Assembly: GCA_028283855.1 (NCBI GenBank) | Contig: JAPWJX010000005.1 | Location: 186,001-250,000, forward strand | DNA: 64,000 nucleotides | From: Verrucomicrobium sp. | GTDB taxonomy: Bacteria; Verrucomicrobiota; Verrucomicrobiia; Methylacidiphilales; GAS474 | Direction of reading: 5' to 3' | Shown here: positions 1-64,000 of the stretch, in pieces | How the letters are laid out: every line of letters begins with the position of its first letter | Position numbering within the stretch: position 1 is the first letter of the stretch | Position numbers and translations under genes: made by a program | The notes under the pieces: model-generated | Told to the model about the DNA's origin: nothing | What the model saw: the letters and a program-made list of their open reading frames with translations, nothing else | Databases searched by the model: none

Positions 1-650
1 CGTTCACCATGGCGCTCTACTCCTTTATCGGCGTGGCCGTCACCTCCGCCACGGCGGTCATCTACGGGAAGGCGATCTGGGATCCGGTGGAGGTCCTCAC
101 CCACATGCGCAATCCCGGCGTCCTTGTCATTTCCATGGTGGCCCTCTGCATCGCCACTCTGGCCACGAACCTGGCCGCCAACGTGGTCAGCCCGGCCAAC
201 GACCTGGCCCATCTTTCCCCGAAGCATATCTCCTTCCGCACCGGCGGTTTCATCACCGGGCTGGTCGGCCTCTTTATGATGCCGTGGAAGCTTCTGGCCG
301 ATCCTTCCGGCTACATCTTCACCTGGCTCATCGGCTACAGCGCCCTGCTGGGACCGATCGGCGGCATCCTCATCGCCGATTACTTCGTCTACCGGAAGCG
401 GCACCTGAAGCTGGCCGCGCTCTACCACGCGCGCGGGGAATACGCCTTCACCGGAGGCTACAGCGTCGTGGCGCTGGCCGCGCTGGCGTTGGCCGTGCTG
501 CCGAACCTGCCCGGCTTCCTCATGACGATCGGCGTCCTGCATTGGCACGCGCCGTTCCTGCTCTCCCTTTACCACTACGCCTGGTTCGTCGGCTTCGGCC
601 TGGCGTTCGTCCTCTACCTCATCCTCCGCCTCCCCTTCAAAAATGCATAA
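1..650 (+). CDS. NCS1-family nucleobase/hydantoin:cation symporter, C-terminal part (5' truncated by window)
   Basis: Inner-membrane permease of the NCS1 family (uracil, allantoin, hydantoin, thiamine and similar substrates). The reading frame is already open at the window edge, so the N-terminal half is missing. The visible part has about six hydrophobic segments. It carries the family's late conserved stretch around [19 protein letters not shown] and [12 protein letters not shown], followed by a basic loop YRKRH. It ends at a TAA that overlaps the next gene's ATG by 8 bases, so the two are co-translated. The neighbouring AGXT2-like aminotransferase suggests a hydantoin/pyrimidine substrate, but the exact substrate cannot be read from this fragment. 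Confidence 0.88.
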
Positions 651-1989
651 GAACATGCCCGTCCTCCCTCCCTTCAACCATCAGCCCGCTCCCTACACCG
701 GCCCCTCCGCGGAGGAGGTCCTGGCGCTGCGGAAGCAGTATCTAAGCCCCGCGCTCTTCCACCTCTACAAGAAGCCGCTCATGATCGTGGAAGGGAAGGG
801 GCAGTATCTCTATGACGAGACGGGCCGCCGCTATCTGGACGCCTTCGCCGGCATCGTCACCGTGAGCTGCGGCCACTGCCACCCGCACATCGTGGCGGCG
901 GGCAACCGCCAGAACGAGCTGCTCCAGCACGCCACCACCATCTACCTGCATCCGAACATCGCCGAATACGGCAAGGCCCTGGCCGACAAGATGCCGGGCG
1001 ACTTGAAGGTGGTCTACTTCGTCAACTCCGGCTCGGAGGCCAACGACCTGGCCATCCTCATGGCCCGCGCCTACACCGGGAATTACGACGTGGTGGCCCT
1101 GCGCAACGCCTACCACGGCGGCAACGCCTCCGGCATGGCCCTGACGGCCCATTCCACCTGGAAGTTCAACGTGCCCCAGCCCTTCGGCGTCCACCACGCC
1201 CTGGCGCCCGATCCCTACCGCGGCCCGTGGGGCCACGATGACGCGGAAGCGGGCAAGAAATACGGACGCGACGTGAAGAGCGTCATCGACTACGCCACCT
1301 CCGGCAAGGTCGCGGCCTTCATCGCGGAGTCGATCCAGGGCGTCGGCGGCGCCGTCGTCTTCCCGGACGGCTACTTGAAGGAAGCCTACGGCCACGTCCG
1401 CGCGGCGGGCGGCGTTTGCATCGCGGACGAGGTGCAGGCGGGCTTTGGCCGCACCGGCACCCACTTCTGGGGCTTCGAGACGCAGGGCGTCGTCCCGGAC
1501 ATCGTGACGATGGCCAAGGGCATCGGCAACGGCGTGCCGCTGGCCGCCGTGGTCACCACGCCGCAAATCGCCCAGGCGATGACCAGCCGCATCCACTTCA
1601 ACACCTTCGGCGGCAACCCCGTGGTCTGCGCCCAGGGGAAGGCCGTGCTGGAGGTCATCGAGAAGGAGAAGCTCCAGGACAACGCGCTGAAGATCGGCGC
1701 GACCCTCGACGCGGGCCTGCGCAAGCTCCAGCAGAAGCACTCCCTCATCGGCGAGGTGCGGGGCAAGGGCCTCATGATCGGCGTGGAGCTGGTGAAGGAC
1801 CGCGCGACGAAGGACCCGGCCAAGGAAGAAACCCTCCAGGTCTACGAGAAGGCCCGGGAGCTGGGCCTCCTCATCGGCAAGGGCGGCTTCTTCGGCAACG
1901 TCCTGCGGGTGAAGCCCCCCATGTGCCTGACGGAGGCCGACGCCGCTTTCCTCCTGGAAGTCCTCGACGAGTCGTTCGCGAGCGCCTAG
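643..1989 (+). CDS. Class III aminotransferase, AGXT2-like (beta-alanine / 3-aminoisobutyrate or alanine:glyoxylate type)
   Basis: PLP-dependent class III transaminase of 448 residues, normal for the family. SGSEAND (about 129-135) binds the PLP phosphate. [10 protein letters not shown] (261-270) holds the aspartate contacting the pyridine nitrogen. The PLP lysine is K292 in [10 protein letters not shown]. The overall pattern resembles mitochondrial AGXT2 and bacterial beta-alanine/3-aminoisobutyrate:pyruvate transaminases. The start at 643 overlaps the permease end; an in-frame ATG at 655 is an alternative. With the NCS1 permease it would fit the last step of reductive pyrimidine catabolism, whose hydropyrimidine hydrolase would lie upstream of the window. 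Substrate is inferred from context. Confidence 0.87.
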
Positions 1990-1999
1990 CCCTCCTGGG

Positions 2000-3217
2000 G
2001 TGAAGCTCCACCGCGGCCTGATCGCCCTGCTGGCCTTTTTGGCCATGCTGGGGCCGTTCTCCATCGACACGTACCTGCCGTCGTTCCCGGCCATGGGCCG
2101 GTATTTCGGCGTGGGTCCGGCGGCGATCCAGCAGACGCTCACCGTTTTCCTCCTGGCGATGGCGGTGATGACCCTCTTCCACGGGACCCTCTCCGACGCT
2201 TGGGGAAGGCGGCCCATTATTTTGGCGGGGCTCTCCGTCTACGCGCTGGCCTCGGTCGGCGCGGCTCTGGCGCCGCGGGTCGGCGTCCTCGTCTTCTTCC
2301 GGCTGGTTCAGGGGCTTTCCGTCGGCGTCGGCATCGTCGTGGGCCGGGCGATGATCCGGGACCGCCTTTCCGGCCCGGAGGCGCAGAAGGCGATGTCGAC
2401 GGTCACCGCCGTCTTCGGCCTGGCGCCGCTGATCGCGCCGCTTTTGGGCGGATGGCTGGAGGTGGCCCTGGGATGGCGCTCCGTCTTCGTCTTCATGGGG
2501 CTCTACGGGGCGCTCCTGCTAACGGCCTGCGGGCGGAGTCTTAAGGAGACGCTGGTGCCGGAGGCCCGCGTGCCGTTGCGGCTGCGGGCCACGCTGCGCG
2601 CCTACGGACGGGTGGCGGCGGATCGGCGCTTCCTGAGCCAGTGCCTGGGCATGACGCTGGCCTCCTCCATGCTTTTCCTTTATGTCAGCGCGGCGCCGGT
2701 CTTCCTCATGCAGCTCTTGCACCTGCCGCCGACGGCCTTCGCCTGGCTCTTCACGCCGCTCATTACCGGGATGACGCTGGGGGCGATCGTCTCCGGCAAG
2801 CTGGCCCACCGCTGGCCGCCCAAGCGGACGATCTGGACCGGCTACGGGATCATGGGCGGCGCCGTGGCGGTGAACGTGGCCTATAACGCCCTGGCCGCGC
2901 CGGCGGTTCCCTGGGCCGTGCTGCCGATCATGGTCTACACCTTCGGCATGGCGTTGGCCTCTCCCGCCATGACGATTCTGACGCTCGACCTTTTTCCGGC
3001 CAACCGGGGCCTGACCGCCTCCCTCCAGGCAGCCATCCAGCTGGGGACTTTCTCCCTCATCGCGGGCGTGGTGGCGCCCCTTATCTTCCACAGCGGCCTG
3101 CTGCTGGCCGTGGGAGCCGCCGCCGGATGGCTGGCGGGGTTGCTTTGTTGGAAATGGGGAGCGGGCGGCCCCGACTCGGCCGGGGAGCCGAAGCCGCCCG
3201 GCGAAGTTACTTTTTGA
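2000..3217 (+). CDS. MFS multidrug exporter, Bcr/CflA family
   Basis: Inner-membrane proton-driven exporter of about 405 residues with twelve predicted helices. The Bcr/CflA hallmarks are visible: FSIDTYLPSFPAM in helix 1, motif A as GTLSDAWGRRP in the loop after helix 2, and a helix-4 stretch VQGLSVGVGIVVGRAMIRD. The start is GTG, 10 bases after the aminotransferase stop, so it is probably in the same operon. Its 3' end overlaps the convergent DUF5069 gene by 11 bases. Family members export chloramphenicol, bicyclomycin or sulfonamides; the real substrate here is unknown. Confidence 0.85.
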   Translation: MKLHRGLIALLAFLAMLGPFSIDTYLPSFPAMGRYFGVGPAAIQQTLTVFLLAMAVMTLFHGTLSDAWGRRPIILAGLSVYALASVGAALAPRVGVLVFFRLVQGLSVGVGIVVGRAMIRDRLSGPEAQKAMSTVTAVFGLAPLIAPLLGGWLEVALGWRSVFVFMGLYGALLLTACGRSLKETLVPEARVPLRLRATLRAYGRVAADRRFLSQCLGMTLASSMLFLYVSAAPVFLMQLLHLPPTAFAWLFTPLITGMTLGAIVSGKLAHRWPPKRTIWTGYGIMGGAVAVNVAYNALAAPAVPWAVLPIMVYTFGMALASPAMTILTLDLFPANRGLTASLQAAIQLGTFSLIAGVVAPLIFHSGLLLAVGAAAGWLAGLLCWKWGAGGPDSAGEPKPPGEVTF

Positions 3218-3644
3218 AGCTGGCCTTGTCGTCCGCCTCGAGCATGTCGAAGAGGGTGCTCTTGGCCGGATCGATGCCCAGGGGCTCGCAGGCGCCGACG
3301 AACCATTCCTTCTTCTCCGGGTTCTCGTACGGCTTGGCGGCTTCCATCGAGTCGGACCAGGCCTTGATCTCCTCCGCCGTGCGGGGCGTGCCGCTCTTTT
3401 CGAGCCAGGCGGCGAGGTCGGCGTCGCTGGCGCCGGTTTCCAGGAGCTTCTTCACGTCGGCGTCCTTCACGCCCTTGAATTCGAAGAGTACCTGGTCCAG
3501 GGGACAGGCGAAGTGATACTCGCCCACCTTGCCCTGGAGGTCGGCGCGGCCCTTGTCGGCCATGCGGGAGAGGAGGGCGTAGCCGCCCGTGCGGACGCGG
3601 GGGCTGGTGGGGGCTTCTTTGGTCAGGTCTTTGATTTGGCTCAT
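3207..3644 (-). CDS. DUF5069 domain protein
   Basis: Soluble protein of 145 residues covering the whole DUF5069 domain. The family signature is near the N-terminus (DLTKEAPTSPRVRTGGYALL) and again in GEYHFACPLDQVLFEFKG. The family is frequent in Verrucomicrobia and Planctomycetes and has no assigned activity. The gene starts with ATG at 3644. It faces a small-protein gene across an AT-rich palindromic region that carries -10-like sequences on both strands. It is probably monocistronic. Confidence 0.85.
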   Translation of the reverse strand: MSQIKDLTKEAPTSPRVRTGGYALLSRMADKGRADLQGKVGEYHFACPLDQVLFEFKGVKDADVKKLLETGASDADLAAWLEKSGTPRTAEEIKAWSDSMEAAKPYENPEKKEWFVGACEPLGIDPAKSTLFDMLEADDKASFKK

Positions 3645-3690
3645 AGGCCGTCAATTTACGCTGGGAAAGGGCGCTGTCCAGCGAGGCTTT

Positions 3691-3727
3691 CGCAAGTAAT
3701 TTGCGATTATAATTGCAAATAAATTGC
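3691..3727. promoter_or_regulatory. Divergent promoter/operator with repeated TTGC/GCAA boxes
   Basis: AT-rich island in GC-rich DNA between divergent genes. Positions 3699-3720 form a 22-base near-perfect palindrome: arms ATTTGC (3699-3704) and GCAAAT (3715-3720) around an internal palindrome ATTATAAT, with one mismatched pair. A perfect TATAAT lies on the plus strand at 3708-3713 and another on the minus strand at 3711-3706. Additional GCAA/TTGC boxes at 3692-3695, 3701-3704, 3713-3718 and 3724-3727 recur about every 10-12 bases. No good -35 hexamers are visible, which suits an activated or repressed promoter. The binding protein is unknown. Confidence 0.55.
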
Positions 3728-3752
3728 ATTTTAGACACCCTCAGCGCTTTGT

Positions 3753-4028
3753 ATGCAGCGCAATTCCACGCACCCCCAGCGCAAGGCTGGGGAAGCCGTT
3801 TTGGCCGCCCCGGCTAGCGTCAACTCCGTGAATTCCGAATATTTCAACATTCCGGACGACGAGGCCCCGGCCGCCGATCAGGCCGCCGAAGGCGCTGTCT
3901 CCGAAGCCGCCGAGGGCGAGGAAGCCCAGCAGGGCGGCCGCCTGAACGGCCTTACTTTCGTTTATTCCCGCAAGGTCGGGCATTTCAAGAAACCGCCGGA
4001 GGCCTGGGGCAAGTTCCGGAGCATGTAA
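3753..4028 (+). CDS. Small acidic hypothetical protein
   Basis: Predicted 91-residue protein with no recognised family. The N-terminal third is basic/polar. Residues about 33-63 are low-complexity and very acidic (Ala/Glu/Asp-rich). The C-terminus is basic and aromatic (LTFVYSRKVGHFKKPP, then WGKF). There is no signal peptide or membrane segment, and no clear Shine-Dalgarno before the ATG. It sits alone between a palindromic promoter and an intrinsic terminator. That makes it plausible as a real small gene, or as a leader cistron for the operon that follows. Reality of the product is moderately certain; function is unknown. Confidence 0.5.
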   Translation: MQRNSTHPQRKAGEAVLAAPASVNSVNSEYFNIPDDEAPAADQAAEGAVSEAAEGEEAQQGGRLNGLTFVYSRKVGHFKKPPEAWGKFRSM

Positions 4029-4036
4029 CCGTTTTC

Positions 4037-4092
4037 CCCGCGTAAGCGGGCGCTGCGGCGGGTCATCCCCAAAAGGGAAGCCCGCCGTTTTT
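4037..4092 (+). terminator. Tandem hairpins ending in an intrinsic terminator (possible attenuator)
   Basis: The first hairpin is CCCGC (4037-4041), a GTAA loop of GNRA type, and GCGGG (4046-4050). The second has stem CGGCGGG (4056-4062) paired with CCCGCCG (4081-4087), an inner CCC/GGG helix and a TTTTT tract (4088-4092). The exporter operon begins only 20 bases later. GCGGGC (4046-4051) can pair instead with GCCCGC (4080-4085), which would break the terminator stem. Two mutually exclusive folds are therefore possible. Attenuation is an inference from this geometry. Confidence 0.65.
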
Positions 4093-4112
4093 CGTCATTT
4101 GCCCTTTCATCC

Positions 4113-5879
4113 ATGAAACTTTTGCAAAGCTTCCGTTCCCTGATGCGGCTGGCGGGCCCCCACCGGGGCAAGCTGGTCGTCTCGGCCGTCTGCGGCGTGC
4201 TGGCGGGGTGGATCGGCATGATTCCCTTCGCACTGGTGGCCGCGATTGGGCAGGCCTTCCTGCGGCATGACGCGGAACGCCGCCATATTCTGGCGTTGAC
4301 CGGCTGGGCGGTGGGGGCGCTCCTGGCCCGCTACGCTTTCCTGGCCGCCGGCAAGCTGCTTTCCCACCTGGCGGCTTACCGCACGATGTATGACCTGCAG
4401 CTGGCGCTGGCCAAGAAGATCGGCGCTCTGCCGCTGGGGGCGGTGATGGAGCGGGGCTCCTCCACGCTGAAGAAGACGGTGCTCCAGGATACCGACGTGG
4501 CCCACACGCTCCTGGGCCATTACCTGTCTGACTTCCTGGTCGGCCTCACCGTTCCGGCAGCCACCCTGGCCGTCTTTTTTTGGGTCGATTGGCGGCTGGC
4601 GCTGGCGGCGGCGGCGGTATTGCCGTGCCTCTACCTGGCCTACCGCGCCTCCTTCCGCAATTACGAAAAGGAGCTGGAAGCCTATTTCCGCGCCGACGAG
4701 AGGATGCAGTCCGGATTGGTGGAGTACGTCTCCGGCATCATGGCCATTAAGACCTACAACCGGGACCTCTCCCGCTTTCTGCGGGAGGCGGTCTGGGGTC
4801 AGGTGGAGCAGTCGGTCCTCTGGGCGGAGCGGACGCTCAAGCCCTGGTCGGCCTTCAACGTCTTGCCCGACCTGAGCCTCCTCTTTATCCTGCCGGTCGG
4901 CCTTTGGCTGGTGGTGGAGCACCGGGTGGGATTCGACGTCCTCCTTTTCTTCCTCCTGCTGGGGGTCGGCTATTTGCAGCCGCTGGTCCGGCTCTCCATT
5001 CAGATCGGCCTGCTCAATTACGCGGGCAAGAGCCTGGAGCGGATCGAGTCGATCCTCAACGCCCCGGCGCTGACGGCGGCAGGCCCCGTTCTTTCTCCGG
5101 AAGGAAACGCCCTGGTGCTCGACCGCGTCTCCTTTTCCCACCACGGAGCGGAGGCCGCCGCTTTGGAGGAAGTCAGCCTCACGATCCCGGAGGGTACCAC
5201 CTGCGCGATCGTCGGCCCCTCCGGCGCGGGCAAGTCGACCCTGGCGCAGCTCATCGGCCGGTTCTGGGACGTGGAGAGCGGCGCGATCACGATCGGCGGC
5301 GCAGACCTGCGCCAGGTGGAAGAGGAGGAGCTGTACCGCCGCGTCTCCTTCGTTTTCCAGGACGTCTTCCTGTTCCGGGGGACGGTGGCCGACAATCTCC
5401 GCCTGGCCAAGCCGGAGGCGAGCGATGCCGAGATCGTCGCCGCGGCGAAGATGGCGCGCGCGCACGAATTCATCATGGCGATGCCCCGGGGCTACGAAAG
5501 CCAGGTGGGGGAGAAGGGCGGCTTTCTCAGCGGCGGGCAGAAGCAGCGGCTCTCCATCGCCCGTGCCATCTTGCGAAACGCGCCTCTCCTCATCCTGGAC
5601 GAGGCGACGGCCTACGCCGACCCCGTGAACGAAGCGGAAATCCAAAAGGGGTTGCGGGCCCTGATGAAGGGGCGAACGGTCGTCATGATCGCCCATCGCC
5701 TCTCCACCGTCGTCGGCGCGGACCAGATCGCGGTCCTGAACCGGGGCAGGCTGGTCGCGGCCGCCCCGCATGAGGCGCTCCTGCGGGAATGCCCCCTCTA
5801 CGCCTCCCTCTGGCGCGACTACAGCGAGGCCGCTCACTGGCACTTCGACGAGCATTCCCAACCAAGCCTGGCCCGATGA
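4113..5879 (+). CDS. Half ABC exporter (permease-ATPase), YbtP/IrtA-like
   Basis: Inner-membrane half-transporter of 588 residues. An N-terminal type-IV transmembrane domain (about 1-320) is fused to an ATPase. Walker A is GPSGAGKST (368-376), the ABC signature LSGGQKQR starts at 472, and Walker B with switch is ILDEATAYADPVNE (from 494). The EATA(Y/F)ADP wording after Walker B is typical of the siderophore-associated YbtP/YbtQ and IrtA/IrtB pairs rather than MsbA (EATSALD). It is the first gene of a coupled operon and should pair with the next gene as a heterodimer that exports the operon's product. Direction cannot be proven: YbtPQ and IrtAB import despite an exporter fold. No clear Shine-Dalgarno precedes the ATG. 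Confidence 0.85.
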   Translation: MKLLQSFRSLMRLAGPHRGKLVVSAVCGVLAGWIGMIPFALVAAIGQAFLRHDAERRHILALTGWAVGALLARYAFLAAGKLLSHLAAYRTMYDLQLALAKKIGALPLGAVMERGSSTLKKTVLQDTDVAHTLLGHYLSDFLVGLTVPAATLAVFFWVDWRLALAAAAVLPCLYLAYRASFRNYEKELEAYFRADERMQSGLVEYVSGIMAIKTYNRDLSRFLREAVWGQVEQSVLWAERTLKPWSAFNVLPDLSLLFILPVGLWLVVEHRVGFDVLLFFLLLGVGYLQPLVRLSIQIGLLNYAGKSLERIESILNAPALTAAGPVLSPEGNALVLDRVSFSHHGAEAAALEEVSLTIPEGTTCAIVGPSGAGKSTLAQLIGRFWDVESGAITIGGADLRQVEEEELYRRVSFVFQDVFLFRGTVADNLRLAKPEASDAEIVAAAKMARAHEFIMAMPRGYESQVGEKGGFLSGGQKQRLSIARAILRNAPLLILDEATAYADPVNEAEIQKGLRALMKGRTVVMIAHRLSTVVGADQIAVLNRGRLVAAAPHEALLRECPLYASLWRDYSEAAHWHFDEHSQPSLAR

Positions 5880-7633
5880 TCGGACGCCTTCTCCAATTCG
5901 GAAAGGGGGCGGGTCCCAGCTTGCCCCGATATGAAAAGGCCCTCGGCGGCCAGCGCGGCGCGCTTTTTCTCCGCCTGGCGGAGAGCCTGCTGTTGGCCGC
6001 CGTCTACCTGCTGCTCTATCCCACGCTCCGCCGCCTTTTTGCGGGGACCCTTAGCGAGGCCTACATCGTCAAGGTCACCGTGGCGATGGCCGCCTGCCAT
6101 GCGCTGCGGATGGCGCTCTTCCACCGCTCGGCGGTCGTCATCTACACGGCCAGCTACGCCCGGATCGGCGCGCTCCGGCTCCGCATCGCGGAGCATCTGC
6201 GGGCGTTGCCGCTGGGCGCCTTCCAGGCCGACCGCCTGGCCCATGTGAAGAGCGTTCTCACTGAAGACCTCCAGCTCGTCGGCCAGATGGCGGGAAGCCT
6301 GGTAGGCTTCTTCATCTCGGCGGTGGGCCTGCCGTTCTTCCTGGCGGCCGGCCTGGCCTTTCTCAACGTGAAGCTGGCCGCGGCGCTCGTCGCGGGCCTT
6401 CTTCTGTGCCTGCCGGTTTACCGGTGGATGCACCGTTTCATGGCCCGGCACAGCCGCCTGCACTTCCAGAACATCTCCCAGTCGAGCGCCCGGCTGCTGG
6501 AATACGTCATGGGCATCAAGGTCCTCAAGTCCTACGGCCTTACCGGCAAGCGATTCATTCAGCTGGAAACCTCCCTGGCGGGGACCCGGGACTCGGTTCT
6601 GGCCCTGGAGCTGGGGGCGATCTCCTTCCTGGTCGTCCTGACGCTGCTGGTCGAGTTCGGCTTTCCTCTCCTTCTCGTCTGCGGGACCTATGCGGTGCTC
6701 GGCGGGACGGTCGACGTGCCGACCTTCCTCTTCGCCCTGATCCTCTCCGTCCGCTTTTACGCGCCGATTCAGGAGGCCTTCGCCCTCTCGACCGAGTTCC
6801 AATACCTCAACGCCGCCCTGGACCGCGTGGACGGGGTGCTCTCCCTGCCCCGCCAGGAGGTCCCCGAGCGGGCAGAGCGTCCCCGCGCCTTCGACATCGA
6901 GTTCCAGAACGTCTCCTTCCGCTACGAAGAGGGCGGCGCGCCCGTCCTCCAGGACGTCTCTCTCCGTATTCCGGAGGGGAGCATGACGGCGCTCGTCGGC
7001 CCTTCCGGCGCGGGGAAGACCACGGTCAGCAACCTCGCTGCCCGCTTCTGGGACCCCGATCAGGGGCGCGTCCTCATCGGCGGCGTGGACCTGCGCCGGA
7101 TGGAGGCGGATGAACTCCTGGGAGACATCGCGATCGTTTTCCAGGACGTGGTCCTCTTCCACGACACGGTGCGGGAGAACATCCGCATGGGCCGTCCGCA
7201 GGCCAGCGACGCGGAGGTGGAGGAAGCCGCCCGCCGCGCTCAGTGCCATGACTTCATCCTGCGCCTGCCCCGGGGCTATGAGACCCTCATCGGGGAGGGG
7301 GGCGGCCGTCTTTCCGGCGGGGAGAAGCAGCGGCTCTCCATCGCCCGCGCGCTCCTCAAAGACGCCCCCATCGTGCTCCTGGACGAGGCGACAGCCTCCA
7401 TCGATCCCTCCGCCGAGAAGGACATCCAGAAGGCCTTCGCCGCCCTTTCCGAGAACAAGACCCTAGTCGTCATCGCCCACAAGCTGGCGACCGTCACCCA
7501 TGCCGACCAGATCGTCGTGCTGGAAGAGGGCCGCATCGTCCAGCGCGGCACCCATGCCGAGCTGCTGGTCTCCGGCGGCCTTTACAAGACGATGTGGGAG
7601 AGCCAGGCGGCCGCCGCCTCCTGGCACATTTGA
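5876..7633 (+). CDS. Half ABC exporter (permease-ATPase), YbtQ/IrtB-like partner
   Basis: Second half-transporter, 585 residues from the ATG that overlaps the previous stop (ATGA at 5876-5879). I preferred this start to an upstream in-frame ATG inside the previous gene. The transmembrane domain covers about 1-315. The ATPase has Walker A GPSGAGKTT (374-382), signature LSGGEKQR (from 479) and Walker B VLLDEATASIDPSAE, then the switch histidine in IAHKLAT. Both partners keep complete ATPase motifs. Both also end with an aromatic Trp-His tail (HWHF / SWHI). The pair most likely forms the transport unit for the molecule built by the downstream enzymes. Confidence 0.85.
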   Translation: MIGRLLQFGKGAGPSLPRYEKALGGQRGALFLRLAESLLLAAVYLLLYPTLRRLFAGTLSEAYIVKVTVAMAACHALRMALFHRSAVVIYTASYARIGALRLRIAEHLRALPLGAFQADRLAHVKSVLTEDLQLVGQMAGSLVGFFISAVGLPFFLAAGLAFLNVKLAAALVAGLLLCLPVYRWMHRFMARHSRLHFQNISQSSARLLEYVMGIKVLKSYGLTGKRFIQLETSLAGTRDSVLALELGAISFLVVLTLLVEFGFPLLLVCGTYAVLGGTVDVPTFLFALILSVRFYAPIQEAFALSTEFQYLNAALDRVDGVLSLPRQEVPERAERPRAFDIEFQNVSFRYEEGGAPVLQDVSLRIPEGSMTALVGPSGAGKTTVSNLAARFWDPDQGRVLIGGVDLRRMEADELLGDIAIVFQDVVLFHDTVRENIRMGRPQASDAEVEEAARRAQCHDFILRLPRGYETLIGEGGGRLSGGEKQRLSIARALLKDAPIVLLDEATASIDPSAEKDIQKAFAALSENKTLVVIAHKLATVTHADQIVVLEEGRIVQRGTHAELLVSGGLYKTMWESQAAAASWHI

Positions 7634-7646
7634 TTTGGAGACACCC

Positions 7647-9122
7647 ATGCAGACCAACACCCTGGAAAAACCCGCCAATCCCTCGCTTCCCGTCCGCGTC
7701 CCGCCCCGCCTGGGCCCGGAGATGAAGGCCCTCTTGGACAGCACCGATACCCTCTTCCGCGCCGCCGCGCTGCATAATGGCCCCGTTCACCTCATCACCC
7801 CGGGCGCGTTGGAGCGGAACGTCGCGCAGATGCGGGAGGCCTTCGAGAGCCTGGGCCTCGACCATCAGATCTACTTCGCCCACAAGGCGTGCAAGTCGTC
7901 GGCCCTGGCCAAGCAGGCGCGGAAAAGCGGCATCGGCATCGACGTCGCCTCCCGCAACGAGCTTGTCGCCGCCCTGGGGGCCGGCTTCACCGGGGAGCGG
8001 ATCATCTGCACCGGGCCAAAGAACCGGGAATTCCTTCGCCTGGCCCTCATGCAGGGCTGCCTTATCTCCTGCGACTCGGAGGACGAGCTGGAGAAGTTGG
8101 CCGAGCTTTTGGAAGAGCACCCGGAGATCGCGTCCGCCCAGATTCTCCTGCGCATCAGCAACATCCGCTCCCGCGACCGCAGCGCCATTGCCGCCGCCTC
8201 CCGCTTCGGCATTCCGCAGGAGAGCCTGCCGCGGATCTTCGAGTGGCTGCCCACCGTGCCCCGCCTCGTCCTCAAGGGCTTCCACAACCACAATGACGAG
8301 CGGAATCGGGACGCCAAGGCGGGCTTCATCGACAACCTTCTTTCCCTGATGGAGCAGGCTTACGCGGCGGGCTTCGCGCCGACGATCGTCGATATCGGCG
8401 GCGGCCTGCGCAGCATCCGCGTGGCCAACGCCCAGGACTGGTCCGACTTCATCGACCAGCTTGCCCAGGGCCTCCTGGACAAAACCGGGACCGGCACGTG
8501 GAGAAACTTCGGCCTCGGCATGTCGATCAGCGAAAAGGGGGCCATCGCCGGCCGTGAGCGGGTACAGGGCAAATACGCCTCCGACGAGGAGTTCCAGGAC
8601 GTCCTAACCACCGTGCTGCAGAACGACGCCTTCCGGGGCCGCCCCCTGGCGGAGATTTTCGCGGAGAACATGTTCTCCATCGCGGTCGAGCCGGGCTTCG
8701 CCCTCCTCCAGCAATGCGGGCTCACCCTCCTTCGCGTCGTGGGGGTCAAGGAGGCTGCCGACGGCACGCCGCTGGTCCTGGTCGACGGTAATATCTACAG
8801 CCTCTCCCAGGGCGTGACCGAGATCCTCTACGACCCCTACCTGATTCCCCGGCAGAAGGAAGGGCAGGCCCGCCCCTTTGCCGCCAACGTCATCGGCAAC
8901 ATGTGCCGGGAAGAGGACGTCATCACCAAGCGCCGCATCGTTTTCGACCAGGTGCCGCGGGAAGGGGATCTGCTTTGCTTCACGAATACCGCGGCTTACA
9001 ATTCGGACTTTGAGGACTCCAACCCTCACCAGCATCCGATGGGACGCCGCTTCGTCGCCCAGGAGCGGGGCGGGGAGTGGTCCCTCCTGTCCGAGGAAGC
9101 CTACAGCCCCTACGCCGCCTAA
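7647..9122 (+). CDS. Fold-type III PLP decarboxylase, Y4yA / diaminopimelate-decarboxylase-like
   Basis: 491-residue enzyme of the alanine-racemase-like barrel / DapDC family. The PLP lysine is K80 in YFAHKACKSS. A glycine-rich phosphate loop is at DIGGGLRS (249-256). The partner-subunit motif GNMCREED (417-424) supplies the Cys and Asp that complete the active site in DapDC/ODC enzymes. The overall pattern recalls the Y4yA group, found beside cysteine-synthase-like and siderophore genes in rhizobia. The ATG at 7647 follows a TTGGAG ribosome site and the exporter stop by 13 bases; the longer upstream frame is exporter sequence. It would decarboxylate an alpha-amino acid made by the next enzyme. 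Substrate unknown. Confidence 0.8.
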   Translation: MQTNTLEKPANPSLPVRVPPRLGPEMKALLDSTDTLFRAAALHNGPVHLITPGALERNVAQMREAFESLGLDHQIYFAHKACKSSALAKQARKSGIGIDVASRNELVAALGAGFTGERIICTGPKNREFLRLALMQGCLISCDSEDELEKLAELLEEHPEIASAQILLRISNIRSRDRSAIAAASRFGIPQESLPRIFEWLPTVPRLVLKGFHNHNDERNRDAKAGFIDNLLSLMEQAYAAGFAPTIVDIGGGLRSIRVANAQDWSDFIDQLAQGLLDKTGTGTWRNFGLGMSISEKGAIAGRERVQGKYASDEEFQDVLTTVLQNDAFRGRPLAEIFAENMFSIAVEPGFALLQQCGLTLLRVVGVKEAADGTPLVLVDGNIYSLSQGVTEILYDPYLIPRQKEGQARPFAANVIGNMCREEDVITKRRIVFDQVPREGDLLCFTNTAAYNSDFEDSNPHQHPMGRRFVAQERGGEWSLLSEEAYSPYAA

Positions 9123-9137
9123 CCAGAAACCAGACCT

Positions 9138-10568
9138 ATGATCATCGAGAAAATCCAAGACGCCATCGGCCGGACGCCGATCATGAAACTCGACCCGGCC
9201 AAAACCGGGCTGAAGAACATCGACCTTTACGCGAAGCTCGACCTGCTCAATCCCTTCGGCTCCCTCAAGGACCGCATCGCCCAGGGCATGCTGGAGCCGC
9301 ACATGGCAGAGCTTTTGGCCAAGAAGAAGACCGTCATCGAGGGGTCTAGCGGCAACACCGCCAAGTCCCTGGCCGCCATCTGCGCGGTCAACGGCCTGGA
9401 CTTTCGCGTCTATACCAACCGCATCAAGCTGCCGGAAATCCGCATGATCCTGCAGCTCCTGGGCGCGCAGATCGAGGAGCTGCCCTCCCTCTCCGACTGC
9501 CCGGACCCGATGGACAACAACAGCTTCTTCGCCGTGGCCGACGGCGTGGCCAAGGCGGAGCCGGAGAAATACCTCTACACCGACCAGATATTCAACCCCC
9601 TCAACCTCCAGTCCCATTACGCCACCACGGCCAAGGAGATTCACGAGGACATCGGCGAGTTTCACTACTACATCAACTTCCTGGGCACCTGCGGCTCCAG
9701 CATGGGCGTCATCAAATACGCCAAGGAGAACTTCAAGGAGAAGACGGCGTGCTGGGGCGTCGTCGCCTCTCCCGGCCACCACGTGCCGGGCGGCCGCAAC
9801 ATGAACGAGCTGTGGGAGACCAGCTTCTTCGACAAGGACGTCTTCGACGAATTCATCCACGGCACCGCGCGGGACTCCGTGGAGGGGATCATCTCCCTCT
9901 GCCGCAACTTCGGCATCCTGGCGGGGCCTACCTCCGGCCTCCAATACCATGTCGGCCTCAAGCGCCTTCAGGAAGAGGACGCCAAGCTGGAGGGCACCGG
10001 CGTGAGGAAGAAGGCCGCCTTCATCATCTGCGACCGGGTCGAGCCCTACATGACCTACATCAAGAAATACTATCCCGAGCTATTCACCACCGCCACGTCG
10101 ACGCGCCCCCGCGTCGACGCCCTGTCCGCGGCGGATGTGGAGGCGGCGCCCGCCCTGGAGGCGGAGGCGCTGTCCCAGTTCCTTGGGGATGGAAACCCCC
10201 TGGTCATCGACGTGCGCGGCAACTTTGCCTACAACATGGGCCACCTGCCCGGCGCGGTGAACATCCTGGACGAGCTCTTCGGCCAGATGATCGAAGAGGG
10301 GCCGATCTCCGACAAGAGCCGGAAGATTCTGGTTGCCTGCGGCATCGGCAACATTTCCCGGAAATACGCCGCCTTCCTGCGCACGCAGGGTTATGACGCC
10401 TATTCCCTCAAGGGCGGCATCAACGGCTGCAAGAAGGCGGGCGTCACGCTGGCTTCCGGCATGGCCAAGCCGGAGACGGGCGGCGCCCACACCGTGGCCA
10501 ACCAGGCCCGGGAAAAGGGCTACGTCAGCCTCAGCGGCCTGAAGCAGCGCGCGGAGAGCGGCGTATGA
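9138..10568 (+). CDS. Cysteine-synthase/SbnA-like PLP enzyme fused to a C-terminal rhodanese domain
   Basis: 476 residues in two domains. Residues 1 to about 316 are a fold-type II PLP enzyme: PLP lysine K44 in GSLKDR, substrate loop SSGNTAKS (70-77), and a phosphate-binding loop GTCGSSMG (183-190) where cysteine synthases have GTGGT. A linker leads to a rhodanese domain (about 340-440) with DVRG, GHLPGAVN and a loop CGIGNIS whose cysteine (C401) is at the persulfide-forming position. The family catalyses beta-replacement on O-acetyl- or O-phosphoserine. The fused domain suggests sulfur is delivered as a persulfide. It overlaps the next gene by ATGA. A homologue of SbnA is possible, but no SbnB dehydrogenase is present. 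Confidence 0.82.
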   Translation: MIIEKIQDAIGRTPIMKLDPAKTGLKNIDLYAKLDLLNPFGSLKDRIAQGMLEPHMAELLAKKKTVIEGSSGNTAKSLAAICAVNGLDFRVYTNRIKLPEIRMILQLLGAQIEELPSLSDCPDPMDNNSFFAVADGVAKAEPEKYLYTDQIFNPLNLQSHYATTAKEIHEDIGEFHYYINFLGTCGSSMGVIKYAKENFKEKTACWGVVASPGHHVPGGRNMNELWETSFFDKDVFDEFIHGTARDSVEGIISLCRNFGILAGPTSGLQYHVGLKRLQEEDAKLEGTGVRKKAAFIICDRVEPYMTYIKKYYPELFTTATSTRPRVDALSAADVEAAPALEAEALSQFLGDGNPLVIDVRGNFAYNMGHLPGAVNILDELFGQMIEEGPISDKSRKILVACGIGNISRKYAAFLRTQGYDAYSLKGGINGCKKAGVTLASGMAKPETGGAHTVANQAREKGYVSLSGLKQRAESGV

Positions 10569-11287
10569 GCACCTTCATCGACACCGCGGACAACTACCAA
10601 TACATGTTCCGCCCGCTCAGCCACATGCGGCGGGAGAAGTTCAAGCGCATCGTCGCCCGCGTGGGCGGCGGCGACGTCCTGGACCTGGGCTGCGGACAGG
10701 CCGGACATTACTGGGCCATGGGCTACGCCCACAAGGCGGACAGCCTCTCCTTCTACGACATCGTGCCGGAGAACATCGCCGAGCAGCAGGCCAGCATCGA
10801 GACCCTCTCTCCCGACTTCCTGGCCGAAAGTTTCGGAGAGACCCTTGGCTTCCTCGGCGCGGAGGGGATCATCCCCCAGCCCGTCGATCCCCAGTCGATC
10901 GCGGAGAACATCGTGGGCAAGACCGTCGACGTGCGGGTTTTCAACTTCATTCACGACAAGGCCGACCGTCAGTTCGACTTCGTCATGGCGATGGAGTCGA
11001 TCGAGATCGCCGACACCTACGCGGAGTTCGTCTCCTCCCTGCGGACGGCCAAGTCCCTCCTAAAGCCGGGCGGGCTCTTTCTGGGCGTCATCCTGCCCTA
11101 TGACGTGCTGCTGCCCACCACCCAGGAGCAGATCAGCATCAAGCGGGAAGGCATCCTAAACCCCCGTGTCGAAGAGACGCGCCAGGCCTTCTCCGACGCG
11201 GGCTGGAACCTGGAGGCCCTGGAAACCTACAAGACCCTGCAGGCCAATTACGACGAGGCGATTTGCTTCTACGCCCGCCACGCCTAA
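10565..11287 (+). CDS. Class I SAM-dependent methyltransferase (first of two paralogues)
   Basis: 240-residue soluble methyltransferase. SAM motif I is VLDLGCGQAGHYWAMGY (about 38-54). A post-I acidic position follows in SLSFYDIVPEN, and the motif IV/V area is MAMESIEIADTYAEF plus LLKPGGLFLGV. It shares motif-I wording (DLGCG..G.YWA.GY..KA..L.F.D) with the methyltransferase two genes downstream, so the two are paralogues. The start overlaps the previous stop. It likely N- or S-methylates an intermediate of the operon's product. No motif fixes the acceptor atom. Confidence 0.8.
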   Translation: MSTFIDTADNYQYMFRPLSHMRREKFKRIVARVGGGDVLDLGCGQAGHYWAMGYAHKADSLSFYDIVPENIAEQQASIETLSPDFLAESFGETLGFLGAEGIIPQPVDPQSIAENIVGKTVDVRVFNFIHDKADRQFDFVMAMESIEIADTYAEFVSSLRTAKSLLKPGGLFLGVILPYDVLLPTTQEQISIKREGILNPRVEETRQAFSDAGWNLEALETYKTLQANYDEAICFYARHA

Positions 11288-11303
11288 ACAAGGAAAACGG
11301 ATC

Positions 11304-11849
11304 ATGACCATGGTTGAACAGTTCGTCGCCGATTGCGTCGCCGCCCTAGACAAAGCCGATCCGCCCGCCGAGATCGAGAAGCTCCTCCAGCGCTTCATGG
11401 CCGACGCGGAGGCCCTTAAGGCCGCCCTGCCGCCGATCGACGTGGAAGACTACCTCCTGCACCAGTCCCCGCTCCTGAGCATCTACCACATCCGGTTCGA
11501 GCCGGGCGTCGGCTATCCGGCGCACAACCACGGCATGCCGGTCGTCTCCGGCATCTACGAGGGCGTGGAGACCAACCGCATCTATCGTGAGAGAGAGGAC
11601 GGGAAGATCGAGTTCCTCAAGGAGGTCGAGTTCACCCATCCGCATACCTTCATCATGCGGGATGGAGTCCATGCGGCCTCCAACCGCGGCACCATTCCCT
11701 CCCTGGGCTTCCATATCCACGTCGGCGACTTCTACGGAGCGCCCCACTACCTGTGGGATGAGAAGACCGGGGAAAAGTTCCCTTACAGCGACAAGAAATT
11801 CGTCGAGCTGGCGACCTATCCCCCCGGCTATCCGGTGCCGCAGGTCTGA
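11304..11849 (+). CDS. Cupin metalloenzyme, cysteine-dioxygenase-like
   Basis: 181-residue single-domain cupin. Metal-ligand candidates are H74 and H76 in PAHNHGMPVV, and a later set in DGVHAASN (H123) and GFHIHVGDF (H137/H139). The arrangement resembles cysteine dioxygenase and related thiol dioxygenases, where three histidines hold Fe(II). Start chosen at 11304 because an AAGGAAAA ribosome site precedes it; the longer frame is antisense to nothing recognisable and lies in the previous gene. The stop overlaps the next ATG (TGATG). In this operon it could oxidise a thiol or thioether intermediate. A true cysteine dioxygenase role is not established. Confidence 0.75.
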   Translation: MTMVEQFVADCVAALDKADPPAEIEKLLQRFMADAEALKAALPPIDVEDYLLHQSPLLSIYHIRFEPGVGYPAHNHGMPVVSGIYEGVETNRIYREREDGKIEFLKEVEFTHPHTFIMRDGVHAASNRGTIPSLGFHIHVGDFYGAPHYLWDEKTGEKFPYSDKKFVELATYPPGYPVPQV

Positions 11850-12532
11850 TGCAGGAAGCCTGCGACTTCGACTACATCTACGCCCCGCTGACTCCCTACC
11901 GGGCGGAGATCCTCCGCTTTGTGGAGCGCCATGTGCCGGAGGGGGCCTCCGTCCTCGACTTGGGGTGCGGCGCGGTCGGCTTCTATTGGGCGCTGGGCTA
12001 TCTGCGAAAGGCGGCGGCCCTCCGCTTCGCGGACCGGAACGAGGCGGTCCTGGCCGGGCTGGCCGCCCGCCTGGACCAGCTGACTCCGGCCATGCTGGAG
12101 CGCGATTTTGCCGACGTGCCACCCTCCGGCCTATCCCGGGAGACATGGCTGGAAAAGCTCCATGCCGTCGCGGACGTGGCCCAGATCGACGCCCTGGAAG
12201 CGGGGGAGGGAACCTATGGCGCTCTCCTGGCCGTCGAGCTTCTGGAGTGCGCCCAGGATGAGGAGGAACTGCGGCGCATCGCTTCCTTCTGCGCCGCCCG
12301 TCTGGTTCCGGGAGGGCGCCTGATCGGCTGCACGCTGGATTACGTGGCGTGGACGCCCTCCCTGGAGGCGCTGGCCCGGGAGCGCCTGGCCGGCCGGGTC
12401 CGGATTGAGGAAAAGACGCTGCGGCAGGCGATAGAGGACGCGGGCTTAAAGGTGGCGGATTGGTCCGTTTTCTCCACCGGGATGGAGAACCATCCCCGCG
12501 CCTATTTCTTCTGCGCGGAAAAACCGGCCTGA
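11849..12532 (+). CDS. Class I SAM-dependent methyltransferase (second paralogue)
   Basis: 227-residue methyltransferase with motif I VLDLGCGAVGFYWALGY (35-51). The acidic post-I residue is in LRFADRNE, followed by AVELLECAQDEEEL and LVPGGRLIG. Clearly related to the methyltransferase encoded at 10565-11287 but diverged, so the two probably act on different positions or successive steps. It begins at the overlapping TGATG of the cupin gene. Its last 31 bases overlap the convergent cysteine desulfurase gene. Last gene of the operon. Acceptor unknown. Confidence 0.78.
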   Translation: MQEACDFDYIYAPLTPYRAEILRFVERHVPEGASVLDLGCGAVGFYWALGYLRKAAALRFADRNEAVLAGLAARLDQLTPAMLERDFADVPPSGLSRETWLEKLHAVADVAQIDALEAGEGTYGALLAVELLECAQDEEELRRIASFCAARLVPGGRLIGCTLDYVAWTPSLEALARERLAGRVRIEEKTLRQAIEDAGLKVADWSVFSTGMENHPRAYFFCAEKPA

Positions 12533-13650
12533 TCCCGGATCGCCGCGGCCGTTTCCGCAACGCTGGCCAAGAGGGCTTCGGCGTCCGCCTGCGTCGTGGG
12601 GCGGCCGAAGCTGACCCGCAGGCATTCGTGGGCGAAGAATTCCATCCGCATGGCAGCCATCACGTGGGAGATCTCTTCCCCGCCCGTGCTGCAGGCGGAG
12701 CCGCGTGCCACGGCGATTTCGGGAAGCGCCGCCATCAAGTCGGCCATCGGCACGCCGGGGATCTGGAAGTGGCTGACGTGGGACAGACGGGGGGAAGGCT
12801 CCCCGTTCACGCGCAGATCGGGAAAGGAGGCGCGGAGGCCTTCTTCAAAGCGGTTCCGGATGTCCTGAAGGCGGCGGGCCTCCTCCGTCATCCCGGCTAG
12901 GGCCGCATCGACCGCCGCGCCCAAACCGACGGTGAGGGGGACCGCCACCGTGCCGGAGCGGAGCCCATCCTGCTGGCCGCCGCCATGGATCTGGACACCC
13001 AGGCGGGATCGGAGGCCCGGTCCCACGTAGAGGGCGCCGATGCCCTTGGGCCCGTAAAGCTTGTGGGCGGAAAGGGAGAGAAAATCAGGGACGGTTTCCA
13101 GGGGGATCTTGCCTGCGGCCTGGGTGGCGTCCGTGTGGAAGAGGATGCCGCGCTCCCGGCAGAGCCGGGCGGCGGCCTCGACGGGCTGGATCACGCCGGT
13201 CTCGTTGTTCGCCCACATGACGCTGGCAAGGAGGACGTCCTCGCCGAGTCGGGAAGTGAAAGCGTCGACGTCCAGCGCTCCGTCGTTGTTGACCGGCAGC
13301 TCATCCACGGTGAAGCCGCGCCCCCGCAGGAAGCGCGCGGTCTCTAAGACGCTGGGGTGTTCGATGGCGGAAACCAGGATGCGGGTGCGGCCCGCCGGGG
13401 CCAGGTCGGCTAGGCCCTTGAGAACCAGGTTGTTGGCCTCCGTGGCGCCGGAGGTAAAGGTCCACTCCCCCCGGGCGCCCGGGAGCAGGCGGGCCAGCTT
13501 GGCACGGGCCTCTTCCACCGCCTCCTTGGCGTCCAGGCCGTAGATGTGCGCGTCAGCGTGGGGGTTTCCGAAGCGGCCCTCCCAGTAGGGGCGCATGGCG
13601 TCGAGGACGCGGGGATCGGGAGGCGTGGTGGCCAGGTAGTCGAAATACAC
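12502..13650 (-). CDS. Cysteine desulfurase (NifS/IscS family)
   Basis: 382-residue class V PLP enzyme that removes sulfur from cysteine as a protein persulfide. Visible are the PLP-stacking histidine in SAIEHPS (H98), the aspartate in FHTDATQAAG, the PLP lysine K197 in SAHKLYGPKG, and the persulfide cysteine C320 in ARGSACSTGGEE. The start is GTG at 13650. The gene is 13 bases downstream of the TAXI gene on the same strand and convergent with the exporter/biosynthesis operon. It could feed general Fe-S or thionucleoside synthesis, or supply sulfur to the rhodanese fusion; the second idea rests on proximity only. Confidence 0.88.
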   Translation of the reverse strand: MYFDYLATTPPDPRVLDAMRPYWEGRFGNPHADAHIYGLDAKEAVEEARAKLARLLPGARGEWTFTSGATEANNLVLKGLADLAPAGRTRILVSAIEHPSVLETARFLRGRGFTVDELPVNNDGALDVDAFTSRLGEDVLLASVMWANNETGVIQPVEAAARLCRERGILFHTDATQAAGKIPLETVPDFLSLSAHKLYGPKGIGALYVGPGLRSRLGVQIHGGGQQDGLRSGTVAVPLTVGLGAAVDAALAGMTEEARRLQDIRNRFEEGLRASFPDLRVNGEPSPRLSHVSHFQIPGVPMADLMAALPEIAVARGSACSTGGEEISHVMAAMRMEFFAHECLRVSFGRPTTQADAEALLASVAETAAAIRDQAGFSAQKK

Positions 13651-13663
13651 GGCGGCGCGGGAA

Positions 13664-14995
13664 TTAGGCGGTGATCTTGGCGCGAACGAAATCGACGTGC
13701 TGCCTCAGGGAGTAGAACTGGTCGGCAAAGGAGGCGGGCAGCCGTAGCTGGTTGACCGCCTGTTCGATCTCTTCCAGCCGCTTGAGGAGCGGCGCGCGGT
13801 CGCCTTCGGGATGGGTGAAGAGGTCCTTTTCCAGCGCCAGCAGGGCGCGATACCACCGCAGGAGCCGCCCGCGCATCCGCCACCGGTAGGCGACTGGCAG
13901 CAGCCGCAGCGTGGGCAGGATGACGACGATGGCCGGGATGATCACCACCAGGATGCGGCTGACCACGCTGGCCAGCCAGAAAGGGAGGTGGTGGTAGAGG
14001 AAGCTCTTCCCGGATCGGTAATAGCGCAGCGCGTCGTCGCTCAGGCGGAAGCCGTGTTCCATCGGCGCGGGGAATTCGCCTTTCTTTTGGAACAGGGAGG
14101 GGCGCCCGTGGATTTCCTGGGCCGCGCCGAGGATCAGGTCGGACAGGGCGGGATGGAGCTTTTTCCGCGCGACGAGCTCGATGGTCGGCCCCACCAGGTA
14201 AACGTCCCGGGGCGGGACGTCCTTGGCCAGGTCGATCGCGCCCTCGGGCATCTTAAGCGTGCTCAGCCAGTTGAAGCGGCGGGCGTAGGCTTCCTGCTGG
14301 GAAAAGCTTAAGAGATGGACGCCGGGCGCGGTGAGCAGCCCGCGAAGGATGGCGATGGAGGCGTCCTCCCCCATGAGAAAGACGGCGTCCACCTGGCCGT
14401 TCAAGAGCGCCTGGGAGGAGCGCTGCGGGTCCCAATCCAGGAGTGTGGTGGCCCCGTCCGGACGGATGCCGTTGGCCTCCAGAAGGGTGAGGGCGATCTG
14501 CCGCGTGCCGCTGCCCTGGCTGCCGATGACGACGCGCTTCCCGGCCAGAGCGGCCAGGGTGTCGACCGCCGTCGTGCCGCGGTAGAAGACGAGGAGGGGC
14601 TGGTAGGAGACGCTGCCCAGGGACATGAGATTGGGATATTCCTCCGACGTGACGCCGTCCTGGACGAAGCCGATGTCGACCTTGGCGGAGGGATCGTTCA
14701 GCCGTTGCAGGTTTTCCAAGGAGCCGTGGGAGGAAAGGACGCGGAGCGTCACGCCTTGGCGTTTGAGGATCGCGGCGTATTTCTGCGCGGTCGTGTAAAA
14801 AATGCTCCCCTCCGGACCGGCGGTGATCGTGAGGTGGGTGGGAGGCGCGGAGTGGATGAAGAAGAAGACGGCGGCGACGATGACCAGCGCGATGAAGCAA
14901 GCCGCTCCGATGGCGCCTTGATGGCTGATGCCGAAGGTTTCTTCCAATCGGGAGAGGGGAGCGTTGAGTTTGGAGGGGGCTTCCGGGGGATTCAT
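13664..14995 (-). CDS. Membrane-anchored TAXI-family TRAP solute-binding protein
   Basis: 443 residues. An N-terminal membrane anchor (about 27-48) precedes the TAXI periplasmic binding domain, with LTITAGPEGSIFYTTAQKYA, DIGFVQDGV, and GKRVVIGSQGSGTRQIA. The C-terminal part has one or two further hydrophobic segments (about 350-375) and a helical cytoplasmic-looking tail. Classical TAXI proteins are soluble and lie next to a fused TRAP permease. Here there is no permease, and extra membrane segments are present, so a sensory or tethered-capture role is possible. Same strand as and just upstream of the cysteine desulfurase. Confidence 0.8.
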   Translation of the reverse strand: MNPPEAPSKLNAPLSRLEETFGISHQGAIGAACFIALVIVAAVFFFIHSAPPTHLTITAGPEGSIFYTTAQKYAAILKRQGVTLRVLSSHGSLENLQRLNDPSAKVDIGFVQDGVTSEEYPNLMSLGSVSYQPLLVFYRGTTAVDTLAALAGKRVVIGSQGSGTRQIALTLLEANGIRPDGATTLLDWDPQRSSQALLNGQVDAVFLMGEDASIAILRGLLTAPGVHLLSFSQQEAYARRFNWLSTLKMPEGAIDLAKDVPPRDVYLVGPTIELVARKKLHPALSDLILGAAQEIHGRPSLFQKKGEFPAPMEHGFRLSDDALRYYRSGKSFLYHHLPFWLASVVSRILVVIIPAIVVILPTLRLLPVAYRWRMRGRLLRWYRALLALEKDLFTHPEGDRAPLLKRLEEIEQAVNQLRLPASFADQFYSLRQHVDFVRAKITA

Positions 14996-15006
14996 AAGCG
15001 ACTTAC

Positions 15007-15024
15007 TGACACTGTTGTGACACT
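15007..15024. repeat. Direct repeat TGACACT x2 upstream of the TAXI gene
   Basis: TGACACT occurs at 15007-15013 and 15018-15024, exactly 11 bases apart, about one helical turn. The nearer copy lies 12 bases before the TAXI start codon (minus strand). The phasing suggests a binding site for a dimeric regulator, or chance in a short spacer. Confidence 0.35.
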
Positions 15025-15040
15025 AACGCCGTAAGGCGTT
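15025..15040 (-). terminator. Perfect hairpin downstream of the tRNA genes
   Basis: AACGCC (15025-15030) and GGCGTT (15035-15040) form a 6-bp stem with a 4-base loop. It lies 12 bases past the 3' end of tRNA-Gly on the minus strand. It lacks a U-tract, so it may be a processing/stability hairpin rather than a true intrinsic terminator. Confidence 0.4.
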
Positions 15041-15052
15041 GATAGAAAGGGG

Positions 15053-15123
15053 AGCGGGTGAAGGGAATCGAACCCTCGTGTGCAGCTTGGAAGGCTGCCG
15101 TTCTACCATTGAACTACACCCGC
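15053..15123 (-). tRNA. tRNA-Gly (anticodon TCC)
   Basis: Read on the minus strand, a complete cloverleaf. The acceptor stem is GCGGGTG/CACCCGC, the D-arm contains AGTTCAATGGTAGA, the anticodon loop is CTTCCAA giving TCC, and the T-arm is GGGTTCGATTCCC. The discriminator is U, as usual for tRNA-Gly. CCA is not encoded. It lies 15 bases downstream of tRNA-Arg on the same strand, probably one transcript. Confidence 0.95.
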
Positions 15124-15138
15124 GGGAAAATTGAAAAT

Positions 15139-15212
15139 TGGGCCCTAAAGGATTCGAACCTTTGACCTTCTGATCCGTAGTCAGACGCTCTAATCCGCTG
15201 AGCTAAGGGCCC
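15139..15212 (-). tRNA. tRNA-Arg (anticodon ACG)
   Basis: Minus-strand cloverleaf of 74 bases. The acceptor stem is GGGCCCT/AGGGCCC, the D-arm TAGCTCAGCGGATTAGAGC, the anticodon stem TCTGA/TCAGA with loop CTACGGA giving ACG, and the T-loop GGTTCGAATCC. The discriminator is A. A34 would need TadA editing to inosine to read CGU/CGC/CGA. CCA is not encoded. Upstream member of a tRNA-Arg/tRNA-Gly pair. Confidence 0.95.
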
Positions 15213-15258
15213 GTGAAGGAAAAGCAAGAGTGCCGAAATCGCCGAATTTGGCAAGCCC

Positions 15259-15897
15259 CTAAAAGATTCCCCGGTCGACCTGGATCTGGTCGCCCGCCTG
15301 GAGGGCGATGTCCAGGGTGGGATTCTTGAGGGCCTCGACGGCGTTGAAGCGGATAAGGGCGCCGTTGCGCAGGATTTTGACCTTTCGCTTGTTGGCGTAG
15401 TCGGTGAAGCCGCCGCAGGCGGTGATGGCGCGCAGGACGCTGAGGTCGTTGGTGAAGGGGATGCGCTGGGGCTGGCGGACCTCCCCGCTCACGTTCACGT
15501 AGCGCAGCTGGGGGACGATGGTGATGTTGGGGGTGGAGTAAATTTTCTTTTCCCGGTAGGCCGTCTCGATGTCTTCCTTGAGCTGGGAGGTGGTGCGGCC
15601 CGCGGCCTGAAACTTGCCCGCGTAGGGCATGGAGATGTCGCCCTCGTCGCCGATCTTCACCTCGTAGATGCCGGCGTCGTCCGAGGGGACGCCGGAGAGG
15701 CGAATGGTCAGGACGTCGCCGACGCGCAGGAGGTCGGTTTCCGGCGCGGCGGCCGGGGTCTGGGCCGTTCCTTCCGGGGTGACGGCGGGGGAGGGCTGGT
15801 AGGCGGCGGTGCCGGTGTTGGCGCCGGTGGAGGAGAAGCCGCCGCCGCAGGCGGCGACGAGGAGGCAGGCGGCCAGGAGCAGGAGGAGGCGGTTCAT
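15259..15897 (-). CDS. Short Wza-type polysaccharide export lipoprotein
   Basis: 212-residue lipoprotein with a signal peptide ending in LLVAAC (Cys about 16). A Thr/Ala/Pro-rich linker follows, then a polysaccharide-export domain (DVLTIRLSGVPSDDAGIYEVKIGDEGDISMP) and a single SLBB-like domain (VNVSGEVRQPQRIPF...LRAITACGGFTDYANK). Wza from E. coli is about 380 residues with a C-terminal amphipathic helix. This protein lacks the second SLBB repeat and that helix, so it probably cannot form the outer-membrane pore alone. The upstream barrel protein may supply the pore. Last gene of a three-gene export operon. Confidence 0.87.
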   Translation of the reverse strand: MNRLLLLLAACLLVAACGGGFSSTGANTGTAAYQPSPAVTPEGTAQTPAAAPETDLLRVGDVLTIRLSGVPSDDAGIYEVKIGDEGDISMPYAGKFQAAGRTTSQLKEDIETAYREKKIYSTPNITIVPQLRYVNVSGEVRQPQRIPFTNDLSVLRAITACGGFTDYANKRKVKILRNGALIRFNAVEALKNPTLDIALQAGDQIQVDRGIF

Positions 15898-15914
15898 CGG
15901 AAAAGGGGAGGGTT

Positions 15915-18152
15915 TTAGAAATCCTCGGTGCGGACGGGCGTGGGGGCGTGGATGCCGTTGCCGTTGGCGGAGGGGCCGCCCTTGCCCTTCTTGTCGTCAC
16001 GCCGTGCCTGCTTCTTTTTTCCTTCGGTCGGCTTGCCGTAGTAGTCGGCGTAGGCGCCGTAGTGGTAGTAGCCCTCGTCGGCGTGGCGGGAGACGGCGTT
16101 GAGGACGACGCCGATGAGGTTTCCCTGCACCTCGGTGATGGTGTGCTTGGCACGCAGGGAGATGTCCTTGGGGTAGCGGCGGTGCTGGATGACGAGGACG
16201 GTCTTGTCGACCTCGTGGCAGATGATGGAGGCGTCGCTCACGCCCAGGGCGGGCGGGGAGTCGATGAGGACGACTTGATACAGGCTCTTCAGCTCGTCGA
16301 GCATCCGGCGCAGGGCTTGGTTGCTGAAGCGGTTTTTGGCCTCCGCGGGATTGGAGCCGGCCAGGACGACGTGGAGGTTCGGGATGGGGGTGGAGAAGAG
16401 GTAGGGAGCCACGGGGCCGTCCTGTTCCAGGAAGTCGGAAAGGCCGGGGGCCAGGTCCCATCCCAGGATGCGGTGGAGGGAGGGGCGGCGGAGGTCGGCG
16501 TCGACCAGGACGACGGACTTGCCCGCCTGGGCGCAGACGTAGCCGAGGTTGAAGAGGGTGGTCGACTTGCCCTCGCCGGGGCCGCCGCTGAGGATGCTCA
16601 AGGCGTTGCCCTGCTGGGGGCCGCTGCCGTTTTGCAGATCGATGCGGGCGCTGAGGATGCGGTAGCTCTCGGCAAAGGGGGAATCGGGCGGCTCCTGGTT
16701 GAGCGGGCGGGCGCCGTGGGGGACGAGGGCCAGGACGGGAACGCCCAGGACGCTTTCGACCTCCGCGATGGTCTTCACGCTGGTGTCGAGGTGCTCGATG
16801 AAGAAGGCGACGCCCAGGCCCAGGGCGAGGCCGCCGAAGCCGGCCAGGGCCAGGTTGAGGAGGAGGATGGGGCGGACGGGCTTCGGGTTGGGTTCCGCCG
16901 GGGAGATGATGAGGGCGGGCTCGCCGGTGACCTGCTTGTCGACGCTCTCCTGTTTGAAGCGGATGTTGAGCTGGTCGAGGATGATTTGCTGGGTTTCCGC
17001 GTATTTTACCGCGTCGAGGTAGGGGGCCATCTTGTCGCTTCGCTCTTCCCGGACTTTTTGCCGGAGGGAGTCGACGTCCTTCTTCAGGAGGGCCAACTTT
17101 TCCTGGCTGACCTGGAGGTCGATCTGCAGGGCGGTCCTCTTGCCTTCCGCCAGGCTGTTGAGCTGCTCGTTGAGTTTGGCCAGGGCGGCGCGGAGGGACT
17201 GGACGCGCGGATGCTCCGGCCCGAAGCCGCTCTTAAGCAGGCTTTGCAGGTTGGATTCCGCCTGGAACTTCTGGTCCTGGAGTTGGGTGATGTTGGTGTC
17301 GTCCAGGTTGAGGGAGGGCAGGGTGCTGAGGAGCTGCGCGTCGCTCAGGTTCTTGAGGCTCTCCAGGCGGACGCGGCGGGCCTCGGTGTCCGTGCGCTGC
17401 TCGTCGAGCATCTGCTGCTTGCGCTGGAGTTCCTGGTCGGTCAGCTGCATTTCCGCGCTGGTGCCGACGAGGCCGGTGACGTCGATGTCGAGCTTGCGGC
17501 GCAGGTCCTCGACGCGTTCTTTGGCCTTGCGGACTTCCTCCTGCTGGGTCTTGACCTGGTCGCTGACGCTTTGCAGGCCGCGGCTGGCGTTCTGCGTTTC
17601 GCGTTCGGTGCGGGAGGAGACGTATTGGCGGGCGATCTCGTTGGCGATGCGGGGGGCCTCCTCCATGTCCTCCGTCTGGACGGTGATTTCGATGATGTTG
17701 GAGCCGCGCTGGGGGTCGATCTTCAGGTGGTGGCGGCGGAGGAGGTCGTAGACCTCGTCCTTTCGCAGGTCCCGCTCCCCGTGCATGTAGCGTTGGGACC
17801 AGACGCGGACCAGGTCGAGCTTGTCGATGATGGGGTAGAGGATTTCCTTCGACTCCAGGGTCTCCTTTTCCGACTCGAAGAAGACGGGGTCGAAGTAGTT
17901 GGGATCCCGCTGGTCGAAGACGGGGATGTCCTTCTCGTTTTTCAGCACGCGGATCTGGACGGTGCCGCCGTACTGCTTGTTCATCAGGAAGGCGGAGACG
18001 ACGTAGCCCGTGCTGAGGGCCAAAAGGAAAAGGGTGAAGATGATCCCGGAGCGGGCGCGGATGACCCGCCAGTAATCGCGGAAAGCCGGTGTCTCGATGA
18101 GATCGGATGCGATAGCCATGTCGTGCAGCTTAAGGGCGGTGGGGGCCCTCAT
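15915..18152 (-). CDS. Wzc-like polysaccharide co-polymerase / tyrosine autokinase
   Basis: 745 residues. The N-terminal Wzz domain has a membrane segment at about 35-55, followed by a long periplasmic coiled-coil region (about 190-410) with GNVR-like LNIRFKQESV near its end. A second membrane segment is at about 428-450. The C-terminal BY-kinase domain has Walker A SGGPGEGKSTT, Walker A' VVLVDADLRRP and Walker B VVLIDSPP. A tyrosine cluster near the end (EGYYHYGAYADYYGK) is the usual autophosphorylation tail. It controls chain length and export of a capsule/exopolysaccharide. An in-frame ATG at 18119 (MAIASDL) is an equally good start. It sits between the barrel and Wza-like genes. Confidence 0.88.
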   Translation of the reverse strand: MRAPTALKLHDMAIASDLIETPAFRDYWRVIRARSGIIFTLFLLALSTGYVVSAFLMNKQYGGTVQIRVLKNEKDIPVFDQRDPNYFDPVFFESEKETLESKEILYPIIDKLDLVRVWSQRYMHGERDLRKDEVYDLLRRHHLKIDPQRGSNIIEITVQTEDMEEAPRIANEIARQYVSSRTERETQNASRGLQSVSDQVKTQQEEVRKAKERVEDLRRKLDIDVTGLVGTSAEMQLTDQELQRKQQMLDEQRTDTEARRVRLESLKNLSDAQLLSTLPSLNLDDTNITQLQDQKFQAESNLQSLLKSGFGPEHPRVQSLRAALAKLNEQLNSLAEGKRTALQIDLQVSQEKLALLKKDVDSLRQKVREERSDKMAPYLDAVKYAETQQIILDQLNIRFKQESVDKQVTGEPALIISPAEPNPKPVRPILLLNLALAGFGGLALGLGVAFFIEHLDTSVKTIAEVESVLGVPVLALVPHGARPLNQEPPDSPFAESYRILSARIDLQNGSGPQQGNALSILSGGPGEGKSTTLFNLGYVCAQAGKSVVLVDADLRRPSLHRILGWDLAPGLSDFLEQDGPVAPYLFSTPIPNLHVVLAGSNPAEAKNRFSNQALRRMLDELKSLYQVVLIDSPPALGVSDASIICHEVDKTVLVIQHRRYPKDISLRAKHTITEVQGNLIGVVLNAVSRHADEGYYHYGAYADYYGKPTEGKKKQARRDDKKGKGGPSANGNGIHAPTPVRTEDF

Positions 18153-18191
18153 GGGAAAGGATAAGGAAAAGGGCCTCGATGGGGAAGGCCA

Positions 18192-19559
18192 TTAGTAGGT
18201 GGCCGTCAGGCCCAGGGAGACGACGTTGCGGTCGTAAGCGCGGCCGGGATCGTCCGAATTGACGTGGGTGTAGCTGTAATTGAGGCTGAGGTTCAGATAC
18301 TTGTTCAGCTCGTAGCTCAGGCCGAAGTCGACGCCCAGGGTGTTTTCCAGAAAGTCTCCGGCCCCGGCGACCAGGGAGGAATTGGCGTCGCTTACGCCCA
18401 GGTTGTAGTCCCCCTGGAGGCGGGCGGTGAGGAGGGGGGTGATCATGTAGCGGCCGGTGATGGCAAAGTTGTCGCTCACCTGGCTGTCGTAGTTGTTCAC
18501 GTCTGTCTGGGAGACGGTGTGGACGTAGTTGAAGCTCAGGGAGCTGCGGGGGCCGATCTGCCAGGTGGCAAAGGCGCTGGCATAGGGATTGAGCGCGCTG
18601 CCCAGGGATTGGTAGTCGGCTTCCACGCCGCCGACGCGGGCGCCGAGGAGGATTTCCGGCGAGATGTTGTAATCCAGGCCGACGTAGCCGGTGTAGGACT
18701 GCCAGTCGCGCCGGACGGCGGCGGTGGCGCCCGCGGGGACGAAGGAATTGGCGTAGCCGACGTCGGTGTAGGTGCCGCCCGCCACGAGGGTGGTGGTGGA
18801 GGTCAGCAGGAAGCGGAAGTCGTTCTGGAGGATGTTTACGTCGCGGTCGTTGTAAAGGGACTGGGTGGGATCGTCGTAGCCGAAGTAGTCGTTGGTGAAG
18901 GTGGTGACGGTGCTGAGCTTGGGCATCCACTGGGCGGTGCCCTGCATGGTGAAGGTGTTTTCCACGAAGCTGCCCGCCACGCGGTTTACCGTGGCGCCGC
19001 TGGAGATTTCCGGCTGGGTGGTGTTCAGGACGCGGTCGCGGACGTCCAGGTTGAAGCGGTCGGAAAAGGAGTGGTTCACGCGGGCCAGGAAGTCGTGGCT
19101 TAGGTCGAAGCTGCTGCCGCTGCGGTCCGGATAATAGGTGGCGCCGAAGGTATAACGGGCGGCCAGGAGCGTGTTCTCCATCGGGTAATTGAAGAGGAAG
19201 CTGGGCTGGACGATCGTCTCGAACTGGGAGGTCTTGTTGTTCGGGGTGGTATAGATGTTGTCGTCGTAGGCCTCGCGAACGGTGGCGCTGACGGTGAAGA
19301 GGCGCTTGTTGTCGGCGTGGGACATGGGGACGTTGTTCCGCATGTCGTTGGACGCCCCGGCGGCGTAGGAGGGCGGGGGCTGCTGAGACGGGGAGGGGGT
19401 GACGGCGGAGGCGTTTTGGTCGGCCGGAGCTGTCAGCGTGTTGTTCCCCAGGCTGCTGGGGGCGTATTGCATGGCCTCCGGGCTTAATTGCTGGGCGTGG
19501 ACCTCAAAAGAGAGATCCCAGGCGAGAAGGAAAGCGGCGGCGATCGCTATTTTTTTCAT
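18192..19559 (-). CDS. Outer-membrane beta-barrel protein of the exopolysaccharide locus
   Basis: 455 residues with a signal peptide ending EVHAQQ (about 22). After a low-complexity Gln/Pro/Ala region, alternating strands continue to a C-terminal aromatic strand (SLGLTATY, final Tyr), typical of outer-membrane barrels recognised by BamA. Repeated YxxDVGYA, DYNLGVSDANSS and LSLNYSYTHV strands suggest 16-18 strands. It is the first gene of the minus-strand export operon with the Wzc and Wza homologues, 39 bases ahead of the kinase. It resembles the outer-membrane porin of EpsB-type exopolysaccharide clusters. Direct role in chain passage is inferred. Confidence 0.8.
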   Translation of the reverse strand: MKKIAIAAAFLLAWDLSFEVHAQQLSPEAMQYAPSSLGNNTLTAPADQNASAVTPSPSQQPPPSYAAGASNDMRNNVPMSHADNKRLFTVSATVREAYDDNIYTTPNNKTSQFETIVQPSFLFNYPMENTLLAARYTFGATYYPDRSGSSFDLSHDFLARVNHSFSDRFNLDVRDRVLNTTQPEISSGATVNRVAGSFVENTFTMQGTAQWMPKLSTVTTFTNDYFGYDDPTQSLYNDRDVNILQNDFRFLLTSTTTLVAGGTYTDVGYANSFVPAGATAAVRRDWQSYTGYVGLDYNISPEILLGARVGGVEADYQSLGSALNPYASAFATWQIGPRSSLSFNYVHTVSQTDVNNYDSQVSDNFAITGRYMITPLLTARLQGDYNLGVSDANSSLVAGAGDFLENTLGVDFGLSYELNKYLNLSLNYSYTHVNSDDPGRAYDRNVVSLGLTATY

Positions 19560-19669
19560 TCAGGCCGAAAAGGTCTTAAGCGAAGCAGCTTCTTACGTAA
19601 TTACCAGAGTAATTCATTTCACGCACCAAAAAAGTAAAATGCAGACAACGAATCAGAATGTGCGACAAA

Positions 19670-19689
19670 AGTAAACCGAAAGGTTTACT
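19670..19689 (-). terminator. Intrinsic terminator-like hairpin after the GT-C gene
   Basis: AGTAAACC (19670-19677) and GGTTTACT (19682-19689) pair perfectly over 8 bp around a 4-base loop. On the minus strand the stem is followed by TTTGTCG, a short U-rich tail. It lies 12 bases past the stop of the gene at 19702-21480. The remaining spacer to 19559 is AT-rich and probably holds the export-operon promoter; I could not pick convincing -35/-10 boxes there. Confidence 0.55.
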
Positions 19690-19701
19690 GTGTAAAGGGG
19701 G

Positions 19702-21480
19702 TTACGGCGATTTTTCCGCGACAGGCCACCGGACGTGGTCGGCGAAGAGGAGGTAGTCGCTGCCGTTGGGGGGGAGTGGGAGGGCGGTTTGGAGCGGGAA
19801 ATCGGGCGGATACCCCTTTTTATTGATTAGGGACTCCCATTCGGCCCATTCGCCGCGCTCGATGTCGAAGAGGTTGGCGGCGTTTCGGCTGACGGGGGTG
19901 AAGAGGACGCCGCGGATGGAGGAGACGTAGTCGTGGATCTCCATGAAGTCTTTGCGGGTGGCGGGAAGCCAGAGGGACGGGCGGTTCTGATACCAGGCCA
20001 CGGCCCAGGGCATGTCGCTGGCGATGGCCTCGTTCGGCTCGAACCAGGGGGCGCTGTAAAGGAGGATGGGGGGGAAATAAGGGGGATAGGCAAAAGCGCC
20101 GCGGCCGGAACCGGCCAGGGTGGCCAGGAGGGGAAGCGAGTTGACCGCCAAAAAAAGCCCGATAACCCAGGGGCGGAGGACGCCGGAGACTTGCAGGCGG
20201 TCCAGCAGGATGAAGAAGAAGGAGGCGCCGAGCAGAGTCACTAACGGCCAAAGAAGGAAAAGAGTATTGGCTAAGGTGGCCGGTTCCGGCTCCGCCTTCA
20301 CCAGGGAGGTGCCAAAAGCCAGGCAGAGAAGGCCGACCAGGACGAAGCCGCGCACGATCTGCCCCCGGCGGCGGCGGAAAAGGTAAAGAAGCCCGACGAG
20401 GAAGAAGGCCGGGGCGATGCCGGTCCCCAGGAGGCGGTAGAAATTTTCGATATGGTAGCGGAGGCCGTGGGCGGCCTTGTGCAATCCTTCCTGCCAGATG
20501 AGGACGCCTGTCTTGAAGCGGTAGGAGCGTTCCAGGGAGGTGCCGGGATAAGACTCCCCGCCGGTGCCCAGGAGCAGCGTGTTGACGCCCACCGGATTGC
20601 CGGTGAGGGCGATTTCCCGGAGAGCCCAGGGAGTCAGGAGCACGCCCCAGACGGCCAGCAACAGGGCGGCGGTGCGCCAGCGCGCCCGCAGGCCAAGGAG
20701 CGCGGCGGCCAGGAACGGCGGCAGCAGCCACCCGGCGGTGTATTGGCTTAGGACCGCCAGCCCCAGGAAGAAGGCGCCCAGGGCCAGGGAAAGCCAGGGC
20801 CAGGATCTTCCTTCTTCCTCCCGCAGCAGTGCCCGGTGCAGGAAGAGGGCGGCGAGGGTGATGAGGAGGAGAGTCAGGCAGACGGGCAGGCCGGAGAGGG
20901 AAAAACGCCAATTCAGGTCCCCCGCCAAACAGGCCGCGGCGGCCAAGAGGCCGACCCGCTGGTCAAAGAGGGAGCGCCCCAGCAGGAAGACCGCGACGGC
21001 GGTGAGAGCCAGGCAGAATTGGTTGAAGAGATTGACCGCCAGTTCCGGCGTGAAGAAGTGGAAGTTGCTTAGCTTTTCCGGCGGCACGGAAAAGGAGACG
21101 CCGCTGACCTTGAACAAGGCGGCCAGGCAGAGGGGGTAGAGGGGCGGATTGGCGGTGTCCGGCAGGCGGGTGAGGTCGACCGCCCGGGAGGAGGCCGTGG
21201 CAGGGGAGGTGATGAGGCCGCCCTGGCGCAGGTAGGCGCGGTCCCGCATCTGGGCCAGCGCGGCGGGGCGGACGAAGTAGGTGGTGAAGCCGTGCCCCTG
21301 GGCCAGCTGCCGGGCCAGCTGCGCGTCGTCCATCGCCTCCTGGGAGGCGAAGCCGCGGAATTGGAAAAGGTTGAGCCAGCCCGCCAGGACGAAGAAGGCG
21401 ACGAGGAAGACGATCCAGCGGACCCAGGAGACGCCGCGTCCTTGTTCGAGGTTGTAGATCGTTTCCTGGATCGTCGTCAT
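19702..21480 (-). CDS. GT-C membrane glycosyltransferase, ArnT/PMT-like (GT39 type)
   Basis: 592-residue polytopic membrane protein with an N-terminal cytoplasmic stub, a first membrane helix (about 20-40) and about ten more. The first periplasmic loop has the acidic motif EAMDDAQLARQLAQGHGFTT, matching the DE/ExD catalytic loop of GT-C enzymes using polyprenyl-phosphate sugars. The soluble C-terminal part contains WYQNRPSLWLPAT. It starts 6 bases after the response regulator gene and closes the minus-strand operon. It probably glycosylates a lipid, polymer or protein on the periplasmic side. The donor is unknown. Confidence 0.75.
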   Translation of the reverse strand: MTTIQETIYNLEQGRGVSWVRWIVFLVAFFVLAGWLNLFQFRGFASQEAMDDAQLARQLAQGHGFTTYFVRPAALAQMRDRAYLRQGGLITSPATASSRAVDLTRLPDTANPPLYPLCLAALFKVSGVSFSVPPEKLSNFHFFTPELAVNLFNQFCLALTAVAVFLLGRSLFDQRVGLLAAAACLAGDLNWRFSLSGLPVCLTLLLITLAALFLHRALLREEEGRSWPWLSLALGAFFLGLAVLSQYTAGWLLPPFLAAALLGLRARWRTAALLLAVWGVLLTPWALREIALTGNPVGVNTLLLGTGGESYPGTSLERSYRFKTGVLIWQEGLHKAAHGLRYHIENFYRLLGTGIAPAFFLVGLLYLFRRRRGQIVRGFVLVGLLCLAFGTSLVKAEPEPATLANTLFLLWPLVTLLGASFFFILLDRLQVSGVLRPWVIGLFLAVNSLPLLATLAGSGRGAFAYPPYFPPILLYSAPWFEPNEAIASDMPWAVAWYQNRPSLWLPATRKDFMEIHDYVSSIRGVLFTPVSRNAANLFDIERGEWAEWESLINKKGYPPDFPLQTALPLPPNGSDYLLFADHVRWPVAEKSP

Positions 21481-21486
21481 GGCGTT

Positions 21487-22859
<1,373 letters not shown>

Positions 22860-22863
<4 letters not shown>

Positions 22864-24023
22864 GCCGCGCTTTCTCCCGCGGGCAGAAGGCGGACCCGCT
22901 TTTCCGGCAGGGGCAGCAGCAGCCGGACGGTGGTGCCGGCGCCGGGGTGGCTCTCCAGCTCCAAATCCCCCCCGTGCTCCCGCACGATGCGGCGGACGAT
23001 GAGCAGGCCCAGGCCGCTGCCGGAAGGCTTGGTGGTGAAGTACGGCTCGAAGATCCGCCCGATCTTTTCCGGGGGAATCCCGGCGCCGTTGTCCGCAAAG
23101 GTGATCACGAGGTGGGTGTCCGTCCGCTCCGTCGACAGCAGGAGCTTACCCCCGGCGGGCATCGCTTGCAGCGCATTTTTTATCAGGTTGTAGAACGCCT
23201 GCTTGAGTTGGTCGCGGTCGACCCAAAGGGGCGGGGCGGCGGCGTCCAGGCGCGTTTCCACGTGCAGCTCCCTGTCCCGGATCTCCGGGCGGAGGAACTC
23301 GATCGATTCTTCCAGCAGCGCGTTGACGTTTTCCAGCTGGAGCTGCGGCGTCGTCGGGCGGATGGCGCGGAGAAAGTTGACCAGAATCGTGTCCAGGCGG
23401 CTCATTTCCGTGCGGAGGACCTGCCACGACTCGGCGATGTTCTGGTCCTTCTTGAAGACGCCCAGCCGCTTCAGGTCCCGCTCCAGGAGCTGGAGATGGA
23501 TGTCCAGGGAGTTGAGCGGGTTGCCCAGCTCGTGCGCGACGCCCGCGGCCAGGAGGGTGAGGGCGCCGAGCTTTTCCGACTCGATGGCCTCCTGCGTCTC
23601 GGCCCGGGCGCTGGTCAGGTCCCGGAAGATGAGGGCGAAGCCGCCGCGCTCCTGCCCGTCGTCCTCCAGGGGGACCAGGGTCAGATTCAGGTAGCGGCGC
23701 TCCGGATAGGAAACTTCGAAGTCCCGGCTGAGGCTGCGCCGCTCGCCCAGGATGGAGGTCCAGTCGACGTCCCGCAGGTAGCGGGTGACCGGCTGGTGCA
23801 GGGCGTCCTCCAGGGGGATGCCCAGGAGCCGCTCCACGCCGTCGTTCATGTAGATGATGCGCCCGTCCGGATCGACGACCAGGATGGCCTCCTGGAGGCT
23901 GTTGAAGATCGCCTCCAGGAATCCCTTGTCCCGGGCCAGCTGCATCAAATAGTGCTGCAGGTCGCCGGGGCCGACGCGGTCGATCCGGTGGAGGAACTTG
24001 TCCAGGAAGCTGCTCTTCTTCAC
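22860..24023 (-). CDS. NtrB-like sensor histidine kinase with PAS domain
   Basis: 387 residues from GTG at 24023. That start is preceded by a strong GAGGAGG site and overlaps the amidase stop as GTGA; the frame extending further upstream is a shadow of the amidase gene. A PAS domain (about 40-140; LQEAILVVDPDGRIIYMNDG) precedes the H-box (GVAHELGNPLNSLD), N-box (NLIKNALQAM) and G-boxes (FADNGAGIPPEKIGRIFEPYFTT). There is no membrane segment, so the sensor is cytosolic. It phosphorylates the NtrC-type regulator encoded next. Confidence 0.92.
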
Positions 24024-25144
24024 GGGTTCCGGTCCTCCTCTGCCGGGCGGAAGTCGGCCTCCGTCTCGCTCTGTTCGGAGGCGGCGGGCGCCGGTGCCGG
24101 CGCGGCCACGGGAACCGGGCGCGGCGCGTTGGCGGGCGTGGCCACGGGCTGGTCGCTGCTTTCCTGCAGGAAGTTTTCGATGCCGGTGGCGATGGCGTCG
24201 GCCAGCCGCTGGCGGTAGAGCGGCAGGTCGACGGCGGCGGCTTCCAGCGGGTTGGTCAGGAAGCCTCCTTCCACCAGGACGGAAGGGAGGCTGTTTTCCT
24301 TCAGAACGACGAAGCGGGCGCGTTTCAGGCCGCGGTCGGCCTCTGTGTCGCCGGGGTTGAGACGGATGATCTGGCGGTGGATCTCGTAGCCCAGCAGGGT
24401 ATTCCACATGTCCTGCTCGTTGCCGGGGACGCGCTGGTAGTCGGACATGCGGAGGTAGCCTTCCGAGCTGGTGGAGGCGGCGCCGCGCGGCGTCTCCACG
24501 TAGGTTTCCAGGCCGCGCGCGGCGGGATTGGCGGAGTTGAAGTGGATGGCGACGAAGATGAAGTCCTTGTATCGCTCCCCGAAGCGGGCGCGCTCCTCCA
24601 GCGGGACGAACTCGTCCCGGCGGCGGGTGAGGACGGTCTGGATGTTGTGCTTGCGCAGGATCGCCTCCAGGCGGAAGGCGGTGTCCAGCGCGTAGTTCTT
24701 CTCCATCTTCCCGCGCGTGCTGGTGGCGCCGTTGTCCGTGCCGCCGTGCCCGGCGTCGATGACGACGCCCAGGAACGCCCGGCGGCCGGAGATGCGGTAG
24801 GGGCGCAGGGCGGGTTCCAGCAGGTAGCTAAGGTCCAGGCGGGAGAGGAGCCAGTTCCCGTCGCTCTCCACGACGGGGAAGCAAAGGTAGTAGCGGACGC
24901 CGTTGAGATAGATGGCGGCGCTGTCCAGCTGGAGCCGCAGGGTCCCTCGCGGCCCTTTCAGGACGCAGACCTTTCCGTCCATCGCTCCCGGAAAGTCGAA
25001 GCCGTAAAAGCGGCAGAAGTCGTGCAGGGTGACGTATTCCCGGCGGTTGAGGGAGACGAGGTGCCAGGAATCGTCCGCGGCGCGGGCTTCGGCGGGGGAG
25101 AACGCCAGGACCGCCAGGAGAAGAAGGAGCAGCCGCCGCATCAT
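24020..25144 (-). CDS. Secreted N-acetylmuramoyl-L-alanine amidase (AmiC type)
   Basis: 374 residues from the ATG overlapping the panC stop. A signal peptide (LLLLLLAVLAFSPAEARA) is followed by an N-terminal domain of about 110 residues (YVTLHDFCRFYGFDF; a copper-amine-oxidase-N-like fold is plausible). The amidase_3 domain has the zinc ligands in VIDAGHGGTDNGA, the Glu in EKNYALDTA, H in VAIHFNSA and E in VLVEGGFLTNP. A Pro/Ala-rich C-terminal tail (about 325-374) follows. It cleaves peptide stems from peptidoglycan in the periplasm. Placement ahead of the two-component genes links wall turnover with that system by position only. Confidence 0.9.
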   Translation of the reverse strand: MMRRLLLLLLAVLAFSPAEARAADDSWHLVSLNRREYVTLHDFCRFYGFDFPGAMDGKVCVLKGPRGTLRLQLDSAAIYLNGVRYYLCFPVVESDGNWLLSRLDLSYLLEPALRPYRISGRRAFLGVVIDAGHGGTDNGATSTRGKMEKNYALDTAFRLEAILRKHNIQTVLTRRRDEFVPLEERARFGERYKDFIFVAIHFNSANPAARGLETYVETPRGAASTSSEGYLRMSDYQRVPGNEQDMWNTLLGYEIHRQIIRLNPGDTEADRGLKRARFVVLKENSLPSVLVEGGFLTNPLEAAAVDLPLYRQRLADAIATGIENFLQESSDQPVATPANAPRPVPVAAPAPAPAASEQSETEADFRPAEEDRNP

Positions 25145-25929
25145 TTGACGGGGCAGGGGACGTTGTCCAAAAGGCGGGTCTTCCCCACCCAGGCGGCGAC
25201 GCAGAGGCGCCCGCCGGAGAGGGTGACGTAGTCGAGCTTGAGGCCGGGGGCCTTGGCCAGGTGGCGGCGGAGCCACGCTTCCCCGCCGGTCCGCCCGGCG
25301 GCGACGCGCAGGAGGAGCGGGATGGCCAGGGCGCGCTGCCGCTCTTCCGGGGAGAGGTAGCGGTTGCGGGAGCTGAGGGCCAGGCCGTCCCGGTCCCGCA
25401 CGGTTTCTACCGGCACGATGCGGACGGGCAGGTTCAGGTCCCGCGCCATCCGGGTGACGACTTCCAGCTGCTGGGCGTCCTTCCAGCCGAAGCAGGCCAG
25501 GTCGGGCTGGACGAGGGTGAAGAGCTTGGTCACCACGGTGGTGACGCCCCGGAAGTGGCCGGGGCGGGAGGCGCCGCAGCGGCCTTCGGAAAGGGCCTCT
25601 TCCGTGACCCAGGTGGAATGGCCGGGCGCGTAGAGGTTGCCGGGGGCGAAGACGAGATCGACGCCCAGCTTGCGGCAGAGGGCCAGATCGGCCCGGCGCG
25701 GGCGCGGGTAGCGGGTCAGATCTTCCCGGGGGCCGAACTGGGTGGGATTGACGTAGATGGAGACGACGATCTTGCCTTTCTTTCCCGCCTTTTGGCGGGC
25801 CACTTCGATCAAACGGGCATGCCCTGCGTGAAGGGCCCCCATCGTGGGCACCAGGGCAATGCGGACGCCGCGCCGCCGCCAGGCCAGGGCGGTGCGCTGC
25901 ATGAGGGCGGGATCGGAAACGGTTTTCAT
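25141..25929 (-). CDS. panC: Pantoate--beta-alanine ligase
   Basis: 262 residues; forms pantothenate from pantoate and beta-alanine with ATP through a pantoyl-adenylate. The HIGH-type motif is PTMGALHAGH (29-38). Pantoate-binding residues are in VNPTQFGP, the pocket motif is GRCGASRPGHFRGV, and the KMSKS-like loop is ALSSRNRYLSPEER. Length is slightly shorter than E. coli PanC (283), with a compact C-terminal domain. It lies 18 bases after the FGGY kinase gene and overlaps the amidase start by 4 bases. Certain at family level. Confidence 0.95.
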   Translation of the reverse strand: MKTVSDPALMQRTALAWRRRGVRIALVPTMGALHAGHARLIEVARQKAGKKGKIVVSIYVNPTQFGPREDLTRYPRPRRADLALCRKLGVDLVFAPGNLYAPGHSTWVTEEALSEGRCGASRPGHFRGVTTVVTKLFTLVQPDLACFGWKDAQQLEVVTRMARDLNLPVRIVPVETVRDRDGLALSSRNRYLSPEERQRALAIPLLLRVAAGRTGGEAWLRRHLAKAPGLKLDYVTLSGGRLCVAAWVGKTRLLDNVPCPVK

Positions 25930-25947
25930 TTTTCCGGGAGAGGGAAG

Positions 25948-27429
25948 CTAACGAACCTGAACGCTTCCGCCGAGAGTTTTCCATCGCCCTAATTCGGCCT
26001 CCAGGGATGCCTGTTTTTCCCGGGCGGCGGCGTAGGCCCGCGCGGCCTGGGGACGGGGGCGAACGGCGGGTCCATGGAGGGGGCGGAGATTCTTTTGCAG
26101 AAGTCCCGAGTTTTGGAGGGCGTAGAGGGCGGCCCCCCGGAGGGAGGCTTCCGGCTCCAGGGAGGGATGGACCGGGCGTCCCAGGACGTCGGCCAGCTGC
26201 TGAAGGGCGGCGGGGGAGTGGAGGAGGCCGCCGGAGACGATGTAGGAAAGGCGGCGGCCCGCCGTCTTTTCCACCAGCTCCGCGATGCGGGCCAGGCGCA
26301 GGTAGCTGGCCTCCTCCAGCGCGTGAAGGAGGTCGAGGGCGGTCGTGGCCTGCGTCATGCCGAAGAAGGCAGCGGGGATGCCGTCCGGCCAGGTGGGGGC
26401 GCGCTCCCCGGCCAGGAAGGGGAGCATTTCCAGGCCCGGCGCGGGGCCGAGGCGGCGCGCGGCTTCCCTTTCGAGCGCGGCGGCGTCCGGCAGCCGCAGG
26501 ACGCGGAGGGCCCAGGCGCGGAGGTTGCCCGCGTTGCTGATCGCGCCGCCCAGGAGGCGGTAATCGGCGTCGATCCGGTAGGCGAAGAGGCCCAGCGGGG
26601 CCAGCGGCCCCTGGGCTCCCTTGCCCGCGCGGACGCCGACGCGCAGCGCGCCGCTGGTGCCGAAGTTGATGGCGGCCACGCCGGGCCGCAGGGCGCCGGA
26701 GCCCAGGTTGCTGGCCGCGCCGTCGCCCAAGGCCGGGTACCAGCGGGCGTCGCGGAGGGACGGGAATTTAGCCGCCAGGCGGGGGTGGGTGGGCAGCGGC
26801 GCCTCGCTCAGGGGGTTGAGCTTCCGCGCGGAGAGGCCGCAGCGGCGGAGGAGAGGGGTGTCCCAGGCCAGCTTGCGCCCGTCGAGGAGGCCGGTGCCGC
26901 TGGCCATGGAGAGGGAGACGTGGGCCCGGCCGCACCATTTTTCCATGATCCACTCCCCGGGAGAAACCCAGCGGGCGGTTTTCTTGAAAAGGGAGGGCTG
27001 GGCGCGGCGGAGCCAAAGGAGCTTGGCCGGCCAGAAGGAGGCCCGGGCCATGCAGCCGGTGCGGGCGTGGAGGCGGCGTTCCCCGCCGCGCGCGCGGAGC
27101 CGCTCCGCCTCCGGATGGCAGCGGGAATCGGCCCAGGTGAAGACGGCGGAGAGCGGCGCGCCCTTTTCGTCCAGGGCCAGGAGGCTGTGCCAGAAGCAGG
27201 AGACGCCGACGGCGGCGATCGGCCCGCCGCGCCATTTCTTGAGCGCGGCGGAAACGGTCTTCAGGACGGCCCGTTGGATGTCGGCGGGGCGCAGCTCGGC
27301 CCGGCCGTCGGGGGAGGTCTGGAGCGGGTAGGCGATTTGGGCGGTGGTTTCCACCCGCCGGACGCCCCGGCGGTCATAGACCGCGCAGCGGGTCGACGAG
27401 GTGCCGATATCGATGGCCAGGACCGCCAT
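25948..27429 (-). CDS. FGGY-family carbohydrate kinase (gluconokinase/xylulokinase-like)
   Basis: 493 residues with both FGGY domains. The N-terminal phosphate-1 motif is LAIDIGTSSTRCAVYD; WHSLLALDEKG and FTWADSR line the sugar site. The C-terminal half has AINFGTSGALR and the FGGY-like block VSGGLLHSPAALQQLADVLG. The general wording is closest to gluconokinase-type members, but substrate cannot be fixed from motifs. ATG start at 27429, 9 bases after the preceding stop. Confidence 0.85.
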   Translation of the reverse strand: MAVLAIDIGTSSTRCAVYDRRGVRRVETTAQIAYPLQTSPDGRAELRPADIQRAVLKTVSAALKKWRGGPIAAVGVSCFWHSLLALDEKGAPLSAVFTWADSRCHPEAERLRARGGERRLHARTGCMARASFWPAKLLWLRRAQPSLFKKTARWVSPGEWIMEKWCGRAHVSLSMASGTGLLDGRKLAWDTPLLRRCGLSARKLNPLSEAPLPTHPRLAAKFPSLRDARWYPALGDGAASNLGSGALRPGVAAINFGTSGALRVGVRAGKGAQGPLAPLGLFAYRIDADYRLLGGAISNAGNLRAWALRVLRLPDAAALEREAARRLGPAPGLEMLPFLAGERAPTWPDGIPAAFFGMTQATTALDLLHALEEASYLRLARIAELVEKTAGRRLSYIVSGGLLHSPAALQQLADVLGRPVHPSLEPEASLRGAALYALQNSGLLQKNLRPLHGPAVRPRPQAARAYAAAREKQASLEAELGRWKTLGGSVQVR

Positions 27430-27438
27430 GCGGGCAGG

Positions 27439-27945
27439 CTACTTGATGTCCTCGCCGAAGGAGGGCTCGTCCGGCGGATCCTGCTCCTCTTCCTGCTGGG
27501 CCTGCTTCATCTTTTCCAGCAGCTCGGAGGCGTCCTCCACCTCGTCCCACACCTCGCGGCTGACCAGGATGGGGCGCTGGGAGGCCAGGGCCAGCGCTAG
27601 GCAGTCGCTCGGGCGGGCGTCGATCTCGATGATCTTTTTGTGCACCTCGTTCTCCGCGTGGAGAATCAGGCGGGCGAAGTAGGTGTTGCTCCGCAGATCG
27701 TTGATGATGACGCGGTCCAGGGAGATGGAGAAGGCCTCGAAGATGAGGCCGATCAGCTCGTGGGTGAGGGGGCGCTCGTTCTTCTCCCCGCGCAGGGACA
27801 TGGCGATGGCCCGTCCGACGTAGGCGTCCACGGTGATGACAAAGACCTTTTCCGTGTTCCCCAGCAGGATGGCGACGCCCTGATTGTCCGTGGGGGTAAT
27901 GCCCACGACCTGCACGGGTACGACGTCGGATTTCACCCTAAACAC
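27439..27945 (-). CDS. Bifunctional nuclease (BFN/DUF151) family protein
   Basis: 168-residue protein with the BFN domain over about 8-140: ILLGNTEKVFVITVDAYVGRAI, RPLTHELIGLIFEAF and the family hallmark IDARPSDCLALALAS. It ends in an acidic Glu/Gln/Asp-rich tail. The family has reported DNase/RNase activity in plants and is widespread in bacteria with uncertain function. Start is GTG at 27945 without an evident ribosome site; a second GTG at 27936 is possible. It is the first gene of a seven-gene minus-strand operon and divergent from speA. Confidence 0.88.
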   Translation of the reverse strand: MFRVKSDVVPVQVVGITPTDNQGVAILLGNTEKVFVITVDAYVGRAIAMSLRGEKNERPLTHELIGLIFEAFSISLDRVIINDLRSNTYFARLILHAENEVHKKIIEIDARPSDCLALALASQRPILVSREVWDEVEDASELLEKMKQAQQEEEQDPPDEPSFGEDIK

Positions 27946-27963
27946 TTACCATGCGGGGGCGCG

Positions 27964-27992
27964 TTGACAAGTGGGCCCGCAGTCCCTTTATA
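27964..27992 (+). promoter_or_regulatory. Sigma-70-type promoter of speA
   Basis: TTGACA (27964-27969), a 17-base spacer, and TTTATA (27987-27992). TATAAG at 27989-27994 overlaps this as an alternative -10. Predicted transcription start is near 28000, only about 7 bases before the speA ATG, so the mRNA leader would be almost absent. This matches the lack of a ribosome site. Confidence 0.6.
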
Positions 27993-28006
27993 AGTGCTTC
28001 ACAGAA

Positions 28007-29941
28007 ATGACAAATTCCGAAGCCCCCTGGGAGTTGGAGCAGGCGCTGCGCACGTATCAGATTGACCGCTGGGGAGGCGGCTATTTCCAAGTCAACGGGA
28101 AGGGCCACATCACGGTCCGTCCCGTGCAGGAGGAAGGGGCGGAGATCGACCTCATGGAGGTGATCGACGACGCGCGCGAGCGCAACCTCAAGTTCCCCAT
28201 GCTCCTGCGCTTCCAGGACCTCCTGCGCCACCGCGTGCAGCGGCTTAACCGGGCCTTTGCCGAGGCCATCCAGGAGGCCGGCTACCAAAACGTCTACCGC
28301 GGCGTCTTCCCCATCAAAGTAAACCAGCTTCGCGAGGTGGTGGAGGAGATCATCGACGCCGGGACCGAGTTCCACTACGGGATCGAGGTGGGCAGCAAGC
28401 CGGAGCTCTTCGCCGGGCTGGCCCTCCACAAGGACCCGGAGAGCCTGATGATCTGCAACGGCTACAAGGACCAGGTCTTCATCGAGACCGCCCTCATGGG
28501 GCGCCGCCTGGGGAAGAAGATCATCCTGGTCGTGGAAAAGATCGAGGAGCTGCGCGCCATCCTGGACCACGCGGCCAGCGCCAACGTGGAGCCCCTCATC
28601 GGCATCCGCGTCCGCCTCAGCGCCAAGGGGCAGGGCCGCTGGGCTCTCTCCGGCGGGGAGGACGCCAAGTTCGGCCTCACCACGGCGGAGCTTTTGGAGG
28701 CCGCCGCCCTCATGAAGGAGCGCGGCATGGCCCATTGCTTCAAGCTGCTCCACTTCCACATCGGCTCCCAGATCCCGGACATCCTGACCGTGAAGCGCGC
28801 GGTGCGGGAGGGGGCCCGCGTTTACGCCAAGCTGCGGCAGGAGGGCTTCGACCTGGGTTACCTGGACGTCGGCGGCGGCATGGGCGTCGACTACGACGGA
28901 AGCCGCTCCGCCAGCGACGCCAGCATCAACTATACCCTGGCCGAATACGCGCGGGACATTGTCTACAACGTCGCCGACGTCTGCAACGAGGAGAAGGTCC
29001 CGCACCCCACCCTGGTCAGCGAGAGCGGCCGCGCCATCGTGGCCCACCACTCCGTCCTCATCGTCAACGTCTTCGGCGCGATCGAAAAGACGAAGCTCCT
29101 GGAGATCGGCGAGAAGGCGAGCCAGCCGGAAAAGCCCGCCCACAAGCTGGCCGCCAACCTCCTGGAAATCCGCGAAACTCTCAACCGCAAGAACCGCCGG
29201 GAGCATTTCCACGACGCGGTGCAGATCAAGGAAGAGACCCAGAGCCGCTTCGACCTGGGCCTCATCGACCTGCGCACCAAGGCGCAGGTGGAGACCCTTT
29301 TCTGGGAGATCGTGGAGCGGATCGTCGGCTTCTACGGCGATTCCTCGAAGATTCCGGAGGACATCCGCCGCCTGCGCGATTCGCTGAGCGACCAGTTCCT
29401 CTGCAATTTTTCCGTTTTCCAGTCCCTCATCGACCACTGGGCGCTGGGCCAGCCCTTTCCCATCGCGCCGGTCCACCGGCTCAACGAGCGGCCCCTGCAT
29501 GACGCCACCCTGGTCGACATTACCTGCGACTCCGATGGGAAGATCTCCCAGTTCATCTCCGGGGAGGAAGCGCCGCGCAAGACCCTCCCCCTCCACGCGC
29601 CCGGCGGGAAGCCCTACTACCTGGGCATCTTCCTCATGGGAGCCTACCAGGACATCATGGGAGACCTGCACAACCTCTTCGGCAACGTGAACGAGGCCCA
29701 CGTCTTCCTGGACCCGGACGAGGACGACGGCTTCTACATCGAGGAGACGATCCCCGGAGGCACCATCGGCCAGGTCCTGGCCTCCGTGCAGTATGACACC
29801 CCCTCCATTGCCCGCGCGATGAAGGCGCAGATCGACGCCGCCATCAAGGCCGACGTCCTTCGGCCGAACGAGGGAATGCGCCTCCTCGAAAACTACGAGA
29901 AGGGCCTGGAAGGGACCACCTACCTCCAGTTCACGCCGTAG
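28007..29941 (+). CDS. speA: Biosynthetic arginine decarboxylase
   Basis: 644 residues, usual for SpeA. Converts arginine to agmatine for polyamine synthesis in the cytoplasm. The PLP lysine is in VFPIKVNQLREV. Barrel motifs HFHIGSQI and DVGGGMGVDYDG follow, with the late SESGRAIVAHHSVL block. The C-terminal section includes QFISGEEAPRKTLPLH and the acidic DPDEDDGFYIEE. I chose the ATG at 28007 because the frame upstream of it overlaps the promoter. The next gene follows after 5 bases, so the two are probably co-transcribed. Confidence 0.95.
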   Translation: MTNSEAPWELEQALRTYQIDRWGGGYFQVNGKGHITVRPVQEEGAEIDLMEVIDDARERNLKFPMLLRFQDLLRHRVQRLNRAFAEAIQEAGYQNVYRGVFPIKVNQLREVVEEIIDAGTEFHYGIEVGSKPELFAGLALHKDPESLMICNGYKDQVFIETALMGRRLGKKIILVVEKIEELRAILDHAASANVEPLIGIRVRLSAKGQGRWALSGGEDAKFGLTTAELLEAAALMKERGMAHCFKLLHFHIGSQIPDILTVKRAVREGARVYAKLRQEGFDLGYLDVGGGMGVDYDGSRSASDASINYTLAEYARDIVYNVADVCNEEKVPHPTLVSESGRAIVAHHSVLIVNVFGAIEKTKLLEIGEKASQPEKPAHKLAANLLEIRETLNRKNRREHFHDAVQIKEETQSRFDLGLIDLRTKAQVETLFWEIVERIVGFYGDSSKIPEDIRRLRDSLSDQFLCNFSVFQSLIDHWALGQPFPIAPVHRLNERPLHDATLVDITCDSDGKISQFISGEEAPRKTLPLHAPGGKPYYLGIFLMGAYQDIMGDLHNLFGNVNEAHVFLDPDEDDGFYIEETIPGGTIGQVLASVQYDTPSIARAMKAQIDAAIKADVLRPNEGMRLLENYEKGLEGTTYLQFTP

Positions 29942-29946
29942 CGCCT

Positions 29947-30909
29947 ATGCGGTGGGCGGCGTTCCTGGCGGTCTGGCTTTTAGGGCTGGCCCTGGCCGCG
30001 GCGGAGGAGCGCACCTTCTCCGTCTGCTGGTGGAACGTCGAAAATTGGGGCGAGACGGACCGCCGCATCGACGGCCAGTTCCTCCCCCACGCGATGAAGC
30101 CGCCCCGGGAGGTCGCCTCCGTCCTGGCCATCCTAAAGCGCGTCCGCCCGGACATCCTGGGCGTGGCGGAGATCATCCAGGCCCCTGACGACAAAAACCT
30201 GGCCCTCTTCCGCCGGGAACTGGCCGCCGAAGGCCTGGACTACCCCTACGTCTCCACCGCGCGCGGGGAGGACACCCGCATCGAGATGGCGCTCTTTTCC
30301 CGATACCCCATCGCCGAAGACCACGCGTTCAACCGGGAAACCTTCGGCGTCACGCTGCACAGTCCCAGCACGGGCGAGAGGAAGCGGGCGCGCTTCCGCG
30401 TGGGGAGGGGGTTCCTCAACTGCCGGATCGAAGTCGCGCCGGGCTACTCCCTTCAAGTCATGACGGCGCACCTCAAATCGAAGTGGCCGGAAAAGTCGGT
30501 GGAAGGGGAGGAGGGCGAGCCCGGGGACGCCTACGTCCGCCGGAACGAGGCGCGGCTCCTGCGGCGCCACGTCGACACGTTCCTAAAGGACCATCCCGGC
30601 CAGGACCTTTTGGTCATGGGGGACTTCAACGACACGCCGGACAGCCGGACCGTGGCGGAAGTGCTGAAAGGCGGCAGCCTGGCGGAGCTGCCGCTGGCCG
30701 ATTACCTGGGCGACCGCTGGACCGAGTGGTTCCGCCAACGCCGGAGCTACGAGCAGATCGACTATCTTTTTGCCGACGACTCCCTGCGCGCCCGCTTCCT
30801 GCCGGGGGAATCCTTCCTCTTCCGCCCGAAGGCGGACGATCCGCCGGACCTCGACCCGCGCGAGGCGAGCGATCACCGCCCCCTCTGCGCGCGCTTCAGC
30901 TTGCCTTGA
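29947..30909 (+). CDS. Secreted endonuclease/exonuclease/phosphatase-family hydrolase
   Basis: 320 residues with a signal peptide (AFLAVWLLGLALAAAEE). The EEP fold motifs are WWNVENWGETD (Asn/Glu metal site), ILGVAEII, MTAHLKSK, VMGDFNDTPDS and the final SDHRPLCARF (Asp/His pair). It acts outside the cytoplasm on phosphodiesters, with nucleic acid or a phospholipid as possible substrates. The 14-base 3' overlap with the convergent DedA-like gene is visible. Probably co-transcribed with speA. Confidence 0.85.
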   Translation: MRWAAFLAVWLLGLALAAAEERTFSVCWWNVENWGETDRRIDGQFLPHAMKPPREVASVLAILKRVRPDILGVAEIIQAPDDKNLALFRRELAAEGLDYPYVSTARGEDTRIEMALFSRYPIAEDHAFNRETFGVTLHSPSTGERKRARFRVGRGFLNCRIEVAPGYSLQVMTAHLKSKWPEKSVEGEEGEPGDAYVRRNEARLLRRHVDTFLKDHPGQDLLVMGDFNDTPDSRTVAEVLKGGSLAELPLADYLGDRWTEWFRQRRSYEQIDYLFADDSLRARFLPGESFLFRPKADDPPDLDPREASDHRPLCARFSLP

Positions 30910-31513
30910 GGAACTTGTAGGCGAAAAAGGCGGCCACCAACAGCGCCGTGAAGGCCGCCGCTAGCAGCTTAAAGTATCGGGCGAAGAACTGCTCCAGCTT
31001 CTTCCCGTAGAGCCGGGTCAGGCCCGCCACCAAAAAGAAGCGCAGCCCGCGTCCCAGGAAGGAGGCGATGAGGAGCGTGCGGATCGGCACCTCGCAGACG
31101 CCCGCGGCGATGGTGAAGATCTTATACGGCACCAGCGTGAACGGGGCGACGAGGATGGCCAGGAAGGCGTTCGCGTCGTAAAAGTGCTTCACCTGGGCGA
31201 AGACCTCCGGCGTGAAATGGAGGACGTGCGTCATGAAGTGGCTGGCGAAGACGTGCGGCGCCAGCCATTTCCACAGAAAGAAACCGATCGACCAGCCCAG
31301 AAGCCCCCCCGCGAGGGAGGCGGCCAGCGTGGCTGCCGCGTTGCGGAACCACTTCTCCGGATGGGCCAGCGTCATGGCGATGAGCAGCACGTCCGGCGGG
31401 ATGGGGAAGAAGGAAGCCTCCGCGATGGCGATGAGGACCAGCGCGGGCAGAGCGTAGCGCGTGCGGCACCAGTGCAGGGTCCACTCGTAAAGGCGGGCGA
31501 CAAGGCGGGTCAT
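30896..31513 (-). CDS. YqaA/DedA-like membrane protein
   Basis: 205-residue membrane protein with four or five helices. It shows the SNARE-associated/DedA pattern: EASFFPIPPDVLLIAM near helix 1-2, then FTLVPYKIFTIAAGV and SFLGRGLRFFLVAG. The YqaA subgroup is small like this. Family members act as phospholipid flippases or support membrane homeostasis. I chose ATG at 31513; a longer frame to 31594 has little support. Confidence 0.8.
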   Translation of the reverse strand: MTRLVARLYEWTLHWCRTRYALPALVLIAIAEASFFPIPPDVLLIAMTLAHPEKWFRNAAATLAASLAGGLLGWSIGFFLWKWLAPHVFASHFMTHVLHFTPEVFAQVKHFYDANAFLAILVAPFTLVPYKIFTIAAGVCEVPIRTLLIASFLGRGLRFFLVAGLTRLYGKKLEQFFARYFKLLAAAFTALLVAAFFAYKFLKAS

Positions 31514-31564
31514 AGCGGGGGTGCTAGGCGAACGGGGGGAAAAGAAAAGGACTTTGTGCGGCGG

Positions 31565-31605
31565 CGCGATTCGCCAAGGTGATTCTGGGCGCAATCGCGT
31601 TTTTT
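31565..31605 (+). terminator. Strong intrinsic terminator upstream of gap
   Basis: CGCGATT (31565-31571) pairs with AATCGCG (31593-31599). CGCC (31572-31575) pairs with GGCG (31588-31591) inside it, giving an 11-bp stem with one bulge. A run of six T (31600-31605) follows. It acts on plus-strand transcription, for example read-through from speA and the EEP gene, which would be antisense to the DedA-like gene. It insulates the gap promoter. Confidence 0.7.
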
Positions 31606-31680
31606 AAACCTTCCAAAACGCCGTTCCGGCTGGATATCAAGAGATACCGCGGGAGGACCCGGGCCGGGCCCGTTTTCCCG

Positions 31681-32813
<1,133 letters not shown>

Positions 32814-32821
32814 GGCGCGAC

Positions 32822-34042
<1,221 letters not shown>

Positions 34043-34047
34043 ATCCC

Positions 34048-34836
34048 ATGGCCATCCTTCGCAAAAAGATCGTCGCCGGAAACTGGAAGATGAACCGCAC
34101 CGCGGCCGACGCCCGGAAGCTGGTCAACGAGGTCTTCCTCGGCGTGAAGAAGTTCGACGCCGTCGACATCGTCCTTTGCCCGCCCTTCACCGCCCTCTCC
34201 GCCGTCTCCGAGATGCTGGCGGACGTGCCCAACGTCTTCCTGGGCGCGCAGAACGTCCACCAGGCCGCCAGCGGCGCCTACACGGGGGAAATCTCCGTCG
34301 AGATGCTGCGGGAGCTGCACTGCCGCTACGTCATCATCGGCCACTCGGAGCGCCGCCAGTATTTTCATGAGAGCGACGAGCTGGTCTGCCAAAAGGTGAA
34401 GGCCGCCCTGGCCGGGAACCTCCGCCCCATCGTCTGCGTCGGCGAGACGCTGGAGGAGCGCGAGTCCGGCTCCTGGCGCGACGTCCTTTTCCGCCAGATC
34501 ACCGTGGGCCTGCAGGGCATCCCGGAGTCCGACCTGGCCGACATGGTCATCGCCTACGAGCCCGTCTGGGCCATCGGCACAGGCCGCACCGCCACCCCGG
34601 AGCAGGCGCAGGAGACCCACGCCTACGTGCGCGGCGTCGTCGCCCAGCACATCTCCGCCGAGGTGGCGCGCAAGCTCCGCATCCAATACGGCGGCAGCGT
34701 CAAGCCGGAGAACGCCGCCGAGATCCTTCACCAGCCCGACATCGACGGCGCGCTGGTCGGCGGGGCCAGCCTGGACGGCCGCGCTTTTTCCTCTATCGTC
34801 CTCAGCGCGGGGGTGGAAGCTCCCGCCGCCGCCTAA
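34048..34836 (+). CDS. tpiA: Triosephosphate isomerase
   Basis: 262 residues from the ATG at 34048. The active site is complete: Lys in AGNWKMN, electrophilic His in IIGHSERR, the glutamate base in IAYEPVWAIGTGR (loop 6 included), and the phosphate-binding IQYGGSVKPENA plus LVGGASL. Interconverts DHAP and glyceraldehyde 3-phosphate. Followed 12 bases later by secG. Confidence 0.97.
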   Translation: MAILRKKIVAGNWKMNRTAADARKLVNEVFLGVKKFDAVDIVLCPPFTALSAVSEMLADVPNVFLGAQNVHQAASGAYTGEISVEMLRELHCRYVIIGHSERRQYFHESDELVCQKVKAALAGNLRPIVCVGETLEERESGSWRDVLFRQITVGLQGIPESDLADMVIAYEPVWAIGTGRTATPEQAQETHAYVRGVVAQHISAEVARKLRIQYGGSVKPENAAEILHQPDIDGALVGGASLDGRAFSSIVLSAGVEAPAAA

Positions 34837-34848
34837 CCCACACATCCC

Positions 34849-35178
34849 ATGATCAACTTCTTCATCGGCTTCCTGCTCGTCGTTTTCTTCGGCGTCTCGG
34901 GCCTTCTCATCCTCGCCATCCTCATGCAGCGCAGCAAGCAGGACGGCCTCGGCGCGGCCTTCGGCGGCGGCCTGACGGAGTCGGTCTTCGGCGCGCAGAC
35001 CTCCACCATCCTCATCCGCTTCACCTCCTGGCTGATCGGCATCTTCTTCCTGAGCGCCATCGCCCTGGCCTGGCTCTACGGCCACCGCGGCCGCCAGGAG
35101 ACCGACCTCTCCCGCCGCCTCCACGGGACCCCGGCTGCCCAGACGGCCCCGGCCACGCCCGCTCCGAAGGCTCCTTAG
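34849..35178 (+). CDS. secG: Protein translocase subunit SecG
   Basis: 109 residues. Two membrane helices (about 3-25 and 55-77) flank the conserved cytoplasmic loop ILMQRSKQDGLGAAFGGG. The C-terminal tail is Ala/Pro/Thr-rich and poorly conserved, as usual. Part of the SecYEG channel. Position directly after tpiA is a well-known arrangement in several phyla. Confidence 0.93.
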   Translation: MINFFIGFLLVVFFGVSGLLILAILMQRSKQDGLGAAFGGGLTESVFGAQTSTILIRFTSWLIGIFFLSAIALAWLYGHRGRQETDLSRRLHGTPAAQTAPATPAPKAP

Positions 35179-35198
35179 CCTTTTCCCCGGTGGGCTGG

Positions 35199-36767
35199 AT
35201 GCGCGTCCTTCCGGTTCTCTTCTGCCTCCTTTTGGGCGGATGCGGCCGGGCGTTGCCGCCCGCCGACTTCACCTTCATCAACGGCGCGGAGCCGGAGACG
35301 CTGGACCCCCACGTCGTCACCGGCCAGCCGGAGATCCGGCTCTGCGAAGCCCTTTTCGAGGGGCTGACCTCCCGCGACGGCCGCGGCGCGATCATCCCCG
35401 GCATCGCGGAAAAGTGGGACGTCTCCGCCGACGGGCGCGTCTACACCTTTCACCTGCGTGCCGCCCGCTGGAGCAACGGGGACCCGCTCACCTCCGCCGA
35501 TTTCCTCAACTCCTGGCGCCGCGCGCTGGAGCCCCTGACCGCTTCCGAATACGCCTACCAGTATTACCCGATCGTCAACGCGCAGGCCTACAACACCGGC
35601 GCGCTTTCCGACTTTGCCGAGGTCGGCGTGAAGGCGCCCGATCCGCAGACCCTCCGCGTCACCCTTTCCGCGCCGACGCCCTACTTCCTCGACCTCTGCG
35701 CCTGCTCCACCCTGGCGCCGATCCACCTGGGCGCGATGAAGCAGTGGGGGGAGGACTGGATCAAGCCCGGCAAGCTCGTCACCGACGGCCCCTACACCCT
35801 GGGCGCCTGGCGGATCAACGACCGGATCACCCTGGTGAAAAATCCGCACTATTGGCGGGCCCGGGACGTCGCCTTCCGCCGGATCGACGCCCTCTCCCTT
35901 TCTTCCGCCACCACCGCCTTTAACCTCTTCCACTCCGGGGAGGCGGGGCTGATCCTGGACAAGTCGATGGTCCCGGCCTTCTTCATCGACGCCCTGAGGT
36001 CGAAATCCTATTTCCATTCCCAGCCCATCTACGGGACCTACTTCTACCGCTTCAACGTCACGCGCAAGCCCCTGAAGGACCCGCGCGTCCGCCTGGCCCT
36101 GGCCTTGGCCGTCGATCGCAAGCGGCTGGTCGACCGAATCACCCGCGCCGGGGAACCGCCCGCCGGCACCTTCGTCCCGCCGGGCATCGGCGGCTACACC
36201 CCGCCGGAGGGGATGAGCTACGACCCGGCGCGCGCGCGGAAGCTCCTGGCCGCCGCCGGATTCCCGGGAGGGAAGGGCTTCCCCGTCCTCTCCGTCCTCT
36301 ACAACAGCAGCGAGCAGAACGAGCAGATCGCCACGGAGATCCAGGACATGTGGCGGGAGAACCTGGGCATCTCCATCGAGCTGCGGAACCAGGAATGGAA
36401 GGTCTACCTCAACTCCTTGAGCGAGCTCGATTACGACATCGCCCGCTCCAGCTGGGTGGCCGATTACCCCGATCCGAACACCTTCCTCGACTGCTTCATG
36501 AGCGGCCGGGGGAACAACCGCACCGGCTGGTCTTCCGCCCGCTACGACGGGCTGATCGAGGAGGCCTGCCGCCAGCCGGACCGCGCCGCCCGCTACGCCC
36601 TTTTCCGCCAGGCGGAGGAAATCCTCAGCCAGGAGGCCCCCATCGCGCCGCTCTACAATTACGTGGCCATCTCCATCTATCGTCCCGACCACCTGGGCGG
36701 CTTCTTCCCGAATGCGATGGACGAGCACCCCCTGCGTGAGCTTTTTTGGAGGGAACCCGCGCCATGA
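35199..36767 (+). CDS. oppA: Oligopeptide ABC transporter substrate-binding lipoprotein (OppA-like)
   Basis: 522 residues from ATG at 35199 (a GTG at 35190 is possible). The lipoprotein signal ends LLLGGC. The SBP family 5 fold is shown by INGAEPETLDPHVVTG, VYTFHLRAARWSNGDPLTSADF, PYTLGAWRINDRI and DYPDPNTFLDCFMS. It captures oligopeptides in the periplasm. It follows secG by about 20 bases with no terminator, and overlaps the permease gene by ATGA. Family is clear; peptide specificity is not. Confidence 0.9.
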   Translation: MRVLPVLFCLLLGGCGRALPPADFTFINGAEPETLDPHVVTGQPEIRLCEALFEGLTSRDGRGAIIPGIAEKWDVSADGRVYTFHLRAARWSNGDPLTSADFLNSWRRALEPLTASEYAYQYYPIVNAQAYNTGALSDFAEVGVKAPDPQTLRVTLSAPTPYFLDLCACSTLAPIHLGAMKQWGEDWIKPGKLVTDGPYTLGAWRINDRITLVKNPHYWRARDVAFRRIDALSLSSATTAFNLFHSGEAGLILDKSMVPAFFIDALRSKSYFHSQPIYGTYFYRFNVTRKPLKDPRVRLALALAVDRKRLVDRITRAGEPPAGTFVPPGIGGYTPPEGMSYDPARARKLLAAAGFPGGKGFPVLSVLYNSSEQNEQIATEIQDMWRENLGISIELRNQEWKVYLNSLSELDYDIARSSWVADYPDPNTFLDCFMSGRGNNRTGWSSARYDGLIEEACRQPDRAARYALFRQAEEILSQEAPIAPLYNYVAISIYRPDHLGGFFPNAMDEHPLRELFWREPAP

Positions 36768-37681
36768 CCGGATTCCTCCTTCGCCGCATCCTGGCCGCCG
36801 TACCGGTCCTCCTGGCCGTGGTCACCTTGACCTTCCTCCTCATGCGCCTGGCGCCGGGCAGCCCCTTCAGCACGGAACGGTCCTTTCCTCCGGCCATTCT
36901 CCGCCAGCTGGAGGCCCGCTACCAGCTGGACGGGACGCCCGGCCAGCAATACCTCCACTACCTCGACCACCTCCGCCACGGCGACTTGGGCCTCTCCACC
37001 CGCTACCGGAACCGCACGGTCAACGAGGTGCTTAAGCAGACGCTGCCCGTCTCCCTCACGCTCGGCGCGGCGGCCTTCGTCGTCGCCCTCGGCATCGGCG
37101 TGGGGTTGGGATCGTTCGCGGCGGTCTTTCACAACCGGGCCGCCGACCGGCTGGCCATGTTCGCCGCCCTCCTGGGCATCTCCCTGCCGGTCTTCGTCCT
37201 GGCGCCGCTGTTCATCCTTCTCTTCGGCGTCGCCTGGAAGTGGGTGCCGGTGGCGGGCTGGGGCGGGTTCCGGGAATTGATCCTCCCGGCGGTCTGCCTG
37301 GCGCTGCCCTTTGCGGCGGCCATCGCCCGGCTCATGCGCGCCAGCCTGCTGGACGTGCTGGGGCAGGATTTCATCCGCACCGCGCGGGCAAAGGGTATGA
37401 CGGAGGAGCGCGTCGTCCTGGTCCACGCGCTGAAGGTGGCGATCCTGCCGGTCGTCTCCTACGCAGGCCCCCTGGCGGCCAATCTTTTGACCGGCTCCCT
37501 CGTCATCGAGCAGCTTTTCGCGATTCCCGGCATCGGGCCGTTCTTCGTGAACAGCGTGCTGAACCGCGACCTCTTCATGGTCGGCGGCATCGTCCTCCTC
37601 TACAGCGTCCTGCTCATCGGCTTCAACATCGTGGTCGATATTCTCTACGCGTGGCTCGACCGCCGCATCCGCCTGACATGA
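36764..37681 (+). CDS. oppB: Oligopeptide ABC transporter permease OppB
   Basis: 305 residues, six membrane helices. The N-terminal signature is LLRRILAAVPVLLAVVTLTF and the EAA loop includes RTARAKGMTEERVVLVHALK. The pore-side segment LVIEQLFAIPGIGPFFVNS is also present. Start at 36764 chosen because it overlaps the oppA stop and follows GGAGGG by 9 bases. Works with OppC and two ATPases that are not encoded in this window. Confidence 0.92.
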   Translation: MTGFLLRRILAAVPVLLAVVTLTFLLMRLAPGSPFSTERSFPPAILRQLEARYQLDGTPGQQYLHYLDHLRHGDLGLSTRYRNRTVNEVLKQTLPVSLTLGAAAFVVALGIGVGLGSFAAVFHNRAADRLAMFAALLGISLPVFVLAPLFILLFGVAWKWVPVAGWGGFRELILPAVCLALPFAAAIARLMRASLLDVLGQDFIRTARAKGMTEERVVLVHALKVAILPVVSYAGPLAANLLTGSLVIEQLFAIPGIGPFFVNSVLNRDLFMVGGIVLLYSVLLIGFNIVVDILYAWLDRRIRLT

Positions 37682-38568
37682 AGATGAGCCGCCGCTTCTG
37701 GTCCGATCCGGCACTGGCCGCTTCCGCCGTCCTGCTGGTCCTCCTGGTCCTGGCCGCCGTCGCGGGGCCGCTCCTCACCGGCTACCGCTACGACCAGACC
37801 TCCGCCGCCCAGTTCCAGCCGCCCAGCGCCGCCCACTGGTTCGGCACCGACCTGCACGGGCGCGACCTTTTGACGCGCCTGCTTTACGGCGCGCGGATAT
37901 CCTTCCTCGTCGGCCTTGTGGGTGCTTTCGTCAGCCTGGTCATCGGCGTCTCCTACGGGGCCATGGCGGGTTATCTGGGCGGGCGGATCGACAATTTCAT
38001 GATGCGCGTCGTCGACACCCTCTACGCGCTGCCCAGCCTCATCTTCGTCATCGTCCTCATCGCGGCGCTGGAGCAGCCCGTGGCGCGGCTCTTTTCCCAT
38101 GCCTCCGATCCCTCCCTGCGTGCGCAGGTGCGGTTGGCCCTTCTCTTCATCGGCCTCGGCTGCGTGGAGTGGCTGACCATGGCCCGCGTCGTCCGGGGAC
38201 AGGTATTGGTCATCAAGGAGCTACCCTTCGTCCAGGCTTCCCGCACCCTGGGGCAGGGGCCGTGGCAAATCCTGATCCGCCACCTGCTGCCCAATGTCCT
38301 GGGCATCGTCCTGGTCTATCTGACGCTGAGCATCCCCGCGGTGATCCTTCAGGAATCGTTCCTCAGCTTCCTGGGATTGGGCGTGCAGGCCCCGGCGGCC
38401 TCTCTGGGCTCCCTCATGGCGGACGGCGCGCAGGTCATCAACCCGCTGCGCGTCTCCTGGTGGCTCCTCGTCTTCCCGGGCCTCTTCATGGCCCTGACGC
38501 TCCTCTCCCTCAATTTCCTGGGGGACGGCTTGCGCGACCTGCTCGATCCGCGATCAATCCGGCGGTAA
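37678..38568 (+). CDS. oppC: Oligopeptide ABC transporter permease OppC
   Basis: 296 residues from the ATG overlapping the oppB stop. The N-terminal helix (about 12-34) leads to HWFGTDLHGRDLLTRLLYGARIS, the OppC/DppC hallmark. The EAA loop is VQASRTLGQGPWQILIRHLLPN, followed by ILQESFLSFLGLGVQAPAASLG. The last 59 bases overlap the convergent class IV aminotransferase gene. No oppD or oppF follows, so the ATPase must be encoded elsewhere. Confidence 0.92.
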   Translation: MKMSRRFWSDPALAASAVLLVLLVLAAVAGPLLTGYRYDQTSAAQFQPPSAAHWFGTDLHGRDLLTRLLYGARISFLVGLVGAFVSLVIGVSYGAMAGYLGGRIDNFMMRVVDTLYALPSLIFVIVLIAALEQPVARLFSHASDPSLRAQVRLALLFIGLGCVEWLTMARVVRGQVLVIKELPFVQASRTLGQGPWQILIRHLLPNVLGIVLVYLTLSIPAVILQESFLSFLGLGVQAPAASLGSLMADGAQVINPLRVSWWLLVFPGLFMALTLLSLNFLGDGLRDLLDPRSIRR

Positions 38569-39196
38569 CCGGCCCGGTGGCCAGGGTGCGCCCATTCCAG
38601 GCGCAGACCGCGCGGATGCCGATCCAGCTGTTCGTGACGAAGATCTCGTCCGCCTCGTCGAGCGCCTGAGCGGGGTAATCGCCCTCTTCCACGGCGGCGT
38701 GCCGCAGCACCCATCCGCGCACCACGCCCGTGCGGCAGCCCGCTTCCGAGCGCGGCGTGTGGAGGCGGCCCGTTTTCACCCAAAAGAGATTGCTCATGGC
38801 CCCGGTGGCCAGCAGGCCGTGCTCGTTGAGGAGAACAGCCTCGTCCGCCTCCACGCTCCGGCGGGCCTGCCAATGGGTCAGGTAGCTGATCGTCTTGTGC
38901 CGGGCATCCCAATTCCGGCTGCCCAGCCGCTGCGGGGCCAGGGCCAGGCGATAGGGAACGGGGGCGGGATCGGCTTCCGGGGAAAAGAACTCGGAGAGGT
39001 TTCCCTCCGCGTCGACGATCCAGCGCCAGCGGCCCGTTTCCTGGGGCAGGGAGCGTTCCGGCCTCTCTCCACGCAGAGGAATGGCCAGGGCCGCCGCCGA
39101 GGCGCGGAGCGTTTCCCAATGCTCCGCCGCCTCCAGGGGGGCGCCGTCTTTCACGCGGAGCGTTTCAAAGAGGCCGAGCCAGGGCAGGAAGGACAT
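38510..39196 (-). CDS. Class IV PLP aminotransferase / aminodeoxychorismate lyase-like
   Basis: 228-residue PLP enzyme of fold type IV. The PLP lysine is in DARHKTISYLTH, the glutamate in EAVLLNEHGLLATGAMSNLFW, and the phosphate loop near AGCRTGVVR. N-terminal GLFETLRVKDGAP is typical of PabC and related enzymes. Likely roles are 4-amino-4-deoxychorismate lyase (folate) or a D-/branched-chain transaminase; the short length favours PabC. It overlaps oppC tail-to-tail and is divergent from the pseudouridine synthase 35 bases away. Confidence 0.78.
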   Translation of the reverse strand: MSFLPWLGLFETLRVKDGAPLEAAEHWETLRASAAALAIPLRGERPERSLPQETGRWRWIVDAEGNLSEFFSPEADPAPVPYRLALAPQRLGSRNWDARHKTISYLTHWQARRSVEADEAVLLNEHGLLATGAMSNLFWVKTGRLHTPRSEAGCRTGVVRGWVLRHAAVEEGDYPAQALDEADEIFVTNSWIGIRAVCAWNGRTLATGPVTAGLIADRAGRASRPPGN

Positions 39197-39231
39197 TGCC
39201 CCGATCGTGCCGCACTTCTATTTTCGGCGCA

Positions 39232-39783
39232 ATGGTCCTTGCCTTCCACAAGCCTTACGGCGTCCTAAGCCAGTTCACTCCGGACGGCTCGCCCAACCGG
39301 ACGCTGGCCGAGTTCGGCTTCCCGAAAGGGGTCTATCCCCTGGGCCGTCTCGACTCCGACAGTGAGGGGCTCCTTCTCCTCAGCGACGAGCCGGGGCTGA
39401 ACAACCGTCTCCTGGACCCTGCCCGGGGCCATCGCCGGACCTACTGGGCGCAGGTGGAGCGGCTGCCGGACGCCGCCGCGCTGGAAAAGCTCTCACGCGG
39501 CGTGACGATCCAAGACTATCGAACGCGCCCGTGCCACGCGTGGCTCCTGGACCCCCAGCCGGCGATTCCCCCGCGCGATCCGCCGGTCCGTTTCCGCAAG
39601 AACGTGCCGGACTGTTGGATCGGCCTGGAGCTGGTGGAGGGAAAGAACCGCCAAGTCCGGCGGATGACGGCCGCCATCGGCCATCCCACGCTGCGGCTCC
39701 TGCGGGTGGAGATTGAGGGGATCGCGTTGACGAACCTGGGCCTGGAGCCGGGCCGGTGGAAGCCTATTCCGGCAAAATGGTGA
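39232..39783 (+). CDS. RluE/RsuA-family pseudouridine synthase
   Basis: 183 residues. The catalytic aspartate lies in YPLGRLDSDSEGLLLL, with the N-terminal FHKPYGVLSQF. The basic motif GKNRQVRRMTAAIGHPTLRLLRV is typical of RluE/RluB/RsuA. There is no N-terminal S4 domain, and the small size matches RluE (23S rRNA U2457). ATG at 39232 chosen over an upstream ATG, matching the family start. It overlaps the convergent glycosyltransferase by 20 bases. Confidence 0.88.
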   Translation: MVLAFHKPYGVLSQFTPDGSPNRTLAEFGFPKGVYPLGRLDSDSEGLLLLSDEPGLNNRLLDPARGHRRTYWAQVERLPDAAALEKLSRGVTIQDYRTRPCHAWLLDPQPAIPPRDPPVRFRKNVPDCWIGLELVEGKNRQVRRMTAAIGHPTLRLLRVEIEGIALTNLGLEPGRWKPIPAKW

Positions 39784-41305
39784 GATTGCCCGTGGCGGCG
39801 TAGGCGCGCCAGGCCTTCGGATCGGTGGTGAGGGGGAGCTTCTCCTCCCACAGCTGCTGGATTTCCCGCCCGTGCTGCTGGAATACCTCCAGCACCCGGT
39901 CCAGCCGTCCGGAAAGGTGGGCGTGGAGCGCCGGATGGGGCTGCGGCTGGATCTCCGGCGGATAAAGGCCCAGCTCCTGCCGCTGGGGCTGAAGGCATCC
40001 GGGCAGGACCCGGGAACGGAAGTGGGGCCATCCGGCCAGGAAGTGTTCCAGCCCCATGATGAGCGAGGCGGCGCCCAGATGGCGGTGTTTGAGGAGGTGG
40101 CCCATCGCCCGGCCCACATTGTTATGGAAAAGGGCGGTGCAGGCGGCCTGGCCGCGCCGCGCGTTGTGGAGTAGGAGGTTGTATTGCTCCAGGAAAAGAG
40201 TCTCCGGGGCCGCGCCGCGCCGCTCCAGGGAATAGAACTGCCACGTGCCGACGCCGGGCAGCATCCGCACGGAGTGGCCCGCCTCCGCCAGCCTCCGCCC
40301 GTAATCGAGGTCGTGGGAAAGGAAGAGAGGCAGGGGCAGCCCGATTTGGCGGACCACCGCCGCCGGGATAAGGCAAAAGGACCACGTCGGCACCTGGCCC
40401 GTTTTTGGCAGCGTGCAGACGTCCAGGCCGTCCGGCTTGCCCGCGTCGAGCCGGTGCAGGAGCGGGTAGCCTTGCCAGAAGTCCCGGTCGTTCTGGTGGA
40501 GGATCGACCCGGCGGAGGAAATCAGGTGCGGCTGGAGCGGGTCCAGGAAGATGCCGCCCAGGACAAAAGGCGCGCGGGCCAGCTGCGCCGCGCGCAAGGC
40601 CCGCAGGATGACGTCGACGTCGAACTCGACATCGTCGTCGAGCGTCAGGAAGTGGGTGGCGTCCCCGTCCCATTCCTCCAGGAAAGCGCGGCCGATGCCG
40701 CCCGCGCCGCCCAGGTTCCGCTGCGCGGTCACGCGGCAGCGCGGTCCGGCCAAGGGCGCCAGAACGGGGCGGGCGCTTTGCTCGACGATGTGAAGGCGCA
40801 CCCCCTCCGCCTCCAGCAGGGGATCGGTCAGGACCTTTTCCAGGTAGCCGGTGGGCCGCCGGACGGCGGCGAGGACTGCCAGCTTTGCCGGGGGCAGGGG
40901 ATCGGCAGTCCGCCAGGAACCTTCCCGCAGAGCGCCGCGCACGGTGAAACGGAGGCGCAGGGCGTGGCGGCAGGCTTCCGCATCCAGGTCAAACGCGTGG
41001 GAGAACTCCCCGGAAGCGGTGAAGGAGCCCAAGGAACGGGCCAGGCCCAGCGCGTCCTGGGAAAAGATTTCGATCCGGGCTTCCCCCTCCACGAGCAAGC
41101 TCAGGGAAAGCGTCCGCAGGGTGGTGAGGGATCTCCACGCGGCCAGCGGGAAGGAGTTGAAGAACGTGTCGCCGTCCAGGAGGCCGCCTTCCTCCTGCCA
41201 GTAGAGCCGGTTCCGTTTCCGCCGCCAGGCGGTTTGGCTAAAGAGCGTCGCCTCGACCTGCGGGTCTTCCGGGGCAAAGCGGATGCGTTGGAGGATGCCG
41301 CTCAC
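39764..41305 (-). CDS. GlfT2-like glycosyltransferase (GT2 with N-terminal beta domain), first copy
   Basis: 513 residues from GTG at 41305. That start overlaps the preceding stop (GTGA) and has a GGAGGG site. An N-terminal beta-rich domain (about 1-130; DTFFNSFPLAAWRSLTTLRTLSL) matches the family next door and the N-domain of mycobacterial GlfT2 galactofuranosyltransferase. The GT-A domain has LAVLAAVRRP, NLGGAGGIGRAF and the metal-binding acidic triplet in FLTLDDDVEFD. A C-terminal helical part follows. It probably adds sugars, perhaps galactofuranose, to a cell-surface glycan. UDP-Galf specificity is inferred. Confidence 0.78.
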   Translation of the reverse strand: MSGILQRIRFAPEDPQVEATLFSQTAWRRKRNRLYWQEEGGLLDGDTFFNSFPLAAWRSLTTLRTLSLSLLVEGEARIEIFSQDALGLARSLGSFTASGEFSHAFDLDAEACRHALRLRFTVRGALREGSWRTADPLPPAKLAVLAAVRRPTGYLEKVLTDPLLEAEGVRLHIVEQSARPVLAPLAGPRCRVTAQRNLGGAGGIGRAFLEEWDGDATHFLTLDDDVEFDVDVILRALRAAQLARAPFVLGGIFLDPLQPHLISSAGSILHQNDRDFWQGYPLLHRLDAGKPDGLDVCTLPKTGQVPTWSFCLIPAAVVRQIGLPLPLFLSHDLDYGRRLAEAGHSVRMLPGVGTWQFYSLERRGAAPETLFLEQYNLLLHNARRGQAACTALFHNNVGRAMGHLLKHRHLGAASLIMGLEHFLAGWPHFRSRVLPGCLQPQRQELGLYPPEIQPQPHPALHAHLSGRLDRVLEVFQQHGREIQQLWEEKLPLTTDPKAWRAYAATGNLTILPE

Positions 41306-42927
41306 GCCGCGAAGCCCTCCAGGCTGCCGTGGGCAAAGTAATGCTCCCACGCCGCCGGAGCGTAGGAGAGGGGAAGCTTTTGGGCCAAGGAAGTCCGGGC
41401 CGTTTCCCCTTCGGCATCGGCCAAGGCGGCGAGGCGGCGTTCCAGGGAGGAGGCCTGTTCCCCGCTGGGAACGGGGGTTTCCTCTTCATTCAAAAGGTAG
41501 ACGTCCAGCTCGGTCCGGAGCGTTTCCAGGTGCTGCGGAAAACGGCGGGTGGAAAAGTGCCGCCAGCCCGCGAAGGCGTCTTCCATCGCGCCGAGGAGGG
41601 CCGCGGCGCGCCGGTATTGATGGCGGGAGAGCAGTGCCTCCGTTTCCTCCGCCAGATAGTCCAGGAAAGGCCGGAACGCCTCGGGATGATGGACGGCGTG
41701 GTAGACCAGCAGGCTGTAGACATTCAGCCGCATCATCCAGGGAGCCGTCTTCTTGCGGAAGGGCTGGTGCCAGACGCCGATGCCCGGGGGGACGTGAACG
41801 GCGTATCCTGCGGCCAGCGCGCGGGTGCTGTATTCGATGTCGTCCCAGCGGACGAAGAACGGCGCGGGCAGCCCGATTTGCTGCATGAGCGAGGCGGGGA
41901 ACATGCAGAACCACCAGGCTGCGAAGTCGGAGGCGAAGGGGATCTGCGCCCCGTCGAGCGCGCCGGGGAGATCGACGGAGAGGCCGGAGAAGCGGGGATC
42001 GACTTCCCGGAACCCCTTGTCCGTGGCGGTGAGCCGGTCGCCGATGCCCTGCAGCACGTTCGGCTGAAGGAGGTCGAGCATCACGCCGCCGACGACCAGC
42101 GGCTGCCGGGAGAATTGGAAAAGTCGCAGCGCGCGCAGGACCGAATCGGTCTCCAGGAAGATGTCGTCGTCCAGGATCAGGAAGTGGGTCGGCGCGGGGG
42201 AGGATTTCCCCGCCTCATACAGGGCGCGGGTGACGCCGCCGCTGCAACCCAGATTGGGCTGGCGGACGATGCGGCAGCGTTCCGGATCGACGGGCTCCAG
42301 CTCTTCCCGGTCGCTCTGGTCGGTGACCCAGAGGATGACGCCTTCCCGCCGCAGGACCTCGTCCTCCATGAGGTGCCGGATGAGCCGCTGGGCGTAGCGG
42401 GCCCGGTTATGGGTGGGGAAGACCACGGCCAGGCGCGGGGCGGCGGCGGGCGCCTCGTCCCGGGTCGTCCATTCCCCGCCCAGGAGGCGGGCGCCGCCTT
42501 CCTGGCCGGTCAGGGAAAAGCTGAAGCGGAGCGCCTGGTCCAGGGCGCCGTCGAAGTCGTGCTGAAAGAGGCCCTGGGCAACGGCGGCGGCCAGGCGCCG
42601 CCGCTCCCCGCGCTCATCGTGGACGAAGACCTCCACCAAGGCGTTCCCCTCCATTTCCAGCCGCAGGGAAAGGGTCCGCAGCGGCGCGAGCCGCCGCCAG
42701 GTGGAAAAAAAGAAGGCGTTAAAAAAGGTGTCGAAGGAGGCCGTGGCCCCGGCGGCTATTTGGAGAAAGCTCTCCTCTTCCCGCACGTCCTGCCGGGGCG
42801 CGCTCCAATAGGCCGTCTGGCCTCGCCGCAGCCAGAGGGTGTCGTCGTGGGGGGTGAAGGAGGCGGCCTCGCCCGTCTCCTCCCGTTCCAGGCGGCAGAG
42901 GCGGACCCGCTGGAGAAGGAGGCTCAT
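41302..42927 (-). CDS. GlfT2-like glycosyltransferase (GT2 with N-terminal beta domain), second copy
   Basis: 541 residues. The N-terminal domain carries DTFFNAFFFSTWRRLAPLRTLSL, paralogous to the copy at 39764-41305. The catalytic domain has LAVVFPTHNRARYAQRLI, NLGCSGGVTRAL and FLILDDDIFLE (DDD metal site). The base region WDDIEYSTRALAAG and WHQPFRKK resembles GlfT2's catalytic DDxE and HW elements. It starts at the base after the previous stop, with no spacer. Two diverged copies suggest alternating linkages or successive polymer steps. Confidence 0.8.
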   Translation of the reverse strand: MSLLLQRVRLCRLEREETGEAASFTPHDDTLWLRRGQTAYWSAPRQDVREEESFLQIAAGATASFDTFFNAFFFSTWRRLAPLRTLSLRLEMEGNALVEVFVHDERGERRRLAAAVAQGLFQHDFDGALDQALRFSFSLTGQEGGARLLGGEWTTRDEAPAAAPRLAVVFPTHNRARYAQRLIRHLMEDEVLRREGVILWVTDQSDREELEPVDPERCRIVRQPNLGCSGGVTRALYEAGKSSPAPTHFLILDDDIFLETDSVLRALRLFQFSRQPLVVGGVMLDLLQPNVLQGIGDRLTATDKGFREVDPRFSGLSVDLPGALDGAQIPFASDFAAWWFCMFPASLMQQIGLPAPFFVRWDDIEYSTRALAAGYAVHVPPGIGVWHQPFRKKTAPWMMRLNVYSLLVYHAVHHPEAFRPFLDYLAEETEALLSRHQYRRAAALLGAMEDAFAGWRHFSTRRFPQHLETLRTELDVYLLNEEETPVPSGEQASSLERRLAALADAEGETARTSLAQKLPLSYAPAAWEHYFAHGSLEGFAA

Positions 42928-44529
42928 TCAGGAAGCGGAAGCGCGGCGGCCGGCCAGGTCCAGGCCCCGGTCGATGGCCTGGAACGCGCCGGTGCCCCAC
43001 TTGTAGCGGCTCTTCATGCCGTTGCCCACCTGGCTGCCGCGGCTGCGGCGGCAGTGGTCCCGAAGGGGCTTCCACGGATGCTTCACGGCCACGCGGCCCT
43101 CATAGAGCACATCGTAGCCGGCGGCCCACAGGGCGATCTGATGGTCCAGGTCTTCCCAGGAGATGGGGCTCAGGGCAATGTCGAGCGGGCCCGCGGCGCG
43201 ATAGGCCTTCTGCCGGTAAAGGATCATGCAGCCCATGTTCCCCAGGGTGCGGGAGAGATAGTCGTATTGCCCCCCGTCCTTTTCCGTCTGATGGTTGATG
43301 CCGTCCGGCCACATGCGGTAGTCGGCCCACAGGAGGGTGTCGGGCTTCTCGATGTCGACGACCTTTGTCCCCACGGCTCCGGCGTAGGGATTGGCCCGCA
43401 GGGCGGCGACGAGCTTGGCCAGCCAATCCGGCTCCATCTCGATGTCGTCGTCCAGCCGGGCGACCAGCGGCGCGTCGCTGAGGGAGGAGAGCCAGTTGAG
43501 TCCCGCCGTGAGGCCGACGTTCACGGGAGACTCGGCGATCTCGATGGGGAAGGGGAAGGAGTTCCGGAGTTCCTCCAGGTAGGCCTTGCTCCCGTCCGTG
43601 CTGCCGTTGAGGAGGATCTTCAGCCGCGCGGCGGGATAGGCGGTCTTGGCCACGCACTCGAGCGTGGTCTTGAGGAGCGCCAGGTTGTTCCGCGTCACCA
43701 TGAGAAGGTCGACGGGTGGCTCCGGGGACTCCCACTCGTCCAGGAGCCGCTTGCCGATGCGCCAGCAGAGCGGCGTCTCCCCGTAGAGGGCGCGGATGGC
43801 GTGCAGGTCGGGATAGGCGGGATTCCACCGCCATTTCTTGTTCCAGAGGTTCACCATCGGCATGGCCATTTCCCCCATGGAGGGGACGTTCAGCGTCTGC
43901 TGCATGAAGGCGAAGGTGTCCGTGCGGGGGTGGTGGAGGGTGACGGAGGGCTCGGTCCAGACGGAGAAGCCTTTCTCGCGGAGGGAAAGGCAAAGGTCGT
44001 CGCTTTCCATCCAGGGGGGGCGCCCCGCGCCCTGGACCGCTGTCCATCCTTCCTCGAAAGGCGGACGGCCCAGGGTGTTGAGGGCGTCCCGGCGGATGAA
44101 GCATAGCCAGGGGATGACGGAATCGGCTTCCACGGGCTTGTCGTACAGCGCCATGTCCGACTGGCCGTAGCCGATGTTGGAAATGTGCTCGAACATGCCG
44201 AAGCGGTGGATCACCAGCCGTCCGCAGGAGTAGATGAGCCCCATGCGGTCGTAGAGCTTTGCTCCCACCACGCCGGCGTTCTTTTCCTCCGCCAACTTCC
44301 GTAGCGGGGCCAGCCAGCGGTCGGTCTCCAGGCTCACTTGATCGACGGCCAGCACCACGTCGTCCTCCGGGCAGGAGGCGATGGCCTGGTTGAGGGCGGC
44401 GAAGTTCCCCCACGGCACGGGCAGGGTGCGGCAGGGCTCCCCGGAGGATGCGGCGACGGCTTTCAGCCAGCCGTGCAGGTCGGAGGGGGCGGGACCGTGG
44501 AGGCCGATGAGGGTGACGGGGCGGCTCAT
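42928..44529 (-). CDS. Family 2 glycosyltransferase (two-part)
   Basis: 533-residue cytosolic or membrane-associated glycosyltransferase. The first half contains VTLIGLHGP, DDVVLAVDQVSLET and GVVGAKLYDRMGLIYSCG. The second half (from about 265) is a classical GT-A domain: VDLLMVTRNNLALLKTTLEC, NVGLTAGLNWLSS, VARLDDDIEMEPDWL and a base motif SWEDLDHQI. The first half may be a degenerate second GT2 domain. Part of a glycan operon with the two GlfT2-like genes. Sugar and acceptor unknown. Confidence 0.8.
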   Translation of the reverse strand: MSRPVTLIGLHGPAPSDLHGWLKAVAASSGEPCRTLPVPWGNFAALNQAIASCPEDDVVLAVDQVSLETDRWLAPLRKLAEEKNAGVVGAKLYDRMGLIYSCGRLVIHRFGMFEHISNIGYGQSDMALYDKPVEADSVIPWLCFIRRDALNTLGRPPFEEGWTAVQGAGRPPWMESDDLCLSLREKGFSVWTEPSVTLHHPRTDTFAFMQQTLNVPSMGEMAMPMVNLWNKKWRWNPAYPDLHAIRALYGETPLCWRIGKRLLDEWESPEPPVDLLMVTRNNLALLKTTLECVAKTAYPAARLKILLNGSTDGSKAYLEELRNSFPFPIEIAESPVNVGLTAGLNWLSSLSDAPLVARLDDDIEMEPDWLAKLVAALRANPYAGAVGTKVVDIEKPDTLLWADYRMWPDGINHQTEKDGGQYDYLSRTLGNMGCMILYRQKAYRAAGPLDIALSPISWEDLDHQIALWAAGYDVLYEGRVAVKHPWKPLRDHCRRSRGSQVGNGMKSRYKWGTGAFQAIDRGLDLAGRRASAS

Positions 44530-44530
44530 G

Positions 44531-46501
44531 TCAGAATTGGGGGCGGACGATCTTCCACTCGTTGACCAGGTCGCGGTTCAGCTCCAGGAGAAAGCGGGAG
44601 GGGCTCTGCCAGGAATCGCGGTAGCCCGCGCTGGCGCGGATGACGGGGTAGGTGAGGTAGAGCTCGTCCCGGGCGCGGGTGACGGCGACGTAGAAGAGCC
44701 GCCGCTCCTCCTCCTCCCCGGAGGGGGTCTCCGCCGCGCGGGAGGAGGGGAAGAGGCCGTCGCAGAGCATCATGACGAAGACGGCCTTCCACTCCAGCCC
44801 CTTGGCCTGGTGGACGGTGCTGAGGCGGATGGCCTCCGCGTTGTCGTCGTTGCGGCGGCGGCCGCGGCGGTCGTCATCGACGTTGGTGAGAAGGGTGAGC
44901 TGGGCCAGGAACTCGGAGGTTGTCTCCATTTCCTCGGAGAAGGCGCGCAGCTGGCTGAGGTCTTCCAGGCGGGCGGGGTAGTTCGGGAACTTCACCTTCA
45001 TGTAGTCCTCGTAGACCGCTTCGATGACCAGCTTGATCTGGTCGGAAGTGCGGTTTTCCATCTCCGGGGTCACGAGCTGGCGGTGGGTCTCCGCCCACTG
45101 TTTCCACGCGTCGGCGGCCTTGGCGGGGGGCTCGATGCGGTCCAGCGGCGTGCCGGCGGCGAATTTTTTCCAGAGCTTGTCGGCGGTCTTTTCCCCGATG
45201 CCCGGCAGCATCCCGGCGACGCGCTTGAAGGCAATCTCGTCCCGGGGATTGGAGGCCAGCTTCAGGTAGCTGCAGACGTCTTTCACGTGGGCCTGCTCGA
45301 AAAAGCGGATGCCGCTGGTGATCTGGAAGGGGATCTGCCGCCGCGTCAGCTCCATCTGCAGCTCCATGGCGTGAAAGTGGGCGCGGTAGAGGATGGCGAT
45401 TTCCTTCAGCTCCACCCCTTCCTCGTGCAGTTCCCCGATGCGCTGGGCGATGAACTGCGCCTGCTGGTTGGCGTCCCCCAGGCAGATGAGGGCGGGCTTC
45501 ACTCCCGGCGTGCGGACGGCGTGCAGGTCTTTCTTGAACTGCTGCGTGTTGGGGGCGATGGCCGCGTTGGCCAGGTTGAGGATCTCCGGCGTGCTGCGGT
45601 AATTGGTCTGGATGTAGATCGTCGTCGTCCCCGGGTAGCGGTCCGGGAAGGAGAGGATGTTCAGGAAGTTGGCCCCGCGCCAGGAGTAGATGCTCTGCGC
45701 GTCGTCGCCCACGGCCATGACCTGCTTGTGCCCCTCGGCCAGGAGGTCGATGAAGTCCGCCTGAAGCTTGTTGGTGTCCTGGTATTCGTCCACCAGGAGG
45801 TGCTGGAAGTGCTGCTGGTAGCGGGCGCGCAATCCCTCCTCCTGCTGGAGGAGTCCCAGGGCGTTGGTCAACAGGTCGTCATAGTCCATGACGTTGGCGC
45901 TGCGCTTGCGCTCCGTGAAGACCCGGTGCAGCCGCAGGAGGCCGTCCTGGTTTTCCAGCAGGTAGGGGTGGTGGCTTTCCAGGATGGAGCCGACGGTCTG
46001 GCGCATGTTGGCCGCCAGGCCGAAGATTTCCAGTGCCACGTCCCCCTTGGGAAACTGCTTGTCCTTGGGATTGATCCCGGCGTCCGCGTAGCAGCCGCCC
46101 AGGAGGTCCTTGGCGTCGTCCCGGTCCAGGATGGTGAAGTCCTGCCCGTAGCCCAGGGCGCCCGCGTGGCGGCGCAGGAGGCGGTTGGCCACGTGGTGGA
46201 AGGTGCCGCCCCACATGCGGGAGATGTCGTGCGGCAGCAGGTCGCCGACGCGCTGGAGCATCTCCCGGGCGGCCTTGTTCGTGAAGGTGGCCAGGAGGAT
46301 GTTTTCCGGCTCCACGCCGTTCTCGATCAGGTAGGCGACGCGGTAGGTGAGGGTGCGCGTCTTGCCGCTGCCCGCCCCGGCAATGATAAGGAGCGGGCCG
46401 GGCGGCGCGGTGACGGCGGCGTATTGCTCCGGATTCAGCTCCCGGGCGTAGTCGATCCGCGGAGAATTGGCGGAGGGGACGGAGTGCAGGCGGTATTCCA
46501 T
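44531..46501 (-). CDS. UvrD/PcrA/Rep-type superfamily 1 DNA helicase
   Basis: 656 residues from the ATG at 46501, which has a GGAAGGA site; the longer frame is a shadow of prmA and lptB. Motifs: Q-motif LNPEQYAAV, I AGAGSGKTRT, Ia TFTNKAAREM, II VDEYQDTN, III AVGDDAQSIYSWRGA, IV QTNYRSTPEI, V STVHQAKGLEWKAVF, VI YVAVTRARDELYL. Unwinds DNA 3'-5' in repair and replication restart. Somewhat shorter than PcrA/UvrD (about 720), with a reduced C-terminal tail. Lies between prmA and the glycosyltransferases. Confidence 0.93.
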   Translation of the reverse strand: MEYRLHSVPSANSPRIDYARELNPEQYAAVTAPPGPLLIIAGAGSGKTRTLTYRVAYLIENGVEPENILLATFTNKAAREMLQRVGDLLPHDISRMWGGTFHHVANRLLRRHAGALGYGQDFTILDRDDAKDLLGGCYADAGINPKDKQFPKGDVALEIFGLAANMRQTVGSILESHHPYLLENQDGLLRLHRVFTERKRSANVMDYDDLLTNALGLLQQEEGLRARYQQHFQHLLVDEYQDTNKLQADFIDLLAEGHKQVMAVGDDAQSIYSWRGANFLNILSFPDRYPGTTTIYIQTNYRSTPEILNLANAAIAPNTQQFKKDLHAVRTPGVKPALICLGDANQQAQFIAQRIGELHEEGVELKEIAILYRAHFHAMELQMELTRRQIPFQITSGIRFFEQAHVKDVCSYLKLASNPRDEIAFKRVAGMLPGIGEKTADKLWKKFAAGTPLDRIEPPAKAADAWKQWAETHRQLVTPEMENRTSDQIKLVIEAVYEDYMKVKFPNYPARLEDLSQLRAFSEEMETTSEFLAQLTLLTNVDDDRRGRRRNDDNAEAIRLSTVHQAKGLEWKAVFVMMLCDGLFPSSRAAETPSGEEEERRLFYVAVTRARDELYLTYPVIRASAGYRDSWQSPSRFLLELNRDLVNEWKIVRPQF

Positions 46502-46518
46502 GGCCGCGGTTCCTTCCA

Positions 46519-47385
46519 CTATCGCCGCCCGCCCCGGCGGGGCAAGCCCGCCTTCCGTGCGGAGGCCATGGCCCATTTCCCGCGCTTCTTCCACGAAAGG
46601 GGCGGCAGGCCCGCTTTGGCGAAGGCGCGGTCGACGTCCGGGATCTGGTCCCGCAGGACGCCGCTCAAGAAAAGGGAGCCGCCCGGCTTGAGCGCGCCGG
46701 CCAGCCGGAGGGCGGCGGCCACCAGCAGCTCGCTGTAGAGATTGGCGCAGATCACGTCGTAGCCGTTTTGAGGCGCCTTCCAGCGCAGGACGTCCCGCTC
46801 CGCCCAGGCCACGGCGGGGTGGGGGAAATTGGCGTGCTCGTTCTCCCTGGCCACGCGCACGGCGGTCGGGTCGTAATCGAAGGCCTCCACCTTTCCCGCG
46901 CCCAGGCGGCGCATGGCCAGGGCCAGGATGCCGCTGCCGGTGCCCGCGTCCAGGACGCGCCGCTCCGGCCACGCGCCGGACAGGGAGGCCAGGGAACGCA
47001 GGAGCATCCCGGTGGTGGCGTGCTGCCCGGTGCCGAAGGCGATGCCCGCCGGGATGACGAGGGAGGGAACGGCTTCTTTTTTTGCGGCCTTCGGCTTTTC
47101 CGGATGGATGATGAGCTTCTTTCCGATGCGCAGCGGCGCGCCGGGGGCCGACTTCTTCAGCCAGTTCGTCGCGGAGGTGCGGCGCAGGCGGCCGCCGAAG
47201 CTGCGGGTGAGGAGATCGGCCGTCTTTTTGTCGGCGGGGTAGGCCTCCAGGCGGCCCAGTTTGGCGCCGGGCTTTTCGACGAGGACCACCCGGTCGAAGC
47301 CGACGAAGGCGATCCGTTCCAGCCAGGCGTCCGCCCAGCGGAGGGAGATGGGCCGGGTCCAGACCCAGGGGGCGGCCGCCTTCAC
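46519..47385 (-). CDS. prmA: Ribosomal protein L11 methyltransferase
   Basis: 288 residues from GTG at 47385, overlapping the lptB stop (GTGA). The N-terminal substrate-binding domain is diverged. The catalytic domain has IPAGIAFGTGQHATTGM, a PrmA hallmark, motif I VLDAGTGSGILALAM, FDYDPTAVRVARENEHAN and CANLYSELLV in place of the usual (V)ANI. It trimethylates ribosomal protein L11. The start region (MKAAAPWVWTRPI) is uncertain by a few residues. Confidence 0.88.
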   Translation of the reverse strand: MKAAAPWVWTRPISLRWADAWLERIAFVGFDRVVLVEKPGAKLGRLEAYPADKKTADLLTRSFGGRLRRTSATNWLKKSAPGAPLRIGKKLIIHPEKPKAAKKEAVPSLVIPAGIAFGTGQHATTGMLLRSLASLSGAWPERRVLDAGTGSGILALAMRRLGAGKVEAFDYDPTAVRVARENEHANFPHPAVAWAERDVLRWKAPQNGYDVICANLYSELLVAAALRLAGALKPGGSLFLSGVLRDQIPDVDRAFAKAGLPPLSWKKRGKWAMASARKAGLPRRGGRR

Positions 47386-48146
47386 ATGCTGAAGCGGGGG
47401 CCCAGGTAGAGGTCCCGGGTGACGGGATCGTCGATGAGGAACTGGCTGGTGCCGTGGCTCTCCACCTTCCCCTCGCAGATGAGGTAGGCGCGGTCGACGA
47501 CGCTGAGCGTCTCCCGCACGTTGTGGTCGGTGATGAGGACGCCGATGCCGCGCTCCCGCAGGCTGAGGATGATCTGCTGCAGGTCGAAGACGGCCAGGGG
47601 ATCGACGCCGCTGAACGGCTCGTCGAGCAGGAGCAGGGAGGGCTCCGTGACCAGCGCGCGGGCGATGGCCAGGCGGCGCTTTTCACCGCCGGAGAGGGTC
47701 AGCGCCACGTTCCGGCGCAGCCCTTCCAGGCCGAAGTCGAGCAGCAGCTCCTGGCACCGCTGCTCGCGTTCCTCCTCCGTGATGGGGAGGAAGTCGAGGA
47801 TCGCCATGAGGTTTTCCTCCACGGTCAGCTTGCGGAAAATCGACTCTTCCTGCGGCAGATAACCCAGGCCGCGGCGGGCGCGGCGGTACATGGGCATGTG
47901 GGTCACGTCCTCGCCGGCCAGATAGACCCGGCCTTCCGTGGGGGGTACGATGCCGACGATCATGTAGAAGGTCGTGGTCTTTCCGGCGCCGTTTGGCCCG
48001 AGCAGGCCGACGACCTCTCCTTGGCGGACGACGATGTCGACGCCGTTGACCACCCTGCGGCCATCGTAAGCCTTCGCCAGGCCTTCGCCGCGGATCAGGT
48101 CCTCCGCCTGGGTGGGGAGAGTGGGGATGGGGGGCATTTCGGGCAT
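47382..48146 (-). CDS. lptB: LPS export ABC transporter ATPase LptB
   Basis: 254 residues from ATG at 48146; an in-frame TTG at 48152 is the alternative. Walker A is LLGPNGAGKTTTFYMIVG. The Q-loop is YLPQEESIFRKLTVEENLMAIL, a sequence almost diagnostic of LptB. The signature is LSGGEKRRLAIARAL, Walker B LLLDEPFSGVDPLAV, and the H-switch ITDHNVRETLSV. It powers LPS extraction from the inner membrane with LptFG, which are elsewhere. Its presence supports a Gram-negative envelope with LPS-like lipid. Confidence 0.95.
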   Translation of the reverse strand: MPEMPPIPTLPTQAEDLIRGEGLAKAYDGRRVVNGVDIVVRQGEVVGLLGPNGAGKTTTFYMIVGIVPPTEGRVYLAGEDVTHMPMYRRARRGLGYLPQEESIFRKLTVEENLMAILDFLPITEEEREQRCQELLLDFGLEGLRRNVALTLSGGEKRRLAIARALVTEPSLLLLDEPFSGVDPLAVFDLQQIILSLRERGIGVLITDHNVRETLSVVDRAYLICEGKVESHGTSQFLIDDPVTRDLYLGPRFSM

Positions 48147-48230
48147 GTTCAAGAAAGCGTTTTAGCAGTTTGAAGGCGGACGCCAAATGAGAAAGCCCGA
48201 ATTTTTGCGCTTGTTAGCCGCCTGTTTTGG

Positions 48231-49067
48231 ATGATGGTAAGGGGCATGTTGCCTCTGGAAGACGGATTCGCGGACATCATCGGCAAAGCCCAGCGGGGCT
48301 TAAAGCTTTCGGACGAGGTGCTCTGCCGGGAAGCGGGAGTCTCCGGGGAGGATTTCCAGCGCGTCAAAGGAGGCGATTTTAACGAGGAGATCGTCCGCAA
48401 GCTGGCGGAGCCCCTCCGCCTGGCGCCGGACCGGCTGGTCGCCCTGGGCTCCTGGCATCCGAACATCGCCCATCCTTCCAATCTGGCCCGGGTCACCACC
48501 CCCTTCGACGGAGGCACGGTCAATGCCTACCTCATCTGGGACGAGGAGACGAAGGAAGCCGCCCTTTTCGACACCGGCATGGACGCGGGGCCGCTTCTCC
48601 AGGCCGTGCGGGACCGGGGCCTGACGCCCAAATACATCTTCGTCACCCACACCCATTCCGACCACATTGCCGAATTGCCCAACCTGGCCCGCGCCACCGG
48701 CCTGACGCCGCTGGTCCACGAGAGCCAGGACATCGGCGGCGTCCGCCTCTTCAAATGGGGGCAAACCTTCCCCCTGGGCAAGCTGAAGGTGGAAACCCGC
48801 CGCACCACCGGCCACGCGGAGGGGGGGACCACCTTCGTCGTCAGCGGTCCCGGCCTGGACGTGTCGATCGCCGTCGTGGGCGACGCCATCTTCGCCGGCT
48901 CCATGGGCCGGGGAAACATCTCCCATGAGGACGCGCTGGAGACCAACCGCCAAAGCATCTTCTCCCTGCCGGACCAGACCGTCCTTTGCCCCGGCCACGG
49001 CCCCCTGACCACCGTGGGACTGGAAAAGCGGCACAACCCCTTTTTTCCCGAATTTCATCACTCATGA
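48231..49067 (+). CDS. HTH-domain / metallo-beta-lactamase-fold hydrolase fusion
   Basis: 278 residues (start could also be 48246). Residues about 20-75 look like a Cro/C1-type helix-turn-helix (LSDEVLCREAGVSGEDFQRVKGGDF...VRKLAEPLRLAP). The rest is a glyoxalase-II-like metallo-hydrolase: THTHSDH (139-145), TGHAEGG (H195), GDAIF (D218) and CPGHGP (H256), a complete binuclear metal site. An intact hydrolase behind an HTH-like module is unusual. The module might bind DNA or serve only as a protein-interaction domain. It overlaps the next gene by ATGA. Confidence 0.8.
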   Translation: MMVRGMLPLEDGFADIIGKAQRGLKLSDEVLCREAGVSGEDFQRVKGGDFNEEIVRKLAEPLRLAPDRLVALGSWHPNIAHPSNLARVTTPFDGGTVNAYLIWDEETKEAALFDTGMDAGPLLQAVRDRGLTPKYIFVTHTHSDHIAELPNLARATGLTPLVHESQDIGGVRLFKWGQTFPLGKLKVETRRTTGHAEGGTTFVVSGPGLDVSIAVVGDAIFAGSMGRGNISHEDALETNRQSIFSLPDQTVLCPGHGPLTTVGLEKRHNPFFPEFHHS

Positions 49068-49951
49068 GCTTAAACATCGGCATTGTCGGCGTCGGGCGGA
49101 TGGGGGCCAACATGGCCCGCCGCCTGGCTGAAAAAGGATTCCACGTCACCGCCGTCTACGACGCGCGCCGGGAGGCCGCCCTGGCCCTGGCCGAGGAGCT
49201 GGGCAGCCACGCCGCCCTGGAGCTGGCCGAGGTGACCGCCGAGGCCGACGTGATCCTCACCGTCGTCACCGACGACAAGGCGATGGAGCAAATCTTCCTG
49301 GCCGGGGAAGGGGACCACCTCCTGCTCAACGCCCAGGGGAAAGTCTTCCTCAACTGCGCCACCGTCTCCCCGGAAGTCCACGCCCGCGTTTCCCAGGCGG
49401 CGGAAAAGGCGGGCGCCTCCGCCGTGGAAGCCTGCATGGCCTCCAGCATCACCCAGGCGCGGCAGGGGACCCTCTACCTCATCCTGGCCGGGGAAAAGAA
49501 AGCCGTCGACCGGGTGGAACCCGTCCTGGCCGCCCTCAGCTCCGCCCGCCGCTACGTGGGGGAGACCGGCCGCGCCGCACAGGTGAAGGCCCTGGTCAAC
49601 ATGGTCATGAACATGAACACCGCCGCCTTGGCGGAGGGACTGGCCGTCGGCGACGCGCTGGGTCTCGACCTGGCTATGCTGCGGGAGGTCTTTGCCCAGA
49701 CGGGGGCCAATTCCCGCGTCCTGGAGACCGACGGGGCCGACATGCAGGCCCGGGAGCACGATTGTTACTTCTCCGCCGCCCATGCGGCCAAGGACTCCGG
49801 CATCGCCCTGGAACTGGGAAAAAAGGCCGGGCTCAAGCTCCCGCTGGGAGAGGCCACCCTGGCGCAATACCGCCTCATGGTGGAAAAAGGGCTGGGGGAA
49901 TTGGACAAATCCGGCGTGGCCGAACTGACGTTCAAAGGAAGGGCGAAATAA
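49064..49951 (+). CDS. 3-hydroxyisobutyrate-dehydrogenase-family NAD(P)-dependent reductase
   Basis: 295 residues from ATG at 49064. The Rossmann motif is IGIVGVGRMGANMARRL. VILTVVTDDKAMEQIF follows, then VEACMASSITQARQGTLYLI near the usual substrate loop, and a catalytic-lysine helix VKALVNMVMNMNTAALAEGL. The class covers 3-hydroxyisobutyrate, tartronate semialdehyde and glyoxylate/succinic-semialdehyde reductases. Co-translated with the HTH-hydrolase, suggesting a two-step detoxification or aldehyde pathway. Substrate not determinable. Confidence 0.85.
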   Translation: MSLNIGIVGVGRMGANMARRLAEKGFHVTAVYDARREAALALAEELGSHAALELAEVTAEADVILTVVTDDKAMEQIFLAGEGDHLLLNAQGKVFLNCATVSPEVHARVSQAAEKAGASAVEACMASSITQARQGTLYLILAGEKKAVDRVEPVLAALSSARRYVGETGRAAQVKALVNMVMNMNTAALAEGLAVGDALGLDLAMLREVFAQTGANSRVLETDGADMQAREHDCYFSAAHAAKDSGIALELGKKAGLKLPLGEATLAQYRLMVEKGLGELDKSGVAELTFKGRAK

Positions 49952-50021
49952 GTCGCCTAAATATTTTCCCTTGCAATTTCAGGGAAATCTCTAACGTAAC
50001 CGATTAAGCCGGTTGTTTGCA

Positions 50022-50100
50022 GTTCAAAGGCTTCAGATTGTCCGAAAGGGATGTTTCTGATGGTCCGAGGGTTCGGGCAAAGCCATTGAACGGAAAACCG
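50022..50100 (+). promoter_or_regulatory. Structured 5' leader of the RRM-protein gene
   Basis: The arms GTTCAAAGGCTT (50022-50033) and AAGCCATTGAAC (50080-50091) pair in 11 of 12 positions. They enclose two smaller hairpins: a CAGA...TCTG helix (50034-50059) capped by TCC-GAAA-GGG, and CCGA-GGGT-TCGG (50065-50076). CGG-AAAA-CCG (50091-50100) may follow. This three-way junction sits 35-113 bases before the start codon. A further hairpin AACCG/CGGTT lies at 49998-50014. It could be an RNA thermosensor or an autoregulatory site; this is inference. Confidence 0.5.
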
Positions 50101-50134
50101 GCCAAACCGCAAATCGAATAGCAGTCCGTAGATC

Positions 50135-50524
50135 ATGAACACGAAATTGTACGTGGGAAACCTCCCGTTTAGCAGCACTGAACAAGACGTCCGGGAGCTC
50201 TTCTCCCAGCATGGGAACGTCACCGAAGCGACGCTCATCATTGACCGCATGACCGGTCGTTCCCGTGGCTTCGCCTTCGTCTCCTATGACAGCGAAGACG
50301 CCGCCCAGCGCGCCATCCAAAATCTCGACGGCCAGGACATCGACGGCCGCAAGCTGACCGTGAACATCGCCCGCCCGAAGGAAGACCGTCCTTATAGCGG
50401 TGGTGGTGGCGGCGGTGGCGGTGGCGGCGGCTACCGTGGCGGTGGCGGCGGCGGTGGATACCGCGGCGGCGGCGGTGGCGGCGGCGGCGGATACCGCGGC
50501 GGCCCCCGTGGCGATCGCCACTAA
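50135..50524 (+). CDS. Glycine-rich RRM RNA-binding protein
   Basis: 129 residues. One RRM domain (2-80) has RNP2 LYVGNL (5-10) and RNP1 RGFAFVSY (44-51). A C-terminal tail from about 89 consists of Gly runs broken by three YRGG units and ends RGGPRGDRH. This organisation matches cold-induced RRM proteins (Rbp) of cyanobacteria and their relatives in other bacteria. It probably acts as an RNA chaperone. No ribosome site is visible. The gene has a long structured leader and its own strong terminator, so it is a stand-alone unit. Confidence 0.93.
   Translation: MNTKLYVGNLPFSSTEQDVRELFSQHGNVTEATLIIDRMTGRSRGFAFVSYDSEDAAQRAIQNLDGQDIDGRKLTVNIARPKEDRPYSGGGGGGGGGGGYRGGGGGGGYRGGGGGGGGGYRGGPRGDRH
50397..50520 (+). 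repeat. GGC/GGT-rich tandem tract encoding the Gly-rich tail
   Basis: Almost unbroken GGT/GGC codons interrupted by TACCGT/TACCGC (Tyr-Arg) every 7-11 codons. The repeat unit is roughly YRG(G)n. Such tracts are prone to slippage, so Gly-run length may vary between strains. All interruptions keep the reading frame. Confidence 0.8.
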
Positions 50525-50552
50525 GCCTAGCCCTAACAGGTTTTAGAAAGCG

Positions 50553-50580
50553 AAAGCCCCCCGGAAACGGGGGGCTTTTT
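50553..50580 (+). terminator. Strong intrinsic terminator of the RRM gene
   Basis: An 11-bp perfect stem: AAAGCCCCCCG (50553-50563) with CGGGGGGCTTT (50568-50578), GNRA loop GAAA, then a T-rich tail continuing to 50590. The next gene begins only 13 bases after the stem's T-tract, so that gene relies on read-through or a promoter hidden in this region. Confidence 0.9.
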
Positions 50581-50592
50581 GTTTGTTTTTCC

Positions 50593-51765
50593 ATGCACCA
50601 AGTCGACGTGGCCGTGATCGGCGGCGGAGCCGCCGGCCTTATGACGGCGCTGACCGCCGGGGGGCGCGCCCGCCGCGTGGCCGTCCTGGAAGGCCAGGAG
50701 CGTCTGGGGAAGAAGATCCTCATCTCCGGCGGCGGCCGCTGCAACTTCACCAACCTGGGCGCGCGGGCGGAAAACTACCTCTCCGCCCAGCCCGACTTCT
50801 GCAAGTCGGCCCTGGCCCGCTTCACCCCCTACCATTTCGTCGAGATGGTGGAGCGGCACGGCATCCCCTACCACGAGAAGAAGCTGGGCCAGCAGTTCTG
50901 CGACGGCAGCTCGAAGGAGATCGTCGCCCTGCTGGAGGCGGAGTGCGCGGAGGCCGGTGTCTCCATCTTTCTTAACCGGCGCGTCTCCGCCGTCGAGCCG
51001 CAGCCCGGCGGCGGCTTCCAGGTGGAGGCGGGCGGAGAGGCGTGGCGCGCGGAGAGCGTCGTCATCGCCACCGGCGGCCTTTCCTTTCCGAAGCTGGGCG
51101 CCACCGACTTTGCCTATGTCCTCTCCCGGCGGCTCGGCCTCAAAGTCGTCGATCCCCGGCCCGGCCTGGTTCCCTTCACGTGGAAGGAAGGAGGCTTCGC
51201 CGCCTCTTTAAGCGGCCTCTCTCTGCCGGTAGTCGCCCGCTGCGGCGGGACGGCGTTCGAGGAAAGCCTCCTCTTCACCCACTTCGGCCTAAGCGGGCCT
51301 GCCGTGCTCCAAATCTCCTCTTATTGGAAGCAGGGAGAGACCGTCTCCTTCGACCTCCTGCCCGGCCTGGACGCTGTCGCCTGGTTGCGGGAAAACCGAG
51401 GGGGCGCGCCCCTTTCCGGCATCCTGGCGGAAAAGCTGCCCCGCCGCCTGGCCCAGCAGTGGGCCGCCGCCCAGCATCCGGGGGCCAAGCCCCGCTGGGC
51501 GCAGGAGCCCGCCGCCGTCGTCCGGGAAATCGCCGGGCGGCTCAACGCCTGGCCGGTCCGCCCGGAAGGGACGGAAGGCTACGCCAAGGCGGAGGTCACC
51601 CTGGGCGGCGTCGCCACGGAAGGGCTCTCCTCCAAGACGATGGAATCGCGCGCCGTGCCGGGCCTCTTCTTCGTCGGGGAAGCCGTCGACGTCACCGGCT
51701 GGCTGGGCGGTTACAACTTCCAGTGGGCCTGGGCTTCCGGCCGGGCCGCCGGTCTGGCAGCCTAA
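50593..51765 (+). CDS. HI0933/BaiN-family FAD-dependent oxidoreductase
   Basis: 390 residues. The N-terminal FAD dinucleotide motif is VDVAVIGGGAAGLMTAL. The family signature LGKKILISGGGRCNFTNLG follows, then VVIATGGLSFPKLGATDFAY. The late FAD-contacting stretch is GLFFVGEAVDVTGWLGGYNFQWAWASG. A flavoprotein whose relatives include bile-acid reductases (BaiN) and proteins of unknown substrate. It lies right after a terminator and 4 bases before the dus gene, with which it is co-transcribed. Confidence 0.87.
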   Translation: MHQVDVAVIGGGAAGLMTALTAGGRARRVAVLEGQERLGKKILISGGGRCNFTNLGARAENYLSAQPDFCKSALARFTPYHFVEMVERHGIPYHEKKLGQQFCDGSSKEIVALLEAECAEAGVSIFLNRRVSAVEPQPGGGFQVEAGGEAWRAESVVIATGGLSFPKLGATDFAYVLSRRLGLKVVDPRPGLVPFTWKEGGFAASLSGLSLPVVARCGGTAFEESLLFTHFGLSGPAVLQISSYWKQGETVSFDLLPGLDAVAWLRENRGGAPLSGILAEKLPRRLAQQWAAAQHPGAKPRWAQEPAAVVREIAGRLNAWPVRPEGTEGYAKAEVTLGGVATEGLSSKTMESRAVPGLFFVGEAVDVTGWLGGYNFQWAWASGRAAGLAA

Positions 51766-51769
51766 CTTC

Positions 51770-52810
51770 ATGTCCTTGCGCCCGCTCTTGCCGCCCGACC
51801 GCCCCTGGCTGGCCCTGGCGCCGATGCAGGACGTCACCGACCTGACGTTCTGGAAGGCGATGCACCGCTACGGCGGGCCGGACGTCTATTACACCGAATA
51901 CATCCGGGTCCATGAAAACTCCCGTCCGGACCGGGACGTCGTCCGCGCCGTGACGGAGAACCCGACGGGCCGCCCCGCCATCGTCCAGATGATCGGGCAG
52001 GACATTCCCTCCCTGGTCCGCGTGGCCCGGCAGCTCCAGCGCCTGCCCGTCTGCGCCATCGACCTGAACCTGGGCTGCCCCGCCCCGATCGTCTGCCGGA
52101 AGGAGGCGGGCGGCGGCCTCCTGCGGAACCTGCCGAAGATCGACGCCATCCTCCGCGCCCTGCGGGAGGCGATCGAGATCCCCTTCACGGTGAAGACGCG
52201 CATCGGCTTCGACCGGCCGGAGGAGTGTGACGCGCTCCTCGACCTCTTCGCCCGCCACCCCATCGACCTCTTGACCGTCCACGGCCGCACCGTGCGGGAG
52301 ATGTACCGGACGGAGGTCCATTACGACCGGATCGCCCAGATCGTCCGCCGGATGCCGTGCCCCGTCCTGGCCAACGGCAACGTCCTTTCCGTCCGCCTGG
52401 CGCGGGAGATCGCGGCGGAGACGGGCGCGGCGGGCCTCATGATCGGCCGGGGGGCGATCCGCAATCCCTGGCTCTTCGAGCAGATCCGGGCGCAATGGGA
52501 GGGAAGGCCGGTCTTCCGGCCCACGCTGCGCGACGTGCGCGGCTACGTGGAGCACCTCTACGAGGCGACGGCACAGCCCGGATTCCGCGAGGCCGACCAC
52601 GTTTCCAAGATGAAGAAGTATCTCAACTTCATCGGCCAGGGAATCGGGGAGGGGGAAGCCTTTCTTAAGGACGCCCGCGCCGCCGGCTCGGGGCGGGCTT
52701 TCTTTGCGGCGTGCGATCGCCACCTTTCGGACGACGCGCCGCTGCCGGACGAGCCTCCGGGCCGCTCTTTGCGCTGCGCTCGGAGCGAGCAGCTGGCGCA
52801 ACTGGGATAG
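51770..52810 (+). CDS. tRNA-dihydrouridine synthase (Dus family)
   Basis: 346 residues. FMN-dependent reduction of uridines in tRNA. Motifs: LAPMQDVTDLTFWK, IVQMIGQD, DLNLGCPAPIVCRKEAGGGLL with catalytic Cys, FTVKTRIG, LTVHGRT and LMIGRGAIRNPWLF. The helical C-terminal RNA-binding domain is short. The last about 48 residues are encoded in the 146-base overlap with the convergent RluA gene, including a poorly conserved tail (DEPPGRSLRCARSEQL). Which U positions are modified is not clear. Confidence 0.9.
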   Translation: MSLRPLLPPDRPWLALAPMQDVTDLTFWKAMHRYGGPDVYYTEYIRVHENSRPDRDVVRAVTENPTGRPAIVQMIGQDIPSLVRVARQLQRLPVCAIDLNLGCPAPIVCRKEAGGGLLRNLPKIDAILRALREAIEIPFTVKTRIGFDRPEECDALLDLFARHPIDLLTVHGRTVREMYRTEVHYDRIAQIVRRMPCPVLANGNVLSVRLAREIAAETGAAGLMIGRGAIRNPWLFEQIRAQWEGRPVFRPTLRDVRGYVEHLYEATAQPGFREADHVSKMKKYLNFIGQGIGEGEAFLKDARAAGSGRAFFAACDRHLSDDAPLPDEPPGRSLRCARSEQLAQLG

Positions 52811-53711
52811 AGGCGGCCTTTTCCACCAGGGTAGTGAAGGTGGCGGGAGCGGGGCTTTGAAAGCGCATGGCCGCGCCGCCTTCCGGATGGGGGAAACGCA
52901 GGGCGGAGGCGTGCAGCGCCAGGCGCCGCAGGGGATCGTGGCTGACGCCGTATTTTTCGTCCCCGGCAATGGGGTGGCCCGCCTCGGAAAAGTGGACGCG
53001 GATCTGGTTGCGGCGGCCCGTTTCCAGCTTCACCTCCACCAGGCTGTAGGCGGGGCCGGTTTTCACGGTCTTGTAATGGGTCACGGCTTCGCGCGTGTGC
53101 TCGGACGGGGCCTTCTCGCTGAAGACCCGGTAGCCGCTCCGGTCCGGTCCGGTCGTCTCGTTCAGGTGGCTGCGAATCGTGCCGGAAGGGGGCTGGAAGG
53201 TCCCCTGCACCACGGCGGCGTAGGTCTTCTCCGCCTTCTCCCAGTTTTCCTGGAGACGGCGCTGGGCCTGCGGCGTCTTGGCGAAGACGAGGAGGCCGGA
53301 GGTCTCCCGGTCGAGCCGGTGGACGATGAAGACCCGCTCCCGCAGGCCGCGCCCGCGCAGGTAGGCGGTCAGCTGGAAATAGGCGGTCTGCCGCTCGCCC
53401 CGGTCGGTGGCGATGGAGAGGAGGCCGGGGGGCTTTTCGACGACGAGGATCTGTCCGTCCTCATGCAGGATGCGGAGGCCGGAGGGGAGCTTCGTCTCCG
53501 GCCCGGCGAATTTTCCGGCGCGCACGGCCACCTCGCTGCCGGGGCGGACCGGCGTGTCGTGGCGGGCGGGCGCGCCGTCCACCAGGATGGCGCGGTGGTG
53601 CAGCCAGAGCTTGGCCTGCTTGCGCTTGATCTCCGGCCAGCGGGCCAGGAGGAATTCGATGGGGCGTTCCGGGGCGCCCGCCTCGGCGCGGGCTTGGTAA
53701 AGGTAGGTCAT
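52665..53711 (-). CDS. RluA-family pseudouridine synthase
   Basis: 348 residues. An S4-like N-terminal segment (FLLARWPEIKRKQAKLWLHHRAILVDG) is followed by the catalytic domain with Asp in VHRLDRETSGLLVFAKT. The RluA motifs YSLVEVKLETGRRNQIRVHFSEAGHPIAGD and RLALHASALRFPHP are present. The C-terminal 45 residues are basic and disordered (Arg/Lys/Pro/Ala-rich), perhaps RNA-binding. They lie antisense to the dus tail. It is the last gene of an operon and overlaps the deacetylase by ATGA. Confidence 0.9.
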   Translation of the reverse strand: MTYLYQARAEAGAPERPIEFLLARWPEIKRKQAKLWLHHRAILVDGAPARHDTPVRPGSEVAVRAGKFAGPETKLPSGLRILHEDGQILVVEKPPGLLSIATDRGERQTAYFQLTAYLRGRGLRERVFIVHRLDRETSGLLVFAKTPQAQRRLQENWEKAEKTYAAVVQGTFQPPSGTIRSHLNETTGPDRSGYRVFSEKAPSEHTREAVTHYKTVKTGPAYSLVEVKLETGRRNQIRVHFSEAGHPIAGDEKYGVSHDPLRRLALHASALRFPHPEGGAAMRFQSPAPATFTTLVEKAASIPVAPAARSERSAKSGPEARPAAARRPKGGDRTPQRKPAPSRRRGRP

Positions 53712-54436
53712 GCGTGTTTAAATTCGGCGACGGCTTCCGCCAGGTCGGTGTCCATTCCCAGGCCGATGCGGCCCAGCTGGAAGAGGTTCTCCGGGGAAAA
53801 GGGCTTCGGCTCCGGCCCGTAGCGGAAGGCGGCGCGGTAGCCGGCCTCCTGCAGGAGTTCCTGGACGACATCGGCGGTGTCCGGCGTGCCGCCGTCCCCA
53901 TAGGGGAAGGAGTAGGTAAGGACGGGACGGTGGAGATGCTCCTCCAGCACGGCCTTGGAGGTGACGATCTCCTCCTTGCACTCCTTGAGGGAAAGGCCGC
54001 TCAGGCCCCGGTGGGTGACGCCATGGGATTGCAGGGCGATGCCCCGCTTTTCCAGCTCGCGCATCTCGGCCCAGGAGAGGATTTCTTCCGAAGGCTCCTC
54101 GTGGAGGTCGAAGTCGTTGCGCCCGCCGACGTATTGGGTGGGGACGAAGATGACGCCCGGGCATCCGGCGGCCTCCATCTCCGGCAGGCCGTGGCGCAGG
54201 ATGGAGCGGTAGCCGTCGTCGAAGGTGACGAGGGCCGATTTTTCCGGCAGGGAGGCCGGGTCCTCCGCGCCGCGCAGGAAAGACTCCAGGCTCAGGTAGG
54301 CGTAGCCTTCCTCCCGCAGCCATTCCAGGTGGCGGACGAAGAGGGCGGTGGGCGTGTAATACCAGCTCGTCCAGGTGTCGGGAGGCTGGGGGCCGATCTT
54401 GTGGTAGCCCAGGATGAGGACTTCCGGCTTTTTCAT
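53708..54436 (-). CDS. Polysaccharide deacetylase (NodB-fold) family protein
   Basis: 242 residues. The NodB-type catalytic motifs are LVTFDDGYRSILRHGL (catalytic and metal Asp) and QSHGVTHRGLS (His-xxx-His). Motif 3 is TYSFPYGDGG. There is no signal peptide, so it works in the cytoplasm or is exported otherwise. It likely N-deacetylates a glycan intermediate. It overlaps both neighbours by 4 bases, between a glycosyltransferase-like gene and RluA. Confidence 0.87.
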   Translation of the reverse strand: MKKPEVLILGYHKIGPQPPDTWTSWYYTPTALFVRHLEWLREEGYAYLSLESFLRGAEDPASLPEKSALVTFDDGYRSILRHGLPEMEAAGCPGVIFVPTQYVGGRNDFDLHEEPSEEILSWAEMRELEKRGIALQSHGVTHRGLSGLSLKECKEEIVTSKAVLEEHLHRPVLTYSFPYGDGGTPDTADVVQELLQEAGYRAAFRYGPEPKPFSPENLFQLGRIGLGMDTDLAEAVAEFKHA

Positions 54437-55605
54437 GAGGTGGCGGCGCGGGCGGGGACGGAAAGGGCGGTTTCGACGACTTTCCCGGCCACCGTGCGGG
54501 AGTCGAAGTAGGCCTCCGCCAATTCCCGCGCCTTGCGGGACTGCGCGGCGTAGTCGGCGGAGATCGCCTCCACGGCGGCGGCTGCTTCTTCCAGCGTCTC
54601 GTAGCGCCAGAGGCCGTCCCCCGTCCTGGAGGGAAGGTAGGAGCTGGGGCCGGTGTATTGGACCACGGCGGGTTTTCCGCTGGCCAGGTAGCAGAGGGTG
54701 CGGTCGCTCATCCAGGCGGCGTTGAAATGGAGGCAGGAGGGCTTGGCCGCGCTGAACTCCCCGTAGGACCGCTGGATGTAGCGTTGGTAGGCCTCCGGGG
54801 AACCGGCGACTTCGTGGGAGTGCTGGATGCGCCAGCCTTTGGCCTCCATGAGGCGGCGGTCCTCGGCGTCCTGGCCTTCGCCGGAGATGCAGAGGGCCAA
54901 TTCCATCGGATGCCGCACGCGCTGCGGCAAGTCCAGGAAAGGGAGGAAGCCGCTGCGCTTGCTGTTGGAGTAGTAGGAGCCGCCCTCGCTCAGGACGTAT
55001 TCCGGCGCGTCCCAGTGGGAGACGGTGGTGAAGGGCGCGTCAGGCCGGGAGGGGGTGGCGGGCCAAAGGTCGACGGCGACGCAGGGGCGAATGGGATGCC
55101 AGGCCAGGCCCAGGTCGGGCACCTTGGAGCCGGGGCCGCCGATCCGCTCGCCGGTGGTGAAGTAGGCGTCGTGCCGGGCGAAGTCCATCTGCTTGTGGTG
55201 GACCCAGTGCTGGAGCAGCCCGGGGTCGATGTCGATGAGGGCCGTACGCGGATACTGGTCCAGGATCTCCTGCGGCAGGCCGTAGCGGAAGTTGACCAGG
55301 AGGTCGGTCTCCCGCATTCGGGCGGGCGTCAGGGCCAGGACGGAAAGGGAAGGGGGGATATCCCCCGGCCGCAGGGAGAGAAGGGCCAGGTCCTGGTCGA
55401 AACCGTAAGGCTGGAGGGCCTTTTGCAGCTGGATGAACTGGGCGGCCACTTTGTCGTGGTCGGCCTTCGGGTCGATCGACTCGACCCAGGTGACCGCGTG
55501 GCCGCTCTTGCGCAGGCCCATGGCCCAGTTGAGGTAGACCCAGAAATGGCCGCCGCCTTCCAGGTAGCCCATCGTTTGGGCCAGGATATGAACGCGCGCG
55601 GACAT
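54433..55605 (-). CDS. GT-B-fold glycosyltransferase-like protein
   Basis: 390 residues with a two-Rossmann layout. The N-terminal part is VHILAQTMGYLEGGGHFWVYLNWAMGLRKSGH, split by the usual glycine-rich nucleotide/acceptor loop. The C-terminal part is GWRIQHSHEVAGSPEAYQRYI, GEFSAAKPSCLHFNAAWMSDRTLCYLASGKPAVVQ and GDGLWRYETLEEAAAAVEAI. The final region is the donor-site pattern of GT4-like enzymes, but the protein is diverged. Co-translated with the deacetylase, so both probably act on the same glycan. Donor unknown. Confidence 0.7.
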   Translation of the reverse strand: MSARVHILAQTMGYLEGGGHFWVYLNWAMGLRKSGHAVTWVESIDPKADHDKVAAQFIQLQKALQPYGFDQDLALLSLRPGDIPPSLSVLALTPARMRETDLLVNFRYGLPQEILDQYPRTALIDIDPGLLQHWVHHKQMDFARHDAYFTTGERIGGPGSKVPDLGLAWHPIRPCVAVDLWPATPSRPDAPFTTVSHWDAPEYVLSEGGSYYSNSKRSGFLPFLDLPQRVRHPMELALCISGEGQDAEDRRLMEAKGWRIQHSHEVAGSPEAYQRYIQRSYGEFSAAKPSCLHFNAAWMSDRTLCYLASGKPAVVQYTGPSSYLPSRTGDGLWRYETLEEAAAAVEAISADYAAQSRKARELAEAYFDSRTVAGKVVETALSVPARAATS

Positions 55606-55608
55606 GGA

Positions 55609-56709
55609 TCAGGCGCGGTCGACGGTAGTCGCGTCGCCCGGGTGGATCAGTCCGTAGCGGGTGAGGAGCACCTTGAGCGTGGCGGTGAGGGGGATGGCCA
55701 GCAGGGCGCCCAGGAAGCCGCCCAGCAGGTTCGACCACACCAGGATGGAGACGATGATCGTCATCGGATGAAGGCCGATCCGTTGCTTCATCACCTGGGG
55801 GGAAATGACGGTGTTTTCCAGCGTCTGTACGATGGCGAAGACCGCCAGGGTTAAGAGGACCTGCTGCGCCCCGCCGCCCTGCTGGTAGAAGCTGACCAGC
55901 CCCGCCGCCAGGCCCACCGTGATGATGCCGAAGTAGGGAATGACGGTCAGCACCATAGCCGCCGCGCCCAAAGCCAGCCCGTAGTCGAGCCGCACGATGG
56001 TGAGGCCGATGGCGAGGAGGAGCCCGTCGGTCACCGCCACGACGATCTGGCCGCGGAAGAAGCTGACCAGGTATTTGTTCGTCTGCTCGATGATGACGAC
56101 GGCCTCCTGCTTGAGGCGGGGATCCTTGATCGGAAGGTAATTGCGCCAGCCCTTCTCGATCCGCGGCTGGCAGACCAGGAAATAGAACAGGAAGAAAGGG
56201 ATGAACACGAGCCCCAGCGCCAGGCCTACGGTATGGAAAATGGTTCCCATGCCTCCGGCCAGCTTGCTGGCGGCGGCGTCCAGATGGCTCTTGAGCGCCT
56301 CCCCCATGTTGCCCAGGGGGCCGCTGTTCTGCGTCAGGAAGTGGTAGAGCTGGTCCCAGAGGCGGGACAGGAGCTGGGGCGCGACGGTGACGAGGTGCTG
56401 CGTCTCGTTATAGAGCAGGGGGCCCAGGAAAAACCCCGCCGCCGTGAGAAGGCCCGCGATGAGGACGAAGAGAGCCGCCACCGCCCAAAAACGGGGGCGA
56501 ATCACCCGCTGGACCAGGTTGACCACCGGATGCAGCAGGTAGGCCAGGATGCCCGCGATGGCCAACGGAATGAGAACGTCCTGCAGGACGTTGAGAAAAT
56601 GGCCTAATATCCAAGCGGCGCCCACCGCGGCGGCGGCGATGAAAATGCGGGAAAGAAGGTCGAGGGCCTGCCGCTGGACTTTCGAGCGGGAGTCGGAAGG
56701 GGACGTCAT
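55609..56709 (-). CDS. AI-2E family transporter (YdiK/PerM-like)
   Basis: 366-residue membrane protein with eight predicted helices. The family pattern is LIPLAIAGILAYLLHPVVNLVQR at the start, FFRGQIVVAVTDGLLLAIGL in the middle, and ENTVISPQVMKQRIGLHPMTIIVSILVWSNLLGGFLGALLAIP near the end. Despite the name, members may transport ions or other solutes rather than autoinducer-2. First gene of the minus-strand operon and divergent from DUF1800. The 120-base spacer 56710-56829 must hold both promoters; I could not pick them. Confidence 0.88.
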   Translation of the reverse strand: MTSPSDSRSKVQRQALDLLSRIFIAAAAVGAAWILGHFLNVLQDVLIPLAIAGILAYLLHPVVNLVQRVIRPRFWAVAALFVLIAGLLTAAGFFLGPLLYNETQHLVTVAPQLLSRLWDQLYHFLTQNSGPLGNMGEALKSHLDAAASKLAGGMGTIFHTVGLALGLVFIPFFLFYFLVCQPRIEKGWRNYLPIKDPRLKQEAVVIIEQTNKYLVSFFRGQIVVAVTDGLLLAIGLTIVRLDYGLALGAAAMVLTVIPYFGIITVGLAAGLVSFYQQGGGAQQVLLTLAVFAIVQTLENTVISPQVMKQRIGLHPMTIIVSILVWSNLLGGFLGALLAIPLTATLKVLLTRYGLIHPGDATTVDRA

Positions 56710-56829
56710 AGGGTTTTTACGCCGTCTTCCCGGAATGAATGCAGGTCACCCGCCCAGATTAGAAAGGTTTCCGGAAGGCATCAATCCTCCTATTTGCAAC
56801 TTTTCCGGGCTCAGGCGGTTCAATTGGAC

Positions 56830-58329
56830 ATGCTCGATCCCTTTCCCCCTTCCGCCTTCACCTGGGAGCATGCGGCCCATCTTCTGAACCGGGCCGGATT
56901 CGGCGGGACGCCGGAGGAGGTCGACTCCCTGCGCCGGATGGGTTTGCCGGACGCCGTCGACTTCCTGGTCGATTACCAGAAGACGCCTGATGACTATGCC
57001 GCCCCGGCTTGGAGCGTCCCCGATCCGGCGGAGGTGGAGCAGATCCGCCTTCTCCGCGGCATGAGGAAGGGGAGCCAGGAGCGGATCGACCTGCAGCGGA
57101 AGATCTACAAAACCTACTCCCAGCGGATGGTCCAGCTCCACGAGTGGTGGCTGGAGCGGATGCGTACCACCGGCCGCCCCCTCCAGGAAAAGATGACCCT
57201 TTTCTGGCATGGCCTCTTCGCCACCAGCCACACGAAGGTCCGCAACCCGCTTCTCATGTGGCAGCAGAACGAAGCCTTCCGCCAGCGCGCCGTCGGCCAG
57301 TGGAACGACCTCCTCCTGGCCATGGCGCAGAGCCCGGCCATGCTCCTGTGGCTGGACGGAAACCAGAGCAAGAAAGGCGCGCCGAACGAGAACTTCGCCC
57401 GGGAGGTCATGGAACTCTTCACCCTGGGGGAGGGGCACTACACGGAACAGGACATCAAGGAATCGGCCCGCGCCTTCACCGGCTGGCATACGGACGCCTT
57501 TACGGGAAAGTTCTACGCCATCCCCGCCCAATTCGATAAAGGACGGAAGACCTACCTGGGGCAGACCGGCAACTTCAGCGGGGAGGAGGTCATCGGCATC
57601 CTGGCCCGGGAGCCCCGCTCTTCCGAATACGTTTGGGAACGGCTTTGGCGCTATTTCGGCTCGGAGGAGCCCAATCCCGGCGTCTCCAGCGCCCTGGCGC
57701 TTCAGTTCCAGCAGAGCGGCTTGGAGTTCAAGCCTGTCCTGCGAACCCTTTTCCTGAGCCGGGAATTCTACGCACCCGGCGTCGTCCGCGCGCAGGTGAA
57801 GGGCCCGGTCCAGTGGCTCGTCGGCTCCTGCCGCAGCCTGGAGCGCACCTTGCCGCCCACCGGCCCCACCTACCAGATGATGAAGCGGCTGGGGCAGGTC
57901 GTCTTCGCCCCGCCCAGCGTGAAGGGGTGGGACAGCGGCGTCAGCTGGATCAGCACGAACACGCTGCTGGACCGCTACAACTTCGCCGCCTACCTAGTGC
58001 ACGGGAGGCCCCTGGGATCGGGCGCGGGCGGCAAGCAGAACCCCGTCGAAAAGGCCGCCGCCAAAATGGGGATGGCGGAAGGCGGCGACCATCCCCAGCC
58101 GGTGGCCTTCCAGGGCGTCGACGTGCGGAAGCTCTTTTCCCCTGACGAGCTGGCAAACCCCGACGCCCTGCTGGCCGCGCTGGAGCGGCGCTGCATCCAG
58201 GCAAAGCTGCCGGACGACCGGCTCGCCTCCCTCAAGTCCTTCCTGTCCGCCCAGAAATCCTCCAACCCCGAAACGGTGCGCGGAGCGATCCGCCTCCTCA
58301 TGAGCACCCCGGACTACCAACTCACCTAA
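56830..58329 (+). CDS. DUF1800 domain protein
   Basis: 499 residues from ATG at 56830; a TTG at 56794 would add 12 residues. DUF1800 features: HLLNRAGFGGTPEEV near the start, EKMTLFWHGLFATSHTKV, NENFAREVMELFTLGEGHYTEQDIKESARAFTGW and VKGWDSGVSWISTNTLLDR. No signal peptide is visible. DUF1800 genes almost always lie next to DUF1501 genes, as here (5-base gap). The pair is common in Planctomycetes, Verrucomicrobia and Proteobacteria and has no established biochemical role. Confidence 0.92.
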   Translation: MLDPFPPSAFTWEHAAHLLNRAGFGGTPEEVDSLRRMGLPDAVDFLVDYQKTPDDYAAPAWSVPDPAEVEQIRLLRGMRKGSQERIDLQRKIYKTYSQRMVQLHEWWLERMRTTGRPLQEKMTLFWHGLFATSHTKVRNPLLMWQQNEAFRQRAVGQWNDLLLAMAQSPAMLLWLDGNQSKKGAPNENFAREVMELFTLGEGHYTEQDIKESARAFTGWHTDAFTGKFYAIPAQFDKGRKTYLGQTGNFSGEEVIGILAREPRSSEYVWERLWRYFGSEEPNPGVSSALALQFQQSGLEFKPVLRTLFLSREFYAPGVVRAQVKGPVQWLVGSCRSLERTLPPTGPTYQMMKRLGQVVFAPPSVKGWDSGVSWISTNTLLDRYNFAAYLVHGRPLGSGAGGKQNPVEKAAAKMGMAEGGDHPQPVAFQGVDVRKLFSPDELANPDALLAALERRCIQAKLPDDRLASLKSFLSAQKSSNPETVRGAIRLLMSTPDYQLT

Positions 58330-58334
58330 AGCCT

Positions 58335-59687
58335 ATGCACCACCCCTGCCTCCACACGCGCCGCGACTTCCTCCGCACCACGCTCCTGGGCGGGGCACTG
58401 ACCTGGACCGTTCCCACCTTCCTGGCCGACACCTTTTCCACCCTGCACGCCGCCGCGTTCGACAGCGCCACCCAGATCGCCACGGGGAAGGACGCGCCCA
58501 TCCTCGTCCTCCTCCAGCTGGCGGGCGGCAACGACGGCCTCAACACCCTGATCCCTTACGCCAACGACTTCTACTACCAGGCCCGGCCCACCCTGGCCGT
58601 AAAGCCGGGCGACGTCCTGAAATTGGACGGGCAGGTCGGCCTGCACCCCTCTCTTGTCGGCTTCAAGGCCCTCTACGATTCCGGCAACCTGGGCGTCATC
58701 CAGGGCGTCGGTTATCCGAATCCGAACCGTTCCCACTTCCGCTCCACCGAAATCTGGGAAACGGCCAGCGATTCCGGCCGGAACGTCCATTACGGCTGGA
58801 TCGGCCGCTACTTCGACAACGCCTGTTCCGGTTCCGATCCCACCGTCGGCGTCAGCATCAGTTCGGAAATGCCGCAGGCTTTCTGGAGCCCGCTGCCGAA
58901 GGGCGTGGCCCTGCGGAATCCCGGTTCCTACCGCTTTGACAGCGGCCGCCGCGCGGGCATGAGCGACGACCTCACCGAGGCCTACTATAAGGAACTCAAC
59001 CTTGCCGACGGCAGCAACGGCGATCATTCCCCGGGAGACATGGAAGGCGCCTCCATCGGCAAATTAAGCAGCGGCAGCATGACGGCGGGCGCTTCCGAAT
59101 CCCCCTTGCGGTTCATCGAGCGGACCGCCCTCGACGCCCAGGTCAGTTCGGACAAGATCCTCTCCATCACCAAGGCGGGGCAGAACCGCGTCGTCTACCC
59201 CCAGTCGGCCCTGGCCAACGACCTGAAGCTCGTCGCCCGGCTGATCGACGGGGGGCTCTCCAGCCGCGTCTACTTCGTCTCCCAGGGTTCTTATGACACC
59301 CACCGCGGCCAGGCGGGAACCCATCCGCGCAACCTCAAGGACCTGGGGGACGCGCTCCTGGCCTTCTGCAACGACTTGAAAGCGCAGCGCAATTTCGACC
59401 GCGTCGTCGTCATGACCTTCAGCGAATTCGGCCGCCGCGTCCATGAGAACGGCAGCGGGGGAACCGATCACGGCACGGCCTCGCCGCAGTTTATCTTCGG
59501 CGGGCGGGTGAAGGCGGGCTTGGCGGGAGCGTACCCCTCCCTCGATCCGGCGGGGCTCGACCACGGGGACCTGGTCCACACGGTCGATTTCCGCAGCGTC
59601 TACGCGGGGCTCTTGGAAAACTGGCTTAAGACCGACAGCCAGCCGGTGCTGCAAGGGCGCTTCCAGCCCCTGAGCATGGTGGTCTAG
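58335..59687 (+). CDS. DUF1501 domain protein with Tat signal
   Basis: 450 residues. A twin-arginine signal (TRRDFLRTTLLGGALTWTVP) starts at about residue 8, implying export in folded form. The DUF1501 (sulfatase-like) fold shows LLQLAGGNDGLNTLIPYAND, NRSHFRSTEIWETAS, SQGSYDTHRGQAGTHPRNL and TFSEFGRRVHENGSGGTDHGTAS. Acidic/His residues in the last stretch resemble an alkaline-phosphatase-type metal site. Partner of the DUF1800 protein. Its stop overlaps the convergent small-protein gene by 4 bases. Confidence 0.92.
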   Translation: MHHPCLHTRRDFLRTTLLGGALTWTVPTFLADTFSTLHAAAFDSATQIATGKDAPILVLLQLAGGNDGLNTLIPYANDFYYQARPTLAVKPGDVLKLDGQVGLHPSLVGFKALYDSGNLGVIQGVGYPNPNRSHFRSTEIWETASDSGRNVHYGWIGRYFDNACSGSDPTVGVSISSEMPQAFWSPLPKGVALRNPGSYRFDSGRRAGMSDDLTEAYYKELNLADGSNGDHSPGDMEGASIGKLSSGSMTAGASESPLRFIERTALDAQVSSDKILSITKAGQNRVVYPQSALANDLKLVARLIDGGLSSRVYFVSQGSYDTHRGQAGTHPRNLKDLGDALLAFCNDLKAQRNFDRVVVMTFSEFGRRVHENGSGGTDHGTASPQFIFGGRVKAGLAGAYPSLDPAGLDHGDLVHTVDFRSVYAGLLENWLKTDSQPVLQGRFQPLSMVV

Positions 59688-60106
59688 CGGTGGTGGACGG
59701 CGGCGGGGACGGTTTCCGTGAGCGTCCCGGCACGGGAAGCCTTGGAAAAATCGACCGCGCAGAGGGCGGTGACCGTCTCGGTCGCGGCCTCGGGATCCTT
59801 GTCGCGCGTCAGCTTGCAGGGGAGGGTGAAATCGCCCGCGCCGCCCTTGAAGGTGAGGGAAAGGGTTTCGCCCTTGGCCGGGACGGCCACGGGAACGGTC
59901 TCATAAAAGGGGGCGTTGCTGCTCTGGGCCTGGAGGAACTGGACCTTGTTGGCCTTTCCCAGCGCGTCGCCATCGACCACGATCGTCCCGCGCCCCTGGG
60001 CGTCCAGGTTGACGAGGTTGTAGCCCTCATTGCCGGCTTTGCAGGCGGCCATGCCCAGGGCAAGCGTGGTGGCGAGAAGAGAGGTGGCGGCGGGATTGGG
60101 CTTCAT
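59684..60106 (-). CDS. Small secreted (possibly lipo-) protein, unknown
   Basis: 140 residues. The N-terminus is hydrophobic and ends LALGMAACKAG; the cysteine could be lipidated, although the -3 residue (Met) is atypical. The mature part looks beta-rich, with two later cysteines (LPCKLT, TALCAVD) that could form a disulfide. No family recognised. Translation start is 6 bases after a motif shared exactly with the neighbouring small gene at 60141-60539. Same strand as nagZ and hppA, downstream of them. Confidence 0.65.
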   Translation of the reverse strand: MKPNPAATSLLATTLALGMAACKAGNEGYNLVNLDAQGRGTIVVDGDALGKANKVQFLQAQSSNAPFYETVPVAVPAKGETLSLTFKGGAGDFTLPCKLTRDKDPEAATETVTALCAVDFSKASRAGTLTETVPAAVHHR

Positions 60107-60112
60107 GGTTTG

Positions 60113-60127
60113 TAATTCGGCTATTTT
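60113..60127 (-). repeat. Copy 1 of the shared 15-base upstream motif
   Basis: AAAATAGCCGAATTA on the minus strand, ending 6 bases before the ATG of the gene at 59684-60106. An identical copy occurs at 60547-60561, 7 bases before the ATG of the other small gene. The sequence just 5' is also similar (CCT then C/T then A-run). Confidence 0.75.
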
Positions 60128-60140
60128 TTGAGGAGGGCGA

Positions 60141-60539
60141 TCAAATCGTTTTCTGGGGCGGGAGCGGGCGCGCTTCCGGCGGCGCGGGGCGGAAAGGGCG
60201 CAGGACGCAGGCGAAGTCCTTGCCCAGCTCTGCCTTGCACTCGGCCAGGCCGCTGCCGAAGGGCGTCGTCAAATTGACCGCGAAATTCTGGGAACCCGGA
60301 TGGGCGGGAAGGTAGGCGCTGGAACAGCGGTCCGGGGCCTCGGCGGCGCAGAGGCGGACTTCCGTGCCGGAATGCATCTGGCCCTGGGTGACGGTGAACG
60401 CGCCGTCCCCGTGCTTGTCGACCCGGGCGGTCGGCAGGGTTTGCTCATGGAGCTGGGCCATTTGAACGCCTGTATGATAGGCCCCGGCGGCGACGCCGAT
60501 TCCCAGGGCTCCGTGAAGGGCGAGATGCTTGAGCTTCAT
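60141..60539 (-). CDS. Small secreted protein, unknown
   Basis: 132 residues with a signal-peptide-like N-terminus (LALHGALGIGVAAGAYHTGV). The mature part contains four cysteines in two close pairs (RLCAAEAPDRC and AECKAELGKDFAC), suggesting two disulfides in the periplasm. The C-terminal tail is Pro-rich. No recognised family. Its start region (MKLKH...) and the 15-base motif immediately upstream mirror the gene at 59684-60106. Gap to nagZ is 15 bases. Confidence 0.65.
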   Translation of the reverse strand: MKLKHLALHGALGIGVAAGAYHTGVQMAQLHEQTLPTARVDKHGDGAFTVTQGQMHSGTEVRLCAAEAPDRCSSAYLPAHPGSQNFAVNLTTPFGSGLAECKAELGKDFACVLRPFRPAPPEARPLPPQKTI

Positions 60540-60546
60540 CCCCCCT

Positions 60547-60561
60547 TAATTCGGCTATTTT
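60547..60561 (-). repeat. Copy 2 of the shared 15-base upstream motif
   Basis: AAAATAGCCGAATTA, identical to 60113-60127. The nagZ stop codon (TAG, 60557-60555) lies inside this copy. It therefore combines the end of one gene with the start signal of the next. Confidence 0.75.
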
Positions 60562-61679
60562 AAGGCGGCGGTGCCGTGCGTCGTATCCCCGATGTTCTCG
60601 ACCGGGGAGCGCTTCCCGTCGTCGGCGGAACGCTGGCGGGCGCCTTCCTTGCCCAGAACGGCTTCCCGGAGCTGGTAGACCTGCTCGTCGAGTTCCTGGA
60701 AGGCGCAGAGGGACCATTCATGGGCGGGGGCCAGCCCGGCCTGGAACTTCGCGATGCGGGCGCGCGCCGGGGCGGTGGCGGCCTCCGGCAGTTTGGCCAG
60801 AACCTCGGCGGCCTGGCGGGCCATCTCGACGCGGTGGCAAAGGAGGATGTAGTCGTTCCCGGCCAGGATCGACATGCGGACGGCCTCGTCGAAGCCGTAC
60901 TCGTTGATGATCGCGCCCATGTCCAGGTCGTCGGTCATGACGATGCCGTCATAGGCCCAGTCCCGCCGGATGATGTCCAGGAAGGGCTTGGAAAGGGAGG
61001 AGGCGGTGCCGGTGGGGTCCAGGTGGGGATTGCGGACGTGGCCGATCATGAGGCTGTCCATCTCCGGCAGGAGGTCGCGGTAGGGGATCCACTCGTGGGC
61101 TTCCAATTCCGCCCGGGTGCGGGCGATGGTGGGGAGGCCGTGGTGGGGGTCGATGACGGCGGCGGAGTAGCCGGGGAAGTGCTTGCCGCAGGCCAGGATG
61201 CCCTCCTTCCGCATGGCGCGGGTGAAGGTCCCGGCGAAGTCGGTCACCTGCGCGGGGGTCAGGCCCCAGGTGCGGTTCTTGAGGGAGTTGTCCTGGTCCC
61301 CGTTCTGGGAGACGTCCAGGACGGGGCAGAGGTCCAGGTTGAAGCCGAAGAGGCGCAGGAGACGGCCGGTGAGCCGCCCGTGCTCGGCGATGAGGGCGCG
61401 GTCCCCCTTGTCCCGGAGCTGGACGGCGCTGGGCGGCTCCGCGCCGATTTCCTTGATGCGGGAGACGCGGCCCCCTTCCTGGTCGATGCAGATGACGGCC
61501 TTGCCGCCGGTTTCGCCCTGCAGGTCGTCGATCAGGGCGCGGAGCTGGTCCGGGGTTTTGATATTCCGGCCAAAGAGGATGAAACCGCCCGGGCCGATAT
61601 CCCGGACGGCCTGGCGGGTCTCCCCGTCCAGCTCCGGACCGGGGACGCCCATGATGAGGAACGGTCCACCGGCGCGCAT
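60555..61679 (-). CDS. nagZ: Beta-N-acetylhexosaminidase, GH3 (NagZ-like)
   Basis: 374 residues. GH3 fold: DIGPGGFILFGRNIKTPDQL, CIDQEGGRVSRIK, and the NagZ loop in GILACGKHFPGYSAAVIDPHHGLP with the acid/base His-Asp dyad. The nucleophile aspartate is in GIVMTDDLDMGAI. Cleaves GlcNAc from muropeptides in the cytoplasm during wall recycling; there is no signal peptide. 22 bases downstream of hppA on the same strand. Confidence 0.9.
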   Translation of the reverse strand: MRAGGPFLIMGVPGPELDGETRQAVRDIGPGGFILFGRNIKTPDQLRALIDDLQGETGGKAVICIDQEGGRVSRIKEIGAEPPSAVQLRDKGDRALIAEHGRLTGRLLRLFGFNLDLCPVLDVSQNGDQDNSLKNRTWGLTPAQVTDFAGTFTRAMRKEGILACGKHFPGYSAAVIDPHHGLPTIARTRAELEAHEWIPYRDLLPEMDSLMIGHVRNPHLDPTGTASSLSKPFLDIIRRDWAYDGIVMTDDLDMGAIINEYGFDEAVRMSILAGNDYILLCHRVEMARQAAEVLAKLPEAATAPARARIAKFQAGLAPAHEWSLCAFQELDEQVYQLREAVLGKEGARQRSADDGKRSPVENIGDTTHGTAALK

Positions 61680-61701
61680 GAATGGGAGTCTATATCCTAA
61701 A

Positions 61702-63756
61702 TCAGACCAAATGCCACCACTTGATGAAGATGGGGATGATGAGAATGGCGACGACGTTGACGACCTTGATCATCGGGTTGATGGCGGGGCCGGAGGTGTC
61801 CTTGTAGGGATCGCCCACGGTGTCGCCGGTGACGGAGGCGGCGTGCGCCTCGGAACCTTTGCCGCCGTGGTGGCCTTCCTCGATGAACTTTTTGGCGTTG
61901 TCCCACGCGCCGCCGGAGGAGGTCATGGAGATGGCCACGAAGAGGCCGGTGACGATGGTGCCGACCAGGACGCCGCCCAGGACGACGGGGCCCAGCTGCG
62001 GGATGAGGGCCACCCCCAGCACCACGATGAGCGGCAGGAGGGCGGGCAGGATCATCTGGCGCAGGGCCGCCTTGGTGACGATGTCGACGCAGGTGGCGTA
62101 GGAGGGTTTCTCCGTGCCCAGCAGGATGCCGGGCTTCTCCGCCACCTGGCGGCGCACCTCGCGCACGACGGCGCCCGCCGCCGTCCCCACCGCGTCCATG
62201 CTGTAGGCGGTGAAGAGGAAGGGCAGGAGGCCGCCGATGAAGAGGCCGATGATGATCTTCGGCTGCTCCAGGGAGAACTGGATCTGGCTGAGGAATTCCG
62301 GGGAGCTGTGGCTCTTTAGCTCCTGGACGTAGGAGCCGAAGAGGACGAGCGCCGCCAGGCCCGCGGAGGCGATGGCGTAGCCCTTCGTCACGGCCTTCAT
62401 CGTGTTGCCCACGGCGTCCAGCTCGTCGGTGATGTGGCGGACTTCCTTCGGCAGCTCGCTCATGACGGCGATGCCGCCGGCGTTGTCCGTGATGGGGCCG
62501 AAGGCGTCCAGGGAGATGACGATGCCCGACATGGAGAGCATGCTCACCACCGCGATGGCAATGCCGTAGAGCCCGGCGAAGTGGTGGGAGAGCAGGATAG
62601 CCAGGCCGATGCAGAGCACCGGCAGGCCGGTGGCGCGCATGCCCGTGGCCAGGCCGGCGATGATGTTCGTGGCGTGTCCGGTCTCGGACGCTTTGGCGAT
62701 CCGCCGCACCGGCGGCATGTCCGTGGCGGTGTAGTAATTGGTGATGAGGACGACCAGCGCCGTCATGACCAGGCCGATGAGGGAGGCGCCGTAGATCGGA
62801 GCCCACTCCGTGAGGAAGAGGGCCTGGCAGACCGGCACGAAGAGGATGGCGGAGACCAGCGCGCTAATGACCACGCCGCCGACGAGGGCACGGGTAGGCG
62901 AGGTCTTCCGCATGCTGACGGAGAAGATGCCCAGGATGCCGCCGATGACGGAGATGCCGCCGACCAGAAAGGGATAGACGACCGCCGCCGCGTGGCCCGG
63001 CAGGGTGATGACGGCGATGAGAACCGCGCCGATGAGGCTGACGGCGTAGGTTTCGAAGACGTCGGCCGCCATGCCCGCGCAGTCGCCGACGTTGTCGCCC
63101 ACATTGTCCGCGATGGTGGCGGGGTTGCGCGGGTCGTCCTCGTCCAGGTTCTGCTCGATCTTGCCGACCAGGTCGGCGCCGACGTCGGCGGCCTTCGTGT
63201 AGATGCCGCCGCCGAGGCGGGCGAAGACGCTGATGAGGCTGCTGCCCAGCGCCAGGCCGACCAGGGCGCTGATGACCTCCCCCTGCGGCAGGTAGCGGGA
63301 GGCCACCGTGTAAAAGACCCCCACGGAGAGGAGCGCCAGGCCGACGACCAAGAGGCCCGTGACCGCGCCGCCGTTGAAGGCGATGGAGAGGGCGGCGTGG
63401 CGGCTGCGCGTGGCGCCCTGGGTGGTGCGGACGTTGGCCAGCACGGCCACCCGCATGCCGACGTAGCCTGCCAGCATGGAAAAGGCCGCGCCCAGGAGGA
63501 AGCCTCCGGCCGTCCACCAGCCCTTGAAAAAGCCGATGAGGAGGAAGATGACGGCGGCGATCGCGCTGATCGTCTCCACCTGGCGGCGCAGGTAGGCCTT
63601 GGCGCCTTCCTGGATCGCCTGGGCGATTTCCCGCATGCGCGCGTTCCCCGCGTCGCTGCCGCGGACGTGCAGCCCCAGCCCCACGGCGACCGAAACCGAC
63701 AGCGCGGCGAGGATTAAAGTAATCAGGATCCCGTTGTGTAAGAGCCAGTATTCCAT
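61702..63756 (-). CDS. hppA: K+-independent H+-translocating pyrophosphatase
   Basis: 684-residue membrane pump with about 16 helices. The PPi/Mg2+ site residues are in [12 protein letters not shown] and [18 protein letters not shown], followed by [20 protein letters not shown]. The position that separates subclasses reads MKAVTKGYA, with K454 and T457. The Lys/Thr pair marks K+-independent H+ pumps; K+-dependent enzymes have Ala/Gly there. Uses pyrophosphate to energise the cytoplasmic membrane. Very high confidence at family level. Confidence 0.95.
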
Positions 63757-63831
63757 AAAAGGTTGGTTACAGTGGCGAACATTAAGTTATGACGGTGGGA
63801 GCGCAACCTAAAAAACGCCTAAGCAACATTT

Positions 63832-64000
63832 ATGGCAAAAGCATTTAAGCATCCGCTTTTCTGGCTCGCGCTCCTCCTTGCGGGGGGAATCGCCGCCTAT
63901 GCGAACGCCTTTTCCGTTCCCTTTCTTTTCGACGATCTCCACTCGATCCGGGAGAACCAGTCGATCCGTCATCTCTGGCCGTTGTGGGGTCCGCTCTCGC
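63832..64000 (+). CDS. TMTC-like GT-C membrane protein with TPR tail expected (3' cut by window)
   Basis: Only the first 56 residues are in the window, from ATG at 63832. A hydrophobic helix (about 9-26) is followed by a periplasmic loop: NAFSVPFLFDDLHSIRENQSI, then RHLWPLW. The D-D and I..N..I pattern is the first loop of TMTC/PMT-like proteins that usually continue into many helices and TPR repeats. Divergent from hppA; the 75-base spacer is AT-rich and probably holds the promoters. Identity beyond the first loop is predicted, not seen. Confidence 0.6.
   Translation, partial: MAKAFKHPLFWLALLLAGGIAAYANAFSVPFLFDDLHSIRENQSIRHLWPLWGPLS

Follow-up and report, generated by a model that had tools for sequence, protein, structure and literature searches.

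A bacterial PLP–rhodanese fusion enzyme apparently related to aspergillomarasmine A synthetase, encoded in a candidate small-metabolite operon

A 64,000-nucleotide stretch of a Verrucomicrobium sp. contig (the window) encodes a cysteine-synthase-like fold-II PLP domain joined to a C-terminal rhodanese in a single chain. This raises the question of which nucleophile the PLP domain uses and whether the rhodanese supplies it. A preliminary description took the fusion to suggest that sulfur arrives as a protein persulfide rather than as free sulfide. That interpretation as a whole is partly supported by the analysis presented here. The architecture stands, and the departure from a standard cysteine synthase can be placed on firmer ground, but the step from the fusion to a sulfur donor is not a safe one.

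Architecture and conservation of the fusion protein

The frame translates into 476 residues with no internal stops. Pfam assigned residues 6–282 to PALP (PF00291, E = 6.5e-44) and residues 342–433 to Rhodanese (PF00581, E = 1e-16); as sequence matches, both lie far beyond chance. The PLP domain covers approximately residues 1–320 and contains K44 in a canonical NPFGSLKDR context, SSGNT at positions 70–74, a GTCGSS phosphate loop at 183–188, and R220. K44 and SSGNT align with the catalytic lysine and the Asn loop of CysM and CysK, and C401 aligns with the catalytic cysteine of GlpE at the head of the rhodanese active-site loop. Translation, Pfam and alignments thereby confirm the complete two-domain protein that had been described, with K44, SSGNT and C401 all present. 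The rhodanese has its catalytic cysteine in place, as an active sulfurtransferase would. At R220 the fusion lines up with the R220 of Mtb CysM, a residue known to recognise O-phosphoserine; the alignment is only suggestive of O-phosphoserine as the donor.

Homologs of the fusion were found in a Myxococcota MAG (locus L015, 66% identity to the window protein) and on two Streptomyces plasmids (loci L016 and L017, both 41%; strains NBC_01237 and BHT-5-2). C401, G404, S407 and R220 are invariant across the four bacterial proteins, down to 41% identity. Conservation at 66% and 41% identity indicates that the fusion is genuine and conserved rather than produced by a frameshift. The distribution is patchy. 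Two genome samples drawn from the phylum and class of the window (387 and 384 genomes) contained the fusion in the window's own genome only, and a scan of viral contigs with the fusion alignment and two rhodanese queries returned no relative of it. No bacterial PLP–rhodanese fusion of this kind was found in the literature searched, the coverage of which mostly left out subscription papers.

The phosphate loop had been given as the reason why the active site is not that of a standard cysteine synthase. The GTCGSS sequence is real, its homologs reading GTCGSS or GTAGSS and aspergillomarasmine A (AMA) synthetase GTSGT, and a G-T-x-G-S/T pattern is preserved in the window fusion and its relatives. 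As a ground for the claim, however, the loop is weak: it cannot separate the fusion from cysteine synthases because Mtb CysM, which is a genuine cysteine synthase acting on O-phosphoserine, reads GTTGT. The claim draws its support instead from phylogeny and gene context. The fusion scored 131.8 bits with the curated cysKM model (cut-off 344.15) and 115.1 bits with the SbnA model TIGR03945 (cut-off 349.95), passing neither, and also fell far below the cut-offs of the cysteine synthase equivalog models.

Gene neighbourhood of the fusion

The fusion gene belongs to a tight run of seven genes on one strand (4113–12532), several of which have overlapping stop and start codons (Table 1).

Table 1. 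Genes of the run and the adjoining desulfurase gene, in window coordinates.
Feature	Position	Strand	Remarks
ABC transporter half 1, fused permease and ATPase	4113..5879	+	Among bacterial PDB entries 6p6i_A (yersiniabactin importer type) matches best, IrtA next
ABC transporter half 2	5876..7633	+	ATG overlapping the half-1 stop taken as start; longer frame opens at 5789
Y4yA-type fold-III PLP decarboxylase	7647..9122	+	Internal ATG taken as start; longer frame opens at 7500
PLP fold-II/rhodanese fusion, 476 aa	9138..10568	+	Frame translation, Pfam, homolog alignment
SAM methyltransferase 1	10565..11287	+	ATG overlaps the fusion stop; conserved in L015
Small cupin-like protein, AHNHG	11304..11849	+	Mercaptosuccinate dioxygenase is the nearest PDB sequence, a weak match (E 0.014)
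SAM methyltransferase 2	11849..12532	+	Paralog of methyltransferase 1, 29%
IscS/NifS-type cysteine desulfurase	12502..13650	-	Convergent; overlaps the operon 3' end by 31 bases

The run resembles a small-metabolite or metallophore operon. Its first ABC half is YbtPQ/IrtAB-like and of siderophore type; other transporter families match it too, and as an indication of a metallophore operon it is suggestive only. The product plausibly binds metal, a view drawn from just the transporter type and the Y4yA kinship. No IucA/IucC siderophore synthetase gene was found in the window's genome and no TonB receptor near the fusion, the two receptors in the genome both lying on another contig. PADLOC gave no match.

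A Y4yA-type decarboxylase gene adjoins the fusion in all four loci, and in the Y4yA tree these fusion-adjacent proteins form one side of a branch (support 95/95). The window protein retains C-x-E-x-D near its C-terminus. Other Y4yA genes adjoin SbnA-type or Y4xP-type enzymes, the Y4xP ones in rhizobial siderophore operons. The Myxococcota locus has the order ABC, ABC, Y4yA, fusion, methyltransferase, followed by the contig end; in Streptomyces a Y4yA gene precedes the fusion, and a SufS-like desulfurase and then a methyltransferase follow it. This last protein has no recognisable relationship to methyltransferase 1 of the window, and a search of the plasmid collection with methyltransferase 1 and the cupin-like protein returned no match. 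Whether the IscS/NifS-type desulfurase of the window belongs to the system is uncertain; it is one of several desulfurase-like genes in the genome, where as a query it returned three further full-length relatives plus one weak match.

The genes upstream of the run at 9–3217, for a nucleobase permease, a class-III aminotransferase and an MFS protein, probably form a catabolic set of their own and were not counted with the operon. A DUF5069 protein is encoded at 3207–3644 (-), and DNA matches to it recur at several places in congeners. On the other side, a TAXI/NMT1-like substrate-binding protein with what looks like a membrane segment at its C-terminus (13664–14995, -) lies between the desulfurase gene and a conserved block. 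Matches to the DNA of the two congeners form a block only beyond about base 15045 and are scattered elsewhere. In congener G002 this synteny covers window positions 15045–21480, encoding a Wzc/ParA-like protein, a BBP2 porin and one further protein. The operon region left of about 15045 is without a counterpart in the congener stretch examined, and the operon proteins gave no match in the corresponding 18-kb stretch of one congener. This absence and the patchy distribution would fit horizontal acquisition. In the Streptomyces locus L016, a COG0523-type GTPase of the ZigA/MRF-like, zinc-related families is encoded upstream of the fusion operon (11217–12518), which hints at a connection with zinc there.

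Amine or sulfur as the nucleophile

A first structural model of the fusion built from two sequences had a pLDDT of 46; addition of three CysK-like viral-contig sequences raised this to 68, with a pTM of 0.66. The second model is usable for the PLP domain, but pLDDT falls below 50 in the linker and in portions of the rhodanese, and the domain arrangement is unreliable; full-length superposition on AMA synthetase gave an rmsd of 14–16 Å. Foldseek with this model returned the AMA synthetase structures 8h4q (with O-phosphoserine) and 8h4h (apo) as top matches over 472–475 aligned columns, and phmmer with the full fusion protein also placed them first. In a tree of the PLP domain only, the four bacterial fusions grouped with 8h4q with a support of 97/98, 8h4q being a very long branch and the one fungal sequence in the tree. 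Topology tests borderline rejected a position of the fusions beside Mtb CysM (p-AU 0.051) and retained one beside SbnA/Y4xP (p-AU 0.144). In profile comparison the PLP domain scored highest against Mtb CysM, and VIA-align of the model placed AMA synthetase (Z 31.6) level with Mtb CysM (Z 31.8). The fusion and AMA synthetase alignments have VPGxR, FIxCD and the rhodanese cysteine in common. With these caveats, tree and fold search support the assignment of the fusion as a putative bacterial member of the AMA synthetase lineage. This lineage probably includes Fda4, known here by description alone.

The same type of fusion is thus already known, in fungi. AMA synthetase joins O-phosphoserine to L-Asp, and Fda4 of Fusarium poae, a PLP enzyme that also has a rhodanese-like domain, joins it to L-Ala, each forming a C–N bond; Fda4 gave traces only when OAS replaced O-phosphoserine (PMC12751119). 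Because both enzymes use amino-acid amines, a PLP–rhodanese fusion is no evidence for a sulfur nucleophile. To read protein-persulfide sulfur from the fusion was therefore unsafe, given that AMA synthetase is the same fusion, retains the cysteine and uses nitrogen nucleophiles.

The reading that we prefer, with a probability of about one half, is an O-phospho-L-serine-dependent fold-II PLP enzyme of the AMA synthetase lineage that uses an amine nucleophile and whose conjugate is processed and transported. K44 would form the aldimine, and O-phosphoserine, its phosphate held by R220, would lose phosphate to give the aminoacrylate. A nucleophile, most likely an amino-acid amine, would add at C-beta and yield an N-(2-amino-2-carboxyethyl)-amino acid. 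This conjugate may then be decarboxylated by the adjoining Y4yA-type enzyme and modified by the cupin and both methyltransferases, after which the ABC pair would carry the product, plausibly a metallophore, through the membrane. As its closest relative appears to be a fungal C–N-forming enzyme, the fusion more likely builds a small transported metabolite than cysteine.

Kinship favours the amine, and the gene neighbours leave room for sulfur, which may still have a role because desulfurase genes adjoin the fusion gene. A desulfurase could charge C401 with persulfide, from which the PLP domain would add sulfur to the aminoacrylate. The product, a thiol amino acid such as cysteine or its persulfide, would then be processed by the decarboxylase, methyltransferases and cupin. 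We consider this possible but tentative. The route is chemically reasonable because Mtb CysM receives its sulfur via CysO, which is loaded by the rhodanese-domain protein MoeZR (PMC3227635). It agrees with the invariance of C401, G404 and S407 and with the top profile score of Mtb CysM; AMA synthetase, however, retains the same cysteine and yet forms C–N bonds. The Streptomyces neighbours argue for sulfur: in L016 the SufS-like desulfurase frame abuts or overlaps the 3' end of the fusion gene, L017 has the same order, and the enzyme retains the SufS catalytic cysteine and lysine. The window has an additional IscS/NifS paralog that converges on the operon, but it occupies the opposite strand and is unlike the SufS type of Streptomyces. 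The weak thiol-dioxygenase match of the cupin points the same way, although Pfam CDO_I did not detect this protein. Making cysteine with cysteine-derived sulfur would moreover be futile unless the product is something other than cysteine.

In a bolder version, which we regard as doubtful, the rhodanese persulfide, loaded by a dedicated desulfurase, would hand its sulfur to the aminoacrylate of the same chain to build a new sulfur metal binder, and the fungal C–N enzymes would be derived forms that kept the rhodanese. It is unlikely that the chain combines two activities, with the PLP domain making an amino acid conjugate and the rhodanese delivering sulfur elsewhere, so that the product would contain a Dap-like unit and a sulfur group; this would account for the fungal kinship and the desulfurase neighbours together, but no sulfur acceptor or adenylating enzyme was recognised in the gene run. 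That the fusion is an ordinary cysteine synthase which was duplicated, and whose rhodanese is regulatory or redundant, is highly improbable despite the general similarity to CysK and CysM, in view of its patchy distribution, its dedicated operon with decarboxylase and transporters, and a separate CysK-like gene in the window's genome, which probably makes the fusion dispensable for primary cysteine.

Comparison with known systems

These results extend the AMA-synthetase-type fusion, known from fungi, to bacterial operons with a decarboxylase, methyltransferases and a siderophore-type transporter, and these operons point to an uncharacterised small metabolite. With a desulfurase gene immediately downstream of the fusion in two of the bacterial versions, it also becomes a testable question why C–N-forming enzymes have a rhodanese whose cysteine is intact.

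SbnA and Y4xP systems resemble the window in that a fold-II PLP enzyme adjoins a Y4yA-type decarboxylase. Their enzymes differ from the fusion in having no rhodanese and in forming separate tree branches, and an octopine dehydrogenase or FAD enzyme lies nearby, with IucA/IucC in the rhizobial operons. No SbnB-type, octopine or FAD dehydrogenase partner was found among the genes of the seven-gene run, and the Sulfitobacter FAD enzyme as query had no match in the window's genome. The Sulfitobacter plasmid operon itself (L019:9390-13413) encodes SbnA, an FAD/NAD(P)-binding protein (NAD_binding_9) and Y4yA, and resembles a bacterial version of the diaminopropionate module formed by fungal Fda4 and Fda3. 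In three rhizobial loci (L021:9534-19575, L022:9462-17682 and L023:9363-17683), Y4xP-type 'cysteine synthase' genes lie between Y4yA and octopine/nopaline dehydrogenase plus IucA/IucC, with a TonB siderophore receptor near; these enzymes may make diaminopropionate for a siderophore, not cysteine.

Mtb CysM shares the PLP fold and the aligned R220 with the fusion (Z 31.8 over 290 residues, rmsd 2.6). It has no rhodanese and takes its sulfur from a separate carrier, CysO loaded by MoeZR. Fda4, likened to the window fusion by its published description, is likewise a PLP and rhodanese-like enzyme, uses O-phosphoserine and belongs to a small-metabolite cluster. It differs in being paired with the FAD oxidoreductase Fda3 for the release of Dap, and its cluster as described is without the decarboxylase and methyltransferases of the window operon (PMC12751119). 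The closest parallel is fungal AMA synthetase (8h4h, 8h4q), in which a fold-II PLP domain is likewise followed by a rhodanese in one chain and the cysteine is retained. Identity between the two is about 25%, with AMA synthetase on a long branch; in contrast to it, the window protein retains the canonical NPFGSLKDR around the PLP lysine and is encoded in a bacterial operon together with a decarboxylase, methyltransferases and an ABC pair.
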